A stretch of 64,000 nucleotides of DNA from Akkermansia biwaensis. GTDB lineage: Bacteria > Verrucomicrobiota > Verrucomicrobiia > Verrucomicrobiales > Akkermansiaceae. The DNA is taken from assembly GCF_026072915.1 (NCBI RefSeq), contig NZ_AP025943.1:2604001-2668000 (forward strand). Reading direction: 5' to 3'. The notes beneath the pieces are model-generated. The model searched no databases. It was given only the letters and a program-made list of their open reading frames with translations, and was not told where the DNA came from. Of this stretch, positions 1 through 64,000 are shown in pieces (positions within the stretch are counted from its first letter, which is position 1; each line of letters opens with the position of its first letter). Position numbers and translations under genes: made by a program.

Positions 1-1
1 T

Positions 2-460
2 TATCTGGCCCCGTTCTCAACGGAGGAAAACGTGGAATCCGTTCGGAAGCTGGACAGGAAGGAATGGAAAATAACCGTTGCCGAAAAAAAACTTCCCGCG
101 GCCCAGTTGGAGCGGCTGAAAGACGGGAAAACGGATACTTATGTGGAAGTGGGCCTGCCTCCCAAAGGCTGTGACATTATTATTGATACGGGAAAAGTGC
201 AGAAAATTGCCGGGTTGATTTATACGCCTGTGATGGAGGGAGGCCCGGGCCATATTGAAATGTATGATATCCGTCTCAGCAGCGACGGAAAAACGTGGGG
301 AAATTCAGTGGCTTCAGGTCGTTTCGGCAATATCGTCAACAATCCGGTGGAGCAGGAGGTCAATTTTGCTCCCGTTGAAGCCAGATTCGTCAAATTCAGC
401 GCTAAAAAGGGCGCCGGGGGAGCACGCAAAGCGGCTGTTGCCGAACTGGATTTGCTTTAA
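2..460 (+). CDS. C-terminal end of a secreted protein with an F5/8 type C (discoidin) domain, cut by the window edge
   Basis: The frame is open from the first bases, so this is the 3' end of a longer gene; the GTG at 32 is internal and not a start. The visible part (about 152 residues) reads as a discoidin-like beta-sandwich. It has a stretch with DTYVEVGLPPKG, then IDTGKVQKIAGLIYTP, then IRLSSDGKTWGN, and ends with VEARFVKFSAKKG before a short tail. This order (buried strand, 'SsDGktW', 'aRYvk') is typical of the carbohydrate-binding F5/8 type C domain that closes many secreted glycoside hydrolases, such as alpha-L-fucosidases or hexosaminidases. The catalytic part lies outside the window, so the enzyme class cannot be told. 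No clear terminator follows the stop. Confidence 0.75.
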   Translation, partial: YLAPFSTEENVESVRKLDRKEWKITVAEKKLPAAQLERLKDGKTDTYVEVGLPPKGCDIIIDTGKVQKIAGLIYTPVMEGGPGHIEMYDIRLSSDGKTWGNSVASGRFGNIVNNPVEQEVNFAPVEARFVKFSAKKGAGGARKAAVAELDLL

Positions 461-667
461 CATGGCCTATAAGGGTCTTTCCATGAGGGAAAAGAGGGCA
501 AGGAAACCAGGCAAATGGAAATTTGGGTCTTGCTCCGGTGTACTTCAACAGGAAGGACTGCCAGGCAGCAATGCGGCGGCTGATAAGAAGAAGGATGCTT
601 GTTCCTTAATGAGTAATTAAGACATCTTATGTAAAAAGAAAGCGGCCCAAATGTTTTTCCGCTTACC

Positions 668-952
668 ATGCTTGCATTAACGGCTACATATCCGTTTGCT
701 CTGCAATCGTGGCGCGTTGGAGGCGGGGATAGGGATACTTCAAATTTATATAGAAACATTATCCTGACGGCCGTATTTCCGGATAGGAACGGCTTTGTTT
801 GGGCCCGACGTTTTTCACAGGATGATATTTCCCAGGAACAGGCGGAAACTTTCCATGAAGTGGTAGTACGCGTTGCCAACTCGAACAGCACGCCAGAAAA
901 TGAAGGGTACCTTTACCTTCTCGTTATCGACACTTCGGGGAAGAAGCAATAA
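668..952 (+). CDS. small hypothetical protein, 94 aa
   Basis: An ATG-started frame of 94 codons ends in TAA. I do not recognise the product. The middle and end (ILTAVFPDRNGFVWARRF, then HEVVVRVANSN, then YLYLLVIDTSGKKQ) have the alternating hydrophobic pattern of a beta-rich protein. It has no signal peptide and no obvious ribosome-binding site. The overlapping minus-strand frame looks less protein-like. It may be a real small gene or the tail of a decayed larger one. It points towards the tmRNA, which is on the other strand. Confidence 0.35.
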   Translation: MLALTATYPFALQSWRVGGGDRDTSNLYRNIILTAVFPDRNGFVWARRFSQDDISQEQAETFHEVVVRVANSNSTPENEGYLYLLVIDTSGKKQ

Positions 953-1041
953 TACCGTCGCGAATCACGACGAAAAGATGTCTATCACTGCAAGACAATG
1001 TCTTTAAAAACCCCGTTTTTATGTTTTGCAGTTTCAAGAAA

Positions 1042-1085
1042 ACAACAACCGAAAGCATTCTATTTCAAACGCTTGCGGTTGTTGT
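1042..1085 (-). terminator. terminator of the tmRNA gene
   Basis: Just after the tmRNA 3' end on the minus strand lies a long hairpin with 10-bp outer arms (ACAACAACCG at 1042-1051 pairing with CGGTTGTTGT at 1076-1085), a further inner stem, and a T-rich exit. Its position 4 bases past the encoded CCA fits intrinsic termination of ssrA. Confidence 0.75.
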
Positions 1086-1089
1086 GAAA

Positions 1090-1450
1090 TGGTGGAGGCG
1101 ACGGGAGTCGAACCCGTGTCCTGAAGGCCGTTGATACCGGCATCTCCATGTTCAGACGCATGTTGCTGCGTTTCGCGGCCGCTTCGTCATGCGCCAACTA
1201 AGCAGGCTCGCTAGTTGCCTGTGGAAGTCTCGTGCGTTGCGCGGCAACCCCGCATTGCACCAGCCTGCTAAGCTTTCATCATCCCCTCTAGCAGGCGTTG
1301 AGGTTCTGACGCGGCTGAACTAATTAGGCAGCCAGAGCAAGGTCGTTAGACTCTGCATTTATTTTTTTAATCGGCTTTTTAGAAGGCCAGCCGATTAACC
1401 TTCACATGCAGCCAGCACCGCAGACTTCCAGTCGAAACCATGGCGCCCCC
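1090..1450 (-). ncRNA. ssrA: tmRNA (transfer-messenger RNA)
   Basis: The RNA rescues stalled ribosomes and tags the unfinished protein for proteolysis. On the minus strand it begins GGGGGCGCCATGG, the tmRNA acceptor 5' strand, and ends with a T-arm (GGTTCGACTCCCG) and CGCCTCCACCA, so the CCA is encoded. The resume codon GCA and tag frame lie at 1356 down to 1324 and read AESNDLALAA followed by TAA. The final LALAA is the usual protease-recognition end. About 361 nt is normal for a one-piece tmRNA; there is no sign of a permuted two-piece form. It sits downstream of tRNA-Arg on the same strand, separated by a terminator. Confidence 0.97.
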
Positions 1451-1471
1451 ATATGTATTGCCGGTATAGAC

Positions 1472-1501
1472 AAAAAATCCTGCCGTCGTGTTCAGGCAGG
1501 A
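1472..1501 (-). terminator. terminator between tRNA-Arg and tmRNA
   Basis: On the minus strand, TCCTGCC and GGCAGGA (7-bp stem) are followed by six T. It sits 28 bases past the tRNA-Arg 3' end and 21 bases before the tmRNA 5' end. The tRNA should therefore be terminated separately, and the tmRNA promoter would have to overlap this hairpin. Confidence 0.8.
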
Positions 1502-1528
1502 ATGATGTTTTACCGGATGTGATGCAAG

Positions 1529-1605
<77 letters not shown>

Positions 1606-1778
1606 TTTGACTTGCGTCGTTACCGCATAAGCGGTGAGAGAAATATAGATTTTTCTCCGGGAAAGTCAAGATGTTTGTGATGTAATTTGATAAAATAATC
1701 GGCATTTTCTTTTTCCCCAGGGACGGAATTTTCCCATGCCGGCCGGCTGGCATTCCCTTCTGCTCATGGGGAAAGGCG

Positions 1779-3968
1779 TTGCGCGATGGCGTGTCCTGTG
1801 GCACACTGTGTGTGAAGATGAGTGGGTTCAAGCTGATCAGATCTCCCATGGAGGCATTGAAGGAACACTTCGGGTTTTCCGGGCTGAGGGAGGGGCAGGA
1901 CCGTGTGGTGGCTGCCATCATGGAGGGGCGCAACGTTCTGGTGGTGATGCCTACCGGGGGCGGCAAGTCCCTGTGCTACCAGCTTCCCGCCCTGTGCCGG
2001 GAGGGCGTATGCCTGGTGGTCAGCCCGCTGATTGCCCTGATGAAGGACCAGGTGGATGCCCTTGTGGCCAAAGGCATTCCCGCGACCATGATCAACAGCT
2101 CCCTGAGTTTCCCGGAACAGAAGGAACGCCTGTCCGGCATGAAGGAAGGAAGCTACAAGCTGGTGTATGTGGCTCCGGAACGTTTCGGCCATGAGGGATT
2201 CATGCGGGCCCTGGCGGAGGTGGACGTGAACATGGTGGCCGTGGACGAGGCCCATTGCCTGAGCCAGTGGGGGCACGATTTCCGTCCGGATTATTTGAAA
2301 CTTGGCCGCGCGATTGAAGCCATGGGGCGGCCGCAGGTCGCGGCCCTGACCGCCACGGCTACGCCCCGCGTGCGGGACGATATTCTGGAGCATCTGCATC
2401 TGGAAGACCCTGTGACCATCGTGCGCGGTTTTGCCCGGGAGAACCTGCATTTCCGGATTACCGCCTGTGATACGCACAAGGAGAAGTACAAGAGACTGTA
2501 CGATCTTGTAAAACGCAACAAAACGGGTATCATTTACTGTTCCACCCGCAAGAAGGTGGAACAGGTGTATGAGGCGCTTTCCGATCTGGGCCTGAGCGTT
2601 ACAGCCTACCATGCCGGCATGACGGACGCCCAGCGGGAGGAGGCGCAGAATGCCTTTATGAACCGTCAGGCGGACATCGTCATTGCCACGAATGCCTTCG
2701 GCATGGGGATTGACCGTGCGGATGTCAGGTTTGTGGCCCATTTTGAGATTCCCGGCAGTGTGGAAGCCTTTTACCAGGAAGCCGGGCGGGCCGGACGCGA
2801 CGGCCGGGACGCTTATTGTGAGCTTTTATTCAACCATGCGGACTTGAGGACGCAGGAGTTTTTCATTGAGGGAGTCAATCCCGGCGTGCCTCTTATTGTG
2901 GAGCTGTATGAGTTGCTGCGGAAGCATTGCAGCGCGGAGTCTCACGAGGTGTCCTGGACTCTGGAGGAAATGGCGGAACGCCTCAAGTGCCGGAATGCCA
3001 TGCAGGTGGGAGCGGCGCTGTCCGTCCTGATGCGCAACGGAGCCATCAGCCGCCATGATGTTCCGGGGCAGCGGGTGAAGCTGACCAGGGTGGCGGACCC
3101 GTCCATGAGCGGCCTGAAGATACCTCTGGACGAACGGGCCATCCGGGAGAAGGAGGTGCGCGACCGCGAGAAGCTGAAGGCCATGACGGAGTTTGCCTAT
3201 TCGGCCGGATGCCGCCAGCAGTGGATTCTGAATTACTTTGGAGAGGAAGGGGCCGTTCCCTGCGGCCGCTGTGACCAGTGCATGGCCCTGGGAGTGGAGG
3301 AAGGCCAGGTGATGGGGGAGGAGGAAACCAGAGTCGTGCGGCAGGCGTTGAGCGGCATTGCACGCGCTTCCGTCCGGCAGGCGGACGGTTCCTGGCAGGG
3401 ACGCTGGGGCAGGACGAAAGTCATCCACATGCTCAAGGGGTCCAAGTCACAGGATTTGTTGAAGACGTCTCTGGTCCGGCTGAGTACGTACGGCATTCTT
3501 TCATCTTGGAGTGAGGACGATATACGCCAGTTGTTCCGCGCCATGCAAATGGCGGGCCTCACTAAAATGAGCGGGGAAGCGGACCGCCCCCTGGTTACCC
3601 TGAGCCCGAAGGGGAACGAGGTGATGATGGGCAGGCAGGAGGTTTCCATGATCTGGCCTTTCGCCCGCAGGAGCGCTGCCCCGGACCGCAGGGGGCAGAC
3701 CAGGGTCCGCTCCACGGGGGATTTTGCCGCCCTGGGGGAGTTTGATGAAGATTTATTTATGAAATTGAAAGAACTGCGGAATGAACTGGCCCGGGAAGCC
3801 GGAATACCCGCTTACGCGGTTTTCCACAATTCCACGCTGGAAGCCATGGCCCGGCTGAAACCTACTACGCGCCGGGGGGCCATGAACATACACGGCATCG
3901 GGGAGCGGAAGGCCGCACGTTATCTGGATGATTTTCTGGAGATAATCGCCGAACATTGCGGCGTGTAG
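1779..3968 (+). CDS. recQ: ATP-dependent DNA helicase RecQ
   Basis: This 3'-5' superfamily 2 helicase works in recombinational repair and replication-fork processing. Numbered from the ATG at 1779 it has 729 aa. Walker A MPTGGGKS is near 57-64, the Walker B box VAVDEAHCLSQWGHDFRP starts near residue 153, and motif III is TATATPRV. The helicase C lobe carries ATNAFGMGIDRADVR and the arginine-finger region EAGRAGRDGR. A zinc-binding cysteine cluster (CGRCDQC with an upstream Cys) and winged-helix region follow. A C-terminal HRDC domain contains AMNIHGIGERKAARY. Starts at 1818 or 1848 (MEALKEHFGF, where similarity to the family begins) are also possible, because the first 23 residues look unlike RecQ. 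GGGAAAGG lies about 9 bases before 1779. Confidence 0.95.
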   Translation: MRDGVSCGTLCVKMSGFKLIRSPMEALKEHFGFSGLREGQDRVVAAIMEGRNVLVVMPTGGGKSLCYQLPALCREGVCLVVSPLIALMKDQVDALVAKGIPATMINSSLSFPEQKERLSGMKEGSYKLVYVAPERFGHEGFMRALAEVDVNMVAVDEAHCLSQWGHDFRPDYLKLGRAIEAMGRPQVAALTATATPRVRDDILEHLHLEDPVTIVRGFARENLHFRITACDTHKEKYKRLYDLVKRNKTGIIYCSTRKKVEQVYEALSDLGLSVTAYHAGMTDAQREEAQNAFMNRQADIVIATNAFGMGIDRADVRFVAHFEIPGSVEAFYQEAGRAGRDGRDAYCELLFNHADLRTQEFFIEGVNPGVPLIVELYELLRKHCSAESHEVSWTLEEMAERLKCRNAMQVGAALSVLMRNGAISRHDVPGQRVKLTRVADPSMSGLKIPLDERAIREKEVRDREKLKAMTEFAYSAGCRQQWILNYFGEEGAVPCGRCDQCMALGVEEGQVMGEEETRVVRQALSGIARASVRQADGSWQGRWGRTKVIHMLKGSKSQDLLKTSLVRLSTYGILSSWSEDDIRQLFRAMQMAGLTKMSGEADRPLVTLSPKGNEVMMGRQEVSMIWPFARRSAAPDRRGQTRVRSTGDFAALGEFDEDLFMKLKELRNELAREAGIPAYAVFHNSTLEAMARLKPTTRRGAMNIHGIGERKAARYLDDFLEIIAEHCGV

Positions 3969-4133
3969 GAGGCCGGTCTTTCCGTCTTGCGCTTTCCTCC
4001 CGATCTCTCAGAAAGGGAAATACTTCCATTTTTATCCGTTGTCTGGCAACTGAATGTTACAACGGAGTTACATTTGCCTGCGGAGGGTGGTTGAAGGTTG
4101 ATTTTCTGAAAACGGGCTGTTTAGTCTGTATTC

Positions 4134-5849
4134 ATGAAAACAGACAATGATACCATGACTGGTGCGGAGCGTCTGGTTCTGGCCGCCGGGGCCGGACTGC
4201 TTCCATTCTTCCTGTTTGGAACTTGCGGATGGGCTTCCATGCCTGACGCTACCTCTGGAGAACCTTCCCTGCCAAGTGTAAAGATGGTTCCCAAAAAGCT
4301 GGCCCTGTTCAAAAACGGGTACGGCACGGTGACGCTGGAAGGGAAGACGGCGGAAGGCTCCTCCATGGAGCTGGCCGGGCTTCCCACTCCTTCCTACGGA
4401 TCATTCTGGCTTTCCGCAGAGCAGGGCGTTTCCGTCCGGGAATTGATCAGCAGCAAGGTGAAGGAAATCATCCCCAAGCCGGAATACGGCAGGAATGAAT
4501 TGCTTGCCGCCAATGCCGGAAAGCTGATCAAGATCACAACCACAGAAGGAGGAATGATTGTAGGAAGAATGGTGAAGCCAGTGAACAACAAGGTCCGGGA
4601 ATCCAATCGTCCCAATTTGATGGGCTCCCTTTCTTCTCCTGTGGAAGACGGCCGGGACATGAACAGGTCTTCCTTTGCGATGGCGGGAAGCCTCCTGATG
4701 CAGACGGAGACCGGACATGTGGTGCTCCAGGAAGCCGCGGTTCAACAGGTCGAGTTTCTGGAAAAGGAGATTTCCTTTCCCACCTGGACGACGGACAGAA
4801 CGCGGTTGGTGATGAACCTTGAAAAACCGGCTCCGGGAAAAACGGTGACCGTGAACAGCCTGTCTTCCGGGATCAGCTGGCTGCCCACCTACCGGGTAGA
4901 GCTGGGTGCGGAAGGACATGCACAATTGCAGTGCAAGGCGACGATCATGAATGAACTGATGGATTTGGAGAAGGTGGATATGGAGCTTATTTCCGGCTTC
5001 CCTCGCCTGGCGATGCCCGGGCTGCCTTCTCCCATCTCCATGAAGCAGAACATGAGCGCCTTGTTTGCCGCCCTGGGGTCCGAAAAACCCGGAACGGAAT
5101 ACGCCCGGTCCCTCATGGACAACTACATGAGCCAGGCCCGCACTCCGCAGCCCGTATTCACCATGGAGAAGGCCACGGCCATTGATCCGGGAACCGTCAA
5201 ACAGGCGGAGGATTTGTTCTTCTACTCCCTTCCGGATTTTTCCTGCAAGTATCGGGAGACGGTGACCAGAAACCTGTTTGGCGGCGATGTTCCCTACCGC
5301 CACATTTATACGTGGGACATTCCCAACCAGAAGGGCCTGTCGGAATGGAACCAGAACCGCGACCGCGGGGCGGCGGTTTCCCCGCTGGACGTCTGGCACT
5401 GCATCCAGTTGACGAATGGCTTGAATCTGCCCTGGTCCACGGGAATGGTGGAATTCGTTTCCCAGGGCAGACTTGCCGGGCAGAGCACGCTCACCTTCAC
5501 CAATCCGGGAGAACGTGTCCTGGTCAGGCTGAATAAATCCATGGAAACCATGGTTCATGTCTCGGAAGAAACGCTTTCTTCCGAACCGGTGAAGGTGAGA
5601 AGCTCCAGCTATCAGAAATACACCGTAAAGGGAACTCTGACCATGAGAAATGTTTCCGGCAGGAACATGGAATTCCAGGTAAACAAGAACATTATCGGGA
5701 CTCCGGAAACTGTTTCGGGAGAAGGAGAAATGTCCAGCCTTCCCAATTGGAACCGTTCCCTGAATCCTGACGGAAAATTCCAGTGGAAACTCACGCTGAA
5801 GCCGGATGAGAAAAAGGACCTGGAGTATCAATATACTTATCTGGATTAA
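4134..5849 (+). CDS. DUF4139-type exported protein
   Basis: This 571-aa protein has an N-terminal hydrophobic stretch (about residues 14-34, LVLAAGAGLLPFFLFGTC) that fits a signal peptide or lipoprotein signal, so it probably acts outside the cytoplasm. The mature part opens with KLALFKNGYGTVTLEG and holds SSGISWLPTYRVEL in the middle. It ends with a beta-rich region closing in WKLTLKPDEKKDLEYQYTY. These elements match proteins with the DUF4139/mucoidy-inhibitor-like domain, where SgisWlPtY and the closing 'kkdleYqYt' are conserved. The biochemical role is unknown. It stands alone between recQ and tRNA-Ser. ATG at 4155 is an alternative start. Confidence 0.7.
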   Translation: MKTDNDTMTGAERLVLAAGAGLLPFFLFGTCGWASMPDATSGEPSLPSVKMVPKKLALFKNGYGTVTLEGKTAEGSSMELAGLPTPSYGSFWLSAEQGVSVRELISSKVKEIIPKPEYGRNELLAANAGKLIKITTTEGGMIVGRMVKPVNNKVRESNRPNLMGSLSSPVEDGRDMNRSSFAMAGSLLMQTETGHVVLQEAAVQQVEFLEKEISFPTWTTDRTRLVMNLEKPAPGKTVTVNSLSSGISWLPTYRVELGAEGHAQLQCKATIMNELMDLEKVDMELISGFPRLAMPGLPSPISMKQNMSALFAALGSEKPGTEYARSLMDNYMSQARTPQPVFTMEKATAIDPGTVKQAEDLFFYSLPDFSCKYRETVTRNLFGGDVPYRHIYTWDIPNQKGLSEWNQNRDRGAAVSPLDVWHCIQLTNGLNLPWSTGMVEFVSQGRLAGQSTLTFTNPGERVLVRLNKSMETMVHVSEETLSSEPVKVRSSSYQKYTVKGTLTMRNVSGRNMEFQVNKNIIGTPETVSGEGEMSSLPNWNRSLNPDGKFQWKLTLKPDEKKDLEYQYTYLD

Positions 5850-5871
5850 TTCCTGCCCTTATATTTATGTA

Positions 5872-5900
5872 TTGACATCATTTGGAGTAGTGTGTACTTT
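5872..5900 (+). promoter_or_regulatory. sigma70-type promoter of tRNA-Ser
   Basis: A perfect TTGACA at 5872-5877 is followed, after 17 bp, by TACTTT at 5895-5900. Transcription would begin about 20 bases before the mature tRNA. The tRNA follows directly, so the assignment is position-based. Confidence 0.65.
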
Positions 5901-5922
5901 CTCCCCCACACATTACTCAGAC

Positions 5923-6015
5923 GGAGCGGTGGCTGAGAGGCTGAAAGCACTCCTTTGCTAAAGGAACGTACTGGCAAAACCGGTACCGAGGGTTCGAATC
6001 CCTCCCGCTCCGCCA
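5923..6015 (+). tRNA. tRNA-Ser (anticodon GCT)
   Basis: Acceptor GGAGCGG pairs with CCGCTCC, with discriminator G and encoded CCA. The anticodon stem-loop CTCCTTTGCTAAAGGAA gives GCT, for AGC/AGU codons. A long variable arm (GTACTGGCAAAACCGGTAC) marks a class II tRNA. The T-arm GGTTCGAATCC is intact. Length is 93 nt. Confidence 0.97.
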
Positions 6016-6042
6016 GCATTTTCAGTATGCTGGTGCATGTTT

Positions 6043-6066
6043 AGCCCTGAAACATCAGGGCTTTTT
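6043..6066 (+). terminator. terminator of tRNA-Ser
   Basis: AGCCCTGA and TCAGGGCT form an 8-bp stem with an AACA loop, followed by a run of five T, 27 bases past the tRNA end. Confidence 0.85.
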
Positions 6067-6463
6067 CATTTCTTGGAATATTCTTGCCGCTGAAAAGCAG
6101 GGATAATTTATTATGTCCGGTTCAGGGAGGCTCAGATAATGGAAAGGAGAGTGAAGATGAGGCCGGAAGATAGCATCCTCTTGATTGTACCAGGAATATG
6201 TCCTTCTGCTGCAGGCAGGGCCATATCTTTGTCTGCCCTAAGAAGCGTCATACTCAACAACGCTGGAAATGGAGGATATCGGGTATGGACTGCCCAAGAG
6301 CTGGATTGATGAAAAGGTAAAAAGGAAGACCGGAAAAGCTTGCACAACCGTGCCCCGGCCAATCTGCCTGCCCTGGATTGAGGGGGTCAAACTTATTCCG
6401 GAATATCTGGAGAAAGAGACCCCAAAAGCTTCTTACATTCTATCGAGTTGTTGAAGAATGAAG
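6067..6463. other. no clear gene; possible decayed coding sequence
   Basis: No frame here is convincing. A 56-codon plus-strand frame from ATG 6139 to 6309 (middle RPEDSILLIVPG, end GGYRVWTAQELD) and an overlapping frame at 6269-6454 both look mildly protein-like. Neither has a ribosome-binding site or a recognisable domain. They may be remnants of one broken gene. Confidence 0.3.
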
Positions 6464-6497
6464 AGCTCCGGCCATGGCATATTCCATGACCGGAGCT
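6464..6497 (-). terminator. hairpin after the sulfotransferase-like gene
   Basis: Arms of 14 bp (AGCTCCGGCCATGG against CCATGACCGGAGCT, one wobble position) enclose a 6-base loop, 36 bases beyond the stop of the minus-strand gene. A CTTCATTCTTC tail follows on the minus strand instead of a clean T run, so it is a probable but imperfect terminator. It could also stop plus-strand reading. Confidence 0.5.
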
Positions 6498-6532
6498 GAT
6501 GAAGTGAACCGGGAGACGGAAAGTGCCCCTCT

Positions 6533-7450
6533 CTATTTATTGGCGTTTTTGTAAACAAGGTTGCCGTAATATTGGGGGATGAGCCAGTCCTTGCCCCAGG
6601 ATGTCTGTTTAAGCTGTTCTATGTCTTCGGGAATGAGGTCGTCAGCCGTCAGTTCGTTTTTATTATCTACGTTGCAGTTGTAGGGCTCGCAGCCCCATTC
6701 CTTGCGGATGTAGTCGGAAAATTCCTCTATGCGGATAACCGTGTCAATCCGGTGGGTGAAGAGGAAATGGTTATATTGCGACTGAAGATGAACTTCAAAG
6801 GGATCCGGGTAGTTCCGGTCGTTGAGCTTGATGAGCAGGAGTATTGTTTCAATAAAACAGCGCTTGTCCTTGCAGGCTGCCGTGTAAGGAAGGAGCAGAT
6901 TTGCGGCGATGCACCAGGCATAATTGCAGAGGTTGACGAAGCGGTCTACAGGGTTGCGGTAGGTGATGATGTGACGGTAGCTTCCCAGTTTTTCCGCATT
7001 GTAGCTCGCATGTCCCCTGACCTGGGAACAGGCGAAACCGTCCCTCCATATCGGATTTTGGGCTCCGGTTTCGCGTATCGTGTATCCGTTGTGTTCGTGT
7101 AGCGCGGTTCCGAGCAGAGTGGAACAGGCATTTTTGGCGACCAGATAGCCTACAGTCTTATGCTCATGAGAGACAATGAAGCGTGTGCCTTCCTTTGCAT
7201 GAGGGTCAGTGCACAGGAAATGCAGTCCTCCCCGGGAGTTGAGCAGAATCCATTCGTCTGTAGCGGGGTTGCGGTGCAGGTATTCCAGAGAACGGTATTT
7301 GGGCCACCACAAGGTCATGGCAGTTTCCGATCTGGAGAGAATCTGGGCCTGGTCTGGACAGGAGGCCGTCCGAGTGAGCCTGTCGCCTTGAATTTCACAA
7401 TCAGCCTGGAAGTGGTAGGCAACGACGCGAATGATTTGGTTGTTAGACAT
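6533..7450 (-). CDS. sulfotransferase family protein (family-2-like)
   Basis: This 305-aa protein has the two PAPS-binding signatures of carbohydrate sulfotransferases. The 5'-phosphosulfate loop is at VAKNACSTL (about residues 104-112), equivalent to the 'pKtgcTsl' motif. The 3'-phosphate motif is at YRNPVDRFVNLCNY (about 164-177). Such enzymes move sulfate from PAPS to sugar hydroxyls. The acceptor cannot be read from the sequence. No signal peptide is visible, so a cytoplasmic place is likely. The gene is single, with a gene-free stretch upstream and a hairpin downstream. The first ~90 residues are not conserved-looking and may be a lineage-specific addition. Sulfotransferase is the best reading, based on the two motifs only. 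Confidence 0.7.
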   Translation of the reverse strand: MSNNQIIRVVAYHFQADCEIQGDRLTRTASCPDQAQILSRSETAMTLWWPKYRSLEYLHRNPATDEWILLNSRGGLHFLCTDPHAKEGTRFIVSHEHKTVGYLVAKNACSTLLGTALHEHNGYTIRETGAQNPIWRDGFACSQVRGHASYNAEKLGSYRHIITYRNPVDRFVNLCNYAWCIAANLLLPYTAACKDKRCFIETILLLIKLNDRNYPDPFEVHLQSQYNHFLFTHRIDTVIRIEEFSDYIRKEWGCEPYNCNVDNKNELTADDLIPEDIEQLKQTSWGKDWLIPQYYGNLVYKNANK

Positions 7451-7774
7451 GCTTTAGTTTTGCAGGATATTTGTGAGGCATGTAACAGGAAACGGAACAG
7501 GGAAAAGAATGCCACTTCCCTGGCATGTGGGGCTATTGCCAGCCGGTATCTCTGCGTTGTACTTTTTCCCAAAGCTTATGGAAACTATTTGTCCGGAAGA
7601 TATTTCCGAGGGAATATTTCCTGAAGGGAGAATATGAAAAAGAGTTCGTTTGCGATTACTCGAAAGGAAAGACCATGCTGCCCTGTCCCATTTGTGGCAG
7701 GGAATTGGTCCGTGGTTTAATTCGGACTCCTCATATTTTCCCAATTCCTGTGAAAGTAATTTTTTGTTTGGGAG
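7451..7774. other. gene-free stretch upstream of the sulfotransferase-like gene
   Basis: I see no credible gene here. Several frames of 60-110 codons exist on both strands but have no domain or coding character. The stretch should hold the promoter of the minus-strand sulfotransferase-like gene. Confidence 0.4.
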
Positions 7775-8228
7775 TCATTCTTTTTTCTCTGCGGGAAAAT
7801 AGTCGGCTACGGTTTCCCGTACTTCTTCCAGCCATTTGCGGCGGTCGTCGGGCGTGCTGTCTGCGATGATGCGGAACATTTTTCTTTCAAAGGCGGTTAC
7901 GCCGCAGAAAGCAAAGATGCAGTCTTTCCAGATGCGCTGGAGGGGATCGCCGAAGACGGATTGTTCGCGCTCCTCCGGGGTATTGGAGGTATTGAAAACC
8001 AGGGCCGCTTTTGCTTTCAGAAGGCCGATGGGAAGACCGCCCCCGTTGTCTTCCTTGGGAAAGATGTAGGCTACTTCCTCCCTCAGAACGCGGTCCACCC
8101 ACCCTTTCATGATGGCGGGAGGCTGCCCCCACCAGTTGATGTTCCTTCAGGATTTCCACGGCTGCCGCGGCCATGGCCGCATTAAAACTGTCCTTGTAGG
8201 GGTGTCCCAGAATAACGGATATGTTCAT
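7775..8228 (-). pseudogene. NAD(P)H quinone oxidoreductase (flavodoxin fold), broken by an internal deletion and frame change
   Basis: The N-terminal piece starts at ATG 8228 and reads MNISVILGHPYKDSFNAA, the flavin-binding start of MdaB/KefF-like oxidoreductases, and continues to about VEILKE. At about 8136-8145 the frame changes. The other frame then continues with NWWGQPPAIMKGWVDRVLR and runs through LKAKAALVFNTSNTPEERE to the stop at 7775. In the family, roughly 45-50 residues lie between these two blocks, so a segment has been lost and the reading frame shifted. The second half can start at an internal ATG (8110) and give 111 residues, but without the FMN-binding N-terminus it should not be functional. 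Intact members reduce quinones or act with potassium efflux systems. Confidence 0.8.
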
Positions 8229-8431
8229 GTCGGTGATGAGGTTGTTGACCGACCGCCTGTGGAGGAACGGTTTTCCGGCTGCCTTGTCCCCAGGTTAACT
8301 CCGAATAAAGGGCAAGTCAAACCGGGGAGAGGAACGGAAAAAATGGCCCCGTTTTATTGCATGGAAACTTGCCGGATGAAATAATCTTTTTAGAAGGAAC
8401 TTATTTCTTTTTCCTGTGAGGCCTGCCATGG

Positions 8432-9307
8432 TCAGAACGGTGTTTTCCCTTTATAAAGAAAATCAGTTTTGCTGTTTCTGCCAACTGTACGGTCAATGAG
8501 ATCGGGAATGTCTTCCTTTGAATATCCTGCCTTGAGAAGGAATTCTTCCATGTTGGCATAGTTGCTTGGAAATACAGAGACAAGGATTTCCATGAAAGTT
8601 TTTTCAAGCTCCTTGACTTCGTCTTCGAAGACCTCATTTCTTGTGTTGATAAAAGACTCTCCTGTTGCAACCTCGTTCATGAGCTTCCGAAGGTCTTCCA
8701 TTTTAAGATGTCGGAGTTTTTTTACTTGTTCTTCGGCAGATCGATGAGCAAGGCCTCCTTGTTGAGGTTCGTCCTCGGTAATCCGGAAGGGATTGGTCTC
8801 GTGCGCACTTTTGAATTGCCTCAATATATGGGCATAATAAGGGAGCAGGAGGCGTGTAATGATCCGCTTCTTTTCAGGCTCCCTGATTTTATCGGTTTTT
8901 CTAACCAGCCTGATATATTTTTCCATGAAGAGACAAACCTTGGATTTTTGGTTAATATCAGACATGTCGTCAATGTTTATTTCCGGTTCGGTTTGCTTGT
9001 ATGTGTTGAAGGAAAAGGTGGGGCCCAAAGCTACGAGATAGCAATGCCATATTTTTTCCCTCAATTCGGTATCAACATTGTCTCGTGTCGTTACCTTGAA
9101 GGTATGTGTATGTTTTTTAGCCTTTTCATAAAATGATTTGAACAGCTTGTTCCGCAGGGATGAGGAAAGTTCCTGGACGGCGGGAGAGGTCTGTCGATAT
9201 GAGTCAATGCAGGCGGGACTTTCCAGCATGGGGTTGGGGTCGGCAGCATTGGCCGCCCCGATAAAGAGACAGACCACAAATATGTATAAAGGTGGTAACG
9301 TGTTCAT
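8432..9307 (-). CDS. secreted hypothetical protein, 291 aa
   Basis: A classic signal peptide begins the protein: hydrophobic PPLYIFVVCLFIGAANA, with likely cleavage after the last alanine (about residue 21). The rest is charged, mostly helical and rich in K, E and R, with no cysteine pair or catalytic motif I recognise. The C-terminal third (VEEFL-like helices, then YSKEDIPDLIDRTVGR) might form an alpha-helical domain. It begins 6 bases after the stop of the small upstream gene and uses an AAAGG sequence inside that gene's end as a possible ribosome-binding site, so the two are probably co-translated. Its base composition is more A+T-rich than the nearby housekeeping genes, which suggests accessory DNA. 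No function is assigned. Confidence 0.7.
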   Translation of the reverse strand: MNTLPPLYIFVVCLFIGAANAADPNPMLESPACIDSYRQTSPAVQELSSSLRNKLFKSFYEKAKKHTHTFKVTTRDNVDTELREKIWHCYLVALGPTFSFNTYKQTEPEINIDDMSDINQKSKVCLFMEKYIRLVRKTDKIREPEKKRIITRLLLPYYAHILRQFKSAHETNPFRITEDEPQQGGLAHRSAEEQVKKLRHLKMEDLRKLMNEVATGESFINTRNEVFEDEVKELEKTFMEILVSVFPSNYANMEEFLLKAGYSKEDIPDLIDRTVGRNSKTDFLYKGKTPF

Positions 9308-9313
9308 AGTGTT

Positions 9314-9538
9314 TTAACCTTTATTGCTGTTTTTTTTAAAGGCCGTGCCAGATTTTTCTGCGATGGTTTTCGTCGTAAGTTTGTCAATAGACTCAATATA
9401 AGCTTGCCATTTTGCTTCCCTGAAAAATAGCATTTTCTTTTCCAAGCCTGACATTCTCTGAATGAACAGGGAAATCACATTTTCCTCTCTGTCAATAGGA
9501 TGTTGGCACTGAATCAGATTGCCAGAGAATAAAATCAA
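9314..9538 (-). CDS. small hypothetical gene upstream of the secreted protein
   Basis: About 74 codons, ending 6 bases before the ATG of the next gene. The first codon of the longest frame is TTG (9538), and the frame is open for about 18 more codons upstream, so the start is uncertain. Upstream codons in frame read a hydrophobic run ending in LILFSGNLIQC, which would make a plausible signal or lipoprotein peptide, but no ATG/GTG start is seen for it. The C-terminal half (FFREAKWQAYIESIDKL) is helical and basic. It may be a partner of the downstream secreted protein or a decayed gene. Confidence 0.4.
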   Translation of the reverse strand: MILFSGNLIQCQHPIDREENVISLFIQRMSGLEKKMLFFREAKWQAYIESIDKLTTKTIAEKSGTAFKKNSNKG

Positions 9539-9703
9539 AACCGTAGGAATAGGGAAGAAGAGTCCGCAAACATGCAGTCTTAAAAGATGGAATCATGGAG
9601 GGCTTGAGGCGAGGTATATTGGAAATAGAAGGACCTTATATGAAATTGATCGTCCTGGTAAATCCGTTGGAGAGCATGGAATGCCAGGAGTTTTGTTTAC
9701 CCA

Positions 9704-9735
9704 TAAAAAAGCGCCTCCCATTGCGGGAGGCGCTT
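9704..9735 (-). terminator. terminator of sucCD
   Basis: On the minus strand the stem GCGCCTCCC/GGGAGGCGC (extended by two A-T pairs) with a 5-base loop is followed by TTTTTTATGG, 27 bases past the sucD stop. It is a textbook intrinsic terminator. Confidence 0.9.
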
Positions 9736-9761
9736 GGAAACAGGTTGATGAAAGCAGCCAG

Positions 9762-10649
9762 TTACATGCCCTTGTTTTTCATGGCTTCCGCCAGGGCGGC
9801 GCCCATCTGGGCCGGGGTCTTGGCGACCACGATGCCCGCTTCGCGCAGGGCTTCCTGCTTGGCGGCGGCGGTGCCTTTGCCTCCGGCCACGATGGCGCCC
9901 GCGTGGCCCATGCGGCGTCCCTTGGGAGCCGTGGCTCCGGCGATGAACGCGGCTACGGGCTTCTTGCAGTTGTTCTTGATCCATTCGGCGGCTTCCTCTT
10001 CCTCGGAACCGCCGATTTCACCGATCATGATGAAGGCGTCCGTATTGGGGTCTTCCGTGAAGAATTGAACGGCCTGCTGCTGGGTCATGCCGTGGACGGG
10101 GTCGCCGCCGATGCCGATGCACATGCTCTGGCCCAGGCCCATGTTGGTGACCTGCCACACGGCTTCATAAGTGAGCGTGCCGGAACGGGAGACGATGCCG
10201 ATTCTGCCGGGCTTGAAGATGTAGGCCGGCATGATGCCGATCTTGCAGCTGGCGGAGGGGTTGACGATGCCGGGGCAGTTCGGGCCGATGAGGGTTACGT
10301 CCTTGTCTTTCAGGAATACCTTCACTTTCTGCATGTCCTGCACCGGGATGCCTTCCGTGATGCAGACGATGAGTTTGACGCCCGCGTCCGCGGCTTCCAT
10401 GATGGCGTCGGCCGCGAAGGGCGGCGGGACGAAGATCATGGAGGCGTTGCAGTCCGTGGCCTTTTTGGCTTCCGCCACGGTGTCGAATACGGGGACCTTG
10501 TCTTCAAAGAGCTGGCCGCCCTTGCCGGGGGTCACGCCGGCAACCACGTTGGTGCCGAAGTCCATGCAGTTTTTGGCATGGAATGCGCCGGCGCTGCCGG
10601 TGATGCCTTGCACGACGAGACGGGTGTTTTTGTCAATGAGAGATGTCAT
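9762..10649 (-). CDS. sucD: succinyl-CoA synthetase, alpha subunit
   Basis: SucD (295 aa, usual length) joins SucC to interconvert succinyl-CoA and succinate with substrate-level phosphorylation in the TCA cycle. The CoA-binding Rossmann domain carries [14 protein letters not shown] near residues 15-28 and GVTPGKGG near 38-45. The active-site histidine that becomes phosphorylated is in [14 protein letters not shown] (His249). [10 protein letters not shown] and SRSGTLTYE are the other family signatures. The gene starts 21 bases after the sucC stop in the same operon and ends before a strong terminator. Confidence 0.97.
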
Positions 10650-10670
10650 TGTCGTAATAAATGGTGAGGG

Positions 10671-11852
10671 TTATTTGACGGCCGCAACCGCCTTCTGGGC
10701 GGCTTCGTCCAGGTTGTCGGCAGGGATGATGGCGATGCCGCTGTCAGCGAGGATTTTCTTGCCGATTTCCACGTTGGTGCCTTCCAGGCGGACGACGAGC
10801 GGGATTTTCATGTCGATGTTTTTCGCAGCGGCCACGATGCCCTGGGCGATGACGTCGCAGCGCATGATGCCGCCGAAGATGTTGACGAGAAGGGCCTTCA
10901 CGTTCTTGTCGCTGGTGAGGATGCGGAACGCGTTGGTTACCATTTCCTCCGTGGCGGAACCGCCCACATCCAGGAAGTTGGCGGGATCTCCGCCGTAGTA
11001 TTTGATGATGTCCATCGTGGCCATGGCCAGTCCGGCGCCGTTTACCATGCAACCGATGTTGCCGTCCAGCCCGATGTAGTTCAGGTCGTACTTGCCGGCT
11101 TCCACTTCGCGGGGGTCTTCTTCCGTTTCATCCCGCATTTCCATGATTTCCGGATGGCGGTACAGGGCGTTGTCGTCAAAGTTGAATTTGGCGTCCAGGG
11201 CGCACACGCGGTCATCCGTGGTGACGACGAGGGGGTTGATTTCCACCAGGGAGCAGTCCAGGGCGGTGAAGAGCTTGTAAACGTTGGTGATGAGCTTGGT
11301 CGCCTGGCGGAGCAGGGGGCCGGTGAGGCCCAGGGCCACGGCGATCTTGAGGGCCTGGAAGGGCAGGATGCCCAGGGCCGGGTCAATGTGTTCCCGGATG
11401 ATGGCTTCCGGCCGGGTGGCCGCCACTTCTTCAATGTCCATGCCGCCTTCCGTGCTGGCTACGATGACGGGGCATTCCCGGGCGCGGTCCTGCAGGATGG
11501 CGAAGTAGCATTCCTTTTTAAGGTCCACGGCTTCCGCCACCATGATCTTGCTGACCAGCTTGCCGGCTTCCCCGGTCTGCTTGGTGACCAGTACCTGGTT
11601 AAGCATTTTGCCGGCCACGTCTTCCACTTCCTCCACGGAATTGACGACGTGCACGCCGCCCTGGAACCCGTTTTTGAATGTGCCTTTGCCGCGTCCTCCG
11701 GCATGTACCTGTGCCTTAACTACGTATTGGGAAACGCCCATGTCGCGGGCTATTTGTGCGGCTTCCTGGGCGGTGGTGGCGGCAATTCCCTTGGGAGTTG
11801 CCACGCCAAAGCGCTCAAAGAGTTGTTTTGCTTGATATTCGTGAATATTCAT
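10671..11852 (-). CDS. sucC: succinyl-CoA synthetase, beta subunit
   Basis: This ADP/GDP-forming beta subunit (393 aa) pairs with SucD. It starts [17 protein letters not shown], the typical SucC opening, at ATG 11852; a TTG seven codons upstream is unlikely to be used. The N-terminal ATP-grasp domain includes [14 protein letters not shown], the basic loop that binds nucleotide phosphates, and VEINPLVV. The C-terminal domain carries [17 protein letters not shown], the power-helix region facing SucD. It is the first gene of the sucCD operon, divergent from hisD. Confidence 0.97.
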
Positions 11853-12042
11853 GACAGTGGGCCGTTCGGCCAAATGTTTGCGGAAGAAAGGCTAGGACTA
11901 TTTCCCGTGCCGGTCAAGGGATAATGGTTTGGTCTTTTTATTTTTTTCCGTTGCCGTTGTGGAAGTCAAAGAGGACAGAAGGCTTGACTGTCTGCATAAA
12001 GATTGGGAAACTTCCCTCCCATTTTCCGTATGTTGCTATTTT

Positions 12043-13341
12043 ATGAAAATTTATCGACCTGCCGACAGTTGTTTTAAAGAGATGAAAGGCCGGATGAACC
12101 GCCGGGCCCTTCCCGAGAATTCCGTAAGAGATACCGTTAATTCCATTATTCAGGACGTTGCCGTCCGCGGAGACGCCGCCCTGTTTGATTATGCCGCCAG
12201 GTTTGACAAGGTCAGCCTGGACAGCGGCTCCCTGTTTGTCACCGCGGAGGAACTGGCAGAGGCGGAAGCTGCCGTGGAGGAGTCCGTGAAGGAGGCCATT
12301 GCCGCTTCTCTGGCGAACATCCATTATTTTTCAGACCGCAGCCGCAGGCAGGACTGGTCCGGAGTGAACGCCCAGGGCGTGGAGGTTGCGGAACGCTTCC
12401 TTCCCTATGACCGCGTGGGCATTTACATTCCCGGGGGCAAGGCTCCCCTCGTGTCCACCTCCATCATGACGGGCGGCTTTGCCCAGGCCGCCGGCGTGCG
12501 GGAAATCGTGGCCGCCACGCCGTGCGGGCCGGACGGACGGGTGAACCCCGCTCTTTTATATGCGCTGAAGGCTTCCGGTGCCACGGAAATTATCAAGATA
12601 GGCGGCGCCCAGGCGATCGCCGCGCTGGCGTTGGGTACGGAAAGCGTGAAGCCCGTGGAAAAGATTTTCGGCCCCGGCAACCGGTTTGTAGTAGAGGCCA
12701 AGCGCCAGCTGGTGGGTGCCGTAGCCATCGATCTTCTTCCCGGGCCGAGCGAAGTGATGGTGCTGGCGGACGAGACGGCGGACGCCGAGTTTCTGGCCGC
12801 CGACCTGCTGGCCCAGGGCGAGCACGGGCCGGACAGCGTCGTGGTATTTGTGACCACCTCGGAAGAGCTGCTGGAACGGGTGGAGGCGGAAGTGGAACGC
12901 CAGGCGGCCCTGCTGAGCCGGGGCGCCATCATCCGGGAGGTGCTGGACAAGCACGCGTACGGTTTTCTGGTCTCCTCCATTCAGGAGGGGGTGGATCTGG
13001 TGAATGCGTTTGCTCCGGAACACCTGGTCCTGGTGACGGAGGATGAAGATTCCGTGCTGGCGGCCATCCGGACGGCCGGGGCCATTTATGCGGGGGCCCT
13101 GTCCACGGTGGCCTGCGGGGATTTTCTGGCGGGCCCCAGCCATACGCTGCCCACGGGCGGCGCGGGCAAGTCGTTCTCCGGCCTTCGGGCGGACCAGTTC
13201 CAGCGGCGCACGAGCGTGGTCCGCATGAACGAGGATGCCGTTCTGAAATCGGCGCCGTACGTGGCGGAGTTCGCCCGCGTAGAGGGATTGGATGCCCACA
13301 ACCATTCCCTCCAGGTGCGCGCCTCCCGCGTGAACCGGTAA
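12043..13341 (+). CDS. hisD: histidinol dehydrogenase
   Basis: HisD carries out the last two oxidations from L-histidinol to L-histidine using NAD+ and zinc. The ATG at 12043 gives 432 aa, the family's usual length; the upstream in-frame extension has no family similarity. Diagnostic blocks are GIYIPGGKAPLVSTSIM, KIGGAQAIAALALGTE, FGPGNRFVVEAKRQ, DLLPGPSEVMVLAD, QGEHGPDS (zinc Gln/His), FAPEHLVL (catalytic Glu-His) and DFLAGPSHTLPTGG. C-terminal AHNHSLQVR is also conserved. It is separated from the other his gene of the window (hisC at 57.3 kb). A TetR gene follows after 28 bases, so co-transcription is possible. Confidence 0.97.
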   Translation: MKIYRPADSCFKEMKGRMNRRALPENSVRDTVNSIIQDVAVRGDAALFDYAARFDKVSLDSGSLFVTAEELAEAEAAVEESVKEAIAASLANIHYFSDRSRRQDWSGVNAQGVEVAERFLPYDRVGIYIPGGKAPLVSTSIMTGGFAQAAGVREIVAATPCGPDGRVNPALLYALKASGATEIIKIGGAQAIAALALGTESVKPVEKIFGPGNRFVVEAKRQLVGAVAIDLLPGPSEVMVLADETADAEFLAADLLAQGEHGPDSVVVFVTTSEELLERVEAEVERQAALLSRGAIIREVLDKHAYGFLVSSIQEGVDLVNAFAPEHLVLVTEDEDSVLAAIRTAGAIYAGALSTVACGDFLAGPSHTLPTGGAGKSFSGLRADQFQRRTSVVRMNEDAVLKSAPYVAEFARVEGLDAHNHSLQVRASRVNR

Positions 13342-13369
13342 CAGTAACCCAGATAACATACGTCCCATT

Positions 13370-14026
13370 ATGAAACAACAGCAAGGGACCAGGGAACGGT
13401 TGCTGGAAGCCGCTGAAAACCTGTTTGCCGAATACGGCTATACGGAAACGTCGCTGCGCATGATTTCCCAGGCGGCCGACGTCAATATAGCCTCCGCCAA
13501 CTACCACTTTGGCGGCAAGGAAGGCCTGTGGAAGGCGGTCATGATGAAGTACGCGCCGATGGCGCGGGATTTCCGGATGGCCCGGGTGGCGGAAGCCATG
13601 GAGCGGGACGGCTCCATTGAAGCCCTGGCCCACGCATACGTGTATCCCTCCTTTTACGGACTTCTGAACACGGGGGACCTGACCCTGGAAGAACTGAACA
13701 CGTTCCCCCATTATTTGCGCCTGATGGGTATCTGCCATGTGCAGACGCCTGAAGTTGCCGTGGAATACATCAAGGAAGTATATTCCCCCATCCGGCGGCA
13801 GCTTCATGACAGCATCCGCAAGATGTTTCCGGGCGCTTCCTCATACCAGATTTTCTGGACGGTGCTCGCCATTGAAAGCATCATGATCGGGCTTCTGACG
13901 CATTTGCGGATGATCATGGAACTGATGGAGGTCAACAGGATTCCGAAGGGAAGTGTGAAGGACTTGTTTGAATTGATCGTCCGTCAGGTGGAATCCCTGA
14001 TCCGCATGTGCGGAAAGACCATGTAG
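13370..14026 (+). CDS. TetR-family transcriptional regulator
   Basis: The 218-aa protein starts with a TetR DNA-binding domain: TRERLLEAAENLFAEYGY, then ETSLRMISQAADVNIASANYHF as the HTH with the YHF turn, and GKEGLWKAVM. The remaining helices form a ligand or dimerisation domain resembling the CecR/DUF1956 type (LLNTGDLTLEELNTF region). Such proteins usually repress nearby transport or detoxification genes. The next gene, a bile-acid:sodium-symporter-family transporter, begins 25 bases downstream and is the likeliest target. The inducer cannot be inferred. Confidence 0.85.
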   Translation: MKQQQGTRERLLEAAENLFAEYGYTETSLRMISQAADVNIASANYHFGGKEGLWKAVMMKYAPMARDFRMARVAEAMERDGSIEALAHAYVYPSFYGLLNTGDLTLEELNTFPHYLRLMGICHVQTPEVAVEYIKEVYSPIRRQLHDSIRKMFPGASSYQIFWTVLAIESIMIGLLTHLRMIMELMEVNRIPKGSVKDLFELIVRQVESLIRMCGKTM

Positions 14027-14051
14027 GCATTTTATTTTTCCGGAGCGCAGC

Positions 14052-14951
14052 ATGTTCAAGTCCCTCATCCGTACGTTTGCCATCGTGGTCGCGTTCGTTG
14101 CGGGCTACATGATGCCCTGGCTCCATGTGTACGGCTGGACGTTCAAATGGATGCTCATCGGCATGCTGTTTGTGACTTTTCTGGGGATCCGTTTCAAGCG
14201 GATGAAGCCGGAACGGCCGCACTGGCTGCTGGTGGGGGCCAATTTGCTGATTGCCCTGGCTGCCTGGAGCGTGTGCCGCGCGTCCTTTGGGGGCGGCTAC
14301 CTGGCGGAGGCGGCGTTCTTCGTGGGCGTCATGCCCACGGCCACCGCGGCGCCGGTGGTGATGGGGCTGCTGGGCGGCAGCGTGGAGTTCATGCTGACCG
14401 CCCTCCTTCTGACCAACGGGATCATTTGCATCCTGCTTCCTTTCATTCTGCCCATGGTGGTGGGCCGGGGCGGCTTTGAGATTTATCTCAGCGTGGCCCA
14501 GAACATAGCCCTGGTGATGCTCCTGCCTCTGGCCCTGGCCCTGGCCGCACGCCGCTTTTATCCCCGCGCCATCGCGTGGCCCCGGAAGCTGAAGGACGTT
14601 ACCTTTGGCGTCTGGGTGGTGATTCTGGTGCTGATTGCGGCCAACGCTTCCTATGACATTTCCTCCCGGGACGGCATTTCGGAACGCGTGCTGGAGCAGA
14701 TAGGCGCCCTTTCCCTGCTGATTTGCGCCCTGAACTTCGGCCTGGGCCATCTGCTGGGCGGCAAGGCGCGCTCCGCGGAATGCAGCCAGGCCCTGGGACA
14801 GAAAAACACCACGCTTTCCATCTACCTGGCGCTGACGTATTCCAATCCCATTGCCGCGCTGGGGCCCACGTTTTATGTGCTGTGGCATAATTTATGGAAT
14901 GCGTGGCAGCTTTACCGTGCGTCCGAACACAGGCGCCGGAACGGAAATTAG
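14052..14951 (+). CDS. bile acid:sodium symporter family (BASS-type) membrane protein
   Basis: This 299-aa integral membrane protein has about eight to ten hydrophobic helices across its length. The family's crossover region shows as GVMPTATAAPVVMGLLGGSVEF, and the second conserved block as GQKNTTLSIYLALTYSNP. BASS-fold proteins move organic anions, often together with sodium. It is likely the substrate exporter or importer controlled by the TetR gene just upstream. The actual substrate, including whether bile acids are involved, is not shown by the sequence. Confidence 0.85.
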   Translation: MFKSLIRTFAIVVAFVAGYMMPWLHVYGWTFKWMLIGMLFVTFLGIRFKRMKPERPHWLLVGANLLIALAAWSVCRASFGGGYLAEAAFFVGVMPTATAAPVVMGLLGGSVEFMLTALLLTNGIICILLPFILPMVVGRGGFEIYLSVAQNIALVMLLPLALALAARRFYPRAIAWPRKLKDVTFGVWVVILVLIAANASYDISSRDGISERVLEQIGALSLLICALNFGLGHLLGGKARSAECSQALGQKNTTLSIYLALTYSNPIAALGPTFYVLWHNLWNAWQLYRASEHRRRNGN

Positions 14952-15119
14952 ACGGTTCCGTCTTTGATCGTGTCCCGCGGACCCCCTTTTTCCGGGAAAT
15001 TATGGGTTGACGGCGGCTTGAGCGGAGTCCTGCCTTCCGCCTTCCAACTGCGTTGCGGCGCGCGCGGCATTCAAAAGGCTTGAATTCCAGGGAAGGGCCG
15101 TTAACGTTGTGCTCCCGTT

Positions 15120-16793
15120 ATGCAGGCGTCCACTCCTCCCCTGAAACCTCTTTCTTCACGCACCAAATGGCTGATTGCCCTGTGCCTGTGCATTGCCGTC
15201 CTGCTGCTGGAGTTTTTGACGTACCACATGGCCTACCGCATCGGTTATGATGAAGGGGCCCTCCATACCCCTCCGGTCGTGATCCAGAAGAGCGATGAAA
15301 AGGCCTTCCAGACTTTGTCCCGTTTCATGGCGGACGTGTTTGCCTCACGGGAAAGCCTGGCCGGAATTCTAGACAAACGGGAGGAACGCCTGGCGTGGAT
15401 CAGGGACCCGGAAGTACGGTCGGAAACGGCCTGGGGGCTGACCCGCGAACTGATCAGCCGCGGCGGCGTGGAGCAGGCGCTTCCCACGGCCAGGGAATTG
15501 ATTGAGGCGGGCTATGCGGACGGAAAGCGGCAGGTATGGGCTCCCCGCGCTGATGCCGTGGCCCGGGCCCTGCTGGCGGAGCACCAGTACGCGGCCGCCT
15601 ACGATTATTTGAAAACGGCCGTGGACGGGTATGAAAAGGAGAGCATGGCCGCCGAGCTGGTGAAGGCCCTCCAGACCATGAGTTCCATTGACCAGATATT
15701 GAACCGGAATGACCAGGCCAATGGGCTGCTGCAGCGCGCCGTGGAAGCTTCCGCCCGGCTGGGGAGCGACTCTCTTGCCGTGAAGTCCAGGCTTCTGGCC
15801 GCCCAGGGCAGGCTGGCCCGCGCGGCGGGCCATATTCCGGAATCGCGGGCCTATTTCAAGGAAGCTCTGGTTCTGTTCCCCCGGGAGCAGGGAAAGACCA
15901 CGGGGGACCTGGCTCTGGCCAGCATCAGCATGGGAGAAGCCATGCTGGAAGCAGGCAGGAAGGAGGAGGCCCGCGAGCTGTTCCTGAAGGGGCTCACCGG
16001 TTCGGAAAACGCCTCCTATCTGCTCAACGACTGCCTGAACGCCCTGCGCGGGCTGGCGCGCATTTCCACGGAGCAGGGTAATTATGAAGAGGCGCTGGCC
16101 TACCTTCACCAGGCGGAAGGCGCCGCACGCGGCGTGCTTCCGGCGGATCACGCTTTTTGGGCCGGGCTGTATGACCAGCGCGGATGGGTCAACATCATGC
16201 GCAAGGCAGCCCCGGAAGCCCGTGCGGATTTCCTGAAGGCGGTGAGCAACGCGGCGGTCTCTCCCATGATTGCCGCCCAGTCCCGCGAGGGCCTGGGGAA
16301 GGCGTGGCTGGACGCCGGGGAAGGGGCAAAGGCGCGGGAAAACCTCCGGCAATCCATCCAGGTCCGGGAATCCAACTTCTCTTCAGACACCCTTTCCCTG
16401 GGCAGGGTGTACCATTCCCTGGGAATAGCCAGCGACATGGAAGGGGACCGTGAAGGAGCCCTCCAGGCCTACTCCCGCGCCGTGGACGCCCTGCTGAAAT
16501 GCGGAGACGGTCCGGAACGGAAGAATTTGCTGGTCCAGTCCTATCTGTGCAAGGCCTACGCCCTGTGCGACGGCGAGCAGTGGCAGGAGGCCGTGGACGC
16601 TTTTGAAGCCGTGCTGCCATTGCTGGAAGGAGAACAGAGGTCGGAAAACTACAAGCAGCTGGGCCGCTGTTACGACGAACTGGGAATGACGGCGAAGGCG
16701 GATGAATGCTGGAAGGAATCCGGCTTTCCCCGGGTGCGCCGGAGTTCTCCCGTACGCCGGACGGACGGCGGCAGGATATCCTCCCGTCGGTGA
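15120..16793 (+). CDS. membrane-anchored TPR protein
   Basis: The 557-aa protein has a short cytoplasmic tail, one transmembrane helix near residues 17-36 (LIALCLCIAVLLLEFLTYH), then a long helical region of tetratricopeptide repeats. TPR patterns are clear at LAAQGRLARAAGHIPESRAY, at GNYEEALAYLHQAEG, at GLGKAWLDAGEGAKARENLR and at ASDMEGDREGALQAYSRAVD. It ends with a basic tail (RRSSPVRRTDGGR). The repeats should form a superhelical protein-binding scaffold in the periplasm. A second membrane TPR protein follows 55-80 bases downstream, so the two likely form a pair. No enzymatic domain is visible. Confidence 0.8.
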   Translation: MQASTPPLKPLSSRTKWLIALCLCIAVLLLEFLTYHMAYRIGYDEGALHTPPVVIQKSDEKAFQTLSRFMADVFASRESLAGILDKREERLAWIRDPEVRSETAWGLTRELISRGGVEQALPTARELIEAGYADGKRQVWAPRADAVARALLAEHQYAAAYDYLKTAVDGYEKESMAAELVKALQTMSSIDQILNRNDQANGLLQRAVEASARLGSDSLAVKSRLLAAQGRLARAAGHIPESRAYFKEALVLFPREQGKTTGDLALASISMGEAMLEAGRKEEARELFLKGLTGSENASYLLNDCLNALRGLARISTEQGNYEEALAYLHQAEGAARGVLPADHAFWAGLYDQRGWVNIMRKAAPEARADFLKAVSNAAVSPMIAAQSREGLGKAWLDAGEGAKARENLRQSIQVRESNFSSDTLSLGRVYHSLGIASDMEGDREGALQAYSRAVDALLKCGDGPERKNLLVQSYLCKAYALCDGEQWQEAVDAFEAVLPLLEGEQRSENYKQLGRCYDELGMTAKADECWKESGFPRVRRSSPVRRTDGGRISSRR

Positions 16794-16875
16794 CGGACCG
16801 CCGCCGCTGCGCCGTAAGACGTTGCGGACTGCTGATTTTGCTTGATTTGTGCCCTCTTTTTGGCTCAATGCCTGC

Positions 16876-18468
16876 ATGAGTTCCGAGCGCCATTTTTCCA
16901 ATAAGCCTTATCGTCCGTCGCGCAAGAAAAAGTCTTACTGGAAACCGGTCCTCTGCCTGGTGGCGCTGGGTGGCCTCTGGTTCGGTTACGTCCAGTACTG
17001 GCCCACCATTGAAAGCTGGTTCAAGCCCACGATTCACGAGGTGCACAGCCAGACACAGGCCATGGGGCATCTCCAGGGCATGCTGGACTCCTGGAACGGC
17101 TCGGATGAAGAGCTGGCGGCGCTGGCCGCAACCGTGGACAAGCAGGTGGAATGGATGAATTCCACGGAGGCGCGCGACTCCTTTGCGTGGCTTCTGGCTG
17201 TGGAAATGGACCGGCGCGGCATGGTGAAGGAGTCGGAGCCCATGATTGCATCCCTTCTGGAAAAGAAGCTCTCCCATTCCGGCGCCCTGCCGGAGGCGGA
17301 CAGAGACCGCCTGCTGAACGTCAGCCTGAACTGGGCGCGTGAATTTGCCGGGCGCAAGCATGACGCCGTAGCGGAACGTCTGTATGAAGTAATTCTTAAA
17401 AATACGCCGGAGGACCACGTTTCCGTTCTGCTGGCCTGCCTGGAACCGCTGGCCCATTATGCCTATGACCAGGCCAAATTCGAACGTTTTTCCTCCCTGT
17501 GCAAGCAGGCTTCCTCTCCCGTCATGCGAAGCATGCTGAAAAAGCCGGAGGATGTGAAAAGCATGGTGAAGATACTGCTGCTTCAGGATACCCTGCCGGA
17601 AAAGGCGACCGGCCAGCCCGGCCGTACGGGCAGCACCATCGCCAGGGAACTGCTTGCCCAATTCCGCCTCACGGCCAGTCCGGACATGGGGCGCATCATC
17701 CTGAATGAACTCAACATGCCCCTCAAGGCGCGGCGAAAATATTCCCAGGCGGAATTGAAGGGCATGGCGGACCAGCTGGAAGCCGCCCTGATCTGCTTCC
17801 GTGCCGCAGAGACGGAAATGGACTGCACCCCGGAAACCATGCTGGCGCTGGCTCGCGTGAGGATGCAAATGGGGAATTTGAAGGAAGCGGCGCGTCTGCT
17901 TTCCCGCGCGGAAGGCTCCGCCATGACGCTGGGGGTGGATGCCCCGCGCATTCTCAGCGGTTCCAGCCTGAGCCAGGAAATTGCGGAACTGCGCTCCCAG
18001 CTGGACAAGTACGCGCAGGCGGAAGCCCTGGTAAAGCGGGCGTATGAAGATGTGAACATTGCCGCGGCTTTCCTGCGGGCGAAGGATTACGACCAGGCGG
18101 TGAAATATTCCGATCAGGCGATGAAAGTGGCTCTGGAAAGCACCGCCTTCATCCAGGCTCTTCAGCCCGTGATCATGACTCTTCAGGCGGAAATCAGCGC
18201 CGGAAGGGAACAATGGGCGGTGGCGGAATCGCAGTACGGAAAGCTGGTGGAAACATGGGATGGCCTGAATGATGAAGACAAGGCCACTCTCCAGAACAAT
18301 CTGGCATCCATCCAGTCGGAGGAACTTTACAAGAAAATCCACCGCGACTGGGCGGAAGTATGCCGCAAGCAGAACAGAACCACGGAGGCGCGCCGGGTAT
18401 TGACAAAAATCGGAGAAGCTCCTGCGGAAGAACCGGAGCGGCCTGCCGCACGCCGCCGCAGAAGGTAA
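16876..18468 (+). CDS. second membrane-anchored TPR-like helical protein
   Basis: From ATG 16876 the product has 530 aa: a basic N-terminus (PYRPSRKKKSYWK), a transmembrane helix (PVLCLVALGGLWFGYVQYW) and a long alpha-helical domain with degenerate TPR repeats. Examples are TLALARVRMQMGNLKEAARL-like and IAAAFLRAKDYDQAVKYSDQ segments. It ends with a proline and arginine-rich tail (PAARRRRR). Topology and length resemble the upstream TPR protein, suggesting an old duplication or two subunits of one envelope complex. A GTG at 16849 would add 9 residues but has no support. The region after the stop is convergent with the next minus-strand gene. Confidence 0.75.
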   Translation: MSSERHFSNKPYRPSRKKKSYWKPVLCLVALGGLWFGYVQYWPTIESWFKPTIHEVHSQTQAMGHLQGMLDSWNGSDEELAALAATVDKQVEWMNSTEARDSFAWLLAVEMDRRGMVKESEPMIASLLEKKLSHSGALPEADRDRLLNVSLNWAREFAGRKHDAVAERLYEVILKNTPEDHVSVLLACLEPLAHYAYDQAKFERFSSLCKQASSPVMRSMLKKPEDVKSMVKILLLQDTLPEKATGQPGRTGSTIARELLAQFRLTASPDMGRIILNELNMPLKARRKYSQAELKGMADQLEAALICFRAAETEMDCTPETMLALARVRMQMGNLKEAARLLSRAEGSAMTLGVDAPRILSGSSLSQEIAELRSQLDKYAQAEALVKRAYEDVNIAAAFLRAKDYDQAVKYSDQAMKVALESTAFIQALQPVIMTLQAEISAGREQWAVAESQYGKLVETWDGLNDEDKATLQNNLASIQSEELYKKIHRDWAEVCRKQNRTTEARRVLTKIGEAPAEEPERPAARRRRR

Positions 18469-18688
18469 TGAAAGCCCTGATGTCTGCGTATGGACAAGAG
18501 ATAACGTGGCGGAGACAAAAATCCGGAGTTGCTTTCATTTAGTTCCGGCCGGACACGGAATATTCCCGGACTTTCTCCTGAAGATCACTGCCGGAAAGGC
18601 TTTTCCCTCCGTCTCCATCATTTTCCGGCATGTGTCCGTCCCACATATGTTTTCGGGAGGAGGGGCGGTAAACCGTACCAAAGGCGAA

Positions 18689-19015
18689 TCAACTGCGCAC
18701 TTTGGCCTTTTGTTTTGAGGCGAGGGATGTCCGTTTGCCGTGGGCCATTTTTTCCCGGCGGTCCGCGGCGGACTGGCGCCGGGAACGCACGGTATATTTT
18801 GCGAAAACTTGGCTAACGGTCAGGTTGCCCTGTTCAAGAAGCTTGAAAATATTGTCCCTCACCCTCATTGCTTCCTGAAGCGCCGCCTCCGCACCTCCGT
18901 ACTGGGAATCCGAAAAATAGCGGGTGAATAAGCGCTTGTTCTTACAAATAGCCAGCCGGTAACCTTGAAAGGCCGTGGTTTCGTAAGTATAGCGGGTGAT
19001 GTTTTTACAGGGCAT
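18689..19015 (-). CDS. small AP2-like DNA-binding protein
   Basis: From ATG 19015 (MPCKNITRYTYETTAFQ) the product has 108 aa. The stretch GYRLAICKNKRLFTRYFSDSQYGG followed by an EAALQEAMRVRDNIF helix has the three-strand-plus-helix pattern of AP2-type domains found in HNH/homing endonucleases and phage integrases. It then has a basic tail (SRRQSAADRREK, KQKAKVRS). The domain binds DNA; a nuclease domain is absent. This may be a stand-alone regulator or a leftover of a mobile element. The ATG at 19111 is an alternative start giving 140 aa. The stretch just upstream (19016-19160) is A+T-rich. Confidence 0.6.
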   Translation of the reverse strand: MPCKNITRYTYETTAFQGYRLAICKNKRLFTRYFSDSQYGGAEAALQEAMRVRDNIFKLLEQGNLTVSQVFAKYTVRSRRQSAADRREKMAHGKRTSLASKQKAKVRS

Positions 19016-19160
19016 ATGCGCGTGAATTATTGGGACCAGAGAATGCGGGCAGTGGTAATGAGCTTCTCTTAGGATAGGTCCCAATTCCGGTAAAATCCAG
19101 AAAAAACACAATTTGTTAGATTGTGTGCAAAAAATGTACGATTATATGCTTGTAATAAAC

Positions 19161-20525
19161 TTATTGATGTTTATCGGCCGTGACAAAAAAATGACCGTTG
19201 AAGACACGGACTTTCAGCTTTTCTCCGGCATGAACCTGGTCGGTTTTCCGGATTAGCTGCCTCTTTTCATTCTCCACGAGGGCGTATCCCCGGCTCAGCG
19301 TCTGTTCGGGACTGTGGGCTTCCAGTCTGGCCTGCAAAAGAGCCAGGGAAGATGAAAACGCCGTCATTCTGACGGTTGCGGCATGAAACAGGCGGGACTG
19401 CAGGGCGGAGAGCTGCTGAGCCCGCTCCCTGTTGAGATGGCGGGGATGGCTCAATTGGAGCTTGTGTTCCAGTTGATTGATTAAAAGAGAGTTCTGCTGA
19501 ATCCTGAATGCGGAGGAAACCAGCAGGGATTCCTCCATCCCGTCCAGACGCTGGGCGTACGGGGCCAGGAGAGAGTCTGCATCCAGCAATCTGCCGCGCA
19601 GATAAACGTCCAGTTTCAGTCGGGCGTGCAGCAGGGAATGGCGTGCGGAAGCGTGCAGCGCCTGCTCCATTCTACCCAGTTTGCGGAGCCATTCCGGGCC
19701 GTCCGGCGTAGCGAGTTCCGCCGCCGCGGTGGGGGTGGGCGCCCGCAGGTCCGCCACAAAATCCGCAATGGTGAAATCCGTGTCGTGACCCACCGCGGAA
19801 ATAACGGGAACGGTGCATTCGTGGATGGCTCGCGCCACGATCTCCTCGTTAAAATTCCACAAATCTTCTATGGAACCGCCCCCGCGGCCCACGATGAGAA
19901 CGTCCACGGGCGGCAGCCCGTTGTGCGGCGCATGGGACCATGCCCGGATGGCGGCGGCAATCTCGCGCTCCGCTCCGCTCCCCTGGACGCGCACAGGCAG
20001 CAGGTACGCCTTCACCCAGGGGGCGCGGCGCTCCAGCACGTGGCGCATGTCCTGGATGACGGCTCCGGTGGAGGAGGTGACGATGCCGATGGAGCGGGGA
20101 AAGGCGGGAATGGCTTTTTTTCTTTCCGCGTCAAACAGGCCTTCCCGCTGGAGCTTCTCCTTCAACTCCAGAAAGCGCGCCTGGAGATCCCCCATGCCGG
20201 CGGCCCGCACCTCCTTGATGACCAGTTGAAGCTGGCCCCGGTCCGGGTACACGGTGGCGTTCCCCAGCACGTGCACCTTCATGCCTTCCTGGAGCCGCAG
20301 GGGACAGCGCGCGGCGGCGTTCTTGAAAAAAGCGCAGAAAATTTCCGCCCCCTGTTCCTTCAGGGTAAAATAAATGTGCCCGCTGGTATGGTACTTGACG
20401 TTGCTCAGCTCTCCGACGACCCACTGCGTGCCGACGGCGATGCCGACCACGTCCCGGAGACGGTAAACGAGCTGCTTGACCGTGATGGGCCGGGGGGCGG
20501 AAGCCGTTTCCTGCGGAAATTCCAT
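19161..20525 (-). CDS. xseA: exodeoxyribonuclease VII large subunit
   Basis: XseA (454 aa) forms the catalytic part of exonuclease VII, which degrades single-stranded DNA to oligonucleotides. The N-terminal OB-fold (VVGELSNVKYHTSGHIYFTL) is followed by the catalytic region with FPRSIGIVTSSTGAVIQDM, VGRGGGSIEDLWNFNEE, ISAVGHDTDFTIADFVADL and RAPTPTAAAELATP. The long coiled-coil that binds XseB lies near residues 290-400, and LSRGYALV is near the end. The gene starts 3 bases after the Aas-like gene stops, so the two are in one operon. No xseB is seen in the window. Confidence 0.96.
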   Translation of the reverse strand: MEFPQETASAPRPITVKQLVYRLRDVVGIAVGTQWVVGELSNVKYHTSGHIYFTLKEQGAEIFCAFFKNAAARCPLRLQEGMKVHVLGNATVYPDRGQLQLVIKEVRAAGMGDLQARFLELKEKLQREGLFDAERKKAIPAFPRSIGIVTSSTGAVIQDMRHVLERRAPWVKAYLLPVRVQGSGAEREIAAAIRAWSHAPHNGLPPVDVLIVGRGGGSIEDLWNFNEEIVARAIHECTVPVISAVGHDTDFTIADFVADLRAPTPTAAAELATPDGPEWLRKLGRMEQALHASARHSLLHARLKLDVYLRGRLLDADSLLAPYAQRLDGMEESLLVSSAFRIQQNSLLINQLEHKLQLSHPRHLNRERAQQLSALQSRLFHAATVRMTAFSSSLALLQARLEAHSPEQTLSRGYALVENEKRQLIRKTDQVHAGEKLKVRVFNGHFFVTADKHQ

Positions 20526-20528
20526 GGC

Positions 20529-22718
20529 TTACGGTTCAAAGGGAATGTTCAGCGCCTCGTAGGCCAGCATCCTGCACTGCTTCAGGTCCAGTTTGCCGGA
20601 GGGCAGCACCGGGATATGCTCCACGGGGATGATCTCCTTGGGGCACCACAGGGCGGGCAGCCCCTGGTCGATCAGGCCGTGCCGGATCAGGGTGCGCGCC
20701 TGGTGCACGTAATCCGTCACCAGGGTGGTCAGCAGGGCCACGGCTTCCCCTTTGGCCTGGTCCGGAATAGTGACCACGGCAATTCTCCGTTCGTCGTCCG
20801 TGGGGTCCAGGTTCCAGATATTCATGATGGCTGCTTCCAGCGCTTCATGGGGGACCATTTCCCCGCCTATCTTGGAAAAGCGAGAAACGCGCCCCTCTAT
20901 TTTCAAAAAGCCGTATTCGTCCGCGGAACCGATGTCTCCGGTCTTCAGCCAGCCGTCCACGAAAATGTCCCTGTTCACTTCCGGTCCTCCCAGATAGCCG
21001 GGGAAAATATTCGGCCCTTTCAGCCAGATCATGCCGGAAGTGGTCACGGGTACCACGCGGCCCGTGTGCGGGCTGGTGATGCGTACGGCAATGCCGGGTA
21101 GCAGCGCGCCTACGGTTCCCTTTTTCATGCCGGGGATGAAATCTCCGGCGGCATTGGACGGGGCGGGGTCCACAAAATTGACGGAACAGACGGGGGATGC
21201 CTCCGTCAGGCCGTATCCTTCACACGGGATGGTGCCGAATTTTTCCCGGAAGGCGGTGGCGAGGTCTTCCGGCAGCTTTTCCGCGCCCACGATCAGGTAG
21301 CGGACCGTCTTGAAAGTATCCGGTTCGCACCGCTTCATGAAGCCGCGCAGGAAGGTGGGGGTGGTGACCACCAGGCTGATGCCGTACTGCTTGATCAGAG
21401 CTCCCAGGCGTTTGGCCTCCAGCGGGGAAGGGTAGGTGACCATGTCGTACCCGCCGATCATGGGGTACCACAGGCCGATGGTGATGCCGAAGCAGTGGAA
21501 CACGGGCAGACTGCCCAGGAATCTGCTCTGCGGGGCCAGCGTGATGCGGGAGGAACACTGGGAAATATTGGCCAGCAGGTTGTGGTGGGTAAGGGGTACC
21601 CCCTTGGGTTCCCCGGAAGAACCGGAAGTAAACATCAGCACGGCTTCATCCCCGCCCACGGGTGTGTCCAGCCCCAGCTTCCTGATCATGAACCCGGCCG
21701 TCAGGAACTTGATGGCCAGTCCCCACCGCTTGGCGGAGCCTTTGAGCTGGGGAAGTTCGCGCTCCATGAAAATCAGGTCTCTCTGGGGGGGCCAGGGAAA
21801 ATTCTGGAGCTTGCGCATGAAGGTATCCGCCGTGATGAACCAGTCCACGCCGGACTGCTTCACGGAACTGGAAAAAGCGCTTTCCGAGGCGGAATAATTG
21901 AAGTTGACCGGGGTCTTGCCCGCAAACAGGCAGCCCAGGTTGGCAATAGCCGCCCCCTTGCCCGGCGGCAGGATGATGCCTACCCTCCGGTTGGAGGTAA
22001 TTTTCTTCAGCCGTTTGGCGAAGGCCACGGAAATGGCCAGAAGCTGGCCGTACGTCAGGGAGGTGTCGTCAATTCCGTCAATCACCCGGCAGTCCGAATG
22101 CTGCTTGAGGCTGCGGAACAGCAGGGCGGAAAGGGAGCCGTGGAGCTGGGGCAGCGTGGCATACGCCTGGGCGGAGCATTCCAGCCACGCCGTGGTCAGG
22201 CGTGCGGCCATTTCGGCTCCCGGAGCCAGCTTGGGAAGAATGTGAATCTGGATATCCGCCTGGGCGTCCGTATCCGCTTCCGCATCCAATACGGAGCTGG
22301 TGTAAAAACCCACATACACCGGGACGGGGGAAATGTGCAGGGCTCCCAGGGTTTTCATGACCCGCGGGGGAATTTGGCAGATGGAACCCTTGATATGCGC
22401 CACAGGGCCGGGCAGGAAAACCACCCTGCGCCCCTGGTTGATGCGCTCCATGATCGCCGCGCGCAGGGCGATGGGGTCGCTGGTTTCCGCGCGAAACAGA
22501 ATGCCGTCCGCCTTGGTGGATTCCAGATGGGCCGCAATGGCCGCGTCCGGAGGGAGGGCTTCCTCCACCAGGTAGGTAATGCGGTCCCTGCCCAGTTCCT
22601 TTTCGAACATGAGCAGGGTTTTGTGGGACAGCTTATTGAAAATCAGCAGGTCGCCGGCGTCGGATAGATGGGAGGTACCGAAAATGGCCATGAGGGAAAA
22701 ATGAAAAACTTGCTCCAT
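20529..22718 (-). CDS. Aas-like AMP-binding acyl-ACP/acyl-CoA synthetase with an acyltransferase-like N-terminus
   Basis: The 729-aa protein joins a 210-residue N-terminal region to an adenylate-forming domain. The second part has the P-loop TSGSSGEPKGVPLTHHNLL, GYGLTEASPVCSVNF, the DGWLKTGDIG motif and the C-terminal LPSGKLDL lysine, so fatty acid adenylation is expected. The first part resembles the back half of a PlsC-type acyltransferase (RVVFLPGPVAHIKGSICQ), but the catalytic HxxxxD motif is not visible (the region reads LSHKTLLMFEKELG). In Aas proteins the two domains re-acylate lysophospholipids; here the acyltransferase half looks truncated or inactive. It shares an operon with xseA. 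Confidence 0.8.
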   Translation of the reverse strand: MEQVFHFSLMAIFGTSHLSDAGDLLIFNKLSHKTLLMFEKELGRDRITYLVEEALPPDAAIAAHLESTKADGILFRAETSDPIALRAAIMERINQGRRVVFLPGPVAHIKGSICQIPPRVMKTLGALHISPVPVYVGFYTSSVLDAEADTDAQADIQIHILPKLAPGAEMAARLTTAWLECSAQAYATLPQLHGSLSALLFRSLKQHSDCRVIDGIDDTSLTYGQLLAISVAFAKRLKKITSNRRVGIILPPGKGAAIANLGCLFAGKTPVNFNYSASESAFSSSVKQSGVDWFITADTFMRKLQNFPWPPQRDLIFMERELPQLKGSAKRWGLAIKFLTAGFMIRKLGLDTPVGGDEAVLMFTSGSSGEPKGVPLTHHNLLANISQCSSRITLAPQSRFLGSLPVFHCFGITIGLWYPMIGGYDMVTYPSPLEAKRLGALIKQYGISLVVTTPTFLRGFMKRCEPDTFKTVRYLIVGAEKLPEDLATAFREKFGTIPCEGYGLTEASPVCSVNFVDPAPSNAAGDFIPGMKKGTVGALLPGIAVRITSPHTGRVVPVTTSGMIWLKGPNIFPGYLGGPEVNRDIFVDGWLKTGDIGSADEYGFLKIEGRVSRFSKIGGEMVPHEALEAAIMNIWNLDPTDDERRIAVVTIPDQAKGEAVALLTTLVTDYVHQARTLIRHGLIDQGLPALWCPKEIIPVEHIPVLPSGKLDLKQCRMLAYEALNIPFEP

Positions 22719-23482
22719 TTATTCTAGCGACCTGATGCCCGGAGGGCAAGAAGGAAAGCCGTTGCTTTTCCCGCTGTCATGAGTTCGCCGCAATAACCGA
22801 AGAAGACGGATGAAGAGGCATTTCCGTCTGTCATCAGAAATATACGGTTTTTTTGAGAAACTTTTTCATCCTTGGCTGGAATTTTTGAAAAGACAATCTG
22901 TCCGGCGGCGTTCTTCCATATTCGGGGTTAGTGTGCAGGGTATTTTCCGCAGCAGGACGCAATTGAATTTCTCTGCATTTTTATTCAAAAAATGTTGTTC
23001 AGTCAGAACGGCGAGAGGCCTTCGGCACAGTCCCTGTTAATCTGTAGCAATGACAATATCATGCAGATTAAAGACTTGAATCAAAGGCTGCCGTTCCGCG
23101 CCTGTTGCATGCGGAATCCATTGGCGGAGGCGCGGAAAGGATGGGAACGGAATGAAGAGGAGAAGGGAATGTGCGGATTTGAAATCCGTTCAGAAAAGGA
23201 AACTCAGGAGAAAAATGTCTTTTGATAATTGCATAAGTATTTCATTTAAAGAATATTTTGTAATAAATGAAGTTCATGAAATTATTGAAAATAATTGTTA
23301 TATTCTTGAATTTGGTGAGAGGCGTTTGGAAGAAGAAAAATGATTTAAAGCATTGTAAATGGAACTTCCAGATTGACACCGGATTTCAAATTCGATAAAC
23401 CGCTAATGATATAGAGAGCCTCCTCTGTTTTCTTGTAAAAATAGATTATAATTTAACATATTCGTAACCAACATTTTATCTA
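22719..23482. other. gene-poor, A+T-rich stretch upstream of the first autotransporter
   Basis: No convincing gene. The last 330 bases are strongly A+T-rich. A 42-codon frame at 23215-23343 (starting MSFDNCISISFKEYF) has a good AGGAG 5 bases before its ATG, so a tiny protein is possible but unsupported. The stretch should contain the promoter and leader of the autotransporter gene. Confidence 0.4.
23447..23452 (+). promoter_or_regulatory. possible -10 box of the first autotransporter gene
   Basis: A perfect TATAAT lies 30 bases before the ATG in A+T-rich DNA. No good -35 box is seen 16-18 bases upstream, so this is only a candidate. Confidence 0.3.
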
Positions 23483-26400
23483 ATGAAGCTTCATTTGCCT
23501 TTGCAACTGCTGTCCGCTGTGCTTGCCTGCTGCGCCCTTCTTTCCACTCCCGCCTATTCCCTTGATCTGGGTGCCAATGAAACCATTACGGAGAATACGG
23601 ACTGGACGGAAAATACAAATGTAACGGCCAACGTCACCCTGACCATTAACCCGGACGTTACCGTTACCCAGGAGACGGGCTCCCTGGTCATTGGAGGGCA
23701 TACGCTGACGGTTGACGGCGGAGGCACGCTCAGCATTCTTAGCACTGCTACGGAACACACGCTGGCGGCAGACGGGCGCCTGAATATCCAGGGCGGCTCC
23801 ACGCTGGACCTGACGGCTCCGGATGCACGCCTTTCCGTGGCGCAGGATGCCAACTGGACCCGGTTCATCATCTCCGTAGCGGATAACAGCGTGTTGAAAA
23901 CACGCAGCATGGCGGCAGGGGATTACGTATTCGGGGCCAGACTGACCAATAAGGAAAATTTGCTCCTGTCCGGCGGCGGCACCATTGAGGTGACGGCCAC
24001 TGCGGCGGAAACGATATCCAACATCGGCTTTACCGTGAATGAAGGCGGCGGCAGTTACCTGGTAACCAATGCGGGAACGACGGTAAAAATGATTCTGAAC
24101 CCGGAAAAGACCATTCAGGCCGTTCTAAATGACGTGCTGACCCTGGGCGGTGCGGGTAATATCGAAGGAGGGGACGCGAATGACATGTTCATCGGGAACG
24201 GAGGACTGAAAAAAGTGGGGACCGGTACGCTGACATTGAAATATGCCAACTCCTTTGGCGGCGGTGTGGAACTGAATGGAGGCACGCTGATTGTGGATCA
24301 TGCCGACGGCATGGGGACGAACAAGGTTCTTTCCGTAACGGGCAATGCGGCCATTGGAGGCACGTCCGCCGCGTATCAGGGGCTTTCCCTGTCTTCCGGC
24401 GTCAGTCTTGACGTTTCCGCGGTGGATACCGGTGCGGGGTTGACCATTGCCTCCGGCAGTGTTTCCCTGGGCGCACAAAGTTCAATCACCGGCAATCTGG
24501 TTTTAAACGAGGGTTCCCTGTCCCTGGGCGGCCAGAACACGATGACCGGCAATCTGAGTCTGGGAACCGGCCTGTTCATTGATGCCAGCCATATGACGAA
24601 GAACGGGGACGCCCTGCTGGCGCTGACCGGCGCTTTGACGGTGAACGGCAGTCTTCTGCTGGAGAATGCAGACGGCGTTTCCTGGAGCGCCGGAACGTAC
24701 AACCTGATCAGCGCCACGGAAGGCGTTACCGGGGATCTGGCCAACACCATCCTGCTCGGAACCCAGTATATGGGGAATTGGGATACGGCGGACAATGTCC
24801 TGAAATTCGTGGTGACGGAACTGACCTCCATAAGCTGGACGGGCGGAGGGGACGCTACCTGGACGGTGGGGGGAAGCGGGACCAATTCTCCATGGAGCGC
24901 CGGGAGCACTTTTGAAAACGGCATGGGAGTATCCTTTGGGGATATTGCCGGCAATCCTCCCCAGACGGTCAACATCACCGGGCAGGTAAATCCCGGCCTG
25001 ATTCTGGTCAATGCGGAATCCACCGATTACACATGGACGGGAACAGGCTCCCTTACGGGAAGCTCCAAGCTCCAGAAGACCGGAAACGGAACACTGACAA
25101 TCGCCACGGACAACTCCGGTTTTTCCGGAGAAGTCCTGCTGGGCGGCGGCCTGGTGGAAATACAGAACGCCGGGGCGCTGGGCACGGGGGACATTGTTTT
25201 CAACGGCGGCGCCCTCAAATACGGAACGGGCATTACGACGGACATCTCCGGCCAGCTCAAGACGGATGCCCTGGCAAGCAATGCCATCCTGGTGGATACC
25301 AACGGGAATGCCGTGACATGGGCCTCCCTGGCGGGATGGGCCGGAACGCTCACCCGTTCGGGAGAAGGCAGCCTGATGCTGGGCGCAGGCACTTATGAAG
25401 GAAAGCTGACGAATGAAGGGGCGGGTTCCCTGACCATCGGAGCGGGAAATGCTTCTCTGACCGGCGGTATTGGCGGTACCATAAGCAAGACGGGAGACGG
25501 CACCCTGACTATCAACAGGAATACTTTTATCAATTCCAACGGCTCCACGCTGGTGGTGGAAAGTGGGACTCTTTCCCTGAGGCAGGATGAAGCGGCTTGG
25601 ACTGGAACCATGAATATCGTGCTGGGTGAGAACGTAACGATGAACGTTCCCTACGGCGTAGGAGTGAACGGAACGGGAACGTTGACCATGGGCAGCGGAA
25701 CCACCTTGAATTTGAACAACGGGAGCGGTACTTCCAATACATTCAATATGAATATCGTTCTGGATGCTGGAGAGGGATTGGTTTCCCTGAGAGGATCTCT
25801 CTACGGCAACAAAACATCCGTGGGAAGCACGATCAGCGGTACGGGCAATTTGAGGATTACGCACCTTGATAACGGTGGTAATGACTGGAAATTCAACGGA
25901 GGCTGGGTGAAAAACTCCTATGACGGTAATACGGAAATCATTGCTACTGACAGGCAGCTTAACTTGACCTATGACATAGGAAGCGCTTCGGTTACGGGCG
26001 GACAGACGGTGACTCCCTGGGGACAGGGAGACGTCACAATCGGCGGAGGAGCGAATACCATGACGGTGACATTCAGCGGGGTGGGCGGTACCGCTGCCTC
26101 AAACGGAATTTCCCTGGATGGAAATATTACCCTGAAAGGGGCCAATGCCGCCACGCGGCTGAACATTTTTGCCGGGTCGGCCGGAACCATGACTCTCAAC
26201 GGCCTGGTATCCGTAGAAACGTCCGGCACCGGAACGGCCACGATCGGCAGCGGTGACGGCCTGAGGATGGGAGGCGGTCTGGCCGGAACGGGAACGCTGG
26301 CAGTGGCCACCAGAAACAGCGCCGGAGCCCTGACGCTGGGAGGAGATGTCGCCGGATTTTCCGGAACGCTGAATCTGACCGGTTCCAACCTGTATCTGGA

Positions 26401-29400
26401 TGCGGATACGGCTTTGGGAGGAACGCTGAACGCCTCTTCCGCCAAAGTAACCGCTCTGCGAACCCAAAATGTGACGGGAACTTTGAATGCCGCCTCCCTG
26501 GCCGTTGACGGAACCGCCCTGAGTGCGGCCGGAACCGTCCTGACGGTGGCCAACCTGGCGCTGGGCGCGGATGCAGAAGTAAGCCTGAATATTGACGGCA
26601 ACGTGGCCGAAGGGACATACACGCTGGTGGGTTGGGACAACCTGATGTCCGGGAACTTTGTGGATGCAAACTCCATGACCCTGACCGGAACCCTGGCGGG
26701 CCTGTATCAGGGCACGTTCACCGTGGATACGGCTGGCAAGACGGTATCCGTCAGCGTGAGCATGGCGGATGGAGTGATTGTCTGGGACGGCAATTCCATC
26801 GGCGCGGTGGACAACACCAAAACATATCTGTTCGATGGAAGCCATACGGGCGACGTCTCCCTGACGGGAAATATGAACGCGAAGGCCATCTACTTCAACA
26901 ACGGCGCGGGGCAGGACTTGGTACTGACCAACAATGGCGGTGAACTCTCCGGCAATGGCGCGATGACCAAGCTGGGCGAAGGCAAGGTAAGCTTCAACAG
27001 TTCCAATGAGGCCTACTCCGGAGCGGTTGGCATCAAGGAAGGCACCGTAGCCGTCAACGCGAACAAGGCTTTGGGAATCGGAACGGTGACCGTGGATGCG
27101 CCGGGACGCCTGGAAATCGGCGTGACGGGCGACATTGCCGACATTCTCGGCGCCACGATGCCCACGATCAACGGAGGAACGATTGCCTTTGTTTCCGGAG
27201 GAGCCAACGCGCTGGGAACCAACCTGGCAAACGGTTCCGCCGTCAATCTGGAAGTGCTGGGTGAAAACACCGTGTTGACCATCAGCGTTAATCAGACGAA
27301 GACCGCTTCTACGTATGTTGGAAATGGAGCGTCCCTGTTCATTGACGGAGGCGGTACGAACACCAGGCTCACGGGCAGTTTAACAGTCAATGGCGGCATC
27401 CTGACAACGACGGGGGATTCCTTCGGCTACAGCGGCACCACGCTCAACTCCCTCCTCCTTGAAAACGGAGCCACGTGGACGATAGGCAACGGCACCGGGC
27501 ACAATACGCTGCTCAATTCCAATATTATCCTGAACAACAGTTCCATTCTCGTCAATACCACCGGGAAGGGCTTTTACCTTTTCGGCGGCAATCACAGGAT
27601 TTCCACGCAGAGCAACGCGCTGGGCATGTCCCTGATTGCTGCTTCGGGAGATTACAGCAGCCAGAAAATGACCGTCAAGACCGCGACGACGTTTGATGTG
27701 TCCCGCGGCAATTTCACGCTGGATGAAACCAACACGGCCGACTTGAAGGTGGATGTGGGCATCGTCAGTGAAGCCGCCGTCGCCATCACCAAGCAGGGGA
27801 ACGGAATTCTTCAGTTGACGCGGGCCAACACGTACGCCGGACAGACCTTGATCAGGGAAGGCACGATCCTTCTGACGGGTGCCGGAAAGCTCGGGGCCGG
27901 AGCAGTGACGCTGGGCGGCCTGGGTGACGCGACGCTGGCATACAACGTCACGGGAGACAACACGACAGCCAATGCCATCGGCGGAACGGGGACCATCACC
28001 CAGAAGGGAGCAGGCATCGTGACGCTCAGCGGAGCCAATACGTACGCCGGGACGACCCATGTGGAGGCCGGCACGCTGAAGGCCGGCAGCGCCACGGCCT
28101 TCGGGACCAGCTCGGTACTTCTTTCGTCCGGGGCCACGCTTGACATCGGAAACTATGCGCTCGGCAATGCCGTCGCGGTAAAGGCAGGCGCCTCCGGCGC
28201 TCTTTCCACGGCATCCGTCACCAGCGATGGCGGTACGCTGGGCAGCCTGACGCTGGGCAGCTATTCCCGGTTGAATGTCACCGGCAGCATGGCCCTGGCC
28301 TCCGGGGCGGAGCTTACCTTCGACATGACAGGGGTAACGGCGGGTGACAATGCGCTGGTGACGCTCACCGGCGGCCTGACGGTCAACGGAACGCACAAGC
28401 TAACCCTCTCCAACTACGAAACGCTTACCGATTCCGGGAGCTACTCCCTGCTGACGGTGGGAACCGGGACGCTCATGGTAGGCTCCTTCAATGTCGGAGA
28501 ACTCATTAACGAGACCCATCCGGAACTCACCTACATGCTGGGGCTCTCCGCGGACGGAAAGACGCTTCAGCTTAAAATAGAGTCCTCCGCGGACATGCTC
28601 ACATGGAATGGGACGGCGGATGCCGGAACATGGAGCGCCGACAACGTTTCCAACTGGACCTATGCGGGAAGCAGTACTCCTCCGACAAGCACGGACGGTC
28701 AGCCTCTGCTCTTTGACAACACGGCGGCCAACAAAGACGTGACGATCACGGGGAACGTGGCGCCGTCTTCCGTCGTGGTCAGCAACAGCGGTAGTAACAC
28801 CTACACCTTTGAAGGAAACGGCCACATTACTGGGGATACGACCATCCTTACCAAGAGGGGGGACGGAACGCTGGTCATCCGCAACACCAACAGTTATGGA
28901 GGTTCCACGTCCTTGGAAGGGGGCATCGTGGACATCAACGGGGACGGAGCGCTGGGAACGGGCTCCATCATCTTCGGGGGCGGTACGTTGCAGGCCTCCG
29001 GGAACGTGACGCTCACGCAAATCATGGTGCAGAAAAACGCCGCAGACGCCGTGAAACTGGCTGCCACAGGCGCCGATACGGTATTGACGGTGAACACCGG
29101 CGGCCAGGACAGCTTCCTGGGGCTTAACTGGAATGTTTCCGGGAACGGCAGCGTCGCGCTGGGCGACATTGCAGATACGAAGGTCCTTTCCGGCACCATC
29201 GCGGTGGCGGCCGGTTCCAAGCTCAACCTTTCCGGCGGAACGGAAATAGCGCTTTCCGGCATCCTCAAGAATATCTCCGGAACCCTGGAAAAGACGGATG
29301 GCGGCTCCCTGCTCATCAAGACGATCAACGGGAATGACGCGCTCAACGGAACCTTGCGCAACAGCGGGGCAGACATCGTCTTCTCCGGTTACGGAGCGGC

Positions 29401-32400
29401 TACGTCCAACCGGACTGTCACGGTCAATGGAATGCTGGATGCCTCCGTGGTCAATGCAACCTACGGCGTAACGCTGGACCTGAAACATTCCCAGGACATA
29501 GGCACGCTGCAAGTCGGCAGCGGAACCTTTGACGGCAACACGCAGGCCTCCGCAGTCATCGTCGGAACGGGGGTCACCCTCACCAGCAACAGCGTAACGC
29601 TGGGAGGAGACGTGGCCGGTGAACTCAACATTGCGGGGGGAACGGCGCAGCTGGGTGCTCTCGCTTTCAGCGGAACGGCCGGCTCCGGCATTACGCTGAA
29701 CGGCAACGGTACGCTTACCATGGGCGGCAACATCACCGGAACCTCCGGTACGCTCACGCTGGGAGAAGGCACGCTCAACTCCAGTGCGGCCTGGTCCGCG
29801 GAAAGCGGAGTTGTGCTCAACGCGGCGCAGGGCAAAACCGCCACGGTAGACACCACGGGAGGGAACATCACCCTCAACGGCGCATTTAGCGGAACGGGCA
29901 GCCTCGCTAAAACAGGAACGGGCCAGCTCAGCCTTGGCTCAGCCAGTGCGGACTACGCGGGAACCGTAACGCTCTCTTCCGGCACGCTGGCCTTCCTGGC
30001 AGGGGCCGACGGTTACAAGGGCGCTCTCAACATCACCGGCGGCGAACTGCAGGGCGGCCAATACTACAGCGGCGCCAGCAAAAATGTCACCGTCAATGCG
30101 GCGGCCGGAGTCAGTTCCATCTCCCTGGGCGGTTTGAACGGCTCCTCGCTCAAATCCATAGATATCACGGATGCCGGTACGGTCATCAGCGGCATCAACG
30201 GGGCGGCCAGCCTGGACAGCGCCAATCTGGTCGTCGGCACGGACAATGTCGCCAAGACGCAGGACCTGGCAGGCAGCGATTCCATCATTCAGTTCAATGA
30301 GAACGGAGCTACGCTGGACATCGCCAGCCTGACGCTCTCCCTTTCTGCGGACGTGGTCAACGCCATGCAGGGCTGGGGAGCCGGAGAACGCACCGCATGG
30401 CTCAACCTGACCAACGGATCTCTGAGTTACGGCACGGCCACCTTCAACCCGCTTCTGGAAGGCCTGGGCTTCACCGTCACGGGTATCAACGGCGGCTCCA
30501 TCGGTATCACGGGCGACGCCACGCAGATCTATGCGGTGGGCAGTGAAGACAAGGAAATCACCAGCAACGCGGAACTTGATCCCTACCGGGCGGTTATTGT
30601 GGACGGCAATCTGGCCCTCAACCTCCCTGGCGTGGATGACGAGGCGGAAGGACTGACCATCAACAACCTTTCCGGAGCGGCTTCCGGAGTGATCACCATT
30701 ACTGCAACCGATGACAAGACGGCCTCCGTCATCCTGAACAACGAACTGCTGGGAAATGATCCCAATACGTCCGGGCCCGACACGAAATACGCCGGAACCA
30801 TTAACGGCGGCACGGCCAATATCACCAAGACGGGTGCGGGTTCCCTGGAACTTTCCGGCAGCCTGAACACGGACGGCGCGCTGGACATGCGGGAAGGCAG
30901 CCTGACGCTTTCCGGCACGGCGGACCTAGGTTCTATCGTACTTGACTCTAGGGAGGCGGACAGTCTCTCCACCCTGAACGTCACCGGCACGGCAACTGCC
31001 GGAACGCTCACGGATGAAGGCAACGGAGGAACGCTCAACATTGGCGGGGACGGCAAGCTCACGCTTGATACGGCAGGTTCCGAACTCTCCAACAGCACTG
31101 TGACGGGTTCCGGTACGCTCCAGGTGGCGGACAACGCCTCCCTGCTATTCAACGGCACATCCAAGCTTGACGGCGTACAGGTGGAGCTCTCCACGGACGG
31201 AATGCTGGAACTTGACAACGCGGCTAACAGCCTCTCCGGTCTTACGGGGAACGGAAGTCTAAACAACGGTTCCGCCCTGGAAATCACCGCCTCCGGCAAG
31301 TCCGTCTTTGAAGGCTCGCTGACCGGGGAAGGCAGCATCACCATGAACGGAACGGGTACGCAGACTCTCAAGGGCAGCGGCTCCGCCGGGCAGTCCCTCA
31401 ACGTTACGAAGGGAACCCTGGAGCTGATGGGCGCTGAAGGGGGCAACGGTTCCGTCACCTACAAGACGCTCACGGCAGGTACCGGCGGCCATGTGCGCCT
31501 CACGGCGGTGGGTGACGGCGTGGACGCTGTCAACACCACGCTGACGGTCGGCAACGGCCTCAATCTGGCGGGAGCCAATCTGGACCTGGTCATCAACACC
31601 AACAGGGACGACCTCTTCGCCAACCCCGTCATCACGGTTCTGGCAGGGAACGTCAACCTGAACGGCACCACTGTTTCCCTGGACAGCCTGGGCGACTACG
31701 ACGACCCGGCGGACCCGACGGCCAACCTCAACTTCATACTGGTGGACGCGCAGGGTGCTGGCGGTACGGTAACGGCTGACGGCGCTTCGGTGACGTCCTC
31801 CGGCTACTTTGACTTCTACTACCAGGAACTCGGCATCCGTGCGGAAGGCGGGAAAATCATCGTCAGCGGCATGGTCAAGACGGACAACGCCTTCATGGAC
31901 GCGGCGGATACGGCCAACTCCGCGGCGGGAGCCAACCTTCTGTGGAACAACCGCGGCAACGCGCCCAAGGGTACGGTACTGGGAGACCTGCGTGAAGCAG
32001 TGCGCAACAGCATCCAGTCCGGCGACTCGGGACAGGCCGCCCGTTCCATGGCGGCGGCGGCGGGCTCCACGGTCAACGCCCTGGGCACTGCCCAGCGCGA
32101 CGCCCTGCGCGAACAAATGGGATGGATACGCAACCGCACCAACCAAATGGGCGTCAACCCCGCCTACATCAACGAAGACCTTCCCTACTTCCACATGTGG
32201 ATGGAAGGCACGGGCTCCTACGCCCAGCTGGACACTAAAGGTGATGAAAGCGGCTACAAGCTCACCACCTGGGGAGGCACCTTCGGGGTGGACGTGGACC
32301 TCAGCGACTCCTTCACGATGGGGGCGGCCTTCACGGCCAACTACGGCGACCTGACGGCCAGCGCGGCGGACACGGCCGATGGCCACCTGGACAGCTACTA

Positions 32401-33034
32401 CGCCAACCTCTTCGGGCGCTACCAGAGCAAGAGATGGGCCCACACGCTCATCCTGACGGGCGGGTGGAACGACGCCAAACTCAACCGGACGGTGGACTAC
32501 GGAGCGGGCAGCTACAGAACGGAAGGCAGCACCAACGGCTGGGGCCTTGGAGCGATGTATGAACTCACCTACGACATCTACCTCAACGAAAACAGGAGCA
32601 GCATCCTGCAGCCCCTGTTCAACGCCTCGGTGGTGACAACTCGGATGGACGGCTACCGTGAAACGGGAGCGGGCAACGCGGGTCTGAGCGTGGACAAGCA
32701 GGAATGGACGACGGGCACGCTTGCGCTTGGCGGCCGGTGGATGGGTCTTGTAGGCAGCAACCTCTTCGGGAGGGAAGCGCTGGCGGAACTGCGTGTCAAC
32801 GCGGCCCAGGACCTGGGAGACGACCGTGGAGAAACGGCAGTGGGCTTCCTGGCCAACCCCGGCTACACGCAGCAAGTGCGTGGAGCGAAGGTAGGGAGGA
32901 CGGCGTTGCAGATAGGAGCGGGTCTGAGCGTGCCAGTAGGGACGCAGGGAACGATCTTTGTCAACGGCAACGCGGACATCCGAGACGGAGCCAGCTCCCT
33001 GAACGGAAGCATAGGCTACCGCTACGACTTCTAA
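23483..33034 (+). CDS. giant autotransporter with beta-strand-repeat passenger, 3183 aa
   Basis: A type V secretion protein. It has a signal peptide (MKLHLPLQLLSAVLACCALL, cleavage near residue 26) and a passenger of about 2850 residues rich in G, N, T and S. The C-terminal 280 residues (about 2905-3183) form an outer-membrane barrel ending in YRYDF, the final Phe needed by the BAM machinery. The passenger is built from autotransporter-associated beta-strand repeats with the core 'K.GnGTLtL...N.ysG...l.gGtL'. Examples are KVGTGTLTLKYANSF, KTGNGTLTIATDNSGF, KQGNGILQLTRANTYAG and KRGDGTLVIRNTNSYGG. This predicts a very long beta-helix displayed at the cell surface. Ligand or activity is unknown. 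The barrel cassette is nearly identical to that of the next autotransporter (33599-39463). Transcription probably starts from the A+T-rich leader. Confidence 0.93.
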   Translation: MKLHLPLQLLSAVLACCALLSTPAYSLDLGANETITENTDWTENTNVTANVTLTINPDVTVTQETGSLVIGGHTLTVDGGGTLSILSTATEHTLAADGRLNIQGGSTLDLTAPDARLSVAQDANWTRFIISVADNSVLKTRSMAAGDYVFGARLTNKENLLLSGGGTIEVTATAAETISNIGFTVNEGGGSYLVTNAGTTVKMILNPEKTIQAVLNDVLTLGGAGNIEGGDANDMFIGNGGLKKVGTGTLTLKYANSFGGGVELNGGTLIVDHADGMGTNKVLSVTGNAAIGGTSAAYQGLSLSSGVSLDVSAVDTGAGLTIASGSVSLGAQSSITGNLVLNEGSLSLGGQNTMTGNLSLGTGLFIDASHMTKNGDALLALTGALTVNGSLLLENADGVSWSAGTYNLISATEGVTGDLANTILLGTQYMGNWDTADNVLKFVVTELTSISWTGGGDATWTVGGSGTNSPWSAGSTFENGMGVSFGDIAGNPPQTVNITGQVNPGLILVNAESTDYTWTGTGSLTGSSKLQKTGNGTLTIATDNSGFSGEVLLGGGLVEIQNAGALGTGDIVFNGGALKYGTGITTDISGQLKTDALASNAILVDTNGNAVTWASLAGWAGTLTRSGEGSLMLGAGTYEGKLTNEGAGSLTIGAGNASLTGGIGGTISKTGDGTLTINRNTFINSNGSTLVVESGTLSLRQDEAAWTGTMNIVLGENVTMNVPYGVGVNGTGTLTMGSGTTLNLNNGSGTSNTFNMNIVLDAGEGLVSLRGSLYGNKTSVGSTISGTGNLRITHLDNGGNDWKFNGGWVKNSYDGNTEIIATDRQLNLTYDIGSASVTGGQTVTPWGQGDVTIGGGANTMTVTFSGVGGTAASNGISLDGNITLKGANAATRLNIFAGSAGTMTLNGLVSVETSGTGTATIGSGDGLRMGGGLAGTGTLAVATRNSAGALTLGGDVAGFSGTLNLTGSNLYLDADTALGGTLNASSAKVTALRTQNVTGTLNAASLAVDGTALSAAGTVLTVANLALGADAEVSLNIDGNVAEGTYTLVGWDNLMSGNFVDANSMTLTGTLAGLYQGTFTVDTAGKTVSVSVSMADGVIVWDGNSIGAVDNTKTYLFDGSHTGDVSLTGNMNAKAIYFNNGAGQDLVLTNNGGELSGNGAMTKLGEGKVSFNSSNEAYSGAVGIKEGTVAVNANKALGIGTVTVDAPGRLEIGVTGDIADILGATMPTINGGTIAFVSGGANALGTNLANGSAVNLEVLGENTVLTISVNQTKTASTYVGNGASLFIDGGGTNTRLTGSLTVNGGILTTTGDSFGYSGTTLNSLLLENGATWTIGNGTGHNTLLNSNIILNNSSILVNTTGKGFYLFGGNHRISTQSNALGMSLIAASGDYSSQKMTVKTATTFDVSRGNFTLDETNTADLKVDVGIVSEAAVAITKQGNGILQLTRANTYAGQTLIREGTILLTGAGKLGAGAVTLGGLGDATLAYNVTGDNTTANAIGGTGTITQKGAGIVTLSGANTYAGTTHVEAGTLKAGSATAFGTSSVLLSSGATLDIGNYALGNAVAVKAGASGALSTASVTSDGGTLGSLTLGSYSRLNVTGSMALASGAELTFDMTGVTAGDNALVTLTGGLTVNGTHKLTLSNYETLTDSGSYSLLTVGTGTLMVGSFNVGELINETHPELTYMLGLSADGKTLQLKIESSADMLTWNGTADAGTWSADNVSNWTYAGSSTPPTSTDGQPLLFDNTAANKDVTITGNVAPSSVVVSNSGSNTYTFEGNGHITGDTTILTKRGDGTLVIRNTNSYGGSTSLEGGIVDINGDGALGTGSIIFGGGTLQASGNVTLTQIMVQKNAADAVKLAATGADTVLTVNTGGQDSFLGLNWNVSGNGSVALGDIADTKVLSGTIAVAAGSKLNLSGGTEIALSGILKNISGTLEKTDGGSLLIKTINGNDALNGTLRNSGADIVFSGYGAATSNRTVTVNGMLDASVVNATYGVTLDLKHSQDIGTLQVGSGTFDGNTQASAVIVGTGVTLTSNSVTLGGDVAGELNIAGGTAQLGALAFSGTAGSGITLNGNGTLTMGGNITGTSGTLTLGEGTLNSSAAWSAESGVVLNAAQGKTATVDTTGGNITLNGAFSGTGSLAKTGTGQLSLGSASADYAGTVTLSSGTLAFLAGADGYKGALNITGGELQGGQYYSGASKNVTVNAAAGVSSISLGGLNGSSLKSIDITDAGTVISGINGAASLDSANLVVGTDNVAKTQDLAGSDSIIQFNENGATLDIASLTLSLSADVVNAMQGWGAGERTAWLNLTNGSLSYGTATFNPLLEGLGFTVTGINGGSIGITGDATQIYAVGSEDKEITSNAELDPYRAVIVDGNLALNLPGVDDEAEGLTINNLSGAASGVITITATDDKTASVILNNELLGNDPNTSGPDTKYAGTINGGTANITKTGAGSLELSGSLNTDGALDMREGSLTLSGTADLGSIVLDSREADSLSTLNVTGTATAGTLTDEGNGGTLNIGGDGKLTLDTAGSELSNSTVTGSGTLQVADNASLLFNGTSKLDGVQVELSTDGMLELDNAANSLSGLTGNGSLNNGSALEITASGKSVFEGSLTGEGSITMNGTGTQTLKGSGSAGQSLNVTKGTLELMGAEGGNGSVTYKTLTAGTGGHVRLTAVGDGVDAVNTTLTVGNGLNLAGANLDLVINTNRDDLFANPVITVLAGNVNLNGTTVSLDSLGDYDDPADPTANLNFILVDAQGAGGTVTADGASVTSSGYFDFYYQELGIRAEGGKIIVSGMVKTDNAFMDAADTANSAAGANLLWNNRGNAPKGTVLGDLREAVRNSIQSGDSGQAARSMAAAAGSTVNALGTAQRDALREQMGWIRNRTNQMGVNPAYINEDLPYFHMWMEGTGSYAQLDTKGDESGYKLTTWGGTFGVDVDLSDSFTMGAAFTANYGDLTASAADTADGHLDSYYANLFGRYQSKRWAHTLILTGGWNDAKLNRTVDYGAGSYRTEGSTNGWGLGAMYELTYDIYLNENRSSILQPLFNASVVTTRMDGYRETGAGNAGLSVDKQEWTTGTLALGGRWMGLVGSNLFGREALAELRVNAAQDLGDDRGETAVGFLANPGYTQQVRGAKVGRTALQIGAGLSVPVGTQGTIFVNGNADIRDGASSLNGSIGYRYDF
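32090..32889 (+). repeat. 800-bp barrel cassette, copy 1 (identical to 38519-39318)
   Basis: Read side by side, this stretch and 38519-39318 agree at every base (offset 6429, no gaps). It is bounded by mismatches at 32089 (T versus G) and 32890 (G versus A). Beyond these, the genes differ by a few synonymous changes up to their stops, and by much more on the passenger side. The match covers the linker and most of the barrel (about residues 2870-3136). Confidence 0.9.
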
Positions 33035-33088
33035 AGAAGGTTAAGGTGCCGGAGGAGCGGCGGAAACGCCGCTTCTGCTGCAAAACCA

Positions 33089-33128
33089 CAGGGCCGTCCG
33101 GGATGAACCGGGGCGGCCTTGTTGTTGG
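33089..33128 (+). terminator. terminator after the first autotransporter
   Basis: GGGCCGTCC and GGGGCGGCC arms with a GGATGAACC-type loop, then TTGTTGTTGG. It is the counterpart of the hairpin at 39521-39558, and the preceding bases (CGCTTCTGCTGCAAAACCAC) are shared too. Confidence 0.75.
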
Positions 33129-33138
33129 AATAGGGATG

Positions 33139-33215
33139 ATGGACGGAATGGACTTAGTGGACACAATGGAAAAGGGGAAACGTCACCTGTCCATTCCGTC
33201 CATTAAGTCCATTTC
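33139..33215. repeat. TGGAC/GTCCA inverted-repeat element, copy 1
   Basis: The left arm has repeated ATGGAC units (ATGGACGGAATGGACTTAG) and the right arm their complement (TGTCCATTCCGTCCATTAAG), with a short purine-rich centre. The arms can pair into a long cruciform or RNA hairpin. It follows the autotransporter terminator, as does a related element at 39558-39706. Confidence 0.7.
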
Positions 33216-33332
33216 CCTATTCCCCATTCCCTCCATAAAACATCTCCCTCGGAATTTCCTCCATACAATAAATATTTTGGAATAAAAACCACTATATTTT
33301 GATATAAAAAATATTCGCATTAATTTGAATAG

Positions 33333-33526
33333 CGGATTAAAAATCCGCTATGGAGCGGCAAAGTTGCCAATATACCAGAACCAGACCTCTTGTCTGTTTA
33401 TATTAATAAAGATAACACCATGCGGCATTCCTTTCGCGGACCAGATCAGGCCGGAAAAAAGCCCTTTTGAAGATGCGCAACACCTAGGGAATCAACGTTT
33501 AATCTTGTAGCAGGATTTTTAATCCG
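33333..33526. repeat. ~200-bp segment bounded by 14-bp inverted repeats
   Basis: CGGATTAAAAATCC at 33333-33346 and its exact complement GGATTTTTAATCCG at 33513-33526 enclose about 166 bases without a gene. The left end is itself part of a palindrome (AGCGGATTAAAAATCCGCT). It may be a small non-autonomous mobile (MITE/REP-like) element or a long-range RNA structure in the leader of the second autotransporter. Confidence 0.5.
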
Positions 33527-33543
33527 TTAGTAATCATAAAAAG

Positions 33544-33565
33544 CCTCCCGTGCTGGTTCGGGAGG
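33544..33565 (+). promoter_or_regulatory. hairpin in the leader of the second autotransporter
   Basis: CCTCCCG and CGGGAGG form a 7-bp stem with an 8-base loop, followed by AATTTT, 33 bases before the ATG. On the opposite strand it is followed by TTTTT. It could be an attenuator-like element of the autotransporter gene, an mRNA 5' stabiliser, or a terminator for minus-strand reading. Confidence 0.4.
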
Positions 33566-33598
33566 AATTTTCACCCTCATTTTCTCTAAGAAAAAGCT

Positions 33599-36500
33599 AT
33601 GAAGCTGCATCTTCCCCCTGCTTTGCTGTCCGCCCTGCTTGCATGCATGGCTATCGTCTCCGTTCCGTATGCACGCGCTGCTGAATATACGTGGCTGGGG
33701 CAGAATTCCGATATTCATGGAGCCAACAACTGGAATCCTTCCGTAGCGGACTGGGCGGCCGTCTGGTCGGGCACGGCTACCAATACCATGATTCTTGACC
33801 AGGGCAGCCTGACGGGCACCAGCAAGGAGCTTCAGGCTTCCTTTAATACGCTTTCCATTGGTGGGATTACCGTGACCGGAGGTTCGGACGGATTCAGCGT
33901 AGTCAAGGGGGGGGTATATAACCGCGCCGTCAATTTGCGTGACGGAGGGGCAGGATATACGCTGTTTGACATTGGCGGGGATTTTTCCCTGGGCAGTGCC
34001 GCTGCACCCTGGGCAAACGGCATCATCTTCAATGCCGATGCCCTGTTCAAGATAGCAGCCGGCAAGACCATGAACCTGTTTGGTCCTCTGGGCGTGGCGG
34101 GGGAAGGTTCCCGTACCGTAACCGTGGGCGCGGACGGCCATTCCGGTACCCTTATCCTGAATACGGCCGCCCAGGCCGGGATGAATGCGGACTGGGTAAT
34201 TACGGGAGGGGCTACGCTGCAGCTGAATAACGCCGCGGCCCTGGGCTCCGGCGCCGTCAACCTGAATGGGAGCCATTTGACGGCTCAGCAGGATACCACT
34301 CTCGCCAACGCCCTGACTATAGGCGGTTCGTCGGGCATGACGGTGAATACTGCCACGCAATTCTCCAATGTGATCCTTTCCAATGCCTCTTCCCTCAACA
34401 TGAACGGAGGAACGCTCTCCATTGCGGAATCCGGCTCTCTGTCTCTGGGAACTTCCGGTACCGTTACGGGGAACCTGACGCTTGGGAGTGGCTCCTTTTT
34501 GAATTTCTCCGCGTTGCCTTCCTCCGGAGCGTACCTGCTGAATGTCACCGGAACGCTGACCGTAAACAGCGAACTTCTTCTGGGGGAAGCAACGATCAGC
34601 GGCATGACCTGGGCGGCAGGTTCCTATGACATGATCAATGCGGGCACCATTACCGGGCTTCCGTCCAACTCCTTCATTCTGGGAGATAATTTGATGGGCT
34701 CCTGGAATACGGAAGGCGGAAAGCTTACGCTGGTGGTGGCGCAGGCAGCCCTGCTTGAGTGGAAGGGCGGCGACGGCGTCTGGTCCGCCACCGCTCCCAC
34801 TGCCTCCCCGTGGAAAAATAACGGCGTGTACACCAATGATGCCGCCGTCATCATGGGGGATATTGACGGCCATGCTCCGCAGACGGTGACCATTGACGGC
34901 GTCGTTTCCCCCACCATCGTGATGGTGCAGGCAAACGACACGGATTACGTATGGAATGCGGCTGAAGGCGGCGGCTCTCTGGAAGGCACGGCGAATCTGG
35001 AAAAGACCGGGAATGGCACGCTGACCATCAATACGGACAACACCGGCTATTCCGGCAAGATCATCCTGGGAGGCGGCGCAATTGAAATGGGCTCCGCTTC
35101 CGCTTTGGGCACCGGGGAACTGATGTTCGACGGAGGTACTCTCCGGTACGGCGCCGGGATAACGGCTGACGTTTCCGACCGGATTTCCGCCGCAAGCAAG
35201 GAAAACATCAAGGTGGACACCAACGGAAACGATGTGACGTGGGCTTCCGTGGACAGGTACAAGGGATTTGCCATGGAAAAGTCCGGGGACGGAACATTGA
35301 ACCTGGGCGCTGCCGTTTATACGAATGCGCTGACAGTGAACGGCGGCATTGTTTCCATTGCCTCCGGAGAAGTTCAAACGAGGTTTTCAGCGGGAATTTC
35401 CGTAAGCGCGGGGAGTTCCCTGGCCATTACCGGCTCTGTCAACGGCATTGCTTCGGGAAACAGCGCCAGTATCGTTATTAACGGTATGAGCGGTGCGGGC
35501 AGGATTGAACTGGATAACCAGGCGGCCAAATCCCGTTTTTACATTTCCGGAGATAATTCTTCCTTTACCGGGGAACTGGTGGCGACGGGATTGAACAACA
35601 ATCCGGGCAACACGAATGACGCCCGCGACATTCAGTTTGCGACCGCCGCCAGCATGGGGAGGGGTACGATCACCCTGAATGGACGCGGCTTCTGGCTGGA
35701 TAGCCCCAACACGGCGGATACCGCCGCCATGGCAACGATCAATGTGCTGGAGAAGGGAACCTACCTGAACGGGGGAAGCGGCAATTCCTATTATTTTGGC
35801 GGCGCGTTTACCGGAAGTGGCGAGGTGACAACCGCCATGGGCGGGGACAGTGCGTTCTGCTACCTCTTGGGGGATATGACCGGCTTTACGGGAAGCTTTA
35901 ACCACAGCAGTACTAACAGCGTCTATACCTGGGTATTTGGCAATGGAACTGCGGCTACTCTGGATAATGGCAAACTTTTCGGGGACGGGGTAATTTTGAA
36001 AGGCTCCAGCGGTACGGCAAAGTATAAATTTTCCTACTCGGACGACCTCGTTTTGATGAACGCCGCCGTAGGCGCTGAAGGCGCCCTAAACGCCGCAGTG
36101 GAACAGGCCGGAACCGGAACGCTGGTGCTGACGCAGGATAATACCGCCACGGGAACACTCACCATCACCAGCGGCAAGGTCCAGCTTGGAAACGGAGAGG
36201 CTGCTGGTTCCTGGACGGGGCAGATTACCGGGGCGGGGGAATTGCTGGTAAACAGATCCGCGGGTTCCCCTGTAATCAACCTGAATGCCTCCAATAACTA
36301 TGAGGGCGGCACTGTCCTGAACGGCGGCAGCGTAAAAGCGCTGGGCGCGGGATCCCTGGGTACGGGGGCCGTCACTGTCAACGGCGGCTCCACCCTGGAC
36401 ATGAACGGCCAGGCCGTGGCCAACAGCGTCACCATCACGAAGGGCGGTCTGCTGAACGCGGGGGCCTATGCCACGGCCGGCGGCGTGAACGTGAATGCGG

Positions 36501-39463
36501 AAGCCGGTTCCGGAGACATCAACCTGGGCGGCCTGTCCGGGGACAAGGTGGGCTCCATCAATACAACCACGGCGGGCACCGCCGTTACCGGCCTGACCGG
36601 AAACCTGACCCTGACAGGCGGCAATTCCCTGCACGTAGGGGTAAACAACACTTCCTACGCGGACGGGGGCGACCAGAAGAGCCTGCTTCAATTCAATGAC
36701 ACCGCTACTGGTACCGTCTCGTTCGGCGGGGACGCATCTGACCTGACGCTGCATCTGGACATTGATACGGACATCCTCATTGCCATGCGCGATCTGGAAT
36801 CCGTCGGTATCCTGCTCACCAACGGAACGATTGGCGGCTTGCCGTCGGACAATCTGGTTGAATGGCTTAACCAGCACCTGACCTTTAACGCCACGCTGGA
36901 AAGCCTCGGCTTCGGCATTCAGGGCGTGGAGGGCGGAAGCATCCTGATCTCCGGAAGAACGGACCAGATCTACATTGCATCGGAAGACGGGAACACGGTT
37001 ACCAGCATTCCGGCCCTGAACTCCTATTCCCAGGTCATCGTGAATACGGACCTGGCGCTGAATTTGGACGTACCCGCCGCCAACACGGACAAGACCATCA
37101 TCCGCCATCTTTCCTCCGGTACCTCCACCACGGGCAATCTGAACATCAACGCCACGGGGGACGGCTCCCTGAATGTGGAACTTGCCAACGACCTGGACAA
37201 CTCCGTATTCAACGGCAATCTCACGGTCAACGGCGAGCGTGTGGACCTGGTCAAGACGGGGAACAAAACGCTGACCCTTAACGGCAACGTCACCACGGCC
37301 AATTCCGTGGTCGCGCAGGAGGGGACGCTGGCGCTGAACGGCTCCGCCAACAGCATCGGCACGCTGAACCTTGCCTCCTCTGCAGATGGGGGGGCCAAGG
37401 TAGTTATCCGCGGCATCACCACGGCTTCCCTGGCGGATGACGCGGCAGGCGGCAGCCTGGAAATCGCCTCCGGGGGCACCCTGAAGACTACCGGAGATTC
37501 CACGCTGGACCGGGCCACTTCCATTTCAGGGGCGGGAACGCTGAATGTTCAGGAAGGTTCCAGCCTGACTCTGTCCGGTGAAGCCGGGCTGTCCGGCACG
37601 TCCGTCACGCTGAATGGAACCCTGAGCCTGGACGGCACGGGGGACAAGTCCATTCTGCGGCTGTCCGGTTCCGGCGCTCTGGACTTGAACGGGAACACCC
37701 TGTCCATCACCTCCACCACGCCGGGAAGCGCCTCCTTCTCCGGCACTTTGCAGGGAGAGGGCACTCTGGACATCTCCGGAAAGGTCACTCAGGAAATGCG
37801 GACCGGGAGCACCGCGTACGACTTGAACGTGCATGACGGCGGCACGCTCGTCCTGAAGGGGACGGAGGCTTCCGCCAGACTTGACTACAGGAATGTGGCG
37901 GTGGGTTCTTCCGGCATCCTGCGCGTGGAAGCCACCGGCTCAGGCAGCGGAAACGCCAATACGGCCTTGAATCTGAACAGCATTGACTTCCAGAGCGGTT
38001 CCACCACGGAATTCGTGTACAACCTGAACCAGACGGACCCCTTCAACTCCGCCATGATCACGGCGGACTCCATCACCATCGGCGATGGAGCCCAGTTCGT
38101 GCTTGCCAACATGGCGGGCAACACCGGCCTGGGCACGTATGATAACCTGGAAAACGTGGTGCTGATGACGGCGGACCTGATCAATGGACTGGATGAAGGA
38201 GCTTCCCTTTCCATCGGAACCTCCGGACTTTTTGCCGTGTACTACAAGGATGCCGTCATGTCCAGGGACGGGGACAACATCGTGTTGAACGCCACCGTAC
38301 AGCAGGAAAACATCTTCACGCCCGCCGCTGACTCCTACAATTCGGCTGCCGGTTCCAATCTCCTGTGGGAAGCCAGAAACAATCTGGACGCCACTTCACA
38401 ACTGGGCCAGTTCATGAATGCCGTGAGCAACATGATCACGGGGGACGCACCGAATTTGGCCGGCGCATCCAGAGCGCTGGCGGCAGCGGCGGGTTCCACG
38501 GTCAACGCCCTGGGCACGGCCCAGCGCGACGCCCTGCGCGAACAAATGGGATGGATACGCAACCGCACCAACCAAATGGGCGTCAACCCCGCCTACATCA
38601 ACGAAGACCTTCCCTACTTCCACATGTGGATGGAAGGCACGGGCTCCTACGCCCAGCTGGACACTAAAGGTGATGAAAGCGGCTACAAGCTCACCACCTG
38701 GGGAGGCACCTTCGGGGTGGACGTGGACCTCAGCGACTCCTTCACGATGGGGGCGGCCTTCACGGCCAACTACGGCGACCTGACGGCCAGCGCGGCGGAC
38801 ACGGCCGATGGCCACCTGGACAGCTACTACGCCAACCTCTTCGGGCGCTACCAGAGCAAGAGATGGGCCCACACGCTCATCCTGACGGGCGGGTGGAACG
38901 ACGCCAAACTCAACCGGACGGTGGACTACGGAGCGGGCAGCTACAGAACGGAAGGCAGCACCAACGGCTGGGGCCTTGGAGCGATGTATGAACTCACCTA
39001 CGACATCTACCTCAACGAAAACAGGAGCAGCATCCTGCAGCCCCTGTTCAACGCCTCGGTGGTGACAACTCGGATGGACGGCTACCGTGAAACGGGAGCG
39101 GGCAACGCGGGTCTGAGCGTGGACAAGCAGGAATGGACGACGGGCACGCTTGCGCTTGGCGGCCGGTGGATGGGTCTTGTAGGCAGCAACCTCTTCGGGA
39201 GGGAAGCGCTGGCGGAACTGCGTGTCAACGCGGCCCAGGACCTGGGAGACGACCGTGGAGAAACGGCAGTGGGCTTCCTGGCCAACCCCGGCTACACGCA
39301 GCAAGTGCGTGGAGCGAAAGTAGGGAGGACGGCGTTGCAGATAGGAGCGGGTCTGAGCGTGCCGGTAGGGACGCAGGGGACGATCTTTGTGAACGGCAAC
39401 GCGGACATCCGAGACGGAGCCAGCTCCCTGAACGGAAGCATAGGCTACCGCTACGACTTCTAA
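33599..39463 (+). CDS. giant autotransporter with beta-strand-repeat passenger, 1954 aa
   Basis: A paralogue of the preceding gene. The signal peptide is MKLHLPPALLSALLACMAIV with likely cleavage after ARA (about residue 27). The passenger (about 28-1640) carries the same type of beta-strand repeats, for example KTGNGTLTINTDNTGYSGK, KSGDGTLNLGAAVY and QAGTGTLVLTQDNTATG. It ends in a barrel of about 278 residues (from 1677) closing with YRYDF. The passengers are only distantly alike; they align best around the block DTNGNDVTWASV, which matches DTNGNAVTWASL in the first protein. The last ~325 residues are almost the same. It likely displays a different surface beta-helix on an identical outer-membrane anchor. 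The leader holds a hairpin and an inverted-repeat element. The gene ends in a strong hairpin shared with its neighbour. Confidence 0.93.
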   Translation: MKLHLPPALLSALLACMAIVSVPYARAAEYTWLGQNSDIHGANNWNPSVADWAAVWSGTATNTMILDQGSLTGTSKELQASFNTLSIGGITVTGGSDGFSVVKGGVYNRAVNLRDGGAGYTLFDIGGDFSLGSAAAPWANGIIFNADALFKIAAGKTMNLFGPLGVAGEGSRTVTVGADGHSGTLILNTAAQAGMNADWVITGGATLQLNNAAALGSGAVNLNGSHLTAQQDTTLANALTIGGSSGMTVNTATQFSNVILSNASSLNMNGGTLSIAESGSLSLGTSGTVTGNLTLGSGSFLNFSALPSSGAYLLNVTGTLTVNSELLLGEATISGMTWAAGSYDMINAGTITGLPSNSFILGDNLMGSWNTEGGKLTLVVAQAALLEWKGGDGVWSATAPTASPWKNNGVYTNDAAVIMGDIDGHAPQTVTIDGVVSPTIVMVQANDTDYVWNAAEGGGSLEGTANLEKTGNGTLTINTDNTGYSGKIILGGGAIEMGSASALGTGELMFDGGTLRYGAGITADVSDRISAASKENIKVDTNGNDVTWASVDRYKGFAMEKSGDGTLNLGAAVYTNALTVNGGIVSIASGEVQTRFSAGISVSAGSSLAITGSVNGIASGNSASIVINGMSGAGRIELDNQAAKSRFYISGDNSSFTGELVATGLNNNPGNTNDARDIQFATAASMGRGTITLNGRGFWLDSPNTADTAAMATINVLEKGTYLNGGSGNSYYFGGAFTGSGEVTTAMGGDSAFCYLLGDMTGFTGSFNHSSTNSVYTWVFGNGTAATLDNGKLFGDGVILKGSSGTAKYKFSYSDDLVLMNAAVGAEGALNAAVEQAGTGTLVLTQDNTATGTLTITSGKVQLGNGEAAGSWTGQITGAGELLVNRSAGSPVINLNASNNYEGGTVLNGGSVKALGAGSLGTGAVTVNGGSTLDMNGQAVANSVTITKGGLLNAGAYATAGGVNVNAEAGSGDINLGGLSGDKVGSINTTTAGTAVTGLTGNLTLTGGNSLHVGVNNTSYADGGDQKSLLQFNDTATGTVSFGGDASDLTLHLDIDTDILIAMRDLESVGILLTNGTIGGLPSDNLVEWLNQHLTFNATLESLGFGIQGVEGGSILISGRTDQIYIASEDGNTVTSIPALNSYSQVIVNTDLALNLDVPAANTDKTIIRHLSSGTSTTGNLNINATGDGSLNVELANDLDNSVFNGNLTVNGERVDLVKTGNKTLTLNGNVTTANSVVAQEGTLALNGSANSIGTLNLASSADGGAKVVIRGITTASLADDAAGGSLEIASGGTLKTTGDSTLDRATSISGAGTLNVQEGSSLTLSGEAGLSGTSVTLNGTLSLDGTGDKSILRLSGSGALDLNGNTLSITSTTPGSASFSGTLQGEGTLDISGKVTQEMRTGSTAYDLNVHDGGTLVLKGTEASARLDYRNVAVGSSGILRVEATGSGSGNANTALNLNSIDFQSGSTTEFVYNLNQTDPFNSAMITADSITIGDGAQFVLANMAGNTGLGTYDNLENVVLMTADLINGLDEGASLSIGTSGLFAVYYKDAVMSRDGDNIVLNATVQQENIFTPAADSYNSAAGSNLLWEARNNLDATSQLGQFMNAVSNMITGDAPNLAGASRALAAAAGSTVNALGTAQRDALREQMGWIRNRTNQMGVNPAYINEDLPYFHMWMEGTGSYAQLDTKGDESGYKLTTWGGTFGVDVDLSDSFTMGAAFTANYGDLTASAADTADGHLDSYYANLFGRYQSKRWAHTLILTGGWNDAKLNRTVDYGAGSYRTEGSTNGWGLGAMYELTYDIYLNENRSSILQPLFNASVVTTRMDGYRETGAGNAGLSVDKQEWTTGTLALGGRWMGLVGSNLFGREALAELRVNAAQDLGDDRGETAVGFLANPGYTQQVRGAKVGRTALQIGAGLSVPVGTQGTIFVNGNADIRDGASSLNGSIGYRYDF
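38519..39318 (+). repeat. 800-bp barrel cassette, copy 2 (identical to 32090-32889)
   Basis: Direct-repeat partner of the cassette in the first autotransporter, in the same orientation and 6429 bp apart. It covers about residues 1641-1907. Recombination between the copies could delete the second passenger or swap passengers between barrels. Confidence 0.9.
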
Positions 39464-39520
39464 AGGAGGTCAAGACAGGAGTGGGGAGTGGTGTAAACAC
39501 CGCTTCTGCTGCAAAACCAC

Positions 39521-39558
39521 AAGGCCGCCCGGGATGAACCGGGGCGGCCTTGTTGTTG
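39521..39558 (+). terminator. terminator after the second autotransporter
   Basis: AAGGCCGCCC and GGGCGGCCTT form a perfect 10-bp stem, followed by GTTGTTGGG. It matches the hairpin after the first autotransporter, with compensating or improved pairing. Confidence 0.8.
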
Positions 39559-39706
39559 GGCGGGAATGGACACAATGGACTTAATGGACGGGTAGCGTTA
39601 GTAGGGTTAGTAGGCAGGAAGTGTTTTTTCTCCGTTTGGTCCATTACGTCCATAATGTCCACTCTGTCCATTTAGTCCATTTAGTCCATTTAGTCCATTC
39701 CGCCCC
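39558..39706. repeat. TGGAC/GTCCA inverted-repeat element, copy 2, with a 9-bp tandem array
   Basis: GGGCGGGAATGGAC at 39558-39571 pairs with GTCCATTCCGCCCC at 39693-39706 at the base of a long palindrome. Inside, ATGGAC units spaced by three bases face a tandem array of GTCCATTTA (39666-39692, three copies, then a variant). The right end touches the stop codon of the thioesterase gene on the other strand, so it lies between convergent genes. Confidence 0.75.
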
Positions 39707-40441
39707 CTAACCCCACTCCAGCACCGCCTCCGCGCGCAATTCATCTCCCTGCATGATATGGTGGCAGGTAAGATTTCCCTGGCGGAACAACAGGGACTTC
39801 ATCTGCTCTCCGGCATGGCTTTCCTTCCTGAAATGCAGGTGAATGCCCGTCAGGGCATGTTCTTCCTGCCACGCTTCCGGCAGAGATTCCAACGCCCAAA
39901 CCAGATAGGCAGCATTGTTGATATGGCGGTTGAAATCCATGTCCCGTTGTTCTGCCGTCCATTCCCGGATTTCCGGTTGAAGACCTTCTATGTCCATGCG
40001 GACAGGGGCGACCATCTCGCTACAGGGCGTCTCCGGGAATGGGCTGATGTATTTGTTCAGGGGAACGGGGCGCCTGCGGCGGATGTCGATGACGGCCCAG
40101 AGGCAGCTTGCCGCGATAATGCCGTTACCCTCCGCATCCCGGATTTCCAGATTGCGGCGCGCCTGAAGAGGGGAGGCCTGGGCTGTGCAGGTGCGGAGCT
40201 CCACAACCTCTTTCCAGGCAGGGCGGCGTCCGATGGTCATGTCCAGGCGCACCTCCACCCAGGCCAGCCCGCGGGACATGACAAAATCATAGCCGAATCC
40301 CAGGGCGGAGGCGTGTGCCTCCGCTATTTCCTGAAGCCAGTGCAGAACCGTTTCCGGCTTCATGAGGCCGTCCGGCCCGCTCTCATAACTGCGGACGGCG
40401 GCTTGCGTGGAAAAGGTCCCGGCGGCTTCAACATGTTTCAT
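39707..40441 (-). CDS. acyl-ACP thioesterase (FatA/FatB-like)
   Basis: The 244-aa protein has two hotdog folds in tandem, as in acyl-ACP thioesterases, which release free fatty acids from acyl carrier protein. The first half has the start YESGPDGLMKPETVLHWLQE and GLAWVEVRLDM. The second half holds DMDFNRHINNAAYLVWALES, containing the catalytic Asn and His of the 'NrHvNN' motif. Length fits bacterial members. It probably sets the chain length or supply of fatty acids. Its stop codon abuts the palindromic repeat after the second autotransporter. Confidence 0.85.
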   Translation of the reverse strand: MKHVEAAGTFSTQAAVRSYESGPDGLMKPETVLHWLQEIAEAHASALGFGYDFVMSRGLAWVEVRLDMTIGRRPAWKEVVELRTCTAQASPLQARRNLEIRDAEGNGIIAASCLWAVIDIRRRRPVPLNKYISPFPETPCSEMVAPVRMDIEGLQPEIREWTAEQRDMDFNRHINNAAYLVWALESLPEAWQEEHALTGIHLHFRKESHAGEQMKSLLFRQGNLTCHHIMQGDELRAEAVLEWG

Positions 40442-40557
40442 AACCGTTCATGCTACCCGGCCCTTACCGCGGGAGCCAGTCAAAAACGGGTAATCAAGCC
40501 GTAAAAACGGCGGGAGGGGCATAAACCGGATTTCTTACGGACCGTCTTTTCCCGGCG

Positions 40558-41490
40558 TCAAAGAATGCTACGGAAATAGGCAATCGTCTTTTCCAGGCCC
40601 TGTTCCAGCGGAACAGACGGCTGCCAGCCGAGCTTTTCGTACGCCAGCCGTATGTCCGGCTTGCGCTGGACGGGATCGTCCTGGGGAAGGGGGCGGAAAA
40701 CCGTTTTGGAAGAAGCCCCGGTCATTTCAATGACCTTTTCCGCCAGTTCCAGCATGGTGAACTCTCCCGGATTGCCGAGGTTGACTGGCCCGTGGAAATT
40801 TTCCGCCGCCATCATCCGGACCATGCCTTCCACCAGATCGTCCACATACTGGAAACTCCGGGTCTGCCTCCCCGTGCCGTAAATGGTAAGGTCTTCCCCC
40901 TTCAGCGCCTGGACGATGAAATTGGAAACCACGCGGCCGTCATTCAGGGTCATGCGCGGCCCGTACGTGTTGAAAATGCGGATCACCCGGACATCCACAC
41001 CCATCGTGCGGTGGTAATCCATGAACAGGGTTTCCGCACACCTCTTGCCCTCGTCATAGCAGGAGCGCGGACCTGCGGGATTGACGTTGCCCCAGTAGGA
41101 TTCCGGCTGGGGATGAACGGCGGGATCGCCGTACACCTCGCTGGTGGAGGCCTGGAGAATTCTGGCATGGCACCGTTTGGCAAGAGCCAGCATGTTGAGG
41201 GCGCCCAGCACGGAAGTCTTGACCGTATGAATGGGGTCGAGCTGGTAATGAGGGGGGGAGGCGGGACAGGCCAGATTGTAGATTTCATCCACTTCCGCGG
41301 AAAAAGGCTCCGTAACGTCGTGCACCAGCGCCTGGAATCCGGGACGGTCCATTAGGTGCAGCAGATTCTTTCTGGAACCCGTAAAATAATTGTCGATGCT
41401 GGTGACCTCATGTCCCTCGTCCAGCAGGCGTTCACAAAGATGGGAGCCGATGAATCCGGCCCCCCCGGTGACTAAAATCCTTTTGCTCAT
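40558..41490 (-). CDS. UDP-glucuronate decarboxylase (UDP-xylose synthase)
   Basis: This extended short-chain dehydrogenase (310 aa) converts UDP-glucuronate to UDP-xylose using bound NAD+. The ATG at 41490 starts [20 protein letters not shown]; longer upstream frames lack support. The nucleotide fold is GGAGFIGS (about 9-16), the catalytic tyrosine and lysine are in the [11 protein letters not shown] segment, and [16 protein letters not shown] and TSEVYGDP are typical of the UXS group. [10 protein letters not shown] and [14 protein letters not shown] follow. Its product feeds surface polysaccharide synthesis. Neighbours are not glycosyltransferases, so the polymer is unknown. Confidence 0.92.
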
Positions 41491-41672
41491 GGCAGCGTTC
41501 ACATGCGTTTTTGCATCCCGGCGCACTCTCCGGCTCCTGGCAGTCCCTGTCCGGAACGGTGAAACCGCTTCCTGCCGTGCGCCGCCGCCTAATGTCACAT
41601 ATCCGTCACGGGATGGCAAGCTTCATCAAGAAATGCTGCGGTCGCCAGGGCATCTTCTTTTTCCCGTAAAAT

Positions 41673-43310
41673 TCAGGACTTGGGGAGGGTCAGCAGAAAG
41701 CTGGCGCCCCCCAGCGTACCGAACTCCAGTTTCAGGTCCCCGCCCAGGGAGCGGGCGATGTCCCGCGCCAGGGAAAGCCCCAGGCCCACGCCGGGCTTCC
41801 GGCTGTTGGTGGCTTCCTTGGTGCGCCGGAAAGGCTTGAATACCAGCTTGCGGTGCTTGGGGGAAATGCCGGGGCCGTTGTCCCGGAAGCGGATGACGAT
41901 ATTATGGCGGTCCGCCTGGACGGTTAGCTGGACTTTCGCGTTTTCCCCCCTGGCGTACTTGATGGCGTTGGAAGTCAGATTGTCCATGATCTGCTCCACG
42001 GCCACGGCGTCCGTATGGACGGGCAGAATGCGGATGGGCTGGGCCAGCGCAAAGGAAAAACTGATGCCCGCTTCCCGGAGGCGCCGTTCTATCTTCTCCG
42101 CGATGGGTTCAAAAAGCTCCTGGCAGGTGAGCGTGTCCTTCGTGCGCCGGATGGCGTTCCTCTGGAGTTTGGAATAAGCCAGCACATTGTCGATCAAGTG
42201 CTCCAGCCTCCGGCACTCCCGCTGCATGTTGGCGTAATACTCCGGCTTTTTCTGTTCCGGCACCATGCCGTCCTCCAGCATCTCCGTATAAAGGGAAAAT
42301 GAGGTAAGCGGCGTTCTCAGCTCATGAGTGACGGCGGAAACGAAATCCCCGCGCCTCTGTTCCAGGCGGAACGTGCCCAGCATCAGCCAGATGACGCCAG
42401 CCGCCCCCACCAGCACCATGCTCCAGATCAGTGTAAGGGTCCACGTCAGCATCTGCTTGTGGTCCTGTACGGGCAGTTCCGCTGCGTTCCCCGGCAGGAA
42501 AACGAGCGGAGCGTTGGCAAAAAAAAGTGTGCCTTCCCGTCCGGCCTCTTCCGCAGGCGGGGCGGCGGGATCGAAAGTCGCCAGACGGCTCTGGGGGAGC
42601 GCCTTGGCCACCTGTTCCGGGAGACGCCTGTTCAGGCTCTCCATATTCATCAGGGCTCCCTGCAGGTAAACGCCGCGGTTGGTATGCACCTGCCGGAGAA
42701 TATACAGATTGCCCCCGTCTTCCACCGGAACGAAGGAGGAAACGGTCTCCACCTGGGCGGGAACCCCGTCCTGCGGCGGTTCCGGCTCCGGAACCTCGTG
42801 AAGAATTTCATTCCTGATATCCGCCCACAGATTGCCGCTGGCCGGCAGGGAGATGAGGGCGGAAACCTTCTCGTTCAAACGCTGGTAAAGATTCTTCTCC
42901 CTGTTCAGCCTTTCGGAAAGCTCCTTGTTCAGCGCGGGGCCAGTGACCTGCCCGGAAGGGGATATCTGGAGATAGGCCGTGACGTAATCCGGCAGGTAGG
43001 AGGCCAGATTGGAGGAACGGGCGGGTTCGCCGGGGGCCGGTGCGTCCATGCGCTGGTCGTAGGGACGCTTGTAGGCGTAAAAAGGCAGGTACTCGTAATA
43101 GCCGCGCGCCTGCTCAAAAGTGATGAAGGCGGTGAGCAGGCGGTCCATCTCCAGCTTGGCCTCATGAGCCAGGGACTCCACCTTGATGCGGCGTTCGGAA
43201 CGGCCCGTCTCCTCCGCCTGAATCAGGAGGACGTGGGTGAGCCAGCCCAGCGTGCCCACAACCAGCAGCAGGCTGACGGTCAGCAGGATAATGCGGATGC
43301 GCCTGTTCAC
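41673..43310 (-). CDS. sensor histidine kinase
   Basis: The 545-aa protein has a transmembrane helix near 6-29, a large periplasmic sensor of about 260 residues, a second helix near 289-311, then a kinase core. The H-box FVSAVTHELRTPLTS places the phosphorylated histidine at His329. The N-box is EQIMDNLTSNAIKYA, G1 is RDNGPGIS and G2 is GVGLGLSLARDIARSLGG. No HAMP or PAS domain is obvious. The gene begins 3 bases after the response regulator stop, so the two form a two-component system. The signal sensed is unknown; the sensor has no hydrophobic pocket motif I recognise. Confidence 0.93.
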   Translation of the reverse strand: MNRRIRIILLTVSLLLVVGTLGWLTHVLLIQAEETGRSERRIKVESLAHEAKLEMDRLLTAFITFEQARGYYEYLPFYAYKRPYDQRMDAPAPGEPARSSNLASYLPDYVTAYLQISPSGQVTGPALNKELSERLNREKNLYQRLNEKVSALISLPASGNLWADIRNEILHEVPEPEPPQDGVPAQVETVSSFVPVEDGGNLYILRQVHTNRGVYLQGALMNMESLNRRLPEQVAKALPQSRLATFDPAAPPAEEAGREGTLFFANAPLVFLPGNAAELPVQDHKQMLTWTLTLIWSMVLVGAAGVIWLMLGTFRLEQRRGDFVSAVTHELRTPLTSFSLYTEMLEDGMVPEQKKPEYYANMQRECRRLEHLIDNVLAYSKLQRNAIRRTKDTLTCQELFEPIAEKIERRLREAGISFSFALAQPIRILPVHTDAVAVEQIMDNLTSNAIKYARGENAKVQLTVQADRHNIVIRFRDNGPGISPKHRKLVFKPFRRTKEATNSRKPGVGLGLSLARDIARSLGGDLKLEFGTLGGASFLLTLPKS

Positions 43311-43313
43311 GTA

Positions 43314-44018
43314 TCAGGAAAGGAAGGATGAATTCCAGCGGTAGCCCTGGCTTCTGAGCGTCTCCAGGGAGGCGGCCGCCTTCGCGCCCAGCTTGTCACG
43401 CAGGCGCATGACGGTCATCTCCACGGAGCGCGTATCCGTCAGCCGCGGGTCCATGTCCCACACGCGGCGGAGCAGCTCGTCCCTGGTGATGACCCGGTTG
43501 GGATGGGTGGCCATGTAGCTCAGAAGCTCAAACTCGCGCGCGGTGAGGGTGGCCGTCTTGCCATCCTCAAATGTGAGCATGCGGTTGGCGCTGTCCAGCA
43601 CAGCGCCGGGAATGGTGATCTCCCTGATCTGGCGCGGCCGTTCCGGGGACCTGCGCAGCACGGCCTCAATGCGGGCGATCAGTTCCCGGATGCTGAACGG
43701 CTTGACAATGTAATCGTCCGCTCCCAGCTTCAGCCCCTGCACCCGGTCCTCCTCCTCCCCGCGGGCCGTCAGCATGATCACGGGCGTTCCGGGCCGTTCC
43801 TCGGACATGACCTGGAGCACCTGGAAGCCGTCCGCTCCGGGCATCGCCACATCCAGCAGGGCCAGGTCGAAATTGCGTTCCCGCACGGCCCTGATGGCCG
43901 CCAGCCCTTCCTCCGCGGCCAGCACCTCGTAGCCGGAGGCGGTCAGCACGTCCGTCAGGGCGTGCCGGATGCTGTCGTCATCCTCTGCAACCAGAATGGT
44001 GTATGTTAAGCTGCTCAT
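43314..44018 (-). CDS. OmpR-type response regulator
   Basis: The 234-aa regulator has a receiver domain with the acidic pair at Asp13/Asp14, phosphorylated Asp56 in LALLDVAMPGADGF, Thr84 in VIMLTARGEEE and Lys106 in YIVKPFS. A winged-helix DNA-binding domain follows, with LTAREFELLSYMATHPNRVI, then TRDELLRRVW and VEMTVMRLRDKLG. It is the partner of the adjacent sensor kinase. The target genes are not visible in the window; it might regulate the small membrane protein just upstream. Confidence 0.95.
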   Translation of the reverse strand: MSSLTYTILVAEDDDSIRHALTDVLTASGYEVLAAEEGLAAIRAVRERNFDLALLDVAMPGADGFQVLQVMSEERPGTPVIMLTARGEEEDRVQGLKLGADDYIVKPFSIRELIARIEAVLRRSPERPRQIREITIPGAVLDSANRMLTFEDGKTATLTAREFELLSYMATHPNRVITRDELLRRVWDMDPRLTDTRSVEMTVMRLRDKLGAKAAASLETLRSQGYRWNSSFLS

Positions 44019-44138
44019 CGTTTGACCCTATAAAAACACACAATTTCCCCTTTTGTATAGAGAAACCTGCGCCCCTCCGGTAACAATGCCATAACAGGGG
44101 GGGCTTCCGCCGCGGAATTCCCGGCGGTCACGGGCGCT

Positions 44139-44510
44139 TCAATTCTGTGTAAGACTCCGGTACGGGGCCGGCAGGCTGGCGGTGGGAATCTCGATAGCCT
44201 CCATCGGCCCCGGCACGGTGCCTTCAAAAAACGGCACTCCCTTGTAGGAAAGAATAATCCGGGAATGAACCATGCCGGCGGTGGTCTGGCGCAGGAAATC
44301 CCTGTCCCGGAAAACGAGCAGCGTCTTTCCGTTCTCCGCGGCCACGGGGCGGCACTGGAAATTGCCCAGCGTAGCGCCGGAAGCGTCCGTCATCTGCACG
44401 GGCAGCACATACGCCTCTGAAAAAGTGGGGGCGTACACCCCCCACAGGGAAGTAAGGCCCATGACGATGACAATCAGGACGCCGACGAATATTTTCGTGG
44501 AAGTGGACAT
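44139..44510 (-). CDS. small single-pass membrane protein, 123 aa
   Basis: The N-terminus has a transmembrane helix near 6-25 (KIFVGVLIVIVMGLTSLWGV) and the remainder is a beta-rich domain (RIILSYKGVPFFEGTVPG) likely in the periplasm. There is no known family that I can name. It lies 120 bases before the response regulator on the same strand, so it may be the first gene of the two-component operon and perhaps a modulator of the kinase. This role is only inferred from position. Confidence 0.65.
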   Translation of the reverse strand: MSTSTKIFVGVLIVIVMGLTSLWGVYAPTFSEAYVLPVQMTDASGATLGNFQCRPVAAENGKTLLVFRDRDFLRQTTAGMVHSRIILSYKGVPFFEGTVPGPMEAIEIPTASLPAPYRSLTQN

Positions 44511-44572
44511 GCGGAGAGTTGAATAATGGTGCTGGCCGCATGCCCGCGTTCCGGAGCGGATGCCGTGCGGCG

Positions 44573-45571
44573 TCAGCGTTCTTGTTTAAGCCATTCGGCG
44601 GCCTGCGGGGCGTAATAAGTAAGGATCATGTCCGCCCCGGCGCGCCGGATGGAAGTTAGAGTCTCCAGAACGGCCTCCCGTTCATCCAGCCAGCCGGAGG
44701 CTGCCGCGGACTTGATCATCAGGTACTCTCCGCTAACGTGGTAGGCCGCTACGGGCAGCGTGACATGACTGCGCATGGCCGCGATCACGTCCAGATACAG
44801 CGTGGCGGGCTTCACCATCAGGATGTCTGCGCCCTCCGCTTCGTCAAGCTGGGCTTCTCGCAGGGCTTCCCGGATATTGCCGGGATCCATCTGGTAGGTC
44901 TTCTTGTCCCCTTCCTTCGGAGCGCTCTCCAGGGCGCCGCGGAACGGCCCGTAAAGGGCGCTGGCATACTTGGCGGTGTAGGCCATGATGGAAACGTCGT
45001 CCAGGGCCTCGGAATCCAGCGTGGCGCGGATGGCGGCCACGCGGCCGTCCATCATGTCGCTGGGGGAGATAATATCCGCCCCAGCGTCCGCATGGCACAG
45101 GGCCTGTCGGCAGAGGACCTCCACGGAATCGTCGTTGAGAATCTCCATGGTGCCGTCGGACCGGAACTCCACCAGGCCGTCGTGCCCGTCTGAATTATAG
45201 GGGTCCAGCGCCACGTCCGTCATCACGGTCATGCCGGGAACTTCGCTTTTAAGGGCGTAAATGGTGCGGGGAATAAGTCCGTCCGGATTGTAGGCCTCGG
45301 AGGCGTCCGGCGTCTTCTTGTCGTCCGGAATGGCGGGGAAAAGGTCCAGCGTGCGGATTCCCAGGTCCATCAGGCGCTTGGCCTCCTCCACCAGTCCCTG
45401 CACGCTCCAGCGCGTGCAGCCGGGCAGGGAGGAAATGGGCTGGTTGCCGTCCCCCTCGTGGACGAAAACCGGGCAAATAAGATGTTCCGGGGAAAGGGAG
45501 GTCTCCCGGACCAGGCCCCGGATATTGGCGGACTTTCTGTTGCGGCGCGGCCGTATCGGTAGATTCATCAT
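44573..45571 (-). CDS. hemB: delta-aminolevulinic acid dehydratase (porphobilinogen synthase)
   Basis: HemB joins two 5-aminolevulinate molecules to porphobilinogen in the heme pathway. The 332-aa product carries TDVALDPYNSDGHDG, ADIISPSDMMDGR, the catalytic lysine region DVSIMAYTAKYASALYGPFR with YTAKY, and LMVKPATLYLDVIA with the Schiff-base lysine. The usual zinc cysteine motif (DVCLCEYT.HGHCG in E. coli) is replaced by the TDVALDPYNSDGHDG form, so it looks like the magnesium-type, cysteine-free variant. Two Met codons at the start leave the exact initiation one codon uncertain. Confidence 0.95.
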   Translation of the reverse strand: MMNLPIRPRRNRKSANIRGLVRETSLSPEHLICPVFVHEGDGNQPISSLPGCTRWSVQGLVEEAKRLMDLGIRTLDLFPAIPDDKKTPDASEAYNPDGLIPRTIYALKSEVPGMTVMTDVALDPYNSDGHDGLVEFRSDGTMEILNDDSVEVLCRQALCHADAGADIISPSDMMDGRVAAIRATLDSEALDDVSIMAYTAKYASALYGPFRGALESAPKEGDKKTYQMDPGNIREALREAQLDEAEGADILMVKPATLYLDVIAAMRSHVTLPVAAYHVSGEYLMIKSAAASGWLDEREAVLETLTSIRRAGADMILTYYAPQAAEWLKQER

Positions 45572-45656
45572 GGTGGATTATGAAAAAAATAATTGGGCGG
45601 GCATATCGGGTACTCTTCCCCGGCTGACGGAACTCCCGGAGCCGGAAAACTTCATT

Positions 45657-47264
45657 CTACAAATTCAGCGGTTTTTCATCGTCCGCTCCGGTCAGCATCC
45701 ACCCTTTCTCCGTCCGGGTGAAATACAGGTTGCATCTGGTAAAGCCGGACTTGGGCGTCGGCTTGAGGCCGATGGTGGCCTTCAGGGAAGTCCCCCCGTC
45801 CTTCAGTTCGAAGGCGCCTTTCAGCGTGGGCTTGTAATCCTTCCTGTTCCGGGAGGAAGGCTGGAACTCCTCCTTGCTCATAACGGCCTTCAGCTGCTTG
45901 AGCGCTTCTTCAAATTCCGGAACGGAGGCGAATCTGGACGGGGCCAGCATGCGGATCAGCGTCAGGCTGTCTCCGGCCTCCAGGGCGCGTCCGGCTGCGG
46001 AAACCGCCTCCTTAGGTTCGGAATAGGCAAGGGCCGGATACGTCCTGTGGAAATCCGCAATGATGCGGCTGGTGGTGGACTCGTCCGGCTTCAGGTTCCA
46101 GGAGGAAAAAGCGTCCCCCACATACATCTTGAACACCGGAAAGCCGTCCGTGGGGTCCTGTATCTTTTCCAGCGCGTAGCGGTAGATCAGGGCGGGCTTG
46201 TCTATGTCCGGCAAGCTCATGCGCGGCGGCAAAATGGTCATGGCCGCAATGCTGTGGATATCCTTCTCCGTCTTCTTGGCCTCGTTCTTGTTGCGCTCCG
46301 GCTGGTCGTCCCGTTTGTTCGGGTCAAGCTGGTCGTCCGGATGGGGCTGGAGGGGAACCAGGATGGTATTCGGGAACCCCATGAAACTGAGGTTGGTGGG
46401 TTGGATGTAGCGGTTCTCCGGGTTCCGGTCCTGCAGGCGCATGGCCTTCACCACGGGGGTGAGGCGGGCACTCTGGGTAATGGCGGACTCCATGTAATAG
46501 GGCGCGACGAGCAGGGCTGCGATGCGGGCCGGATCGCCCTCCTTCACGGTGCGGATCAGGAGCTTTTTAATCTCGTCGTCTGACTTGCCCTTGACGGCCT
46601 CCACCCGGAACCGCTTGATATGTTCCAGGGCCTTCTTCACGGCGGCCACGGAATACTGGTGCGCGAGGCCGAAAATCTTCTTCTTGGCCTCGGTGGAAAT
46701 CTGTGCCGCCTGCTGGCGGACATGGTCGTTGAAAGGCAGGAACGTATTGTCAAAACTGCCGGGCGTCAGGGACGCCTTCCACTTTCCGTTCTTCTTGACC
46801 AGGGCCACGGCGGTGGCCGCGTAAACGTAGGGGTTGGTCCTGTCTGGCAGCATGATATAGGCCATGGCCAGGTCCCCGTCCATGATGATGGAGGCCTCGT
46901 CCACGAACGGCGGCCTTTCCGGGGAAGACGCCGTCACGTAGGCCTGCACGGCCTCCATGCGGGAAAGAATGCTCTTCAGCTTCAACGGCCCCACGAATGG
47001 GGACGTGGCGGGCAGGGACTTGTACGGCTCTGCGCTCCAGTCCGTTTTTTCCTGCAGGGCGCGGAGAAGAAGTTTGGCCGCATTGAAGGGCGTGCTCTGG
47101 TCCGGCATGGGGGCATTGTCCCCGTTCCCTTCACTCCCGCCTTCCGGCGTTTTGTCCAGATTGATCGGGAAGCTTGCCGGGGCGTCGGGGGGAGGCTCCT
47201 GCGTGCCCGCGGAAAATCCGCAGGGCAGGCTGAGGCAGAGAAGGGCGAGGGGGAGGAATTTCAT
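45657..47264 (-). CDS. large secreted hypothetical protein, 535 aa
   Basis: The first 20 residues (MKFLPLALLCLSLPCGFSAG) are a signal peptide, possibly a lipoprotein since a Cys sits at residue 15. A low-complexity proline and acidic linker (about 20-60) precedes a long helical and beta-mixed domain. I recognise no family. Segments such as SILSRMEAVQAYVTAS and ALEAGDSLTLIRMLAPSRF repeat helical features. Near residue 320 it has a charged stretch (DPNKRDDQPERNKNEAKK). It stands between hemB and thrS, and points away from thrS. Function unknown. Confidence 0.75.
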   Translation of the reverse strand: MKFLPLALLCLSLPCGFSAGTQEPPPDAPASFPINLDKTPEGGSEGNGDNAPMPDQSTPFNAAKLLLRALQEKTDWSAEPYKSLPATSPFVGPLKLKSILSRMEAVQAYVTASSPERPPFVDEASIIMDGDLAMAYIMLPDRTNPYVYAATAVALVKKNGKWKASLTPGSFDNTFLPFNDHVRQQAAQISTEAKKKIFGLAHQYSVAAVKKALEHIKRFRVEAVKGKSDDEIKKLLIRTVKEGDPARIAALLVAPYYMESAITQSARLTPVVKAMRLQDRNPENRYIQPTNLSFMGFPNTILVPLQPHPDDQLDPNKRDDQPERNKNEAKKTEKDIHSIAAMTILPPRMSLPDIDKPALIYRYALEKIQDPTDGFPVFKMYVGDAFSSWNLKPDESTTSRIIADFHRTYPALAYSEPKEAVSAAGRALEAGDSLTLIRMLAPSRFASVPEFEEALKQLKAVMSKEEFQPSSRNRKDYKPTLKGAFELKDGGTSLKATIGLKPTPKSGFTRCNLYFTRTEKGWMLTGADDEKPLNL

Positions 47265-47897
47265 AACCGCTGGCCGTCAATATGGCATAAATGCGTTCTG
47301 CTGTAAATCATTCATTGCCTGATGGCGGACCGGACTAACCCGGCAGGGGAAAAGTGGAAAAAGGGGAGAAAAAAGAAACGGCCGCTTCCCGGAACGCCTG
47401 CACAGGCGCTGAATGAGGCCGCCGGTGTGAAAACCGCGGGCACAGGGGGGGGAATCCGGCAAAGACCCTGCCGCGGTTTTCTGGGAAAAACGGAGCGGGA
47501 CACATCTGTCAGCGCCTTCCGGAAAAGGACGGGCGTGGGAAAACCTCCCGCCTCCGGAAAGAACAAGCCACGGGAACCTGTACCGCCGCGGCACCGCTGG
47601 AACAGGAGGAAACATGCACCCTGCGGAAAGAAAAAGTGCCCGTGGAAAATGGAACAACGCCGCGGACATGATGAACTTTCCATGCCGGAATCCCTGCGGG
47701 GCCGGGAAAAACGGCAGGCCAGTAAACCTCCGGCAATGAAAAAACAGAGCCGCGGAAACGCGGGCAACCGTCCCGTGCGGCCCTTCCCGGCCATCGCGTG
47801 GCGATGCGCTTGTCGGAACCGATATGCCTTAAATTTTTGGAAAGGCGGCTTTTTTGCATTTGCCAACAGTGCCTGAGGGGGGTTAACTAATGCGCGT
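47265..47897. other. gene-free, divergent leader region upstream of thrS
   Basis: No credible gene. Several long frames exist on both strands, but they are basic and proline-rich shadows of a G+C-rich leader. A G-rich run (GAGGGGGG at 47876-47883) lies about 14 bases before the thrS ATG. An in-frame TGA at 47874 closes any longer thrS product. I see no clear T-box or other known riboswitch core. Confidence 0.45.
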
Positions 47898-49790
47898 ATG
47901 TCCGAACACAAGGAAAGAAAGACTCTTGAAGAACGCAATCAGATGTCTGATCTGGAACGCCTGCGCCATTCCTGCGCGCACATTCTGGCCACGGCCATTT
48001 GCCGCATCTGGCCGGATGCCCAGCTGGCGGGCGGTCCCGCCGTGGAAAACGGTTTCTATTACGACGTGGAGCTGGACCACCGCATCAGCACGGAAGACTT
48101 TGAACGCATTGAAGCGGAAATGAAAAAAGTGGTGAAGGAAAACCAGACCTTCCAGAAGGAAATCATCTCCCGTGCGGACGCCATGAAAATGGCGGAATCC
48201 GGGGAACTGGGCGCCCTGGGCCCGCGCAGCGGCCCCTCCCGCTTTAAAATCGACCTGCTGAACGACATCCCGGAAGACGAGCAAATCTCCCTGTACCGCA
48301 ACGGAGACTTCACGGACCTGTGCGCCGGACCCCACGTGGGCCGCACCGGCAACTGCAAGGCCTTTAAAATCATGAGCGTGGCCAGCGCCTTCTACAAGGG
48401 GGACAAAAACCGCCCCATGCTCCAGCGCATCTACGGCACCTGCTTCCCGAACCGGACCCAGCTTGACGAACATCTCGCGCGCCTGGAGGAAGCCCGCCGC
48501 CGCGACCACCGGAAGCTCGGCCGCGAGCTGGGCCTCTTCTGCATTGACGAGGCCGTGGGCCAGGGCCTCATCCTCTGGAAGCCCAAGGGCGCCCTCATCC
48601 GCCGCTCCCTGCAGGACTTCATCACGGAGGAACTGGACAAGCTGGGCTACTCCCAGGTATACACCCCCAACATCGGCAAGCTGGACCTGTACCGCACCTC
48701 CGGCCACTTCCCGTACTACCGGGAAAGCCAGTACGCCCCCATCCCGGAGCGCGACGCCATGGAAAAACTCTGCGAGGAAGGCGCCACCTGCGCGGAACTC
48801 TTCAACGGCCTGACGGACGGCACCATTGAAGGCTACATGCTCAAGCCGATGAACTGCCCGCACCACATCAAAATTTACGCTAATGACGCCCACTCCTACC
48901 GCGACCTGCCCGTCCGCCTGGCGGAATTCGGCACGGTGTACCGCTGGGAACAGAGCGGGGAACTGGGCGGCATGACGCGCGTGCGCGGCTTCACCCAGGA
49001 TGACGCCCACATCTTCTGCACCCCGGACCAGCTTGCCGGGGAAATCCGCCAGTGCCTGGGCATCGTGAAAACCATCTTCGGCACCCTGGGAATGACGGAC
49101 TACCGCGTGCGCCTCTCCATGCGCGACCCGGAAAGCGACAAATACGTGGGTTCCCCGGAAAACTGGGACAAGGCGGAACAGGCCCTGCGGGATGCCGCGG
49201 AATGGCTGGGCGCGGACTATAGTGAGGAAGCCGGGGAAGCCGCCTTCTACGGTCCCAAGATCGACTTCATCGTGCGCGACGCCATCGGCCGCGAATGGCA
49301 GCTCGGCACCGTGCAGGTGGACTACAACCTCCCGGAACGCTTTGACCTCCATTACACCGGAGCGGACAACAAGCCGCACCGGCCCGTCATGGTGCACCGC
49401 GCCCCGTTCGGCTCCATGGAACGCTTCACCGGCCTGCTCATCGAGCACTTTGAAGGAAAATTCCCCACCTGGCTCTCTCCGGAGCAGGTGCGTGTGCTCC
49501 CCATCTCCGACAAGGTCATGGACATCGCCAAAACCTACCGTGACGCCCTGGCCTCCCGGGGCGTTCGCGTCACGGTGGATGAAACCGCGGACAAAATCGG
49601 CGCCAAAATCCGCAACGCCCGGCTGGAGCGCGTGCCCTACATGCTCGTCATCGGCCAGCGGGAGGCGGAGGAAGGCACCGTTTCCGTACGCCACCGGGAC
49701 CGGGAAGACCTGGGCTCCATGCCCTTTGAACAATTCATGGATGCCGTCTCCCGGGAAATAGCGGAGCGTCATATTTCCCCCGTGATTTGA
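47898..49790 (+). CDS. thrS: threonyl-tRNA synthetase without the N-terminal TGS domain
   Basis: ThrRS charges tRNA-Thr. The 630-aa product begins almost directly at the editing domain: LRHSCAHILATAI, with its zinc-like HxxxH at His24 and His28. The editing pocket continues with GGPAVENGFYYDVEL and DLCAGPHVGRTG. The catalytic domain shows YMLKPMNCPHHIKIY (zinc Cys), RVRGFTQDDAHIFC, FYGPKIDFIVRD and PVMVHRAPFGSMERF, and the anticodon domain follows to the end. The usual TGS domain of about 60 residues is missing, and an in-frame TGA sits 8 codons upstream. Between ESQYAPI and GYMLKPM it carries about 30 extra residues compared with E. coli. infC follows after 39 bases, the classic order. Confidence 0.95.
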   Translation: MSEHKERKTLEERNQMSDLERLRHSCAHILATAICRIWPDAQLAGGPAVENGFYYDVELDHRISTEDFERIEAEMKKVVKENQTFQKEIISRADAMKMAESGELGALGPRSGPSRFKIDLLNDIPEDEQISLYRNGDFTDLCAGPHVGRTGNCKAFKIMSVASAFYKGDKNRPMLQRIYGTCFPNRTQLDEHLARLEEARRRDHRKLGRELGLFCIDEAVGQGLILWKPKGALIRRSLQDFITEELDKLGYSQVYTPNIGKLDLYRTSGHFPYYRESQYAPIPERDAMEKLCEEGATCAELFNGLTDGTIEGYMLKPMNCPHHIKIYANDAHSYRDLPVRLAEFGTVYRWEQSGELGGMTRVRGFTQDDAHIFCTPDQLAGEIRQCLGIVKTIFGTLGMTDYRVRLSMRDPESDKYVGSPENWDKAEQALRDAAEWLGADYSEEAGEAAFYGPKIDFIVRDAIGREWQLGTVQVDYNLPERFDLHYTGADNKPHRPVMVHRAPFGSMERFTGLLIEHFEGKFPTWLSPEQVRVLPISDKVMDIAKTYRDALASRGVRVTVDETADKIGAKIRNARLERVPYMLVIGQREAEEGTVSVRHRDREDLGSMPFEQFMDAVSREIAERHISPVI

Positions 49791-49829
49791 GTTGCCAAGT
49801 TATTTTATTTAGTTTAGTAATATCCGGAC

Positions 49830-50468
49830 GTGCCAATAAAGCCAACGAAGAATAATGACGGTAATCGCCGCCGCGAGCGCGGTGATCAGACTCGGGTCAA
49901 CGAGCGGATCCGCGCCCCCCGCGTGCGCGTGGTGACCGCCAACGGAGACCAGCTCGGGATAATGAACACGCGTGAAGCGCTGGAAAAGGCCAAGGCCCTT
50001 GGCCTGGACCTGGTGGAAGTGGCGAGCAACGCGGACCCGCCCGTGTGCCGCGTGGTGGACTACGGACGGTACAAGTACCAGCAGTCCAAGCTTCAGAAAA
50101 CCAACAAAAGCCGCACGATCAAGCTCAAGGAGGTCAAGCTCCGCATCGGTACGGACACCAACGACTACAACGTGAAAATGGCCCGTACGGAAAGCTTCCT
50201 GGACCACGGTCACAAAGTGCGCTTCCAGCTCCGCTTCCGCGGCCGTGAAAACGCGCACCACGAACTGGGCTATGACATGCTCAACAAGGTCATTGCGGAC
50301 ATGAAAACCATGGCGCAGGTGGACCAGCCCCCGCGCCTGGCCGGCAACACCATGCACATGGTGCTGGCTCCGTTGCCCGCCGCGCAGCGCGTGAAAAAAT
50401 TCACCGCCCATTTGGACGCCGATTTCGACTCGGAAGACTCCGCCTTTGACGCGGAAGACGACGAATAA
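49830..50468 (+). CDS. infC: translation initiation factor IF-3
   Basis: IF-3 prevents joining of ribosomal subunits and checks start codons. The 212-aa product starts at GTG 49830; infC often uses unusual start codons. IF3-N is at TRVNERIRAPRVRVV, then NGDQLGIMNTREALEKAKA and GLDLVEVASNADPPVCRVVDYG. IF3-C runs from LKEVKLRIGTDTNDYNVKM through VRFQLRFRGRENAH. The C-terminus ends in an acidic tail (DSEDSAFDAEDDE) longer than that of E. coli. The gene lies 39 bases after thrS. The usual next genes, rpmI and rplT, are not found; a CRISPR array comes instead. Confidence 0.96.
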   Translation: MPIKPTKNNDGNRRRERGDQTRVNERIRAPRVRVVTANGDQLGIMNTREALEKAKALGLDLVEVASNADPPVCRVVDYGRYKYQQSKLQKTNKSRTIKLKEVKLRIGTDTNDYNVKMARTESFLDHGHKVRFQLRFRGRENAHHELGYDMLNKVIADMKTMAQVDQPPRLAGNTMHMVLAPLPAAQRVKKFTAHLDADFDSEDSAFDAEDDE

Positions 50469-50493
50469 AATTGCGCTTTTTTCTCCATTTCAC

Positions 50494-50527
50494 AGGCTTT
50501 CCGCTCCAAGAACGGAAAGCCTTTTTT
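50494..50527 (+). terminator. terminator of thrS-infC
   Basis: AGGCTTTCCG and CGGAAAGCCT (10-bp stem) with a 9-base loop are followed by T5. It lies 26 bases past the infC stop. Confidence 0.92.
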
Positions 50528-50972
50528 ATGCCGGAATGTTGTCATGCACGGCGTCCCTCGTGCCGCACGGTCGGGAATTGTCCGGAAAACGAATGTGGAA
50601 GGTCCCATGAAATCATGGAAGGAGGCCTTTTCCCGACCTTCTTCCTGTTCCGTCTTCATCGCACACGCGGGAAAGTTTCTGGACGAAAGGCGCGGAACGG
50701 AATACTATGGCCTCTGCATCGCAGCAGGCGAGGGTTGTCGGGACGGCTGGAACGACTTCGTGGCGGAACCTTCCTCCGTCCTTCTCACTCACCGCGCCAA
50801 CCCCCGGCTCACAGAAAAATCCCGGAACACCGGCGATTCCTGTAACGCTCAGGGTATCTTAGATTGACATCTCCCCATATACCATTTTAGGCGTGGAATA
50901 CGCATCTCCGCGGACAGGTTGGCGCAAAATACCCTTTGCGTGCCTGACTCTCAATATGTATATATCCCCGCC
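50528..50972. other. stretch between infC and the CRISPR array, including the probable leader
   Basis: No convincing gene. A 108-codon plus frame (50544-50867) has no ribosome-binding site or domain. The last 100 bases before the first repeat are A+T-richer and include TTGACA at 50864-50869. They fit a CRISPR leader, because the degenerate repeats lie at the far (right) end. Confidence 0.45.
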
Positions 50973-51783
50973 GTCGCACCCTCACGGGTGCGTGGATTGA
51001 AACTATTACGACAAATCCCAGGTCTATACACGACAGGGTCGCACCCTCACGGGTGCGTGGATTGAAACCCATACCGGAAATAGTACCGTCCATGTGACGG
51101 CGGTCGCACCCTCACGGGTGCGTGGATTGAAACTGCTCTGAAAAACGGTAAGGGCGCCAGACTGCCGGTCGCACCCTCACGGGTGCGTGGATTGAAACAT
51201 GACTGCGTGCCTGGACATCAACCCGTCTTGGGGTCGCACCCTCACGGGTGCGTGGATTGAAACGGTGCGCTCCTCTGTCTCACGCCCCACTCCTTAAGTC
51301 GCACCCTCACGGGTGCGTGGATTGAAACCCGGCGCACAGTTCGGCGCGATCCAGCGGGAGACGTCGCACCCTCACGGGTGCGTGGATTGAAACTTGCACA
51401 GCGCAGAGATGCAGCGCTTGCTCCCCTGTCGCACCCTCACGGGTGCGTGGATTGAAACATTGCCACGGTCATTGACCGCATCGGGACGGGCAGTCGCACC
51501 CTCACGGGTGCGTGGATTGAAACAAGGGAGGCAGCGGCGTGGCGCATGTGCTGCGCGTCGCACCCTCACGGGTGCGTGGATTGAAACGATTGAGGCGGCA
51601 GAAGGAATTCCCCCCGCCATCTGGTCGCACCCTCACGGGTGCGTGGATTGAAACTGTGATTATCAAACAAAAACCGTTGAAACCTACAGTCGCCCCCTTA
51701 CGAGTGCATGGATGAAGCCCGAATGACTTTTAGTCTTTCATCTTTAGTATTTGTCGCACCTTCACGGGTGCGACTGATAGAAT
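50973..51783 (+). CRISPR. CRISPR array, 11 intact plus 2 degenerate repeats, type I-C-like
   Basis: Intact 31-base repeats start at 50973, 51038, 51103, 51168, 51233, 51298, 51363, 51428, 51493, 51557 and 51624. Spacers are 33-36 bases (mostly 34). Each repeat has the palindrome GCACCCTCACGGGTGC and the end GTGGATTGAAAC, which is the type I-C (Dvulg) form. Two decayed units start at 51689 and 51753, marking the leader-distal end, so the leader is on the left. All spacers differ. No cas gene is present on either side within the window. Confidence 0.97.
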
Positions 51784-51863
51784 CCATCATGAACGCATGT
51801 TCCGATGTTTTCTTATGATGATTCCTTTTGGCTGAAAGGCTTTTCCATGACGTTCAGGCCATG

Positions 51864-51901
51864 AAAAAGCGCCGGTTCCCACAGGGAGGGGACCGGCGCT
51901 T
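51864..51901 (-). terminator. terminator of the fumarase gene
   Basis: On the minus strand AGCGCCGGTCCCC pairs with GGGAACCGGCGCT (one mismatch region near the loop), followed by TTTTT, 20 bases beyond the fumarase stop. Confidence 0.85.
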
Positions 51902-51921
51902 GCGGTATAAGGGGGGAGGGG

Positions 51922-53568
51922 TTAATGGGCGCAGCCGGCGCAGGCCCAGCCTTCGCGGATTTTGGCGAAGAAGTCGTTGCCCTTGTCATCCACCAGGATG
52001 AAGGCAGGGAAGTCTTCCACTTCAATTTTCCAGATGGCTTCCATGCCCAGTTCCGGGTATTCCAGCAGTTCCACCTTTTTGATGTTGTTCTTGGCAAGAA
52101 TGGCGGCGGGGCCGCCGATGGAACCCAGGTAGAAGCCGCCGTGCTTGTGGCAGGCGTCCGTCACCTGCTGGCTGCGGTTGCCCTTGGCGATCATGATCAT
52201 GGAGCCGCCGTTCTCCTGGAACAGGTCCACGTAGGAATCCATGCGGCCCGCGGTGGTCGGCCCGAAGGAGCCGGAGGGATAGCCTTCCGGGGTCTTGGCC
52301 GGTCCGGCGTAGTAAACGGGGTGGTCCTTGATGTACTGGGGCAACCCTTCTCCGCGTTCCAGGCGTTCCTTGAGCTTGGCATGGGCGATGTCCCTGGCCA
52401 CGACGATGGTGCCGTTCAGGCTCAGGCGCGTGGTGACGGGGTATTTGCTCAGGTCCGCCAGCACTTCCTTCATCGGGCGGTTCAGGTCGATGGAAACGGC
52501 CTCGCTGGAGGTCATCCGCAGGGCTTCCGGAATATACTGGCCGGGGTTGGTTTCCAATTGTTCAATAAAGATGCCTTCCGGCGTGATTTTGGCTTTGGCA
52601 TTGCGGTCCGCGGAACAGGAAACGCCCAATCCCACCGGGCAGGAGGCGCCGTGGCGGGGCAGACGGATCACGCGTACGTCCAGCGCATACCACTTGCCGC
52701 CGAACTGGGCGCCCAGGCCCAGCTTGCAGGCTTCCGCATGCAGCTCCTTTTCCAGTTCCACGTCGCGGAAGGCGCGGCCGTACTCGTTGCCGGTGGTGGG
52801 AAGGTTGTCGTAATACTTGGTGGAAGCCATCTTCACGGTCTTCAGGCACTTCTCCGCGGAGGTGCCGCCGATGACGAAGGCGATGTGGTAGGGCGGGCAG
52901 GCCGCCGTGCCCAGCGTGCTCATTTTTTCCACCAGGAACTTCTTGAGCGTGGCGGGGTTGAGCAGGGCCTTGGTTTCCTGGTAAAGATAGGTCTTGTTGG
53001 CGGAGCCGCCGCCCTTAGCGACGAAGAGGAAGGAATACTTCATGCCTTCCACGGCTTCAATGTCTATCTGGGCGGGCAGGTTGGTTCCGGTGTTCTTCTC
53101 CGTGTACATGTCCAGCGCCACGGTTTGGGAGTAGCGCAGGTTGTTCTGGGTGTAGGCGTCGTACACGCCGTGGGAAAGAAATTCGCAGTCGTCGCAGCCG
53201 GTCCAGACCTGCTGGCCCTTCTTGCCGACGATGGTGGCGGTGCCCGTGTCCTGGCAGAAGGGAAGGATGCCGGCGGCGGCCACTTCCGCGTTACGGAGCA
53301 TCGTCAGGGCCACGCTCTTGTCGTTGGCGCTGGCTTCCGGATCGTCCAGGATGGCGGCCACCTGCTTCAAATGGGCGGGGCGCAGGAAGAAAGCCACGTC
53401 GTGGAAGGCTTCCGCGGCCAGAAGGCGCAGGCCCTCCGGTTCCACCTTGAGCATGGGGTGCCCTTCAAATTCCCCTACGCTTACGTAGTTGGAGGTGATG
53501 AGGCGGTACTGGGTGTCGTCCTTTTCCAGAGGAAAAGGGTCCTGATAATGAAAATCCGGTGTTGCCAT
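51922..53568 (-). CDS. class I fumarate hydratase (iron-sulfur type)
   Basis: The enzyme hydrates fumarate to L-malate with an oxygen-sensitive [4Fe-4S] cluster. Its 548 aa equals the usual length of single-chain FumA/FumB enzymes. Cluster cysteines fit those in [24 protein letters not shown] and [56 protein letters not shown] and [17 protein letters not shown] are the active-site blocks of the beta part. It ends with CAGCAH, two further cysteines not needed for the cluster. Single gene with its own terminator; with sucCD it belongs to the TCA or reductive succinate route. Confidence 0.95.
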
Positions 53569-53661
53569 AACGGGGGGAAATATAGCGGAGCTCGCCTACG
53601 GGTTCGAGCAAAAAAATCAGGGCGCTTCCGTGGCGAGAGAGGGCTGGAAAATCCTCGCCCG

Positions 53662-53885
53662 CTACTCCTGCGTCCGGAACGGGATGATGCGTGCAAGGAA
53701 CCACGGGAAGACATCCTCCGGACCGCTGGGGATGGCCATGGGCATCATATCCCGCTGCATGCTCCGTTCCTCCTTCAGAGAGAAAATAGGGATGGTAAAC
53801 AGAAGTTCTGCCGGGGTGATGCCACCCCTTGCGCCGCCAGCCGGTCGCTGTCCGGATGAACGGAGATCAATGTCAGGCTGCCGGG
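53662..53885 (-). pseudogene. probable remnant related to the upstream SecD-P1-head-like gene
   Basis: On the minus strand, just across the stop of the preceding gene, another frame reads SLTLISVHPDSDRLAAQG. This resembles PLVAFRAVHPDNDRLVAEG in the intact gene upstream. The adjacent frame continues GITPAELLFTIPIF and then diverges. Together they suggest a frameshifted, shortened second copy. The match is short, so the call is tentative. Confidence 0.35.
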
Positions 53886-54424
53886 GAGGAAGGTGACGTC
53901 TTTTGTTCGGCTGCGTGGCGGTTGAGAACGTCGCACAAGTGGGCGGCATCCTGCTCTCCATGCAGGCTGTTGATTATCATTGATTGAGAAATAACTGCCA
54001 TGACGCAGGGAGCGTTTACGACTCTTCCTTCCACGACAATGGCTATTCTGTCCTTGCCCACCTTCATGGCGGAGGTGGCCTCTTTCATGGTTTTGGAGGC
54101 CTGAGTGTTCAGGGTGATGTTGATTGCATGCGGCATGCTCAAATCCACCTGCGCCTCCCTGACGCCAGATTCCGTTACAATAGGTGTGTTACTCAGAAAC
54201 AGCTTCTCCTGTTCGATCTGCCCCTGGCAGTTGCGAAATCCATAAATATACGGTGTGTATCCTGCCGGGCATGGCTTCCCTTCCGCCACAAGGCGGTCAT
54301 TGTCCGGATGCACCGCCCTGAAGGCAACCAGGGGGACCGGAGACGGTTCCGGCGCATCAGCCGCCGGGGACGGGATCGGAATCCATGTGGAAAAAAGGGC
54401 CAGGAGACAGAGCAACTGTTTCAT
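53873..54424 (-). CDS. secreted protein resembling the SecD P1 head subdomain
   Basis: From ATG 54424 the product has 183 aa with a signal peptide (MKQLLCLLALFSTWIPIPSP). The C-terminal half follows the pattern of the SecDF P1 head subdomain: TESGVREAQVDLSMPHAINI, then KTMKEATSAMKVGKDRIAIV, then VEGRVVNAPCVMAVIS with the 'ivvdG.v.saP' core, and DAAHLCDVLNRHAAEQ. There is no transmembrane helix besides the signal peptide, so it is not a translocase subunit. The role is unknown. The longer frame from 54553 adds 43 unconvincing residues. Confidence 0.6.
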   Translation of the reverse strand: MKQLLCLLALFSTWIPIPSPAADAPEPSPVPLVAFRAVHPDNDRLVAEGKPCPAGYTPYIYGFRNCQGQIEQEKLFLSNTPIVTESGVREAQVDLSMPHAINITLNTQASKTMKEATSAMKVGKDRIAIVVEGRVVNAPCVMAVISQSMIINSLHGEQDAAHLCDVLNRHAAEQKTSPSSPAA

Positions 54425-54625
54425 TGCCTGAATGGTAAAAGCAAGGAAAACAGACGGCAAGCTAAAAGTCCCGGCAGAATCTTGTACGCTATTGAGGAAC
54501 CACTCCTTCTCAAGCCTGCGGGCAAACCATTCCCGGCCCTTTTCGGGATTCATGCCACAGTCTGTCGCTGCAAGGGCTCTCCTGCTTCTCTGCCGTCAGC
54601 GGGAAAAAACGTGGGGCGCAGAAAA

Positions 54626-54657
54626 ATAAAAGCCCCTGTGACCTTGCGGACCAGGGG
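54626..54657 (-). terminator. terminator of the HTH regulator gene
   Basis: On the minus strand CCCCTG and CAGGGG form a short stem (loop 13), followed by CTTTTATTTTT, 75 bases beyond the stop at 54733. Confidence 0.55.
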
Positions 54658-54732
54658 GAAGTAACCCTGGGAAACATCAAGCAGGCGCACTCTCTCCTCT
54701 TCCCGAACGGAACGGGATTCCGGACTGTGGGA

Positions 54733-55185
54733 TCAGCGCGGCTTGTTCGGAGCGGAATCCGGTCCGGAGGTGCGCGGGATGCCGTATCCTTTGGGTTCTT
54801 CCGCAACGCGGAGGGATTCCGGGTAAACGTGCTCCATGCGTTCCTGGGCGTCGCGGATCAGGATTCCTTCAGCCCATTCCTCCACGGTCATATTGTCCTT
54901 CCGGGCAGCTTTTTCAATGAGCTTGTAATCGTCGGTATTCACCATGACGGCAAACGGCTTCCAATGGGCCCTGGCCGCTTCCTTGAGTTCCTTTTCCCGC
55001 TCCGTCTTCTCCATCATCAGCCTGATAAGAGCCTCCTTGTCCTTGGGAATGGATACTCTGGCCAGCCAGTTGCGAACCGTGTTGGGCGAAACGAAACATT
55101 CCGCCGCAAACTCTTCACGGGTCATTTTCTGCTGTTTCAACCAAACCTTGATTTGGGCTTTGAGTTCGTCCTGGTTCTCACTCAT
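54733..55185 (-). CDS. HTH regulator with a ribbon-helix-helix-like C-terminal part
   Basis: The 150-aa protein begins with a Cro/C1-like helix-turn-helix (KMTREEFAAECFVSPNTVRNW, about 20-40). A charged linker follows, then a second segment near 78-112 (FAVMVNTDDYKLIEKAARKD, NMTVEEWAEGILI) that has the strand-helix-helix pattern of ribbon-helix-helix proteins. Its C-terminus is disordered and proline-rich. It is divergent from two tiny genes, with a 9-bp palindrome between them, which suggests autoregulated control. The HTH is certain by pattern, the RHH part inferred. Confidence 0.75.
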   Translation of the reverse strand: MSENQDELKAQIKVWLKQQKMTREEFAAECFVSPNTVRNWLARVSIPKDKEALIRLMMEKTEREKELKEAARAHWKPFAVMVNTDDYKLIEKAARKDNMTVEEWAEGILIRDAQERMEHVYPESLRVAEEPKGYGIPRTSGPDSAPNKPR

Positions 55186-55241
55186 GCATATTTTGTAACG
55201 CTATCGGTGCGTGAATTCAACCTTTTTATGAATAAGTCCCT

Positions 55242-55277
55242 TAAATGGTATATTATTCTTGACGAAAGTACCATTTA
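55242..55277. promoter_or_regulatory. operator-like palindrome between divergent genes
   Basis: TAAATGGTA at 55242-55250 and TACCATTTA at 55269-55277 are exact inverted repeats with an 18-base gap, midway between the HTH gene and the 70-aa gene. A TTGACG lies in the gap. This is the expected place for binding by the HTH protein. Confidence 0.5.
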
Positions 55278-55339
55278 CGTTGCAATATTCCTCTGTAAAG
55301 GCATCCAATAGTTCAAAATCGTACCTGAAAAGATATTTT

Positions 55340-55552
55340 ATGAAGACGGGAAACAAGAAAAAAATCCAGAAAAAAATTCAGATCAAGGTAAAAATGCCGC
55401 TGTCCATCCAGTTTTTCCGGGATGCGGAAGCGGAAGCCCTCCACGTGCAGCGCTGCCAGCTGGACAGGGCCACCCTGCTGGCCTGTGCCGTGAAACGCCT
55501 GCGGGAAGAACAGGCCGGGGAATCCGCGTCCGGTCAAAAGCCATCCGCATGA
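55340..55552 (+). CDS. small basic protein, possibly ribbon-helix-helix, 70 aa
   Basis: The ATG at 55340 gives 70 aa: a very basic start (MKTGNKKKIQKKIQIKVK) and then PLSIQFFRDAEAEALHVQRC followed by LDRATLLACAVKRLREEQ. This strand-helix-helix order resembles small RHH DNA-binding proteins. The following 45-aa gene overlaps it by four bases (ATGA), so the two are translationally coupled. It is transcribed away from the HTH regulator. A longer frame from 55259 is possible. Confidence 0.55.
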   Translation: MKTGNKKKIQKKIQIKVKMPLSIQFFRDAEAEALHVQRCQLDRATLLACAVKRLREEQAGESASGQKPSA

Positions 55553-55686
55553 CTCAGGACATATACTGGGAGCTGCTGATCTGGCTGTTCCGCTCCTTTA
55601 TGGGTGTAACGGCATTTGCCTTTACCGTGGCCGCGTACCAGGCCATGCGGTGCCGGAAAAGGACGGACCGCAAACGGAAAAGGTAG
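55549..55686 (+). CDS. 45-aa single-pass membrane micro-protein
   Basis: The ATG overlaps the TGA of the 70-aa gene (ATGA). The 45 residues start MTQDIYWELLIWLF, hold one transmembrane stretch (LIWLFRSFMGVTAFAFTVAA) and end with a very basic tail (RCRKRTDRKRKR). The hydrophobic helix plus basic end resembles small membrane toxins or anchors, but no family is recognised. It is the second gene of a two-gene unit facing the HTH regulator. Confidence 0.55.
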   Translation: MTQDIYWELLIWLFRSFMGVTAFAFTVAAYQAMRCRKRTDRKRKR

Positions 55687-55780
55687 GGGGGAATGTGCGG
55701 AAAGCCGTGCTTTCCGCGGGAAAGGTTGCGGAATCATCTGCGGAATTGACCTCCGGGGGCATATCCCCTATCTTCCGGGA

Positions 55781-56377
55781 ATGTCCAGCAGCCTTCCGGA
55801 TGAAGCCGTTCTGTCCCGCATGAGCCATGAGGAACTCTGGCGCCTGTTTCCCATCATCCTGAGTGGTTCCAGAGAGGAATGGGCGGAACTTTACCGCCGG
55901 GAAAGGGACCTGCTGGCGGAGGCCGTGGACCGCACGCACATCGCCCGCATCTCCCATATCGGGAGCACGGCGGTGCCCGGCCTGGACGCCAAGCCTACCA
56001 TTGACATTCTGATGGAGGTTTCTCCGGATTCGTTTGTTTTTAAAACGCCTCCTTTGCTGCGGAAATGCGGTTATATGGAGACGCATCGTGACGAGGAGCG
56101 CATGGGCCTGGTCATGGTAAAGGGCTATACGGCGGAGGGGTTCCGGGGGCAGGCCTTCCACCTGCATGTGCGCCCCTGGCGGGATTGGGATGAGCTTTAT
56201 TTCCGGGATTACTTGGCTGCTCACCCTAAAGAGGCGCAGAAGTACGCCGAGCTTAAGCGCTCTTTAAAAGAAAAGTTTGAGTTCAACCGCGACGCCTATA
56301 CGGAAGGAAAAACGAAGATCATCACGGCCATGACCCGCCGGGCGCGGGAGGAAATGCCGGGCAGGTACGTTCCGTAA
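55781..56377 (+). CDS. GrpB-family protein (nucleotidyltransferase-like fold)
   Basis: The 198-aa product starts at ATG 55781 (MSSSLPDEAVL). It contains ARISHIGSTAVPGLDAKPTI followed by DILMEV, the family signature of GrpB/UPF0157 proteins with the nucleotidyltransferase-like GS motif and the catalytic-type D.D pair. HLHVRPWRDWDELYFRDYL and KFEFNRDAYTEGKTKI are other conserved blocks. The biochemical function of the family is poorly known. Its long in-frame upstream extension is not used. It stands alone. Confidence 0.85.
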   Translation: MSSSLPDEAVLSRMSHEELWRLFPIILSGSREEWAELYRRERDLLAEAVDRTHIARISHIGSTAVPGLDAKPTIDILMEVSPDSFVFKTPPLLRKCGYMETHRDEERMGLVMVKGYTAEGFRGQAFHLHVRPWRDWDELYFRDYLAAHPKEAQKYAELKRSLKEKFEFNRDAYTEGKTKIITAMTRRAREEMPGRYVP

Positions 56378-56537
56378 GGTCCCGGGGTGGGACTGTCCGC
56401 TTTTTATCGGAAGGGTGCGCGTGGCTTCGGCATGTGGCGGATGGGGGCGCCATGGAACAAGCCCTTTTCCCTCATCCAAAATATCCTTTACAGGTTTTTT
56501 GGAACCTATTATGTTGTAAACAATATAGTTAATAGTG

Positions 56538-57119
56538 ATGAATATTGGAATATCCCTTGTGATCTTCCCCCTGGCATGTGTTGCCGGTGAGATGGAAAAC
56601 CCCGGACTGGGCCAGATCCGGCTGGAGACGGTTGCTTCCCTGAAAACGCTGAGTCAGGAAGTAACCGCGGCGGAAAAACAATCGTTCCAGGTTCCCGCCT
56701 TTGATGGAACACGGTATAGCATTCCGGATGCTCCTCCGTATTGGGAGGCGGATTCCCGCTCTCTGGTTTCGCGCAGTATGGGGCGCAACGAGGCCAACAG
56801 CCCCTGTTATACTGAAACCCGGGAAATGCTGAGCCCTGACGGAATGCTGCTGACCACCGTCCGGATGCGGAAGGTAAGAGATTCCAGGCCATTTTTTGAA
56901 AAAGAAGTTCACCGAGCCGTTTTCCCATATCTTTTTGTGGATTCCCTGACGGATATCGTGGAAAAAAAGGATGAGCGTCTCTATTTCACTTTTTGGGATG
57001 TGGACCTTTCCTCAGGGGATCTGGTCCGGATCTACGTGCGGACCTATTTACTGCATTCCCGTCAATTGGTCTCGGAGGATGTCCGGTATTCAAAATCCCG
57101 GAAGGGGAAAGATAAATAA
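56538..57119 (+). CDS. secreted hypothetical protein, 193 aa
   Basis: ATG 56538 starts MNIGISLVIFPLACVAGE, a short signal peptide with cleavage after VAG or VAGEM. A preceding in-frame GTG is adjacent but less likely. The mature protein is beta-rich and charged, with FFEKEVHRAVFPYLFVD and YFTFWDVDLSSGDLVRIYV. No family is recognised. It lies between grpB-like and hisC and is probably transcribed alone. Confidence 0.65.
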   Translation: MNIGISLVIFPLACVAGEMENPGLGQIRLETVASLKTLSQEVTAAEKQSFQVPAFDGTRYSIPDAPPYWEADSRSLVSRSMGRNEANSPCYTETREMLSPDGMLLTTVRMRKVRDSRPFFEKEVHRAVFPYLFVDSLTDIVEKKDERLYFTFWDVDLSSGDLVRIYVRTYLLHSRQLVSEDVRYSKSRKGKDK

Positions 57120-57329
57120 ATGCCGGGGGCGAGTGGGGCGCAGCATTTAAGTGTATAACGGCAGGTGGATACTCTTCATAATTGGACGGGATGATTTCCG
57201 GCCGGTGCCTCGCGGAAAGGCATCTCACTGCTTTTTACCTGGACGGCATGGCGGCAAACTTTTTAGAGAATTTCCCGGATGGAAATCAGTATTGCCAGAA
57301 AAGGGGAATGGCAGTAACATTTCGCCGCT

Positions 57330-58421
57330 ATGAGTATTGAAAGTTTCGCAAACCAGCATGTGCTTGAGCTGGTGGCTTATCAGCCGGGCAAGCCGATTGA
57401 GGAAACGGCCCGGGAACTGGGCCTGGATCCCCGTGACATTGTGAAACTGGCTTCCAATGAAAATCCCCTGGGACCGTCCCCCCGGGCGGTGGAGGCCATC
57501 TCCCGGGCGGCTGCCGGAGTAAACATTTATCCGGACGGCGCGGCTTTCCGGCTGCGTTCCGCCATTGCGGAATTCTGCGGCGTGGACTTTGGCCAGACGG
57601 TGGTGGGCACGGGCAGCAGCGAAGTGATTGAACTCATTTGCCACGCCCTGCTGAACCCGCAGGCCGAGGTGGTGGCCGCCAGGCACGCCTTTTCCATGTA
57701 CCCCATCATGGCCAGGCTGTTCGGCGCGGCGTACGTGGAAGTTCCCAACAAGCCGGACTGGACCCATGACCTGAACGGGTTTCTGGACGCCATTACGGAC
57801 CGCACGCGCATCGTATTCATCACCAACCCCACTAACCCGGTCGGCACCGTCGTCGGCCAGCGGGAAATCGACGATTTCATGGCGAAGGTGCCGGACCATG
57901 TGCTGGTGTGCTTTGACGAGGCGTACCGGGAGTTTTCCGACAACCCGCCGGACACCCTCAAATTCGTGAGGGAAGGGCGCAACGTGATCGTCCTGCGCAC
58001 CTTTTCCAAGGCTTACGGCCTGGCGGGCCTGCGCGTGGGCTACGGCATTGCCCCGGAAGCCGTAGCCGGCATGCTGCACAAGGCGCGCGCGCCGTTCAAC
58101 CTGCACGTCCTGGCGCAGGAAGCGGCCCTGGCCGCCCTGGAAGACCAGGAGCATGTGCGCCGCACGGTGGAAAACAATGCCGCGGGCATGCGCTTCTACG
58201 AACAGGCGTTCAGGGACATGGGGCTGGAATGGATTCCCAGCCAGGGGAACTTCATTCTGGTGAAGGTGGGGCAGGGCAAAAAGGTGTTCAACGACATGCT
58301 TGCCAAAGGAGTGATCGTCCGCGCGCAGGACGGCTACGGCCTGCCGGAGTGGATTCGCATCAGCATCGGCACCCCCGCGGAAAACGCCCGCTGCGTGGAA
58401 GTCCTGAAGGAAGTTCTTTAA
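57330..58421 (+). CDS. hisC: histidinol-phosphate aminotransferase
   Basis: HisC makes L-histidinol phosphate from imidazole acetol phosphate and glutamate, using pyridoxal phosphate. The 363-aa product has the N-terminal block LASNENPLGPSPRAVEAI, the PLP-anchoring block GTGSSEVIEL, the ITNPTNPVGTV and CFDEAYREF (Asp that binds the pyridine N) motifs. The Schiff-base lysine is in RTFSKAYGLAGLRVGYG. RISIGTPAEN with the carboxylate-binding Arg lies near the end. The nitroreductase gene follows after 32 bases and may be co-transcribed. hisD is far away, so the his pathway is split. Confidence 0.96.
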   Translation: MSIESFANQHVLELVAYQPGKPIEETARELGLDPRDIVKLASNENPLGPSPRAVEAISRAAAGVNIYPDGAAFRLRSAIAEFCGVDFGQTVVGTGSSEVIELICHALLNPQAEVVAARHAFSMYPIMARLFGAAYVEVPNKPDWTHDLNGFLDAITDRTRIVFITNPTNPVGTVVGQREIDDFMAKVPDHVLVCFDEAYREFSDNPPDTLKFVREGRNVIVLRTFSKAYGLAGLRVGYGIAPEAVAGMLHKARAPFNLHVLAQEAALAALEDQEHVRRTVENNAAGMRFYEQAFRDMGLEWIPSQGNFILVKVGQGKKVFNDMLAKGVIVRAQDGYGLPEWIRISIGTPAENARCVEVLKEVL

Positions 58422-58453
58422 ACAATTTTACCGCTGAACCTGTCATACCTTTT

Positions 58454-59098
58454 ATGATTTCACCGCAACAATACATTGACGGCCTTGAATGGCGCTACGC
58501 CTGCAAGAAATTTGATCCCCGGGCCCGCATTGAAGAACCCGTCTGGCACGCGCTGGCGGAAAGCCTGCGGCTCAGCCCGTCTTCCCTGGGGCTCCAGCTC
58601 TGGAAATTCGTGGTCGTCACGAACCGGGAGCTGAAGGAGCGCCTGCGGGAGGTTTCCTGGAACCAGTCCCAGGTAGAGGACTGCTCCCATTACGTGGTGC
58701 TGTGCGCCCGGCGGGACGCCACCCGGAAGGATGTGGACCGCTACCTGGCCCAGATTGAATTTACACGCCGTCCGTCCGCGGAAAAACTGGCCTCCTCCGC
58801 GGACTTCTACGGCGGCTACGTGAAAGCCCTGACTCCGGAGAAAATGAACACATGGCTGGACTGCCAGGTGTACATCGCCGCCGGGTTCCTGCTCAGCGCG
58901 GCAGCGGCCCTGCGGGTGGACTCCTGCACCATCGGCGGCATGGACCGTCGGAAATACGATGAAATTTTAGGGCTGGACGGCACGCCGTACCGTTCCGTGG
59001 TGGGCGTAGCCCTGGGCTACCGCGCCCAGGACGACGCCTACGCCCGTGAAGCGAAGGTGCGCTTCCCCGCCGGGGAAGTGATCGACATCCGCGCCTGA
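58454..59098 (+). CDS. nitroreductase-family FMN oxidoreductase
   Basis: The 214-aa protein starts [20 protein letters not shown], typical of NfsB-like nitroreductases. [20 protein letters not shown] binds FMN, and the C-terminal ALGYRAQDD is a family block. These enzymes reduce nitro compounds or quinones with NAD(P)H. The substrate is not visible. It follows hisC in the same direction and ends before a strong hairpin. Confidence 0.88.
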
Positions 59099-59117
59099 AC
59101 CGGGTTTCCCCCATCCG

Positions 59118-59151
59118 GGGCCGGGCCGCCTGAAGACGGTCCGGCCCTTTT
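59118..59151 (+). terminator. terminator after the nitroreductase gene
   Basis: GGGCCGGGCCG and CGGTCCGGCCC pair over 11 positions (one wobble) with an 8-base loop and a TTTTCTTT tail. Confidence 0.85.
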
Positions 59152-59324
59152 CTTTCCGTAAAATCCGTAAAATTGGAAAACGTCTCTTCATCCGGGAACC
59201 GTCTTTGCCGGAATGCCGGGCGGGCTTTCGGCCGCTTTTTTATTTCCTTGCAAGAAAGGGACGGATGTTGCGTAATTCTTACAGCAAATCGGGCATGCCA
59301 TTCTTCCCGGAACGACACACGAAC

Positions 59325-61595
59325 ATGAACAGGAACATACTTTTAATGATGGCCGCATTTGCGGCGGGGCCGCTGATGGGGCAGGATGCCCGGCAGATTG
59401 CCGACTCCCTCGCCATCCCGGAAATCAAGGCCGGGGCCAGACAACTGCCGATGCCCAGCGCCTCCGGCGCCCAAATCAAGCTCCTGGGGGCCGACTATGA
59501 GGAACTCATCAACAGCAAGGGGAAAATAGCCCCCGTCATCTCGGACACTCCGGTAAACGTCAGCTTCAAGGTGACCAAGGGCGGCCAGGAGGCCGTCAGC
59601 AAGGACTATGAAATCACCCTGAAGGCCCCCGCGGCCGCGCAGGGCAACCCCAAGCCCCGGGTTATCCCGGAAATCCTGCAATGGAAGGGCGGCAAGGGGG
59701 AATACAAGCTGGGTTCCACCATCACCGTCGCTTGCCCGGACAAGGAGCTGGCCCGTGCCTTTGCCGCTGACCTGGAAGACGTGCTGGGCCGCAAGGTCAG
59801 GCTCGTTTCCCCCGGAGGTAAGGCGGACATCTCCTTCTCCCTGTTCAAGGAAAGCAACATAGGGAAGGAGGGATACAGCCTCGCCGTCAATGCCGGCGGC
59901 ATCCGTATCGGCGCCCTTACCCCCACCGGGCTGTACTGGGGCACCCGCACCCTGCTTCAAATGCTGCGCCAGAACCCGGACGGCGTGCCCTGCGGCACCG
60001 CCGTGGACTTCCCCCGCTACCCGGTGCGCGGCTTCATGCTGGACATTGCGCGCACGCCCTATCCCCTCAGCTACCTCAAGGACCTGATCCGCACCATGTC
60101 CTGGTACAAGTTGAACGACCTTCACCTGGTCATCAACAACAACTACATTTTCCACGAGCACTACGTGGACAACGGGCATGACCCGTTCAAGGAATCCTAC
60201 TCCGCCTTCCGCCTGGAATCCAACGTGAAGGGGAAGGACGGCACGCCGCTCACCGCCAAAGACCTCTCCTACACCAAAAAGGAATTTGCGGACCTGATCG
60301 GTTACGCCAGACGCCATGGCGTCAACATCGTGCCGGAATTCGACACCCCCGGCCACGCGCTCTCCTTCACCCGGGTGCGTCCGGACCTGATCTACAAAGG
60401 CCCCATGAACCATGAAAAACGCCGTTGCGAGATGCTGGACGCCGGCAACCCGGAAACGATCAGCTTCGTGACCAGGGTCTTTGACGAATACCTGCTGAAA
60501 GACCCCAAGCTGGGCCGCCCGGTATTTGCCGGCTGCAAGGTGTTCCACGTGGGAGCGGATGAATTCTACGGAGACAAGGAAGACTACCGCCACTTTGCGG
60601 ACGGCGTGCTCAGCCACGCCCTCAAGCGCGGCTACACTCCCCGCATCTGGGGCAGCCTCAGCGCCAAGCCCGGCAAGACCCCCGTGGTGAGCAAAGGCGT
60701 TCAAATGAATCTCTGGAGCGCCGGCTGGATGAAGGCGTGGGAAGCCGTCAATCTGGGCTACGATGTCATCAACACGAATGACGGCGCCCTCTACATCGTG
60801 CCCTTTGCCAACTACTACCGCATGGACAGGAATCACAAGGGGCTCTACAACAACTGGATTCCCAACCGCATCGGCAATGAAACGCTTCCCGCCGGGCATC
60901 CCCAGCTCCTGGGAGGCACCTTTGCCATCTGGAACGATGAAACGGATATCATGCACACGGGATACGGCCCGTACGATATTTGGGGAATGCTTTCCGGTTC
61001 CATGGATGTCCTCAGCCAGAAGCTGTGGGGCAAGGCCAAGGCGCCGGACACGTTTGAAGAGCATCGCGAGCTGGTGGCGGCCATCGGCAACGCTCCGCGC
61101 ACCAACCCCCTTCACAAATGGAAAGACGCCCAGCCCTTTGCGGTCACTCCTTCCTCTCTGCCCCAGAAGCTGGACAAGCCCTCGCTGGGACCGAATTACC
61201 GTCTGACCGCGGAACTGGAACTTAACGCCGCTCCGGAAGGCAGGGAACAGGTGCTGCTTTCCGCGCCGGAGGGCGAACTGCTCGCGGTCATGAAGGACGG
61301 CACCGTCGGCTTCCGTCGTGACGACACCCTGGAATTCTCCTTCGGCGCCAAGCTGCCCGTAGGCAAAAAGGTCAAGGTGGAAATTGTGGGTGAACCGGAA
61401 AAAACCAGCCTGTTCCTGGACGGACAGCCTGCCGGAACTGCCGTGCTGAAAAGTTTTTCTGACAAATCCAAGGACTTTATTGAAAACTTCAAGAACCGTC
61501 CCAAGGTGCACCGTTCCACCTTCGTTCTGCCGCTGAAAACCCTGGGTGAATCTTTCCAGGGGAAAGTGTATAACTTCAACGTCCAGCCCTTGTAA
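59325..61595 (+). CDS. secreted beta-N-acetylhexosaminidase (GH20)
   Basis: The enzyme removes terminal beta-linked N-acetylglucosamine or N-acetylgalactosamine, fitting mucin glycan breakdown. From ATG 59325 it has 756 aa and a signal peptide ([19 protein letters not shown]). The alpha/beta N-terminal domain is followed by the TIM barrel: [40 protein letters not shown], then [13 protein letters not shown]. The catalytic Asp412-Glu413 pair is in [16 protein letters not shown]-terminal beta-sandwich (residues about 600-756) resembles a LamG-like domain and may bind sugars. It is followed by a large inverted repeat and an isochorismatase-like gene. Confidence 0.94.
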
Positions 61596-61603
61596 CGCCT
61601 CGC

Positions 61604-61665
61604 GTCCCGTACATCCGTGCCTGTAAAGGGGAGGAATGCCCGCCCGCGGCGCGGATGCACGGGAC
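61604..61665 (+). terminator. imperfect inverted repeat after the hexosaminidase gene
   Basis: GTCCCGTACATCCGTGC faces GCGGATGCACGGGAC with unpaired bases and a 30-base loop. It lacks a T tail, so it is only a weak terminator candidate. Confidence 0.35.
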
Positions 61666-61688
61666 CTTGGAAAATCAGGTAATGCAGA

Positions 61689-62228
61689 ATGAAGGCTCTC
61701 CTCATTATTGACGTTCAGAATGACTACTTTCCCGGCGGAAAGTGTGAGCTTTCCGGCCCGGAAAAGGCTCTGGAGAATATCGTCTCCGTTTTACGGCTCT
61801 TCAGGAAGGCCGGACTGCCCGTCATCCATGTCCGGCACGTCAACACCCGGCCGGATGCCTCCTTCTTCCTGCCGGGGACGGACGGCGTAAAAATCCACAC
61901 CGGATTGACGCCTCTGCCGGGTGAGGATGTGCTCGTCAAGCACGCTCCCAACAGCTTTTACCGGACGGGCCTTGCGGACCTGCTTCGTGCGAAAAAGGTG
62001 GACGAACTGGTCGTGTGCGGCATGATGACCCACATGTGCATAGATACCACGGTCCGTGCGGCCTGGGATCACCAAATTCCCGTAACCTTGCTGTACGATG
62101 CGTGCGCCACGAAGGACCTGTCCGTCATGGGACAGACCATACCGGCCCAAACCGTGCACAACGCCTACATGGCGGGACTGGACGGAATATTTGCACGCGT
62201 CCTGACTGCCGGAGAACTGGAAATCTAG
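61689..62228 (+). CDS. cysteine hydrolase of the isochorismatase family
   Basis: The 179-aa protein carries the triad of the family: Asp8 in LLIIDVQNDYFPGG, Lys84 in VLVKHAPNSF and the nucleophile Cys117 in VVCGMMTHMCIDTT. Members hydrolyse amides such as nicotinamide or ureidoglycine derivatives, or isochorismate. The HNTMxxAGH-type zinc motif is absent, so nicotinamidase is less likely. The substrate cannot be named. A strong hairpin follows the stop. Confidence 0.85.
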   Translation: MKALLIIDVQNDYFPGGKCELSGPEKALENIVSVLRLFRKAGLPVIHVRHVNTRPDASFFLPGTDGVKIHTGLTPLPGEDVLVKHAPNSFYRTGLADLLRAKKVDELVVCGMMTHMCIDTTVRAAWDHQIPVTLLYDACATKDLSVMGQTIPAQTVHNAYMAGLDGIFARVLTAGELEI

Positions 62229-62243
62229 CCCCGGAACTCCTTC

Positions 62244-62270
62244 GCGGGGACGGGGAAGGGCCGTCCCCGC
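62244..62270 (+). terminator. strong hairpin after the cysteine hydrolase gene
   Basis: GCGGGGACGG pairs perfectly with CCGTCCCCGC over 10 bp with a 7-base loop. It lacks a T tail, but its position just after the stop suggests termination or mRNA protection. Confidence 0.55.
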
Positions 62271-62442
62271 AGCGCACATGCCGGAATAACCGGGATAAAT
62301 GTGCAGGCATGTCCCTGCCGGCGCATGGCCCATGTGTTCGGATAATTCCCCGGTGGACTTCCCTCCATCCCGCCGGAGCCGTGCCCCCGGCGTTCCGAAA
62401 AAACTGATCACGGCAGTTTGCGAGCCGGACGCCCGGAACGGC

Positions 62443-62814
62443 TTATCGTCCCTCCGTATCCGCTCCCATGGGGAGGAGGTTTTCAACAGGCACCCATCCT
62501 TGTTCCCCGGAAGCGGGGTTCCGGCACCATATCCAGCCGTTGAGCGCCTGGGAACCGGCCAGGACTTCCCCCTCCTCCGCATTCAATTCCCTGGCGGAAT
62601 AATCTTCCAGCGCTTCTCCCACGCTGCCGCCCAGCCATTGGAGCACCTGTTTGGGAACCCAGCCCTTGTTCCGGTCTTCCGTCTCGCAGAAATACCAGTC
62701 GTTCCAGGCTTCGTTCTCCTCGTACTTCTCTCCAATGACAAGTCTCTCGCCCCTGGAAATAATGACGGGATTCGGGAACTCGCTTTGGTGCCTTTTGATT
62801 ACCTGATACTTCAT
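62443..62814 (-). CDS. tandem SH3-like domain protein, 123 aa
   Basis: The protein starts at ATG 62814 (MKYQVIKRHQSEFPNPVIIS). It contains two SH3-like repeats: GERLVIGEKYEENEAWNDWY with ETEDRNKGWVPKQVLQW, and NAEEGEVLAGSQALNGWIWC with NPASGEQGWVPVENLL. The GWVP(K/V) motifs match bacterial/variant SH3 domains, which bind peptides or cell-wall components. No signal peptide is present, so it may act in the cytoplasm. The adjacent NlpC/P60-like gene ends 59 bases upstream. Confidence 0.8.
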   Translation of the reverse strand: MKYQVIKRHQSEFPNPVIISRGERLVIGEKYEENEAWNDWYFCETEDRNKGWVPKQVLQWLGGSVGEALEDYSARELNAEEGEVLAGSQALNGWIWCRNPASGEQGWVPVENLLPMGADTEGR

Positions 62815-62872
62815 ATCCGCTCTGTTCGTTTGGGTTCCTTTTTCCGGAAAAACCGGGCTGCTGCGGCATTAT

Positions 62873-63631
62873 TTACGGCTTAGCCGTTCCGGAATCCGTC
62901 TCCTGTTCCCGCATGCCCTTGTACCTCATGGGACGGTAGCCCCCGCGCTCCAGAATGGCCCGGCTGAAAAAATGTTCCGCACATTTCCAGACCGGCAGAG
63001 GTCCGGCTTCACTGCCCAGAAAAACGTCCCGGCCGTCTCCGTGCCACTCAATGAACATGAGCACGTGCCGCCCCGGTACGATCAGGATGTCTCCCGTCCG
63101 CAATTCTTCCCAGTCCAGCGGCGTGCACAGGGAGGGAAGTTCGCGCGTGGACCAGGGCCGGGACAGGCGCCAGCACCGGGAGACGAAACCGGAACAATCT
63201 ACTCCGGCGGCAAACCTGCTGACCGCGTCGTCTCCCGCCGCCTGCTTTTCCGGGGTGCCCATGTCTCCGGCAGCGGCGGGGCGGCCTCCGTTTTCCGGGT
63301 CGCGGTTCAGGCGGCTGACGAATTGCCGCGGGGTATCGAACCCTCCCCACTTGTACGGCATGCCCGCGGACCGTGCGCCGGGCTTCCACCAGGCTCCCGC
63401 ATGGGCGCCGGATACGGAGGCGTCCGGAGTGTCTATCCTGATCCCGTCGGGATCCGTTCCATGCCGGACGTTGTGGCGGGTCCCTCTCCAGGCCAGGTTT
63501 GTATACGCGCGGCTGGTGCGCAGGGCCTCCGTCCTGGTGACCGTGGGCGCGGCTGGCGGAATATCCGGCACGGGCGGAGAACAGGAAAAAAGGGCTGCGG
63601 AAAGGAGCACGCCTGCGGTGCGGACATTCAT
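62873..63631 (-). CDS. NlpC/P60-like lipoprotein peptidase
   Basis: The 252-aa protein starts MNVRTAGVLLSAALFSC with a lipobox ending at Cys17, so it is probably a lipoprotein. A catalytic cysteine fits Cys146 in FAAGVDCSGFVSRCW, and a histidine fits His189 in TGDILIVPGRHVLMFIEW, the NlpC/P60 order. It may cut cell-wall peptides. The start of its fold lies in MPYKWGGFDTPRQF. It is next to the SH3-like protein, which is commonly linked to this peptidase family. Both run on the minus strand. Confidence 0.78.
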   Translation of the reverse strand: MNVRTAGVLLSAALFSCSPPVPDIPPAAPTVTRTEALRTSRAYTNLAWRGTRHNVRHGTDPDGIRIDTPDASVSGAHAGAWWKPGARSAGMPYKWGGFDTPRQFVSRLNRDPENGGRPAAAGDMGTPEKQAAGDDAVSRFAAGVDCSGFVSRCWRLSRPWSTRELPSLCTPLDWEELRTGDILIVPGRHVLMFIEWHGDGRDVFLGSEAGPLPVWKCAEHFFSRAILERGGYRPMRYKGMREQETDSGTAKP

Positions 63632-63806
63632 GGGGTAATGTTTATGGCATCCGGCGGAGCCTTGTCAAGCTCCGGAGCGCATGTCCCTTGCAGCGGTTTA
63701 AAATATTGACTTGGTAAGAAAGGGTATGAGAAAGTGCCGATAGTGGCGGGGTGAGGGAATTTTCCTGCATCCGCCATAGCAATTTAACCCCGTATCAAAC
63801 ACCATT

Positions 63807-64000
63807 ATGAATGAAACCAATCAATCATCCGAACCTGAAACGACTCAGGAACCCGTGATTCCTGCTCCTGTTCCAACCCCAACTCCCGTTCCCGCCCCCA
63901 CTCCTGTTCCGCCGCCGTCCCCCACGCCGGTTCCTCCCCCTTCCGCCGCTTCAGTTCCGCCTCCCCATCCCGGACCGCCTCCATCACCCGAACCGGGTGT
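63807..64000 (+). CDS. start of a proline-rich protein, cut by the window edge
   Basis: ATG 63807 opens 64 codons that run to the end of the window. After MNETNQSSEPETTQEP the sequence is almost only P, V, T, S and A (for example APVPTPTPVPAPTPVPPP). Such a linker usually precedes a membrane or enzymatic domain, which is not in the window. The first bases have no clear ribosome-binding site. The function is unknown. Confidence 0.6.
   Translation, partial: MNETNQSSEPETTQEPVIPAPVPTPTPVPAPTPVPPPSPTPVPPPSAASVPPPHPGPPPSPEPG

Follow-up and report, generated by a model that had tools for sequence, protein, structure and literature searches.

Probable footprint of continuing gene conversion in the barrel cassette of tandem giant autotransporter genes of Akkermansia

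The hom and bab genes of Helicobacter pylori are a close precedent for the autotransporter genes considered here. In homA/homB, segment 3 groups according to strain and segment 1 according to gene (PMC2795765; also PMC4552749), a pattern which these accounts call concerted evolution by gene conversion or intragenomic recombination and for which babA/babB are cited likewise; they also describe bab chimeras and a hom locus that is empty but still carries residual homology. As far as these descriptions go, barrel conversion in Akkermansia is the same kind of process. The H. pylori cases involve two or three loci of one species, whereas in Akkermansia at least five dispersed loci of one genome and several species are involved, the genes are type Va autotransporters and the usual border of conversion is at the junction of passenger and barrel. 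The tpsA/tpsC genes of Neisseria meningitidis are similar to those of Akkermansia in that recombination with related copies swaps a portion of a large secreted surface protein, with chimeras as a result; however, as reported in PMC3848433, they belong to two-partner secretion and shorter cassettes supply the new 3' end of tpsA, whereas in Akkermansia full genes share a C-terminal barrel. For Bartonella, the introduction of PMC11466379 states that virulence genes are copied, deleted and hybridised through intragenomic recombination with copies nearby; the results of that paper deal with a trimeric autotransporter adhesin gene and the simple sequence repeats in it. A survey of long-lasting concerted evolution in prokaryotes (PMC6053082) describes paralogues within a species that are more alike than orthologues, as is the case here, but emphasises genes of important pathways, and a word search of its main text returned neither autotransporter nor Verrucomicrobia. 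For Akkermansia muciniphila, nine outer-membrane proteins with an autotransporter barrel have been detected, as given in PMC4960237. No title on barrel conversion in Akkermansia autotransporters was found among the matches listed, with most subscription papers and all bioRxiv preprints outside the scope.

The window, i.e. the whole stretch of 64,000 nucleotides that was analysed, belongs to a genome assembled as a single contig of 3,175,525 bases (G000) and holds two giant autotransporter genes in tandem, A and B (Table 1). In B the autotransporter beta-domain PF03797 was matched with 138.7 bits over positions 1-254 of 255, which identifies a type Va C-terminal beta-domain. In A it scored 143 bits when the C-terminal 399 aa were scanned alone, and as the barrel was found with this part alone, the miss in the scan of full-length A is a search artefact. 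The PATR repeat (PF12951) exceeded the cut-off in the passenger of A (63.4 bits) and stayed below the cut-off of 27 in B (25.2 bits), and the autotransporter N-terminus reads MKLHLP followed by a hydrophobic stretch (by eye). Set against type Va autotransporters that have PATR in the passenger (Pfam PF03797, PF12951), the protein plan of A and B is ordinary except for size. The exact duplication reported in the first-pass annotation was confirmed at 800/800 bases with an offset of 6429, and so was the wide divergence of the two passengers (dN 0.70). Synonymous changes were indeed restricted to positions outside the tract; the last 945 coding nucleotides before the stop hold five of them (32089, 32890, 32935, 32950 and 32962) and no non-synonymous change. 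Two more exact runs lie beyond the tract (32891-32934 and 32963-33036), and while the figure of 800 nt holds for exact identity, the homologous unit of A and B is longer, from about 32050 to about 126-128 nt past the stop.

Table 1. Positions of the autotransporter pair, the shared cassette and neighbouring features in the window
Feature	Position	Strand	Remarks
Gene A	23483..33034	+	ORF, 3183 aa; giant type Va autotransporter, PATR passenger, C-terminal barrel
Gene B	33599..39463	+	ORF, 1954 aa; giant autotransporter, passenger unlike A, barrel same
Exact 800-nt tract, gene A copy	32090..32889	+	800/800
Exact 800-nt tract, gene B copy	38519..39318	+	800/800
Whole cassette (linker, barrel, 3' UTR), gene A	32050..33162	+	985 nt before the stop to ~128 nt after it
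Whole cassette, gene B	38479..39589	+	From pairwise homology ends and alignment
Cassette 3' UTR part after gene A	33054..33128	+	92% to 39485-39559
Cassette 3' UTR part after gene B	39485..39559	+	92% to gene A counterpart
Part of gene B 3' flank	39667..40029	.	86.5% copy adjoins gene C ~170 kb away
Acyl-ACP thioesterase gene	39707-40441	-	Overlapped by the recurring piece of the gene B 3' flank

The cassette of about 1.1 kb is common to six dispersed genes of G000 (A-F) and has a sharp start about 985 nt before the stop codon. The start fell at -985 to -1019 from the stop in 14 of the 15 pairs among A-F, the exception being B-C with -1915; in 12 of the 15 the homology stopped at +124 to +136, and in the remaining three at +143 to +211. 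In alignment the conserved unit opens with (M/L)AA(A/V)AGSTV, the linker ahead of the barrel. The longer B-C homology averages 82.5% and consists of a near-identical barrel and a passenger stem of about 58-71%. When the genome was searched with the DNA of the A cassette, identities were 98% for B, 99% for C (at 2472 kb), 98% for D (2549 kb), 96% for E (609 kb), 90% for F (842 kb), 75% for H (292 kb) and 69% for the distant gene I (1660 kb). Genes A-F and H are full ORFs, and the homology of H to the A-F cassette ends at the stop codon. The whole genome has 17 matches to PF03797 and these barrels are unequal in identity, which speaks against a tract that is equally identical among all barrels. 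The 3' UTR part of the cassette may act as a terminator, a role which we only infer; terminator scans named no site at 33054..33128 after gene A and no terminator-like site within 39350-39720 after gene B. The copy of the B 3' flank beside gene C (region G000:C1:2470500-2481500, oriented 9503-9863) includes a piece of the thioesterase gene. Gene C of G000 has a tRNA-Val gene upstream, and its location differs from that of C in G016, another Akkermansia genome.

Within the cassette, the copies of G000 resolve into patches. The alignment of A-E from -985 to +140 has 85 varying columns, in which B matches A at 32090-32889 and then C and D at 32890-33036; further on, B is on its own in the varying columns of 33037-33068, and over 33097-33172 most columns place it with C and D. 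Using the 55 substitution columns, the longest agreeing run was unlikely under column shuffles in eight of the ten pairs (uncorrected p <=0.013) and non-significant in the other two, B-C (0.057) and B-E (0.21). These eight pairs and gene C of genome G048 thus show the mark of gene conversion, a mosaic of clearly delimited patches between non-allelic copies.

The age of the pair was read from related genomes. Orthologues of A, B, C, E, F and H, almost complete in length and with matching passengers, are present in G016 (3 contigs), five of them with orthologous flanks and C placed elsewhere; the A orthologue shows 78.7% identity over 5373 nt and the B orthologue 77.8% over 5310 nt. A counterpart of D was present in G045. 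A and B form a tandem pair in four of the six genomes compared (G000, G016, G045 and G048). Because the G016 orthologues carry the same passengers and flanks, the tandem predates the species split, and the orthologous passengers of G016 together with the tandem of G045 and G048 place the paralogy before that split. For the same reasons an exchange of passengers between A and B in G000, which had been suggested along with conversion, found no support. Barrel dS among the A-E paralogues of G000 was 0.000-0.061 and rose to 0.22-0.25 when F, or about 0.9 when H, was the partner, whereas orthologous barrels of G000 and G016 gave 0.50-0.57 (H, 0.34), so neither chance nor constraint at the codon level explains the identity of A and B. 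Passenger dS between G000 and G016 was 0.87-1.17 for A, B, E and F, 0.28 for C and 0.40 for H. Gene C makes the border plain, as the last 1 kb of its passenger is 89.4% identical between the two genomes and the barrel only 83.7%. Gene C of G016 also resembles that of the Mouse_2 MAG at 91.8% over 13.5 kb including flanks, and the G016 C barrel clusters with barrels of other genomes; transfer of the C locus between species is possible.

For a wider comparison, 35 genes were taken from G000, G016 (3 contigs), G040, G041, G045 and G048 (1 contig each), one genome per species; the broken gene C of G048, the distant I, ten genes of G014, G043 and all MAG loci were left out, and loci in G040, G041, G045 and G048 were named by passenger likeness to G000, with flanks compared for some. 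On the barrel tree of the 29 non-H rows, species labels changed six times against a minimum of 16 and a mean of 19.4 in shuffles (n=200), whereas locus labels changed 21 times (X, a gene of G040, counted as C) with a shuffle mean of 18.7. An earlier tree of 24 rows, which included MAG loci, had six species and 16 locus changes (without shuffles). The nearest barrel was in the same genome for 25 of the 29 and in another genome for the other four (F of G000, G048 and G045, and C of G016). In contrast, the nearest passenger was in another genome and of the same passenger type for 34 of the 35 genes, X being the exception. With H rows and the X-C pair excluded, median barrel identity was 97.3% within a genome (56 pairs) and 84.7% for the same locus between genomes (61 pairs), so that paralogues are more alike than orthologues, as expected of concerted evolution. 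The within-genome medians were 97.6 (G000), 90.4 (G016), 98.1 (G040), 99.1 (G041), 94.5 (G045) and 95.4 (G048), and some exact runs exceed 800 nt (C-D, 951 nt; B-E of G040, 983; E-F of G041, 983). The six H barrels provide an internal contrast, as they form one clade separate from the other barrels of their genomes. Inside this clade G000 pairs with G045, whereas most other G000 genes are closest to G048, and because of this departure from the species pattern, transfer between species probably acts too. Judged from these sequence comparisons, homogenisation acts within each Akkermansia genome examined, i.e. the barrels undergo concerted evolution.

In sister genomes some tracts reach into the passengers. 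Gene C of G048 lies at the same place as C of G000 and is 90% identical to it over 8.1 kb. The two agree at 99-100% from -3000 to about -1.9 kb; from there through the barrel to about +490 the G048 gene matches B of its own genome at 100% per 150-nt window (gaps uncounted), and past about +490 it is again 99% like C of G000. The C-B match of G048 is 99.4% overall over 2411 nt (about 2.4 kb, from B into C). Given this switch of identity, and a B-C stem of only about 58-71% in G000, the passenger stem of G048 C appears to have been replaced by the B type over about 0.9 kb. The gene has a broken frame within the barrel in this assembly; the locus was at first read as D and is C with this broken frame. 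Gene X of G040 follows a 295-nt barrel 3' remnant, lies upstream of B and has its own barrel at the end. Its last 4.6 kb are 99.6% identical to gene C about 0.9 Mb away, with no difference at offsets 61 to 4596, and its head (first ~330 residues) has a distant likeness to B heads at 35-45% identity; an unrelated head for X was considered and rejected, the head being a distant relative of B heads. As heads and tails of C stay together in G000, G016, G040 and G041, copying from C to X is the probable direction. A seeming chimera in a MAG (L072, a B passenger with the D 3' flank) was given no weight, since the contig ends in the passenger and a repeat misjoin is possible; it is an uncounted row in the earlier tree with MAG loci.

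We propose that the 800-nt identity is very probably the recent footprint of continuing ectopic gene conversion, which would homogenise the cassette across dispersed autotransporter genes. The recent conversion put forward in the first-pass annotation is thus borne out and extends past A and B to more genes. The tract does not itself diversify the surface as had been proposed, as it homogenises the constant part; the chimeras C of G048 and X of G040, on the other hand, agree with surface diversification. In mechanism, RecA-type homologous recombination primed by barrel homology would copy tracts between loci, and the usual 5' end near -985 would be the point where homology to an unlike passenger runs out. 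Tracts that run further would replace part of the passenger and could thereby give rise to the chimeric passengers of the sister species.

A recent duplication of the barrel followed by passenger replacement, by which A and B would be recent mosaics, could account for the sharp start of homology near -985 in 14 of the 15 A-F pairs, for the head/tail chimera of G040 and for the like tails and unlike heads of G014, but the A-B pair predates the species (G016, G045, G048) and yet the G000 barrels are nearly identical, so we consider it very improbable. Hardly any weight can be given to very strong purifying selection, including at the DNA level, keeping the barrels alike without exchange. It would suit the absence of amino-acid differences between A and B over the last 315 codons; however, synonymous sites do diverge, both between orthologues (dS 0.34-0.57) and within G000, where F (0.22-0.25) and H (~0.9) have moved away from the others, and the identity extends past the coding sequence to the 3' UTR and shows patch boundaries.

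In any single assembly, the identity of a long repeat could be inflated by polishing with short reads or by collapse of the repeat, and the barrels of G043 were indeed mangled in an assembly. A merging of the copies into a single sequence in G000, through collapse or polishing, is nevertheless most unlikely, with copies that retain private differences at several places and within-genome likeness in six low-contig genomes, in varied tract lengths and pairs, even though weaker in G016 (median 90.4%). The combination of a constant barrel with a variable passenger, and the chimeric genes of G040 and G048, might also bring to mind programmed diversification, in which passengers are placed on an unchanging barrel by site-specific recombination or by a cassette system dedicated to this. 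Against it, upstream breakpoints (~-985, ~-1.9 kb and ~-4.5 kb) and downstream ends (+124 to +211; ~+490) vary, and the tract in the window homogenises instead of diversifying; we regard such a system as highly unlikely, and a site-specific one in particular is disfavoured since starts and ends of tracts vary between cases and no fixed site emerges. Silent-cassette antigenic variation (pilE/pilS, vlsE) draws on stored silent copies to rewrite an exposed region that varies. The window departs from this type, for here the constant barrel is what is exchanged; all seven family members of G000 (A-F and H) are full ORFs, and no silent store was recognised in the comparisons made.

Under ectopic gene conversion, a neutral by-product is enough for a homogeneous barrel, with no selection needed. 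We tentatively consider, as a less likely addition, that the homogenised barrel might serve as docking homology across the genus, by which unlike loci would be kept competent for recombination, stems reshuffled and passenger genes gained or lost at barrel ends. Gene X of G040, with the barrel remnant beside it and its own barrel, would then be an integration at such a dock, and gene C of G000 and G048, with a B-type 3' flank and a place unlike that of C in G016, might be another. If barrels, and at times stems, are exchanged between loci, best-hit orthology can no longer be trusted for these genes, they may be joined wrongly in short-read assemblies and MAGs, and the exchange would offer a simple, testable source of surface diversity among Akkermansia species. 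It would also be a multi-locus case in which the border of homogenised and diverging sequence usually lies at the passenger/barrel junction.

As for the fate of the pair, the direct-repeat layout had been said to permit deletion of the second passenger in one step, which is possible in principle, but A kept with B lost was seen in none of the six low-contig genomes. A is absent in G041, where B is present, and in G040, where X occupies its place. In G040, G041 and the Mouse_2 MAG, the position of A holds a barrel 3' remnant, which is presumably the scar of A. Loss of A via recombination between both barrels was considered and rejected, as such an event keeps A and removes B. In G016 a 617-nt match to barrel and 3' UTR without a passenger lies where D lies in CSUN-56.

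Genome G014 has 29 matches to PF03797. Ten giant genes examined from it (L101-L110) include two groups with tails alike at 94-99.9% over about 2-7 kb, most pairs being unlike upstream, although the likeness of genes 4 and 7 spans 11 kb; some of the ORFs, several in number, start near the edge of the examined stretch and may be incomplete. The tails would fit either conversion or a duplication followed by divergence. Barrels of G043 (L131-L136) are interrupted or duplicated in part, and one contains an unknown residue, so assemblies can fail at this repeat; the apparent F-B tandem of this genome, with its broken barrels, was set aside, as the unknown residue and misplaced barrel pieces point to assembly.

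Elsewhere in the window, a CRISPR-like array at 50970-51719 has at least 10 repeats (GTCGCACCCTCACGGGTGCGTGGATTGAAAC) with a 65-nt period; no PADLOC match and no cas gene beside the array were found when 12 of the 19 ORFs of at least 150 aa were scanned within 45.3-56.4 kb. Downstream of the autotransporter pair, a sensor histidine kinase and response regulator pair is encoded on the minus strand at 41673-44018.
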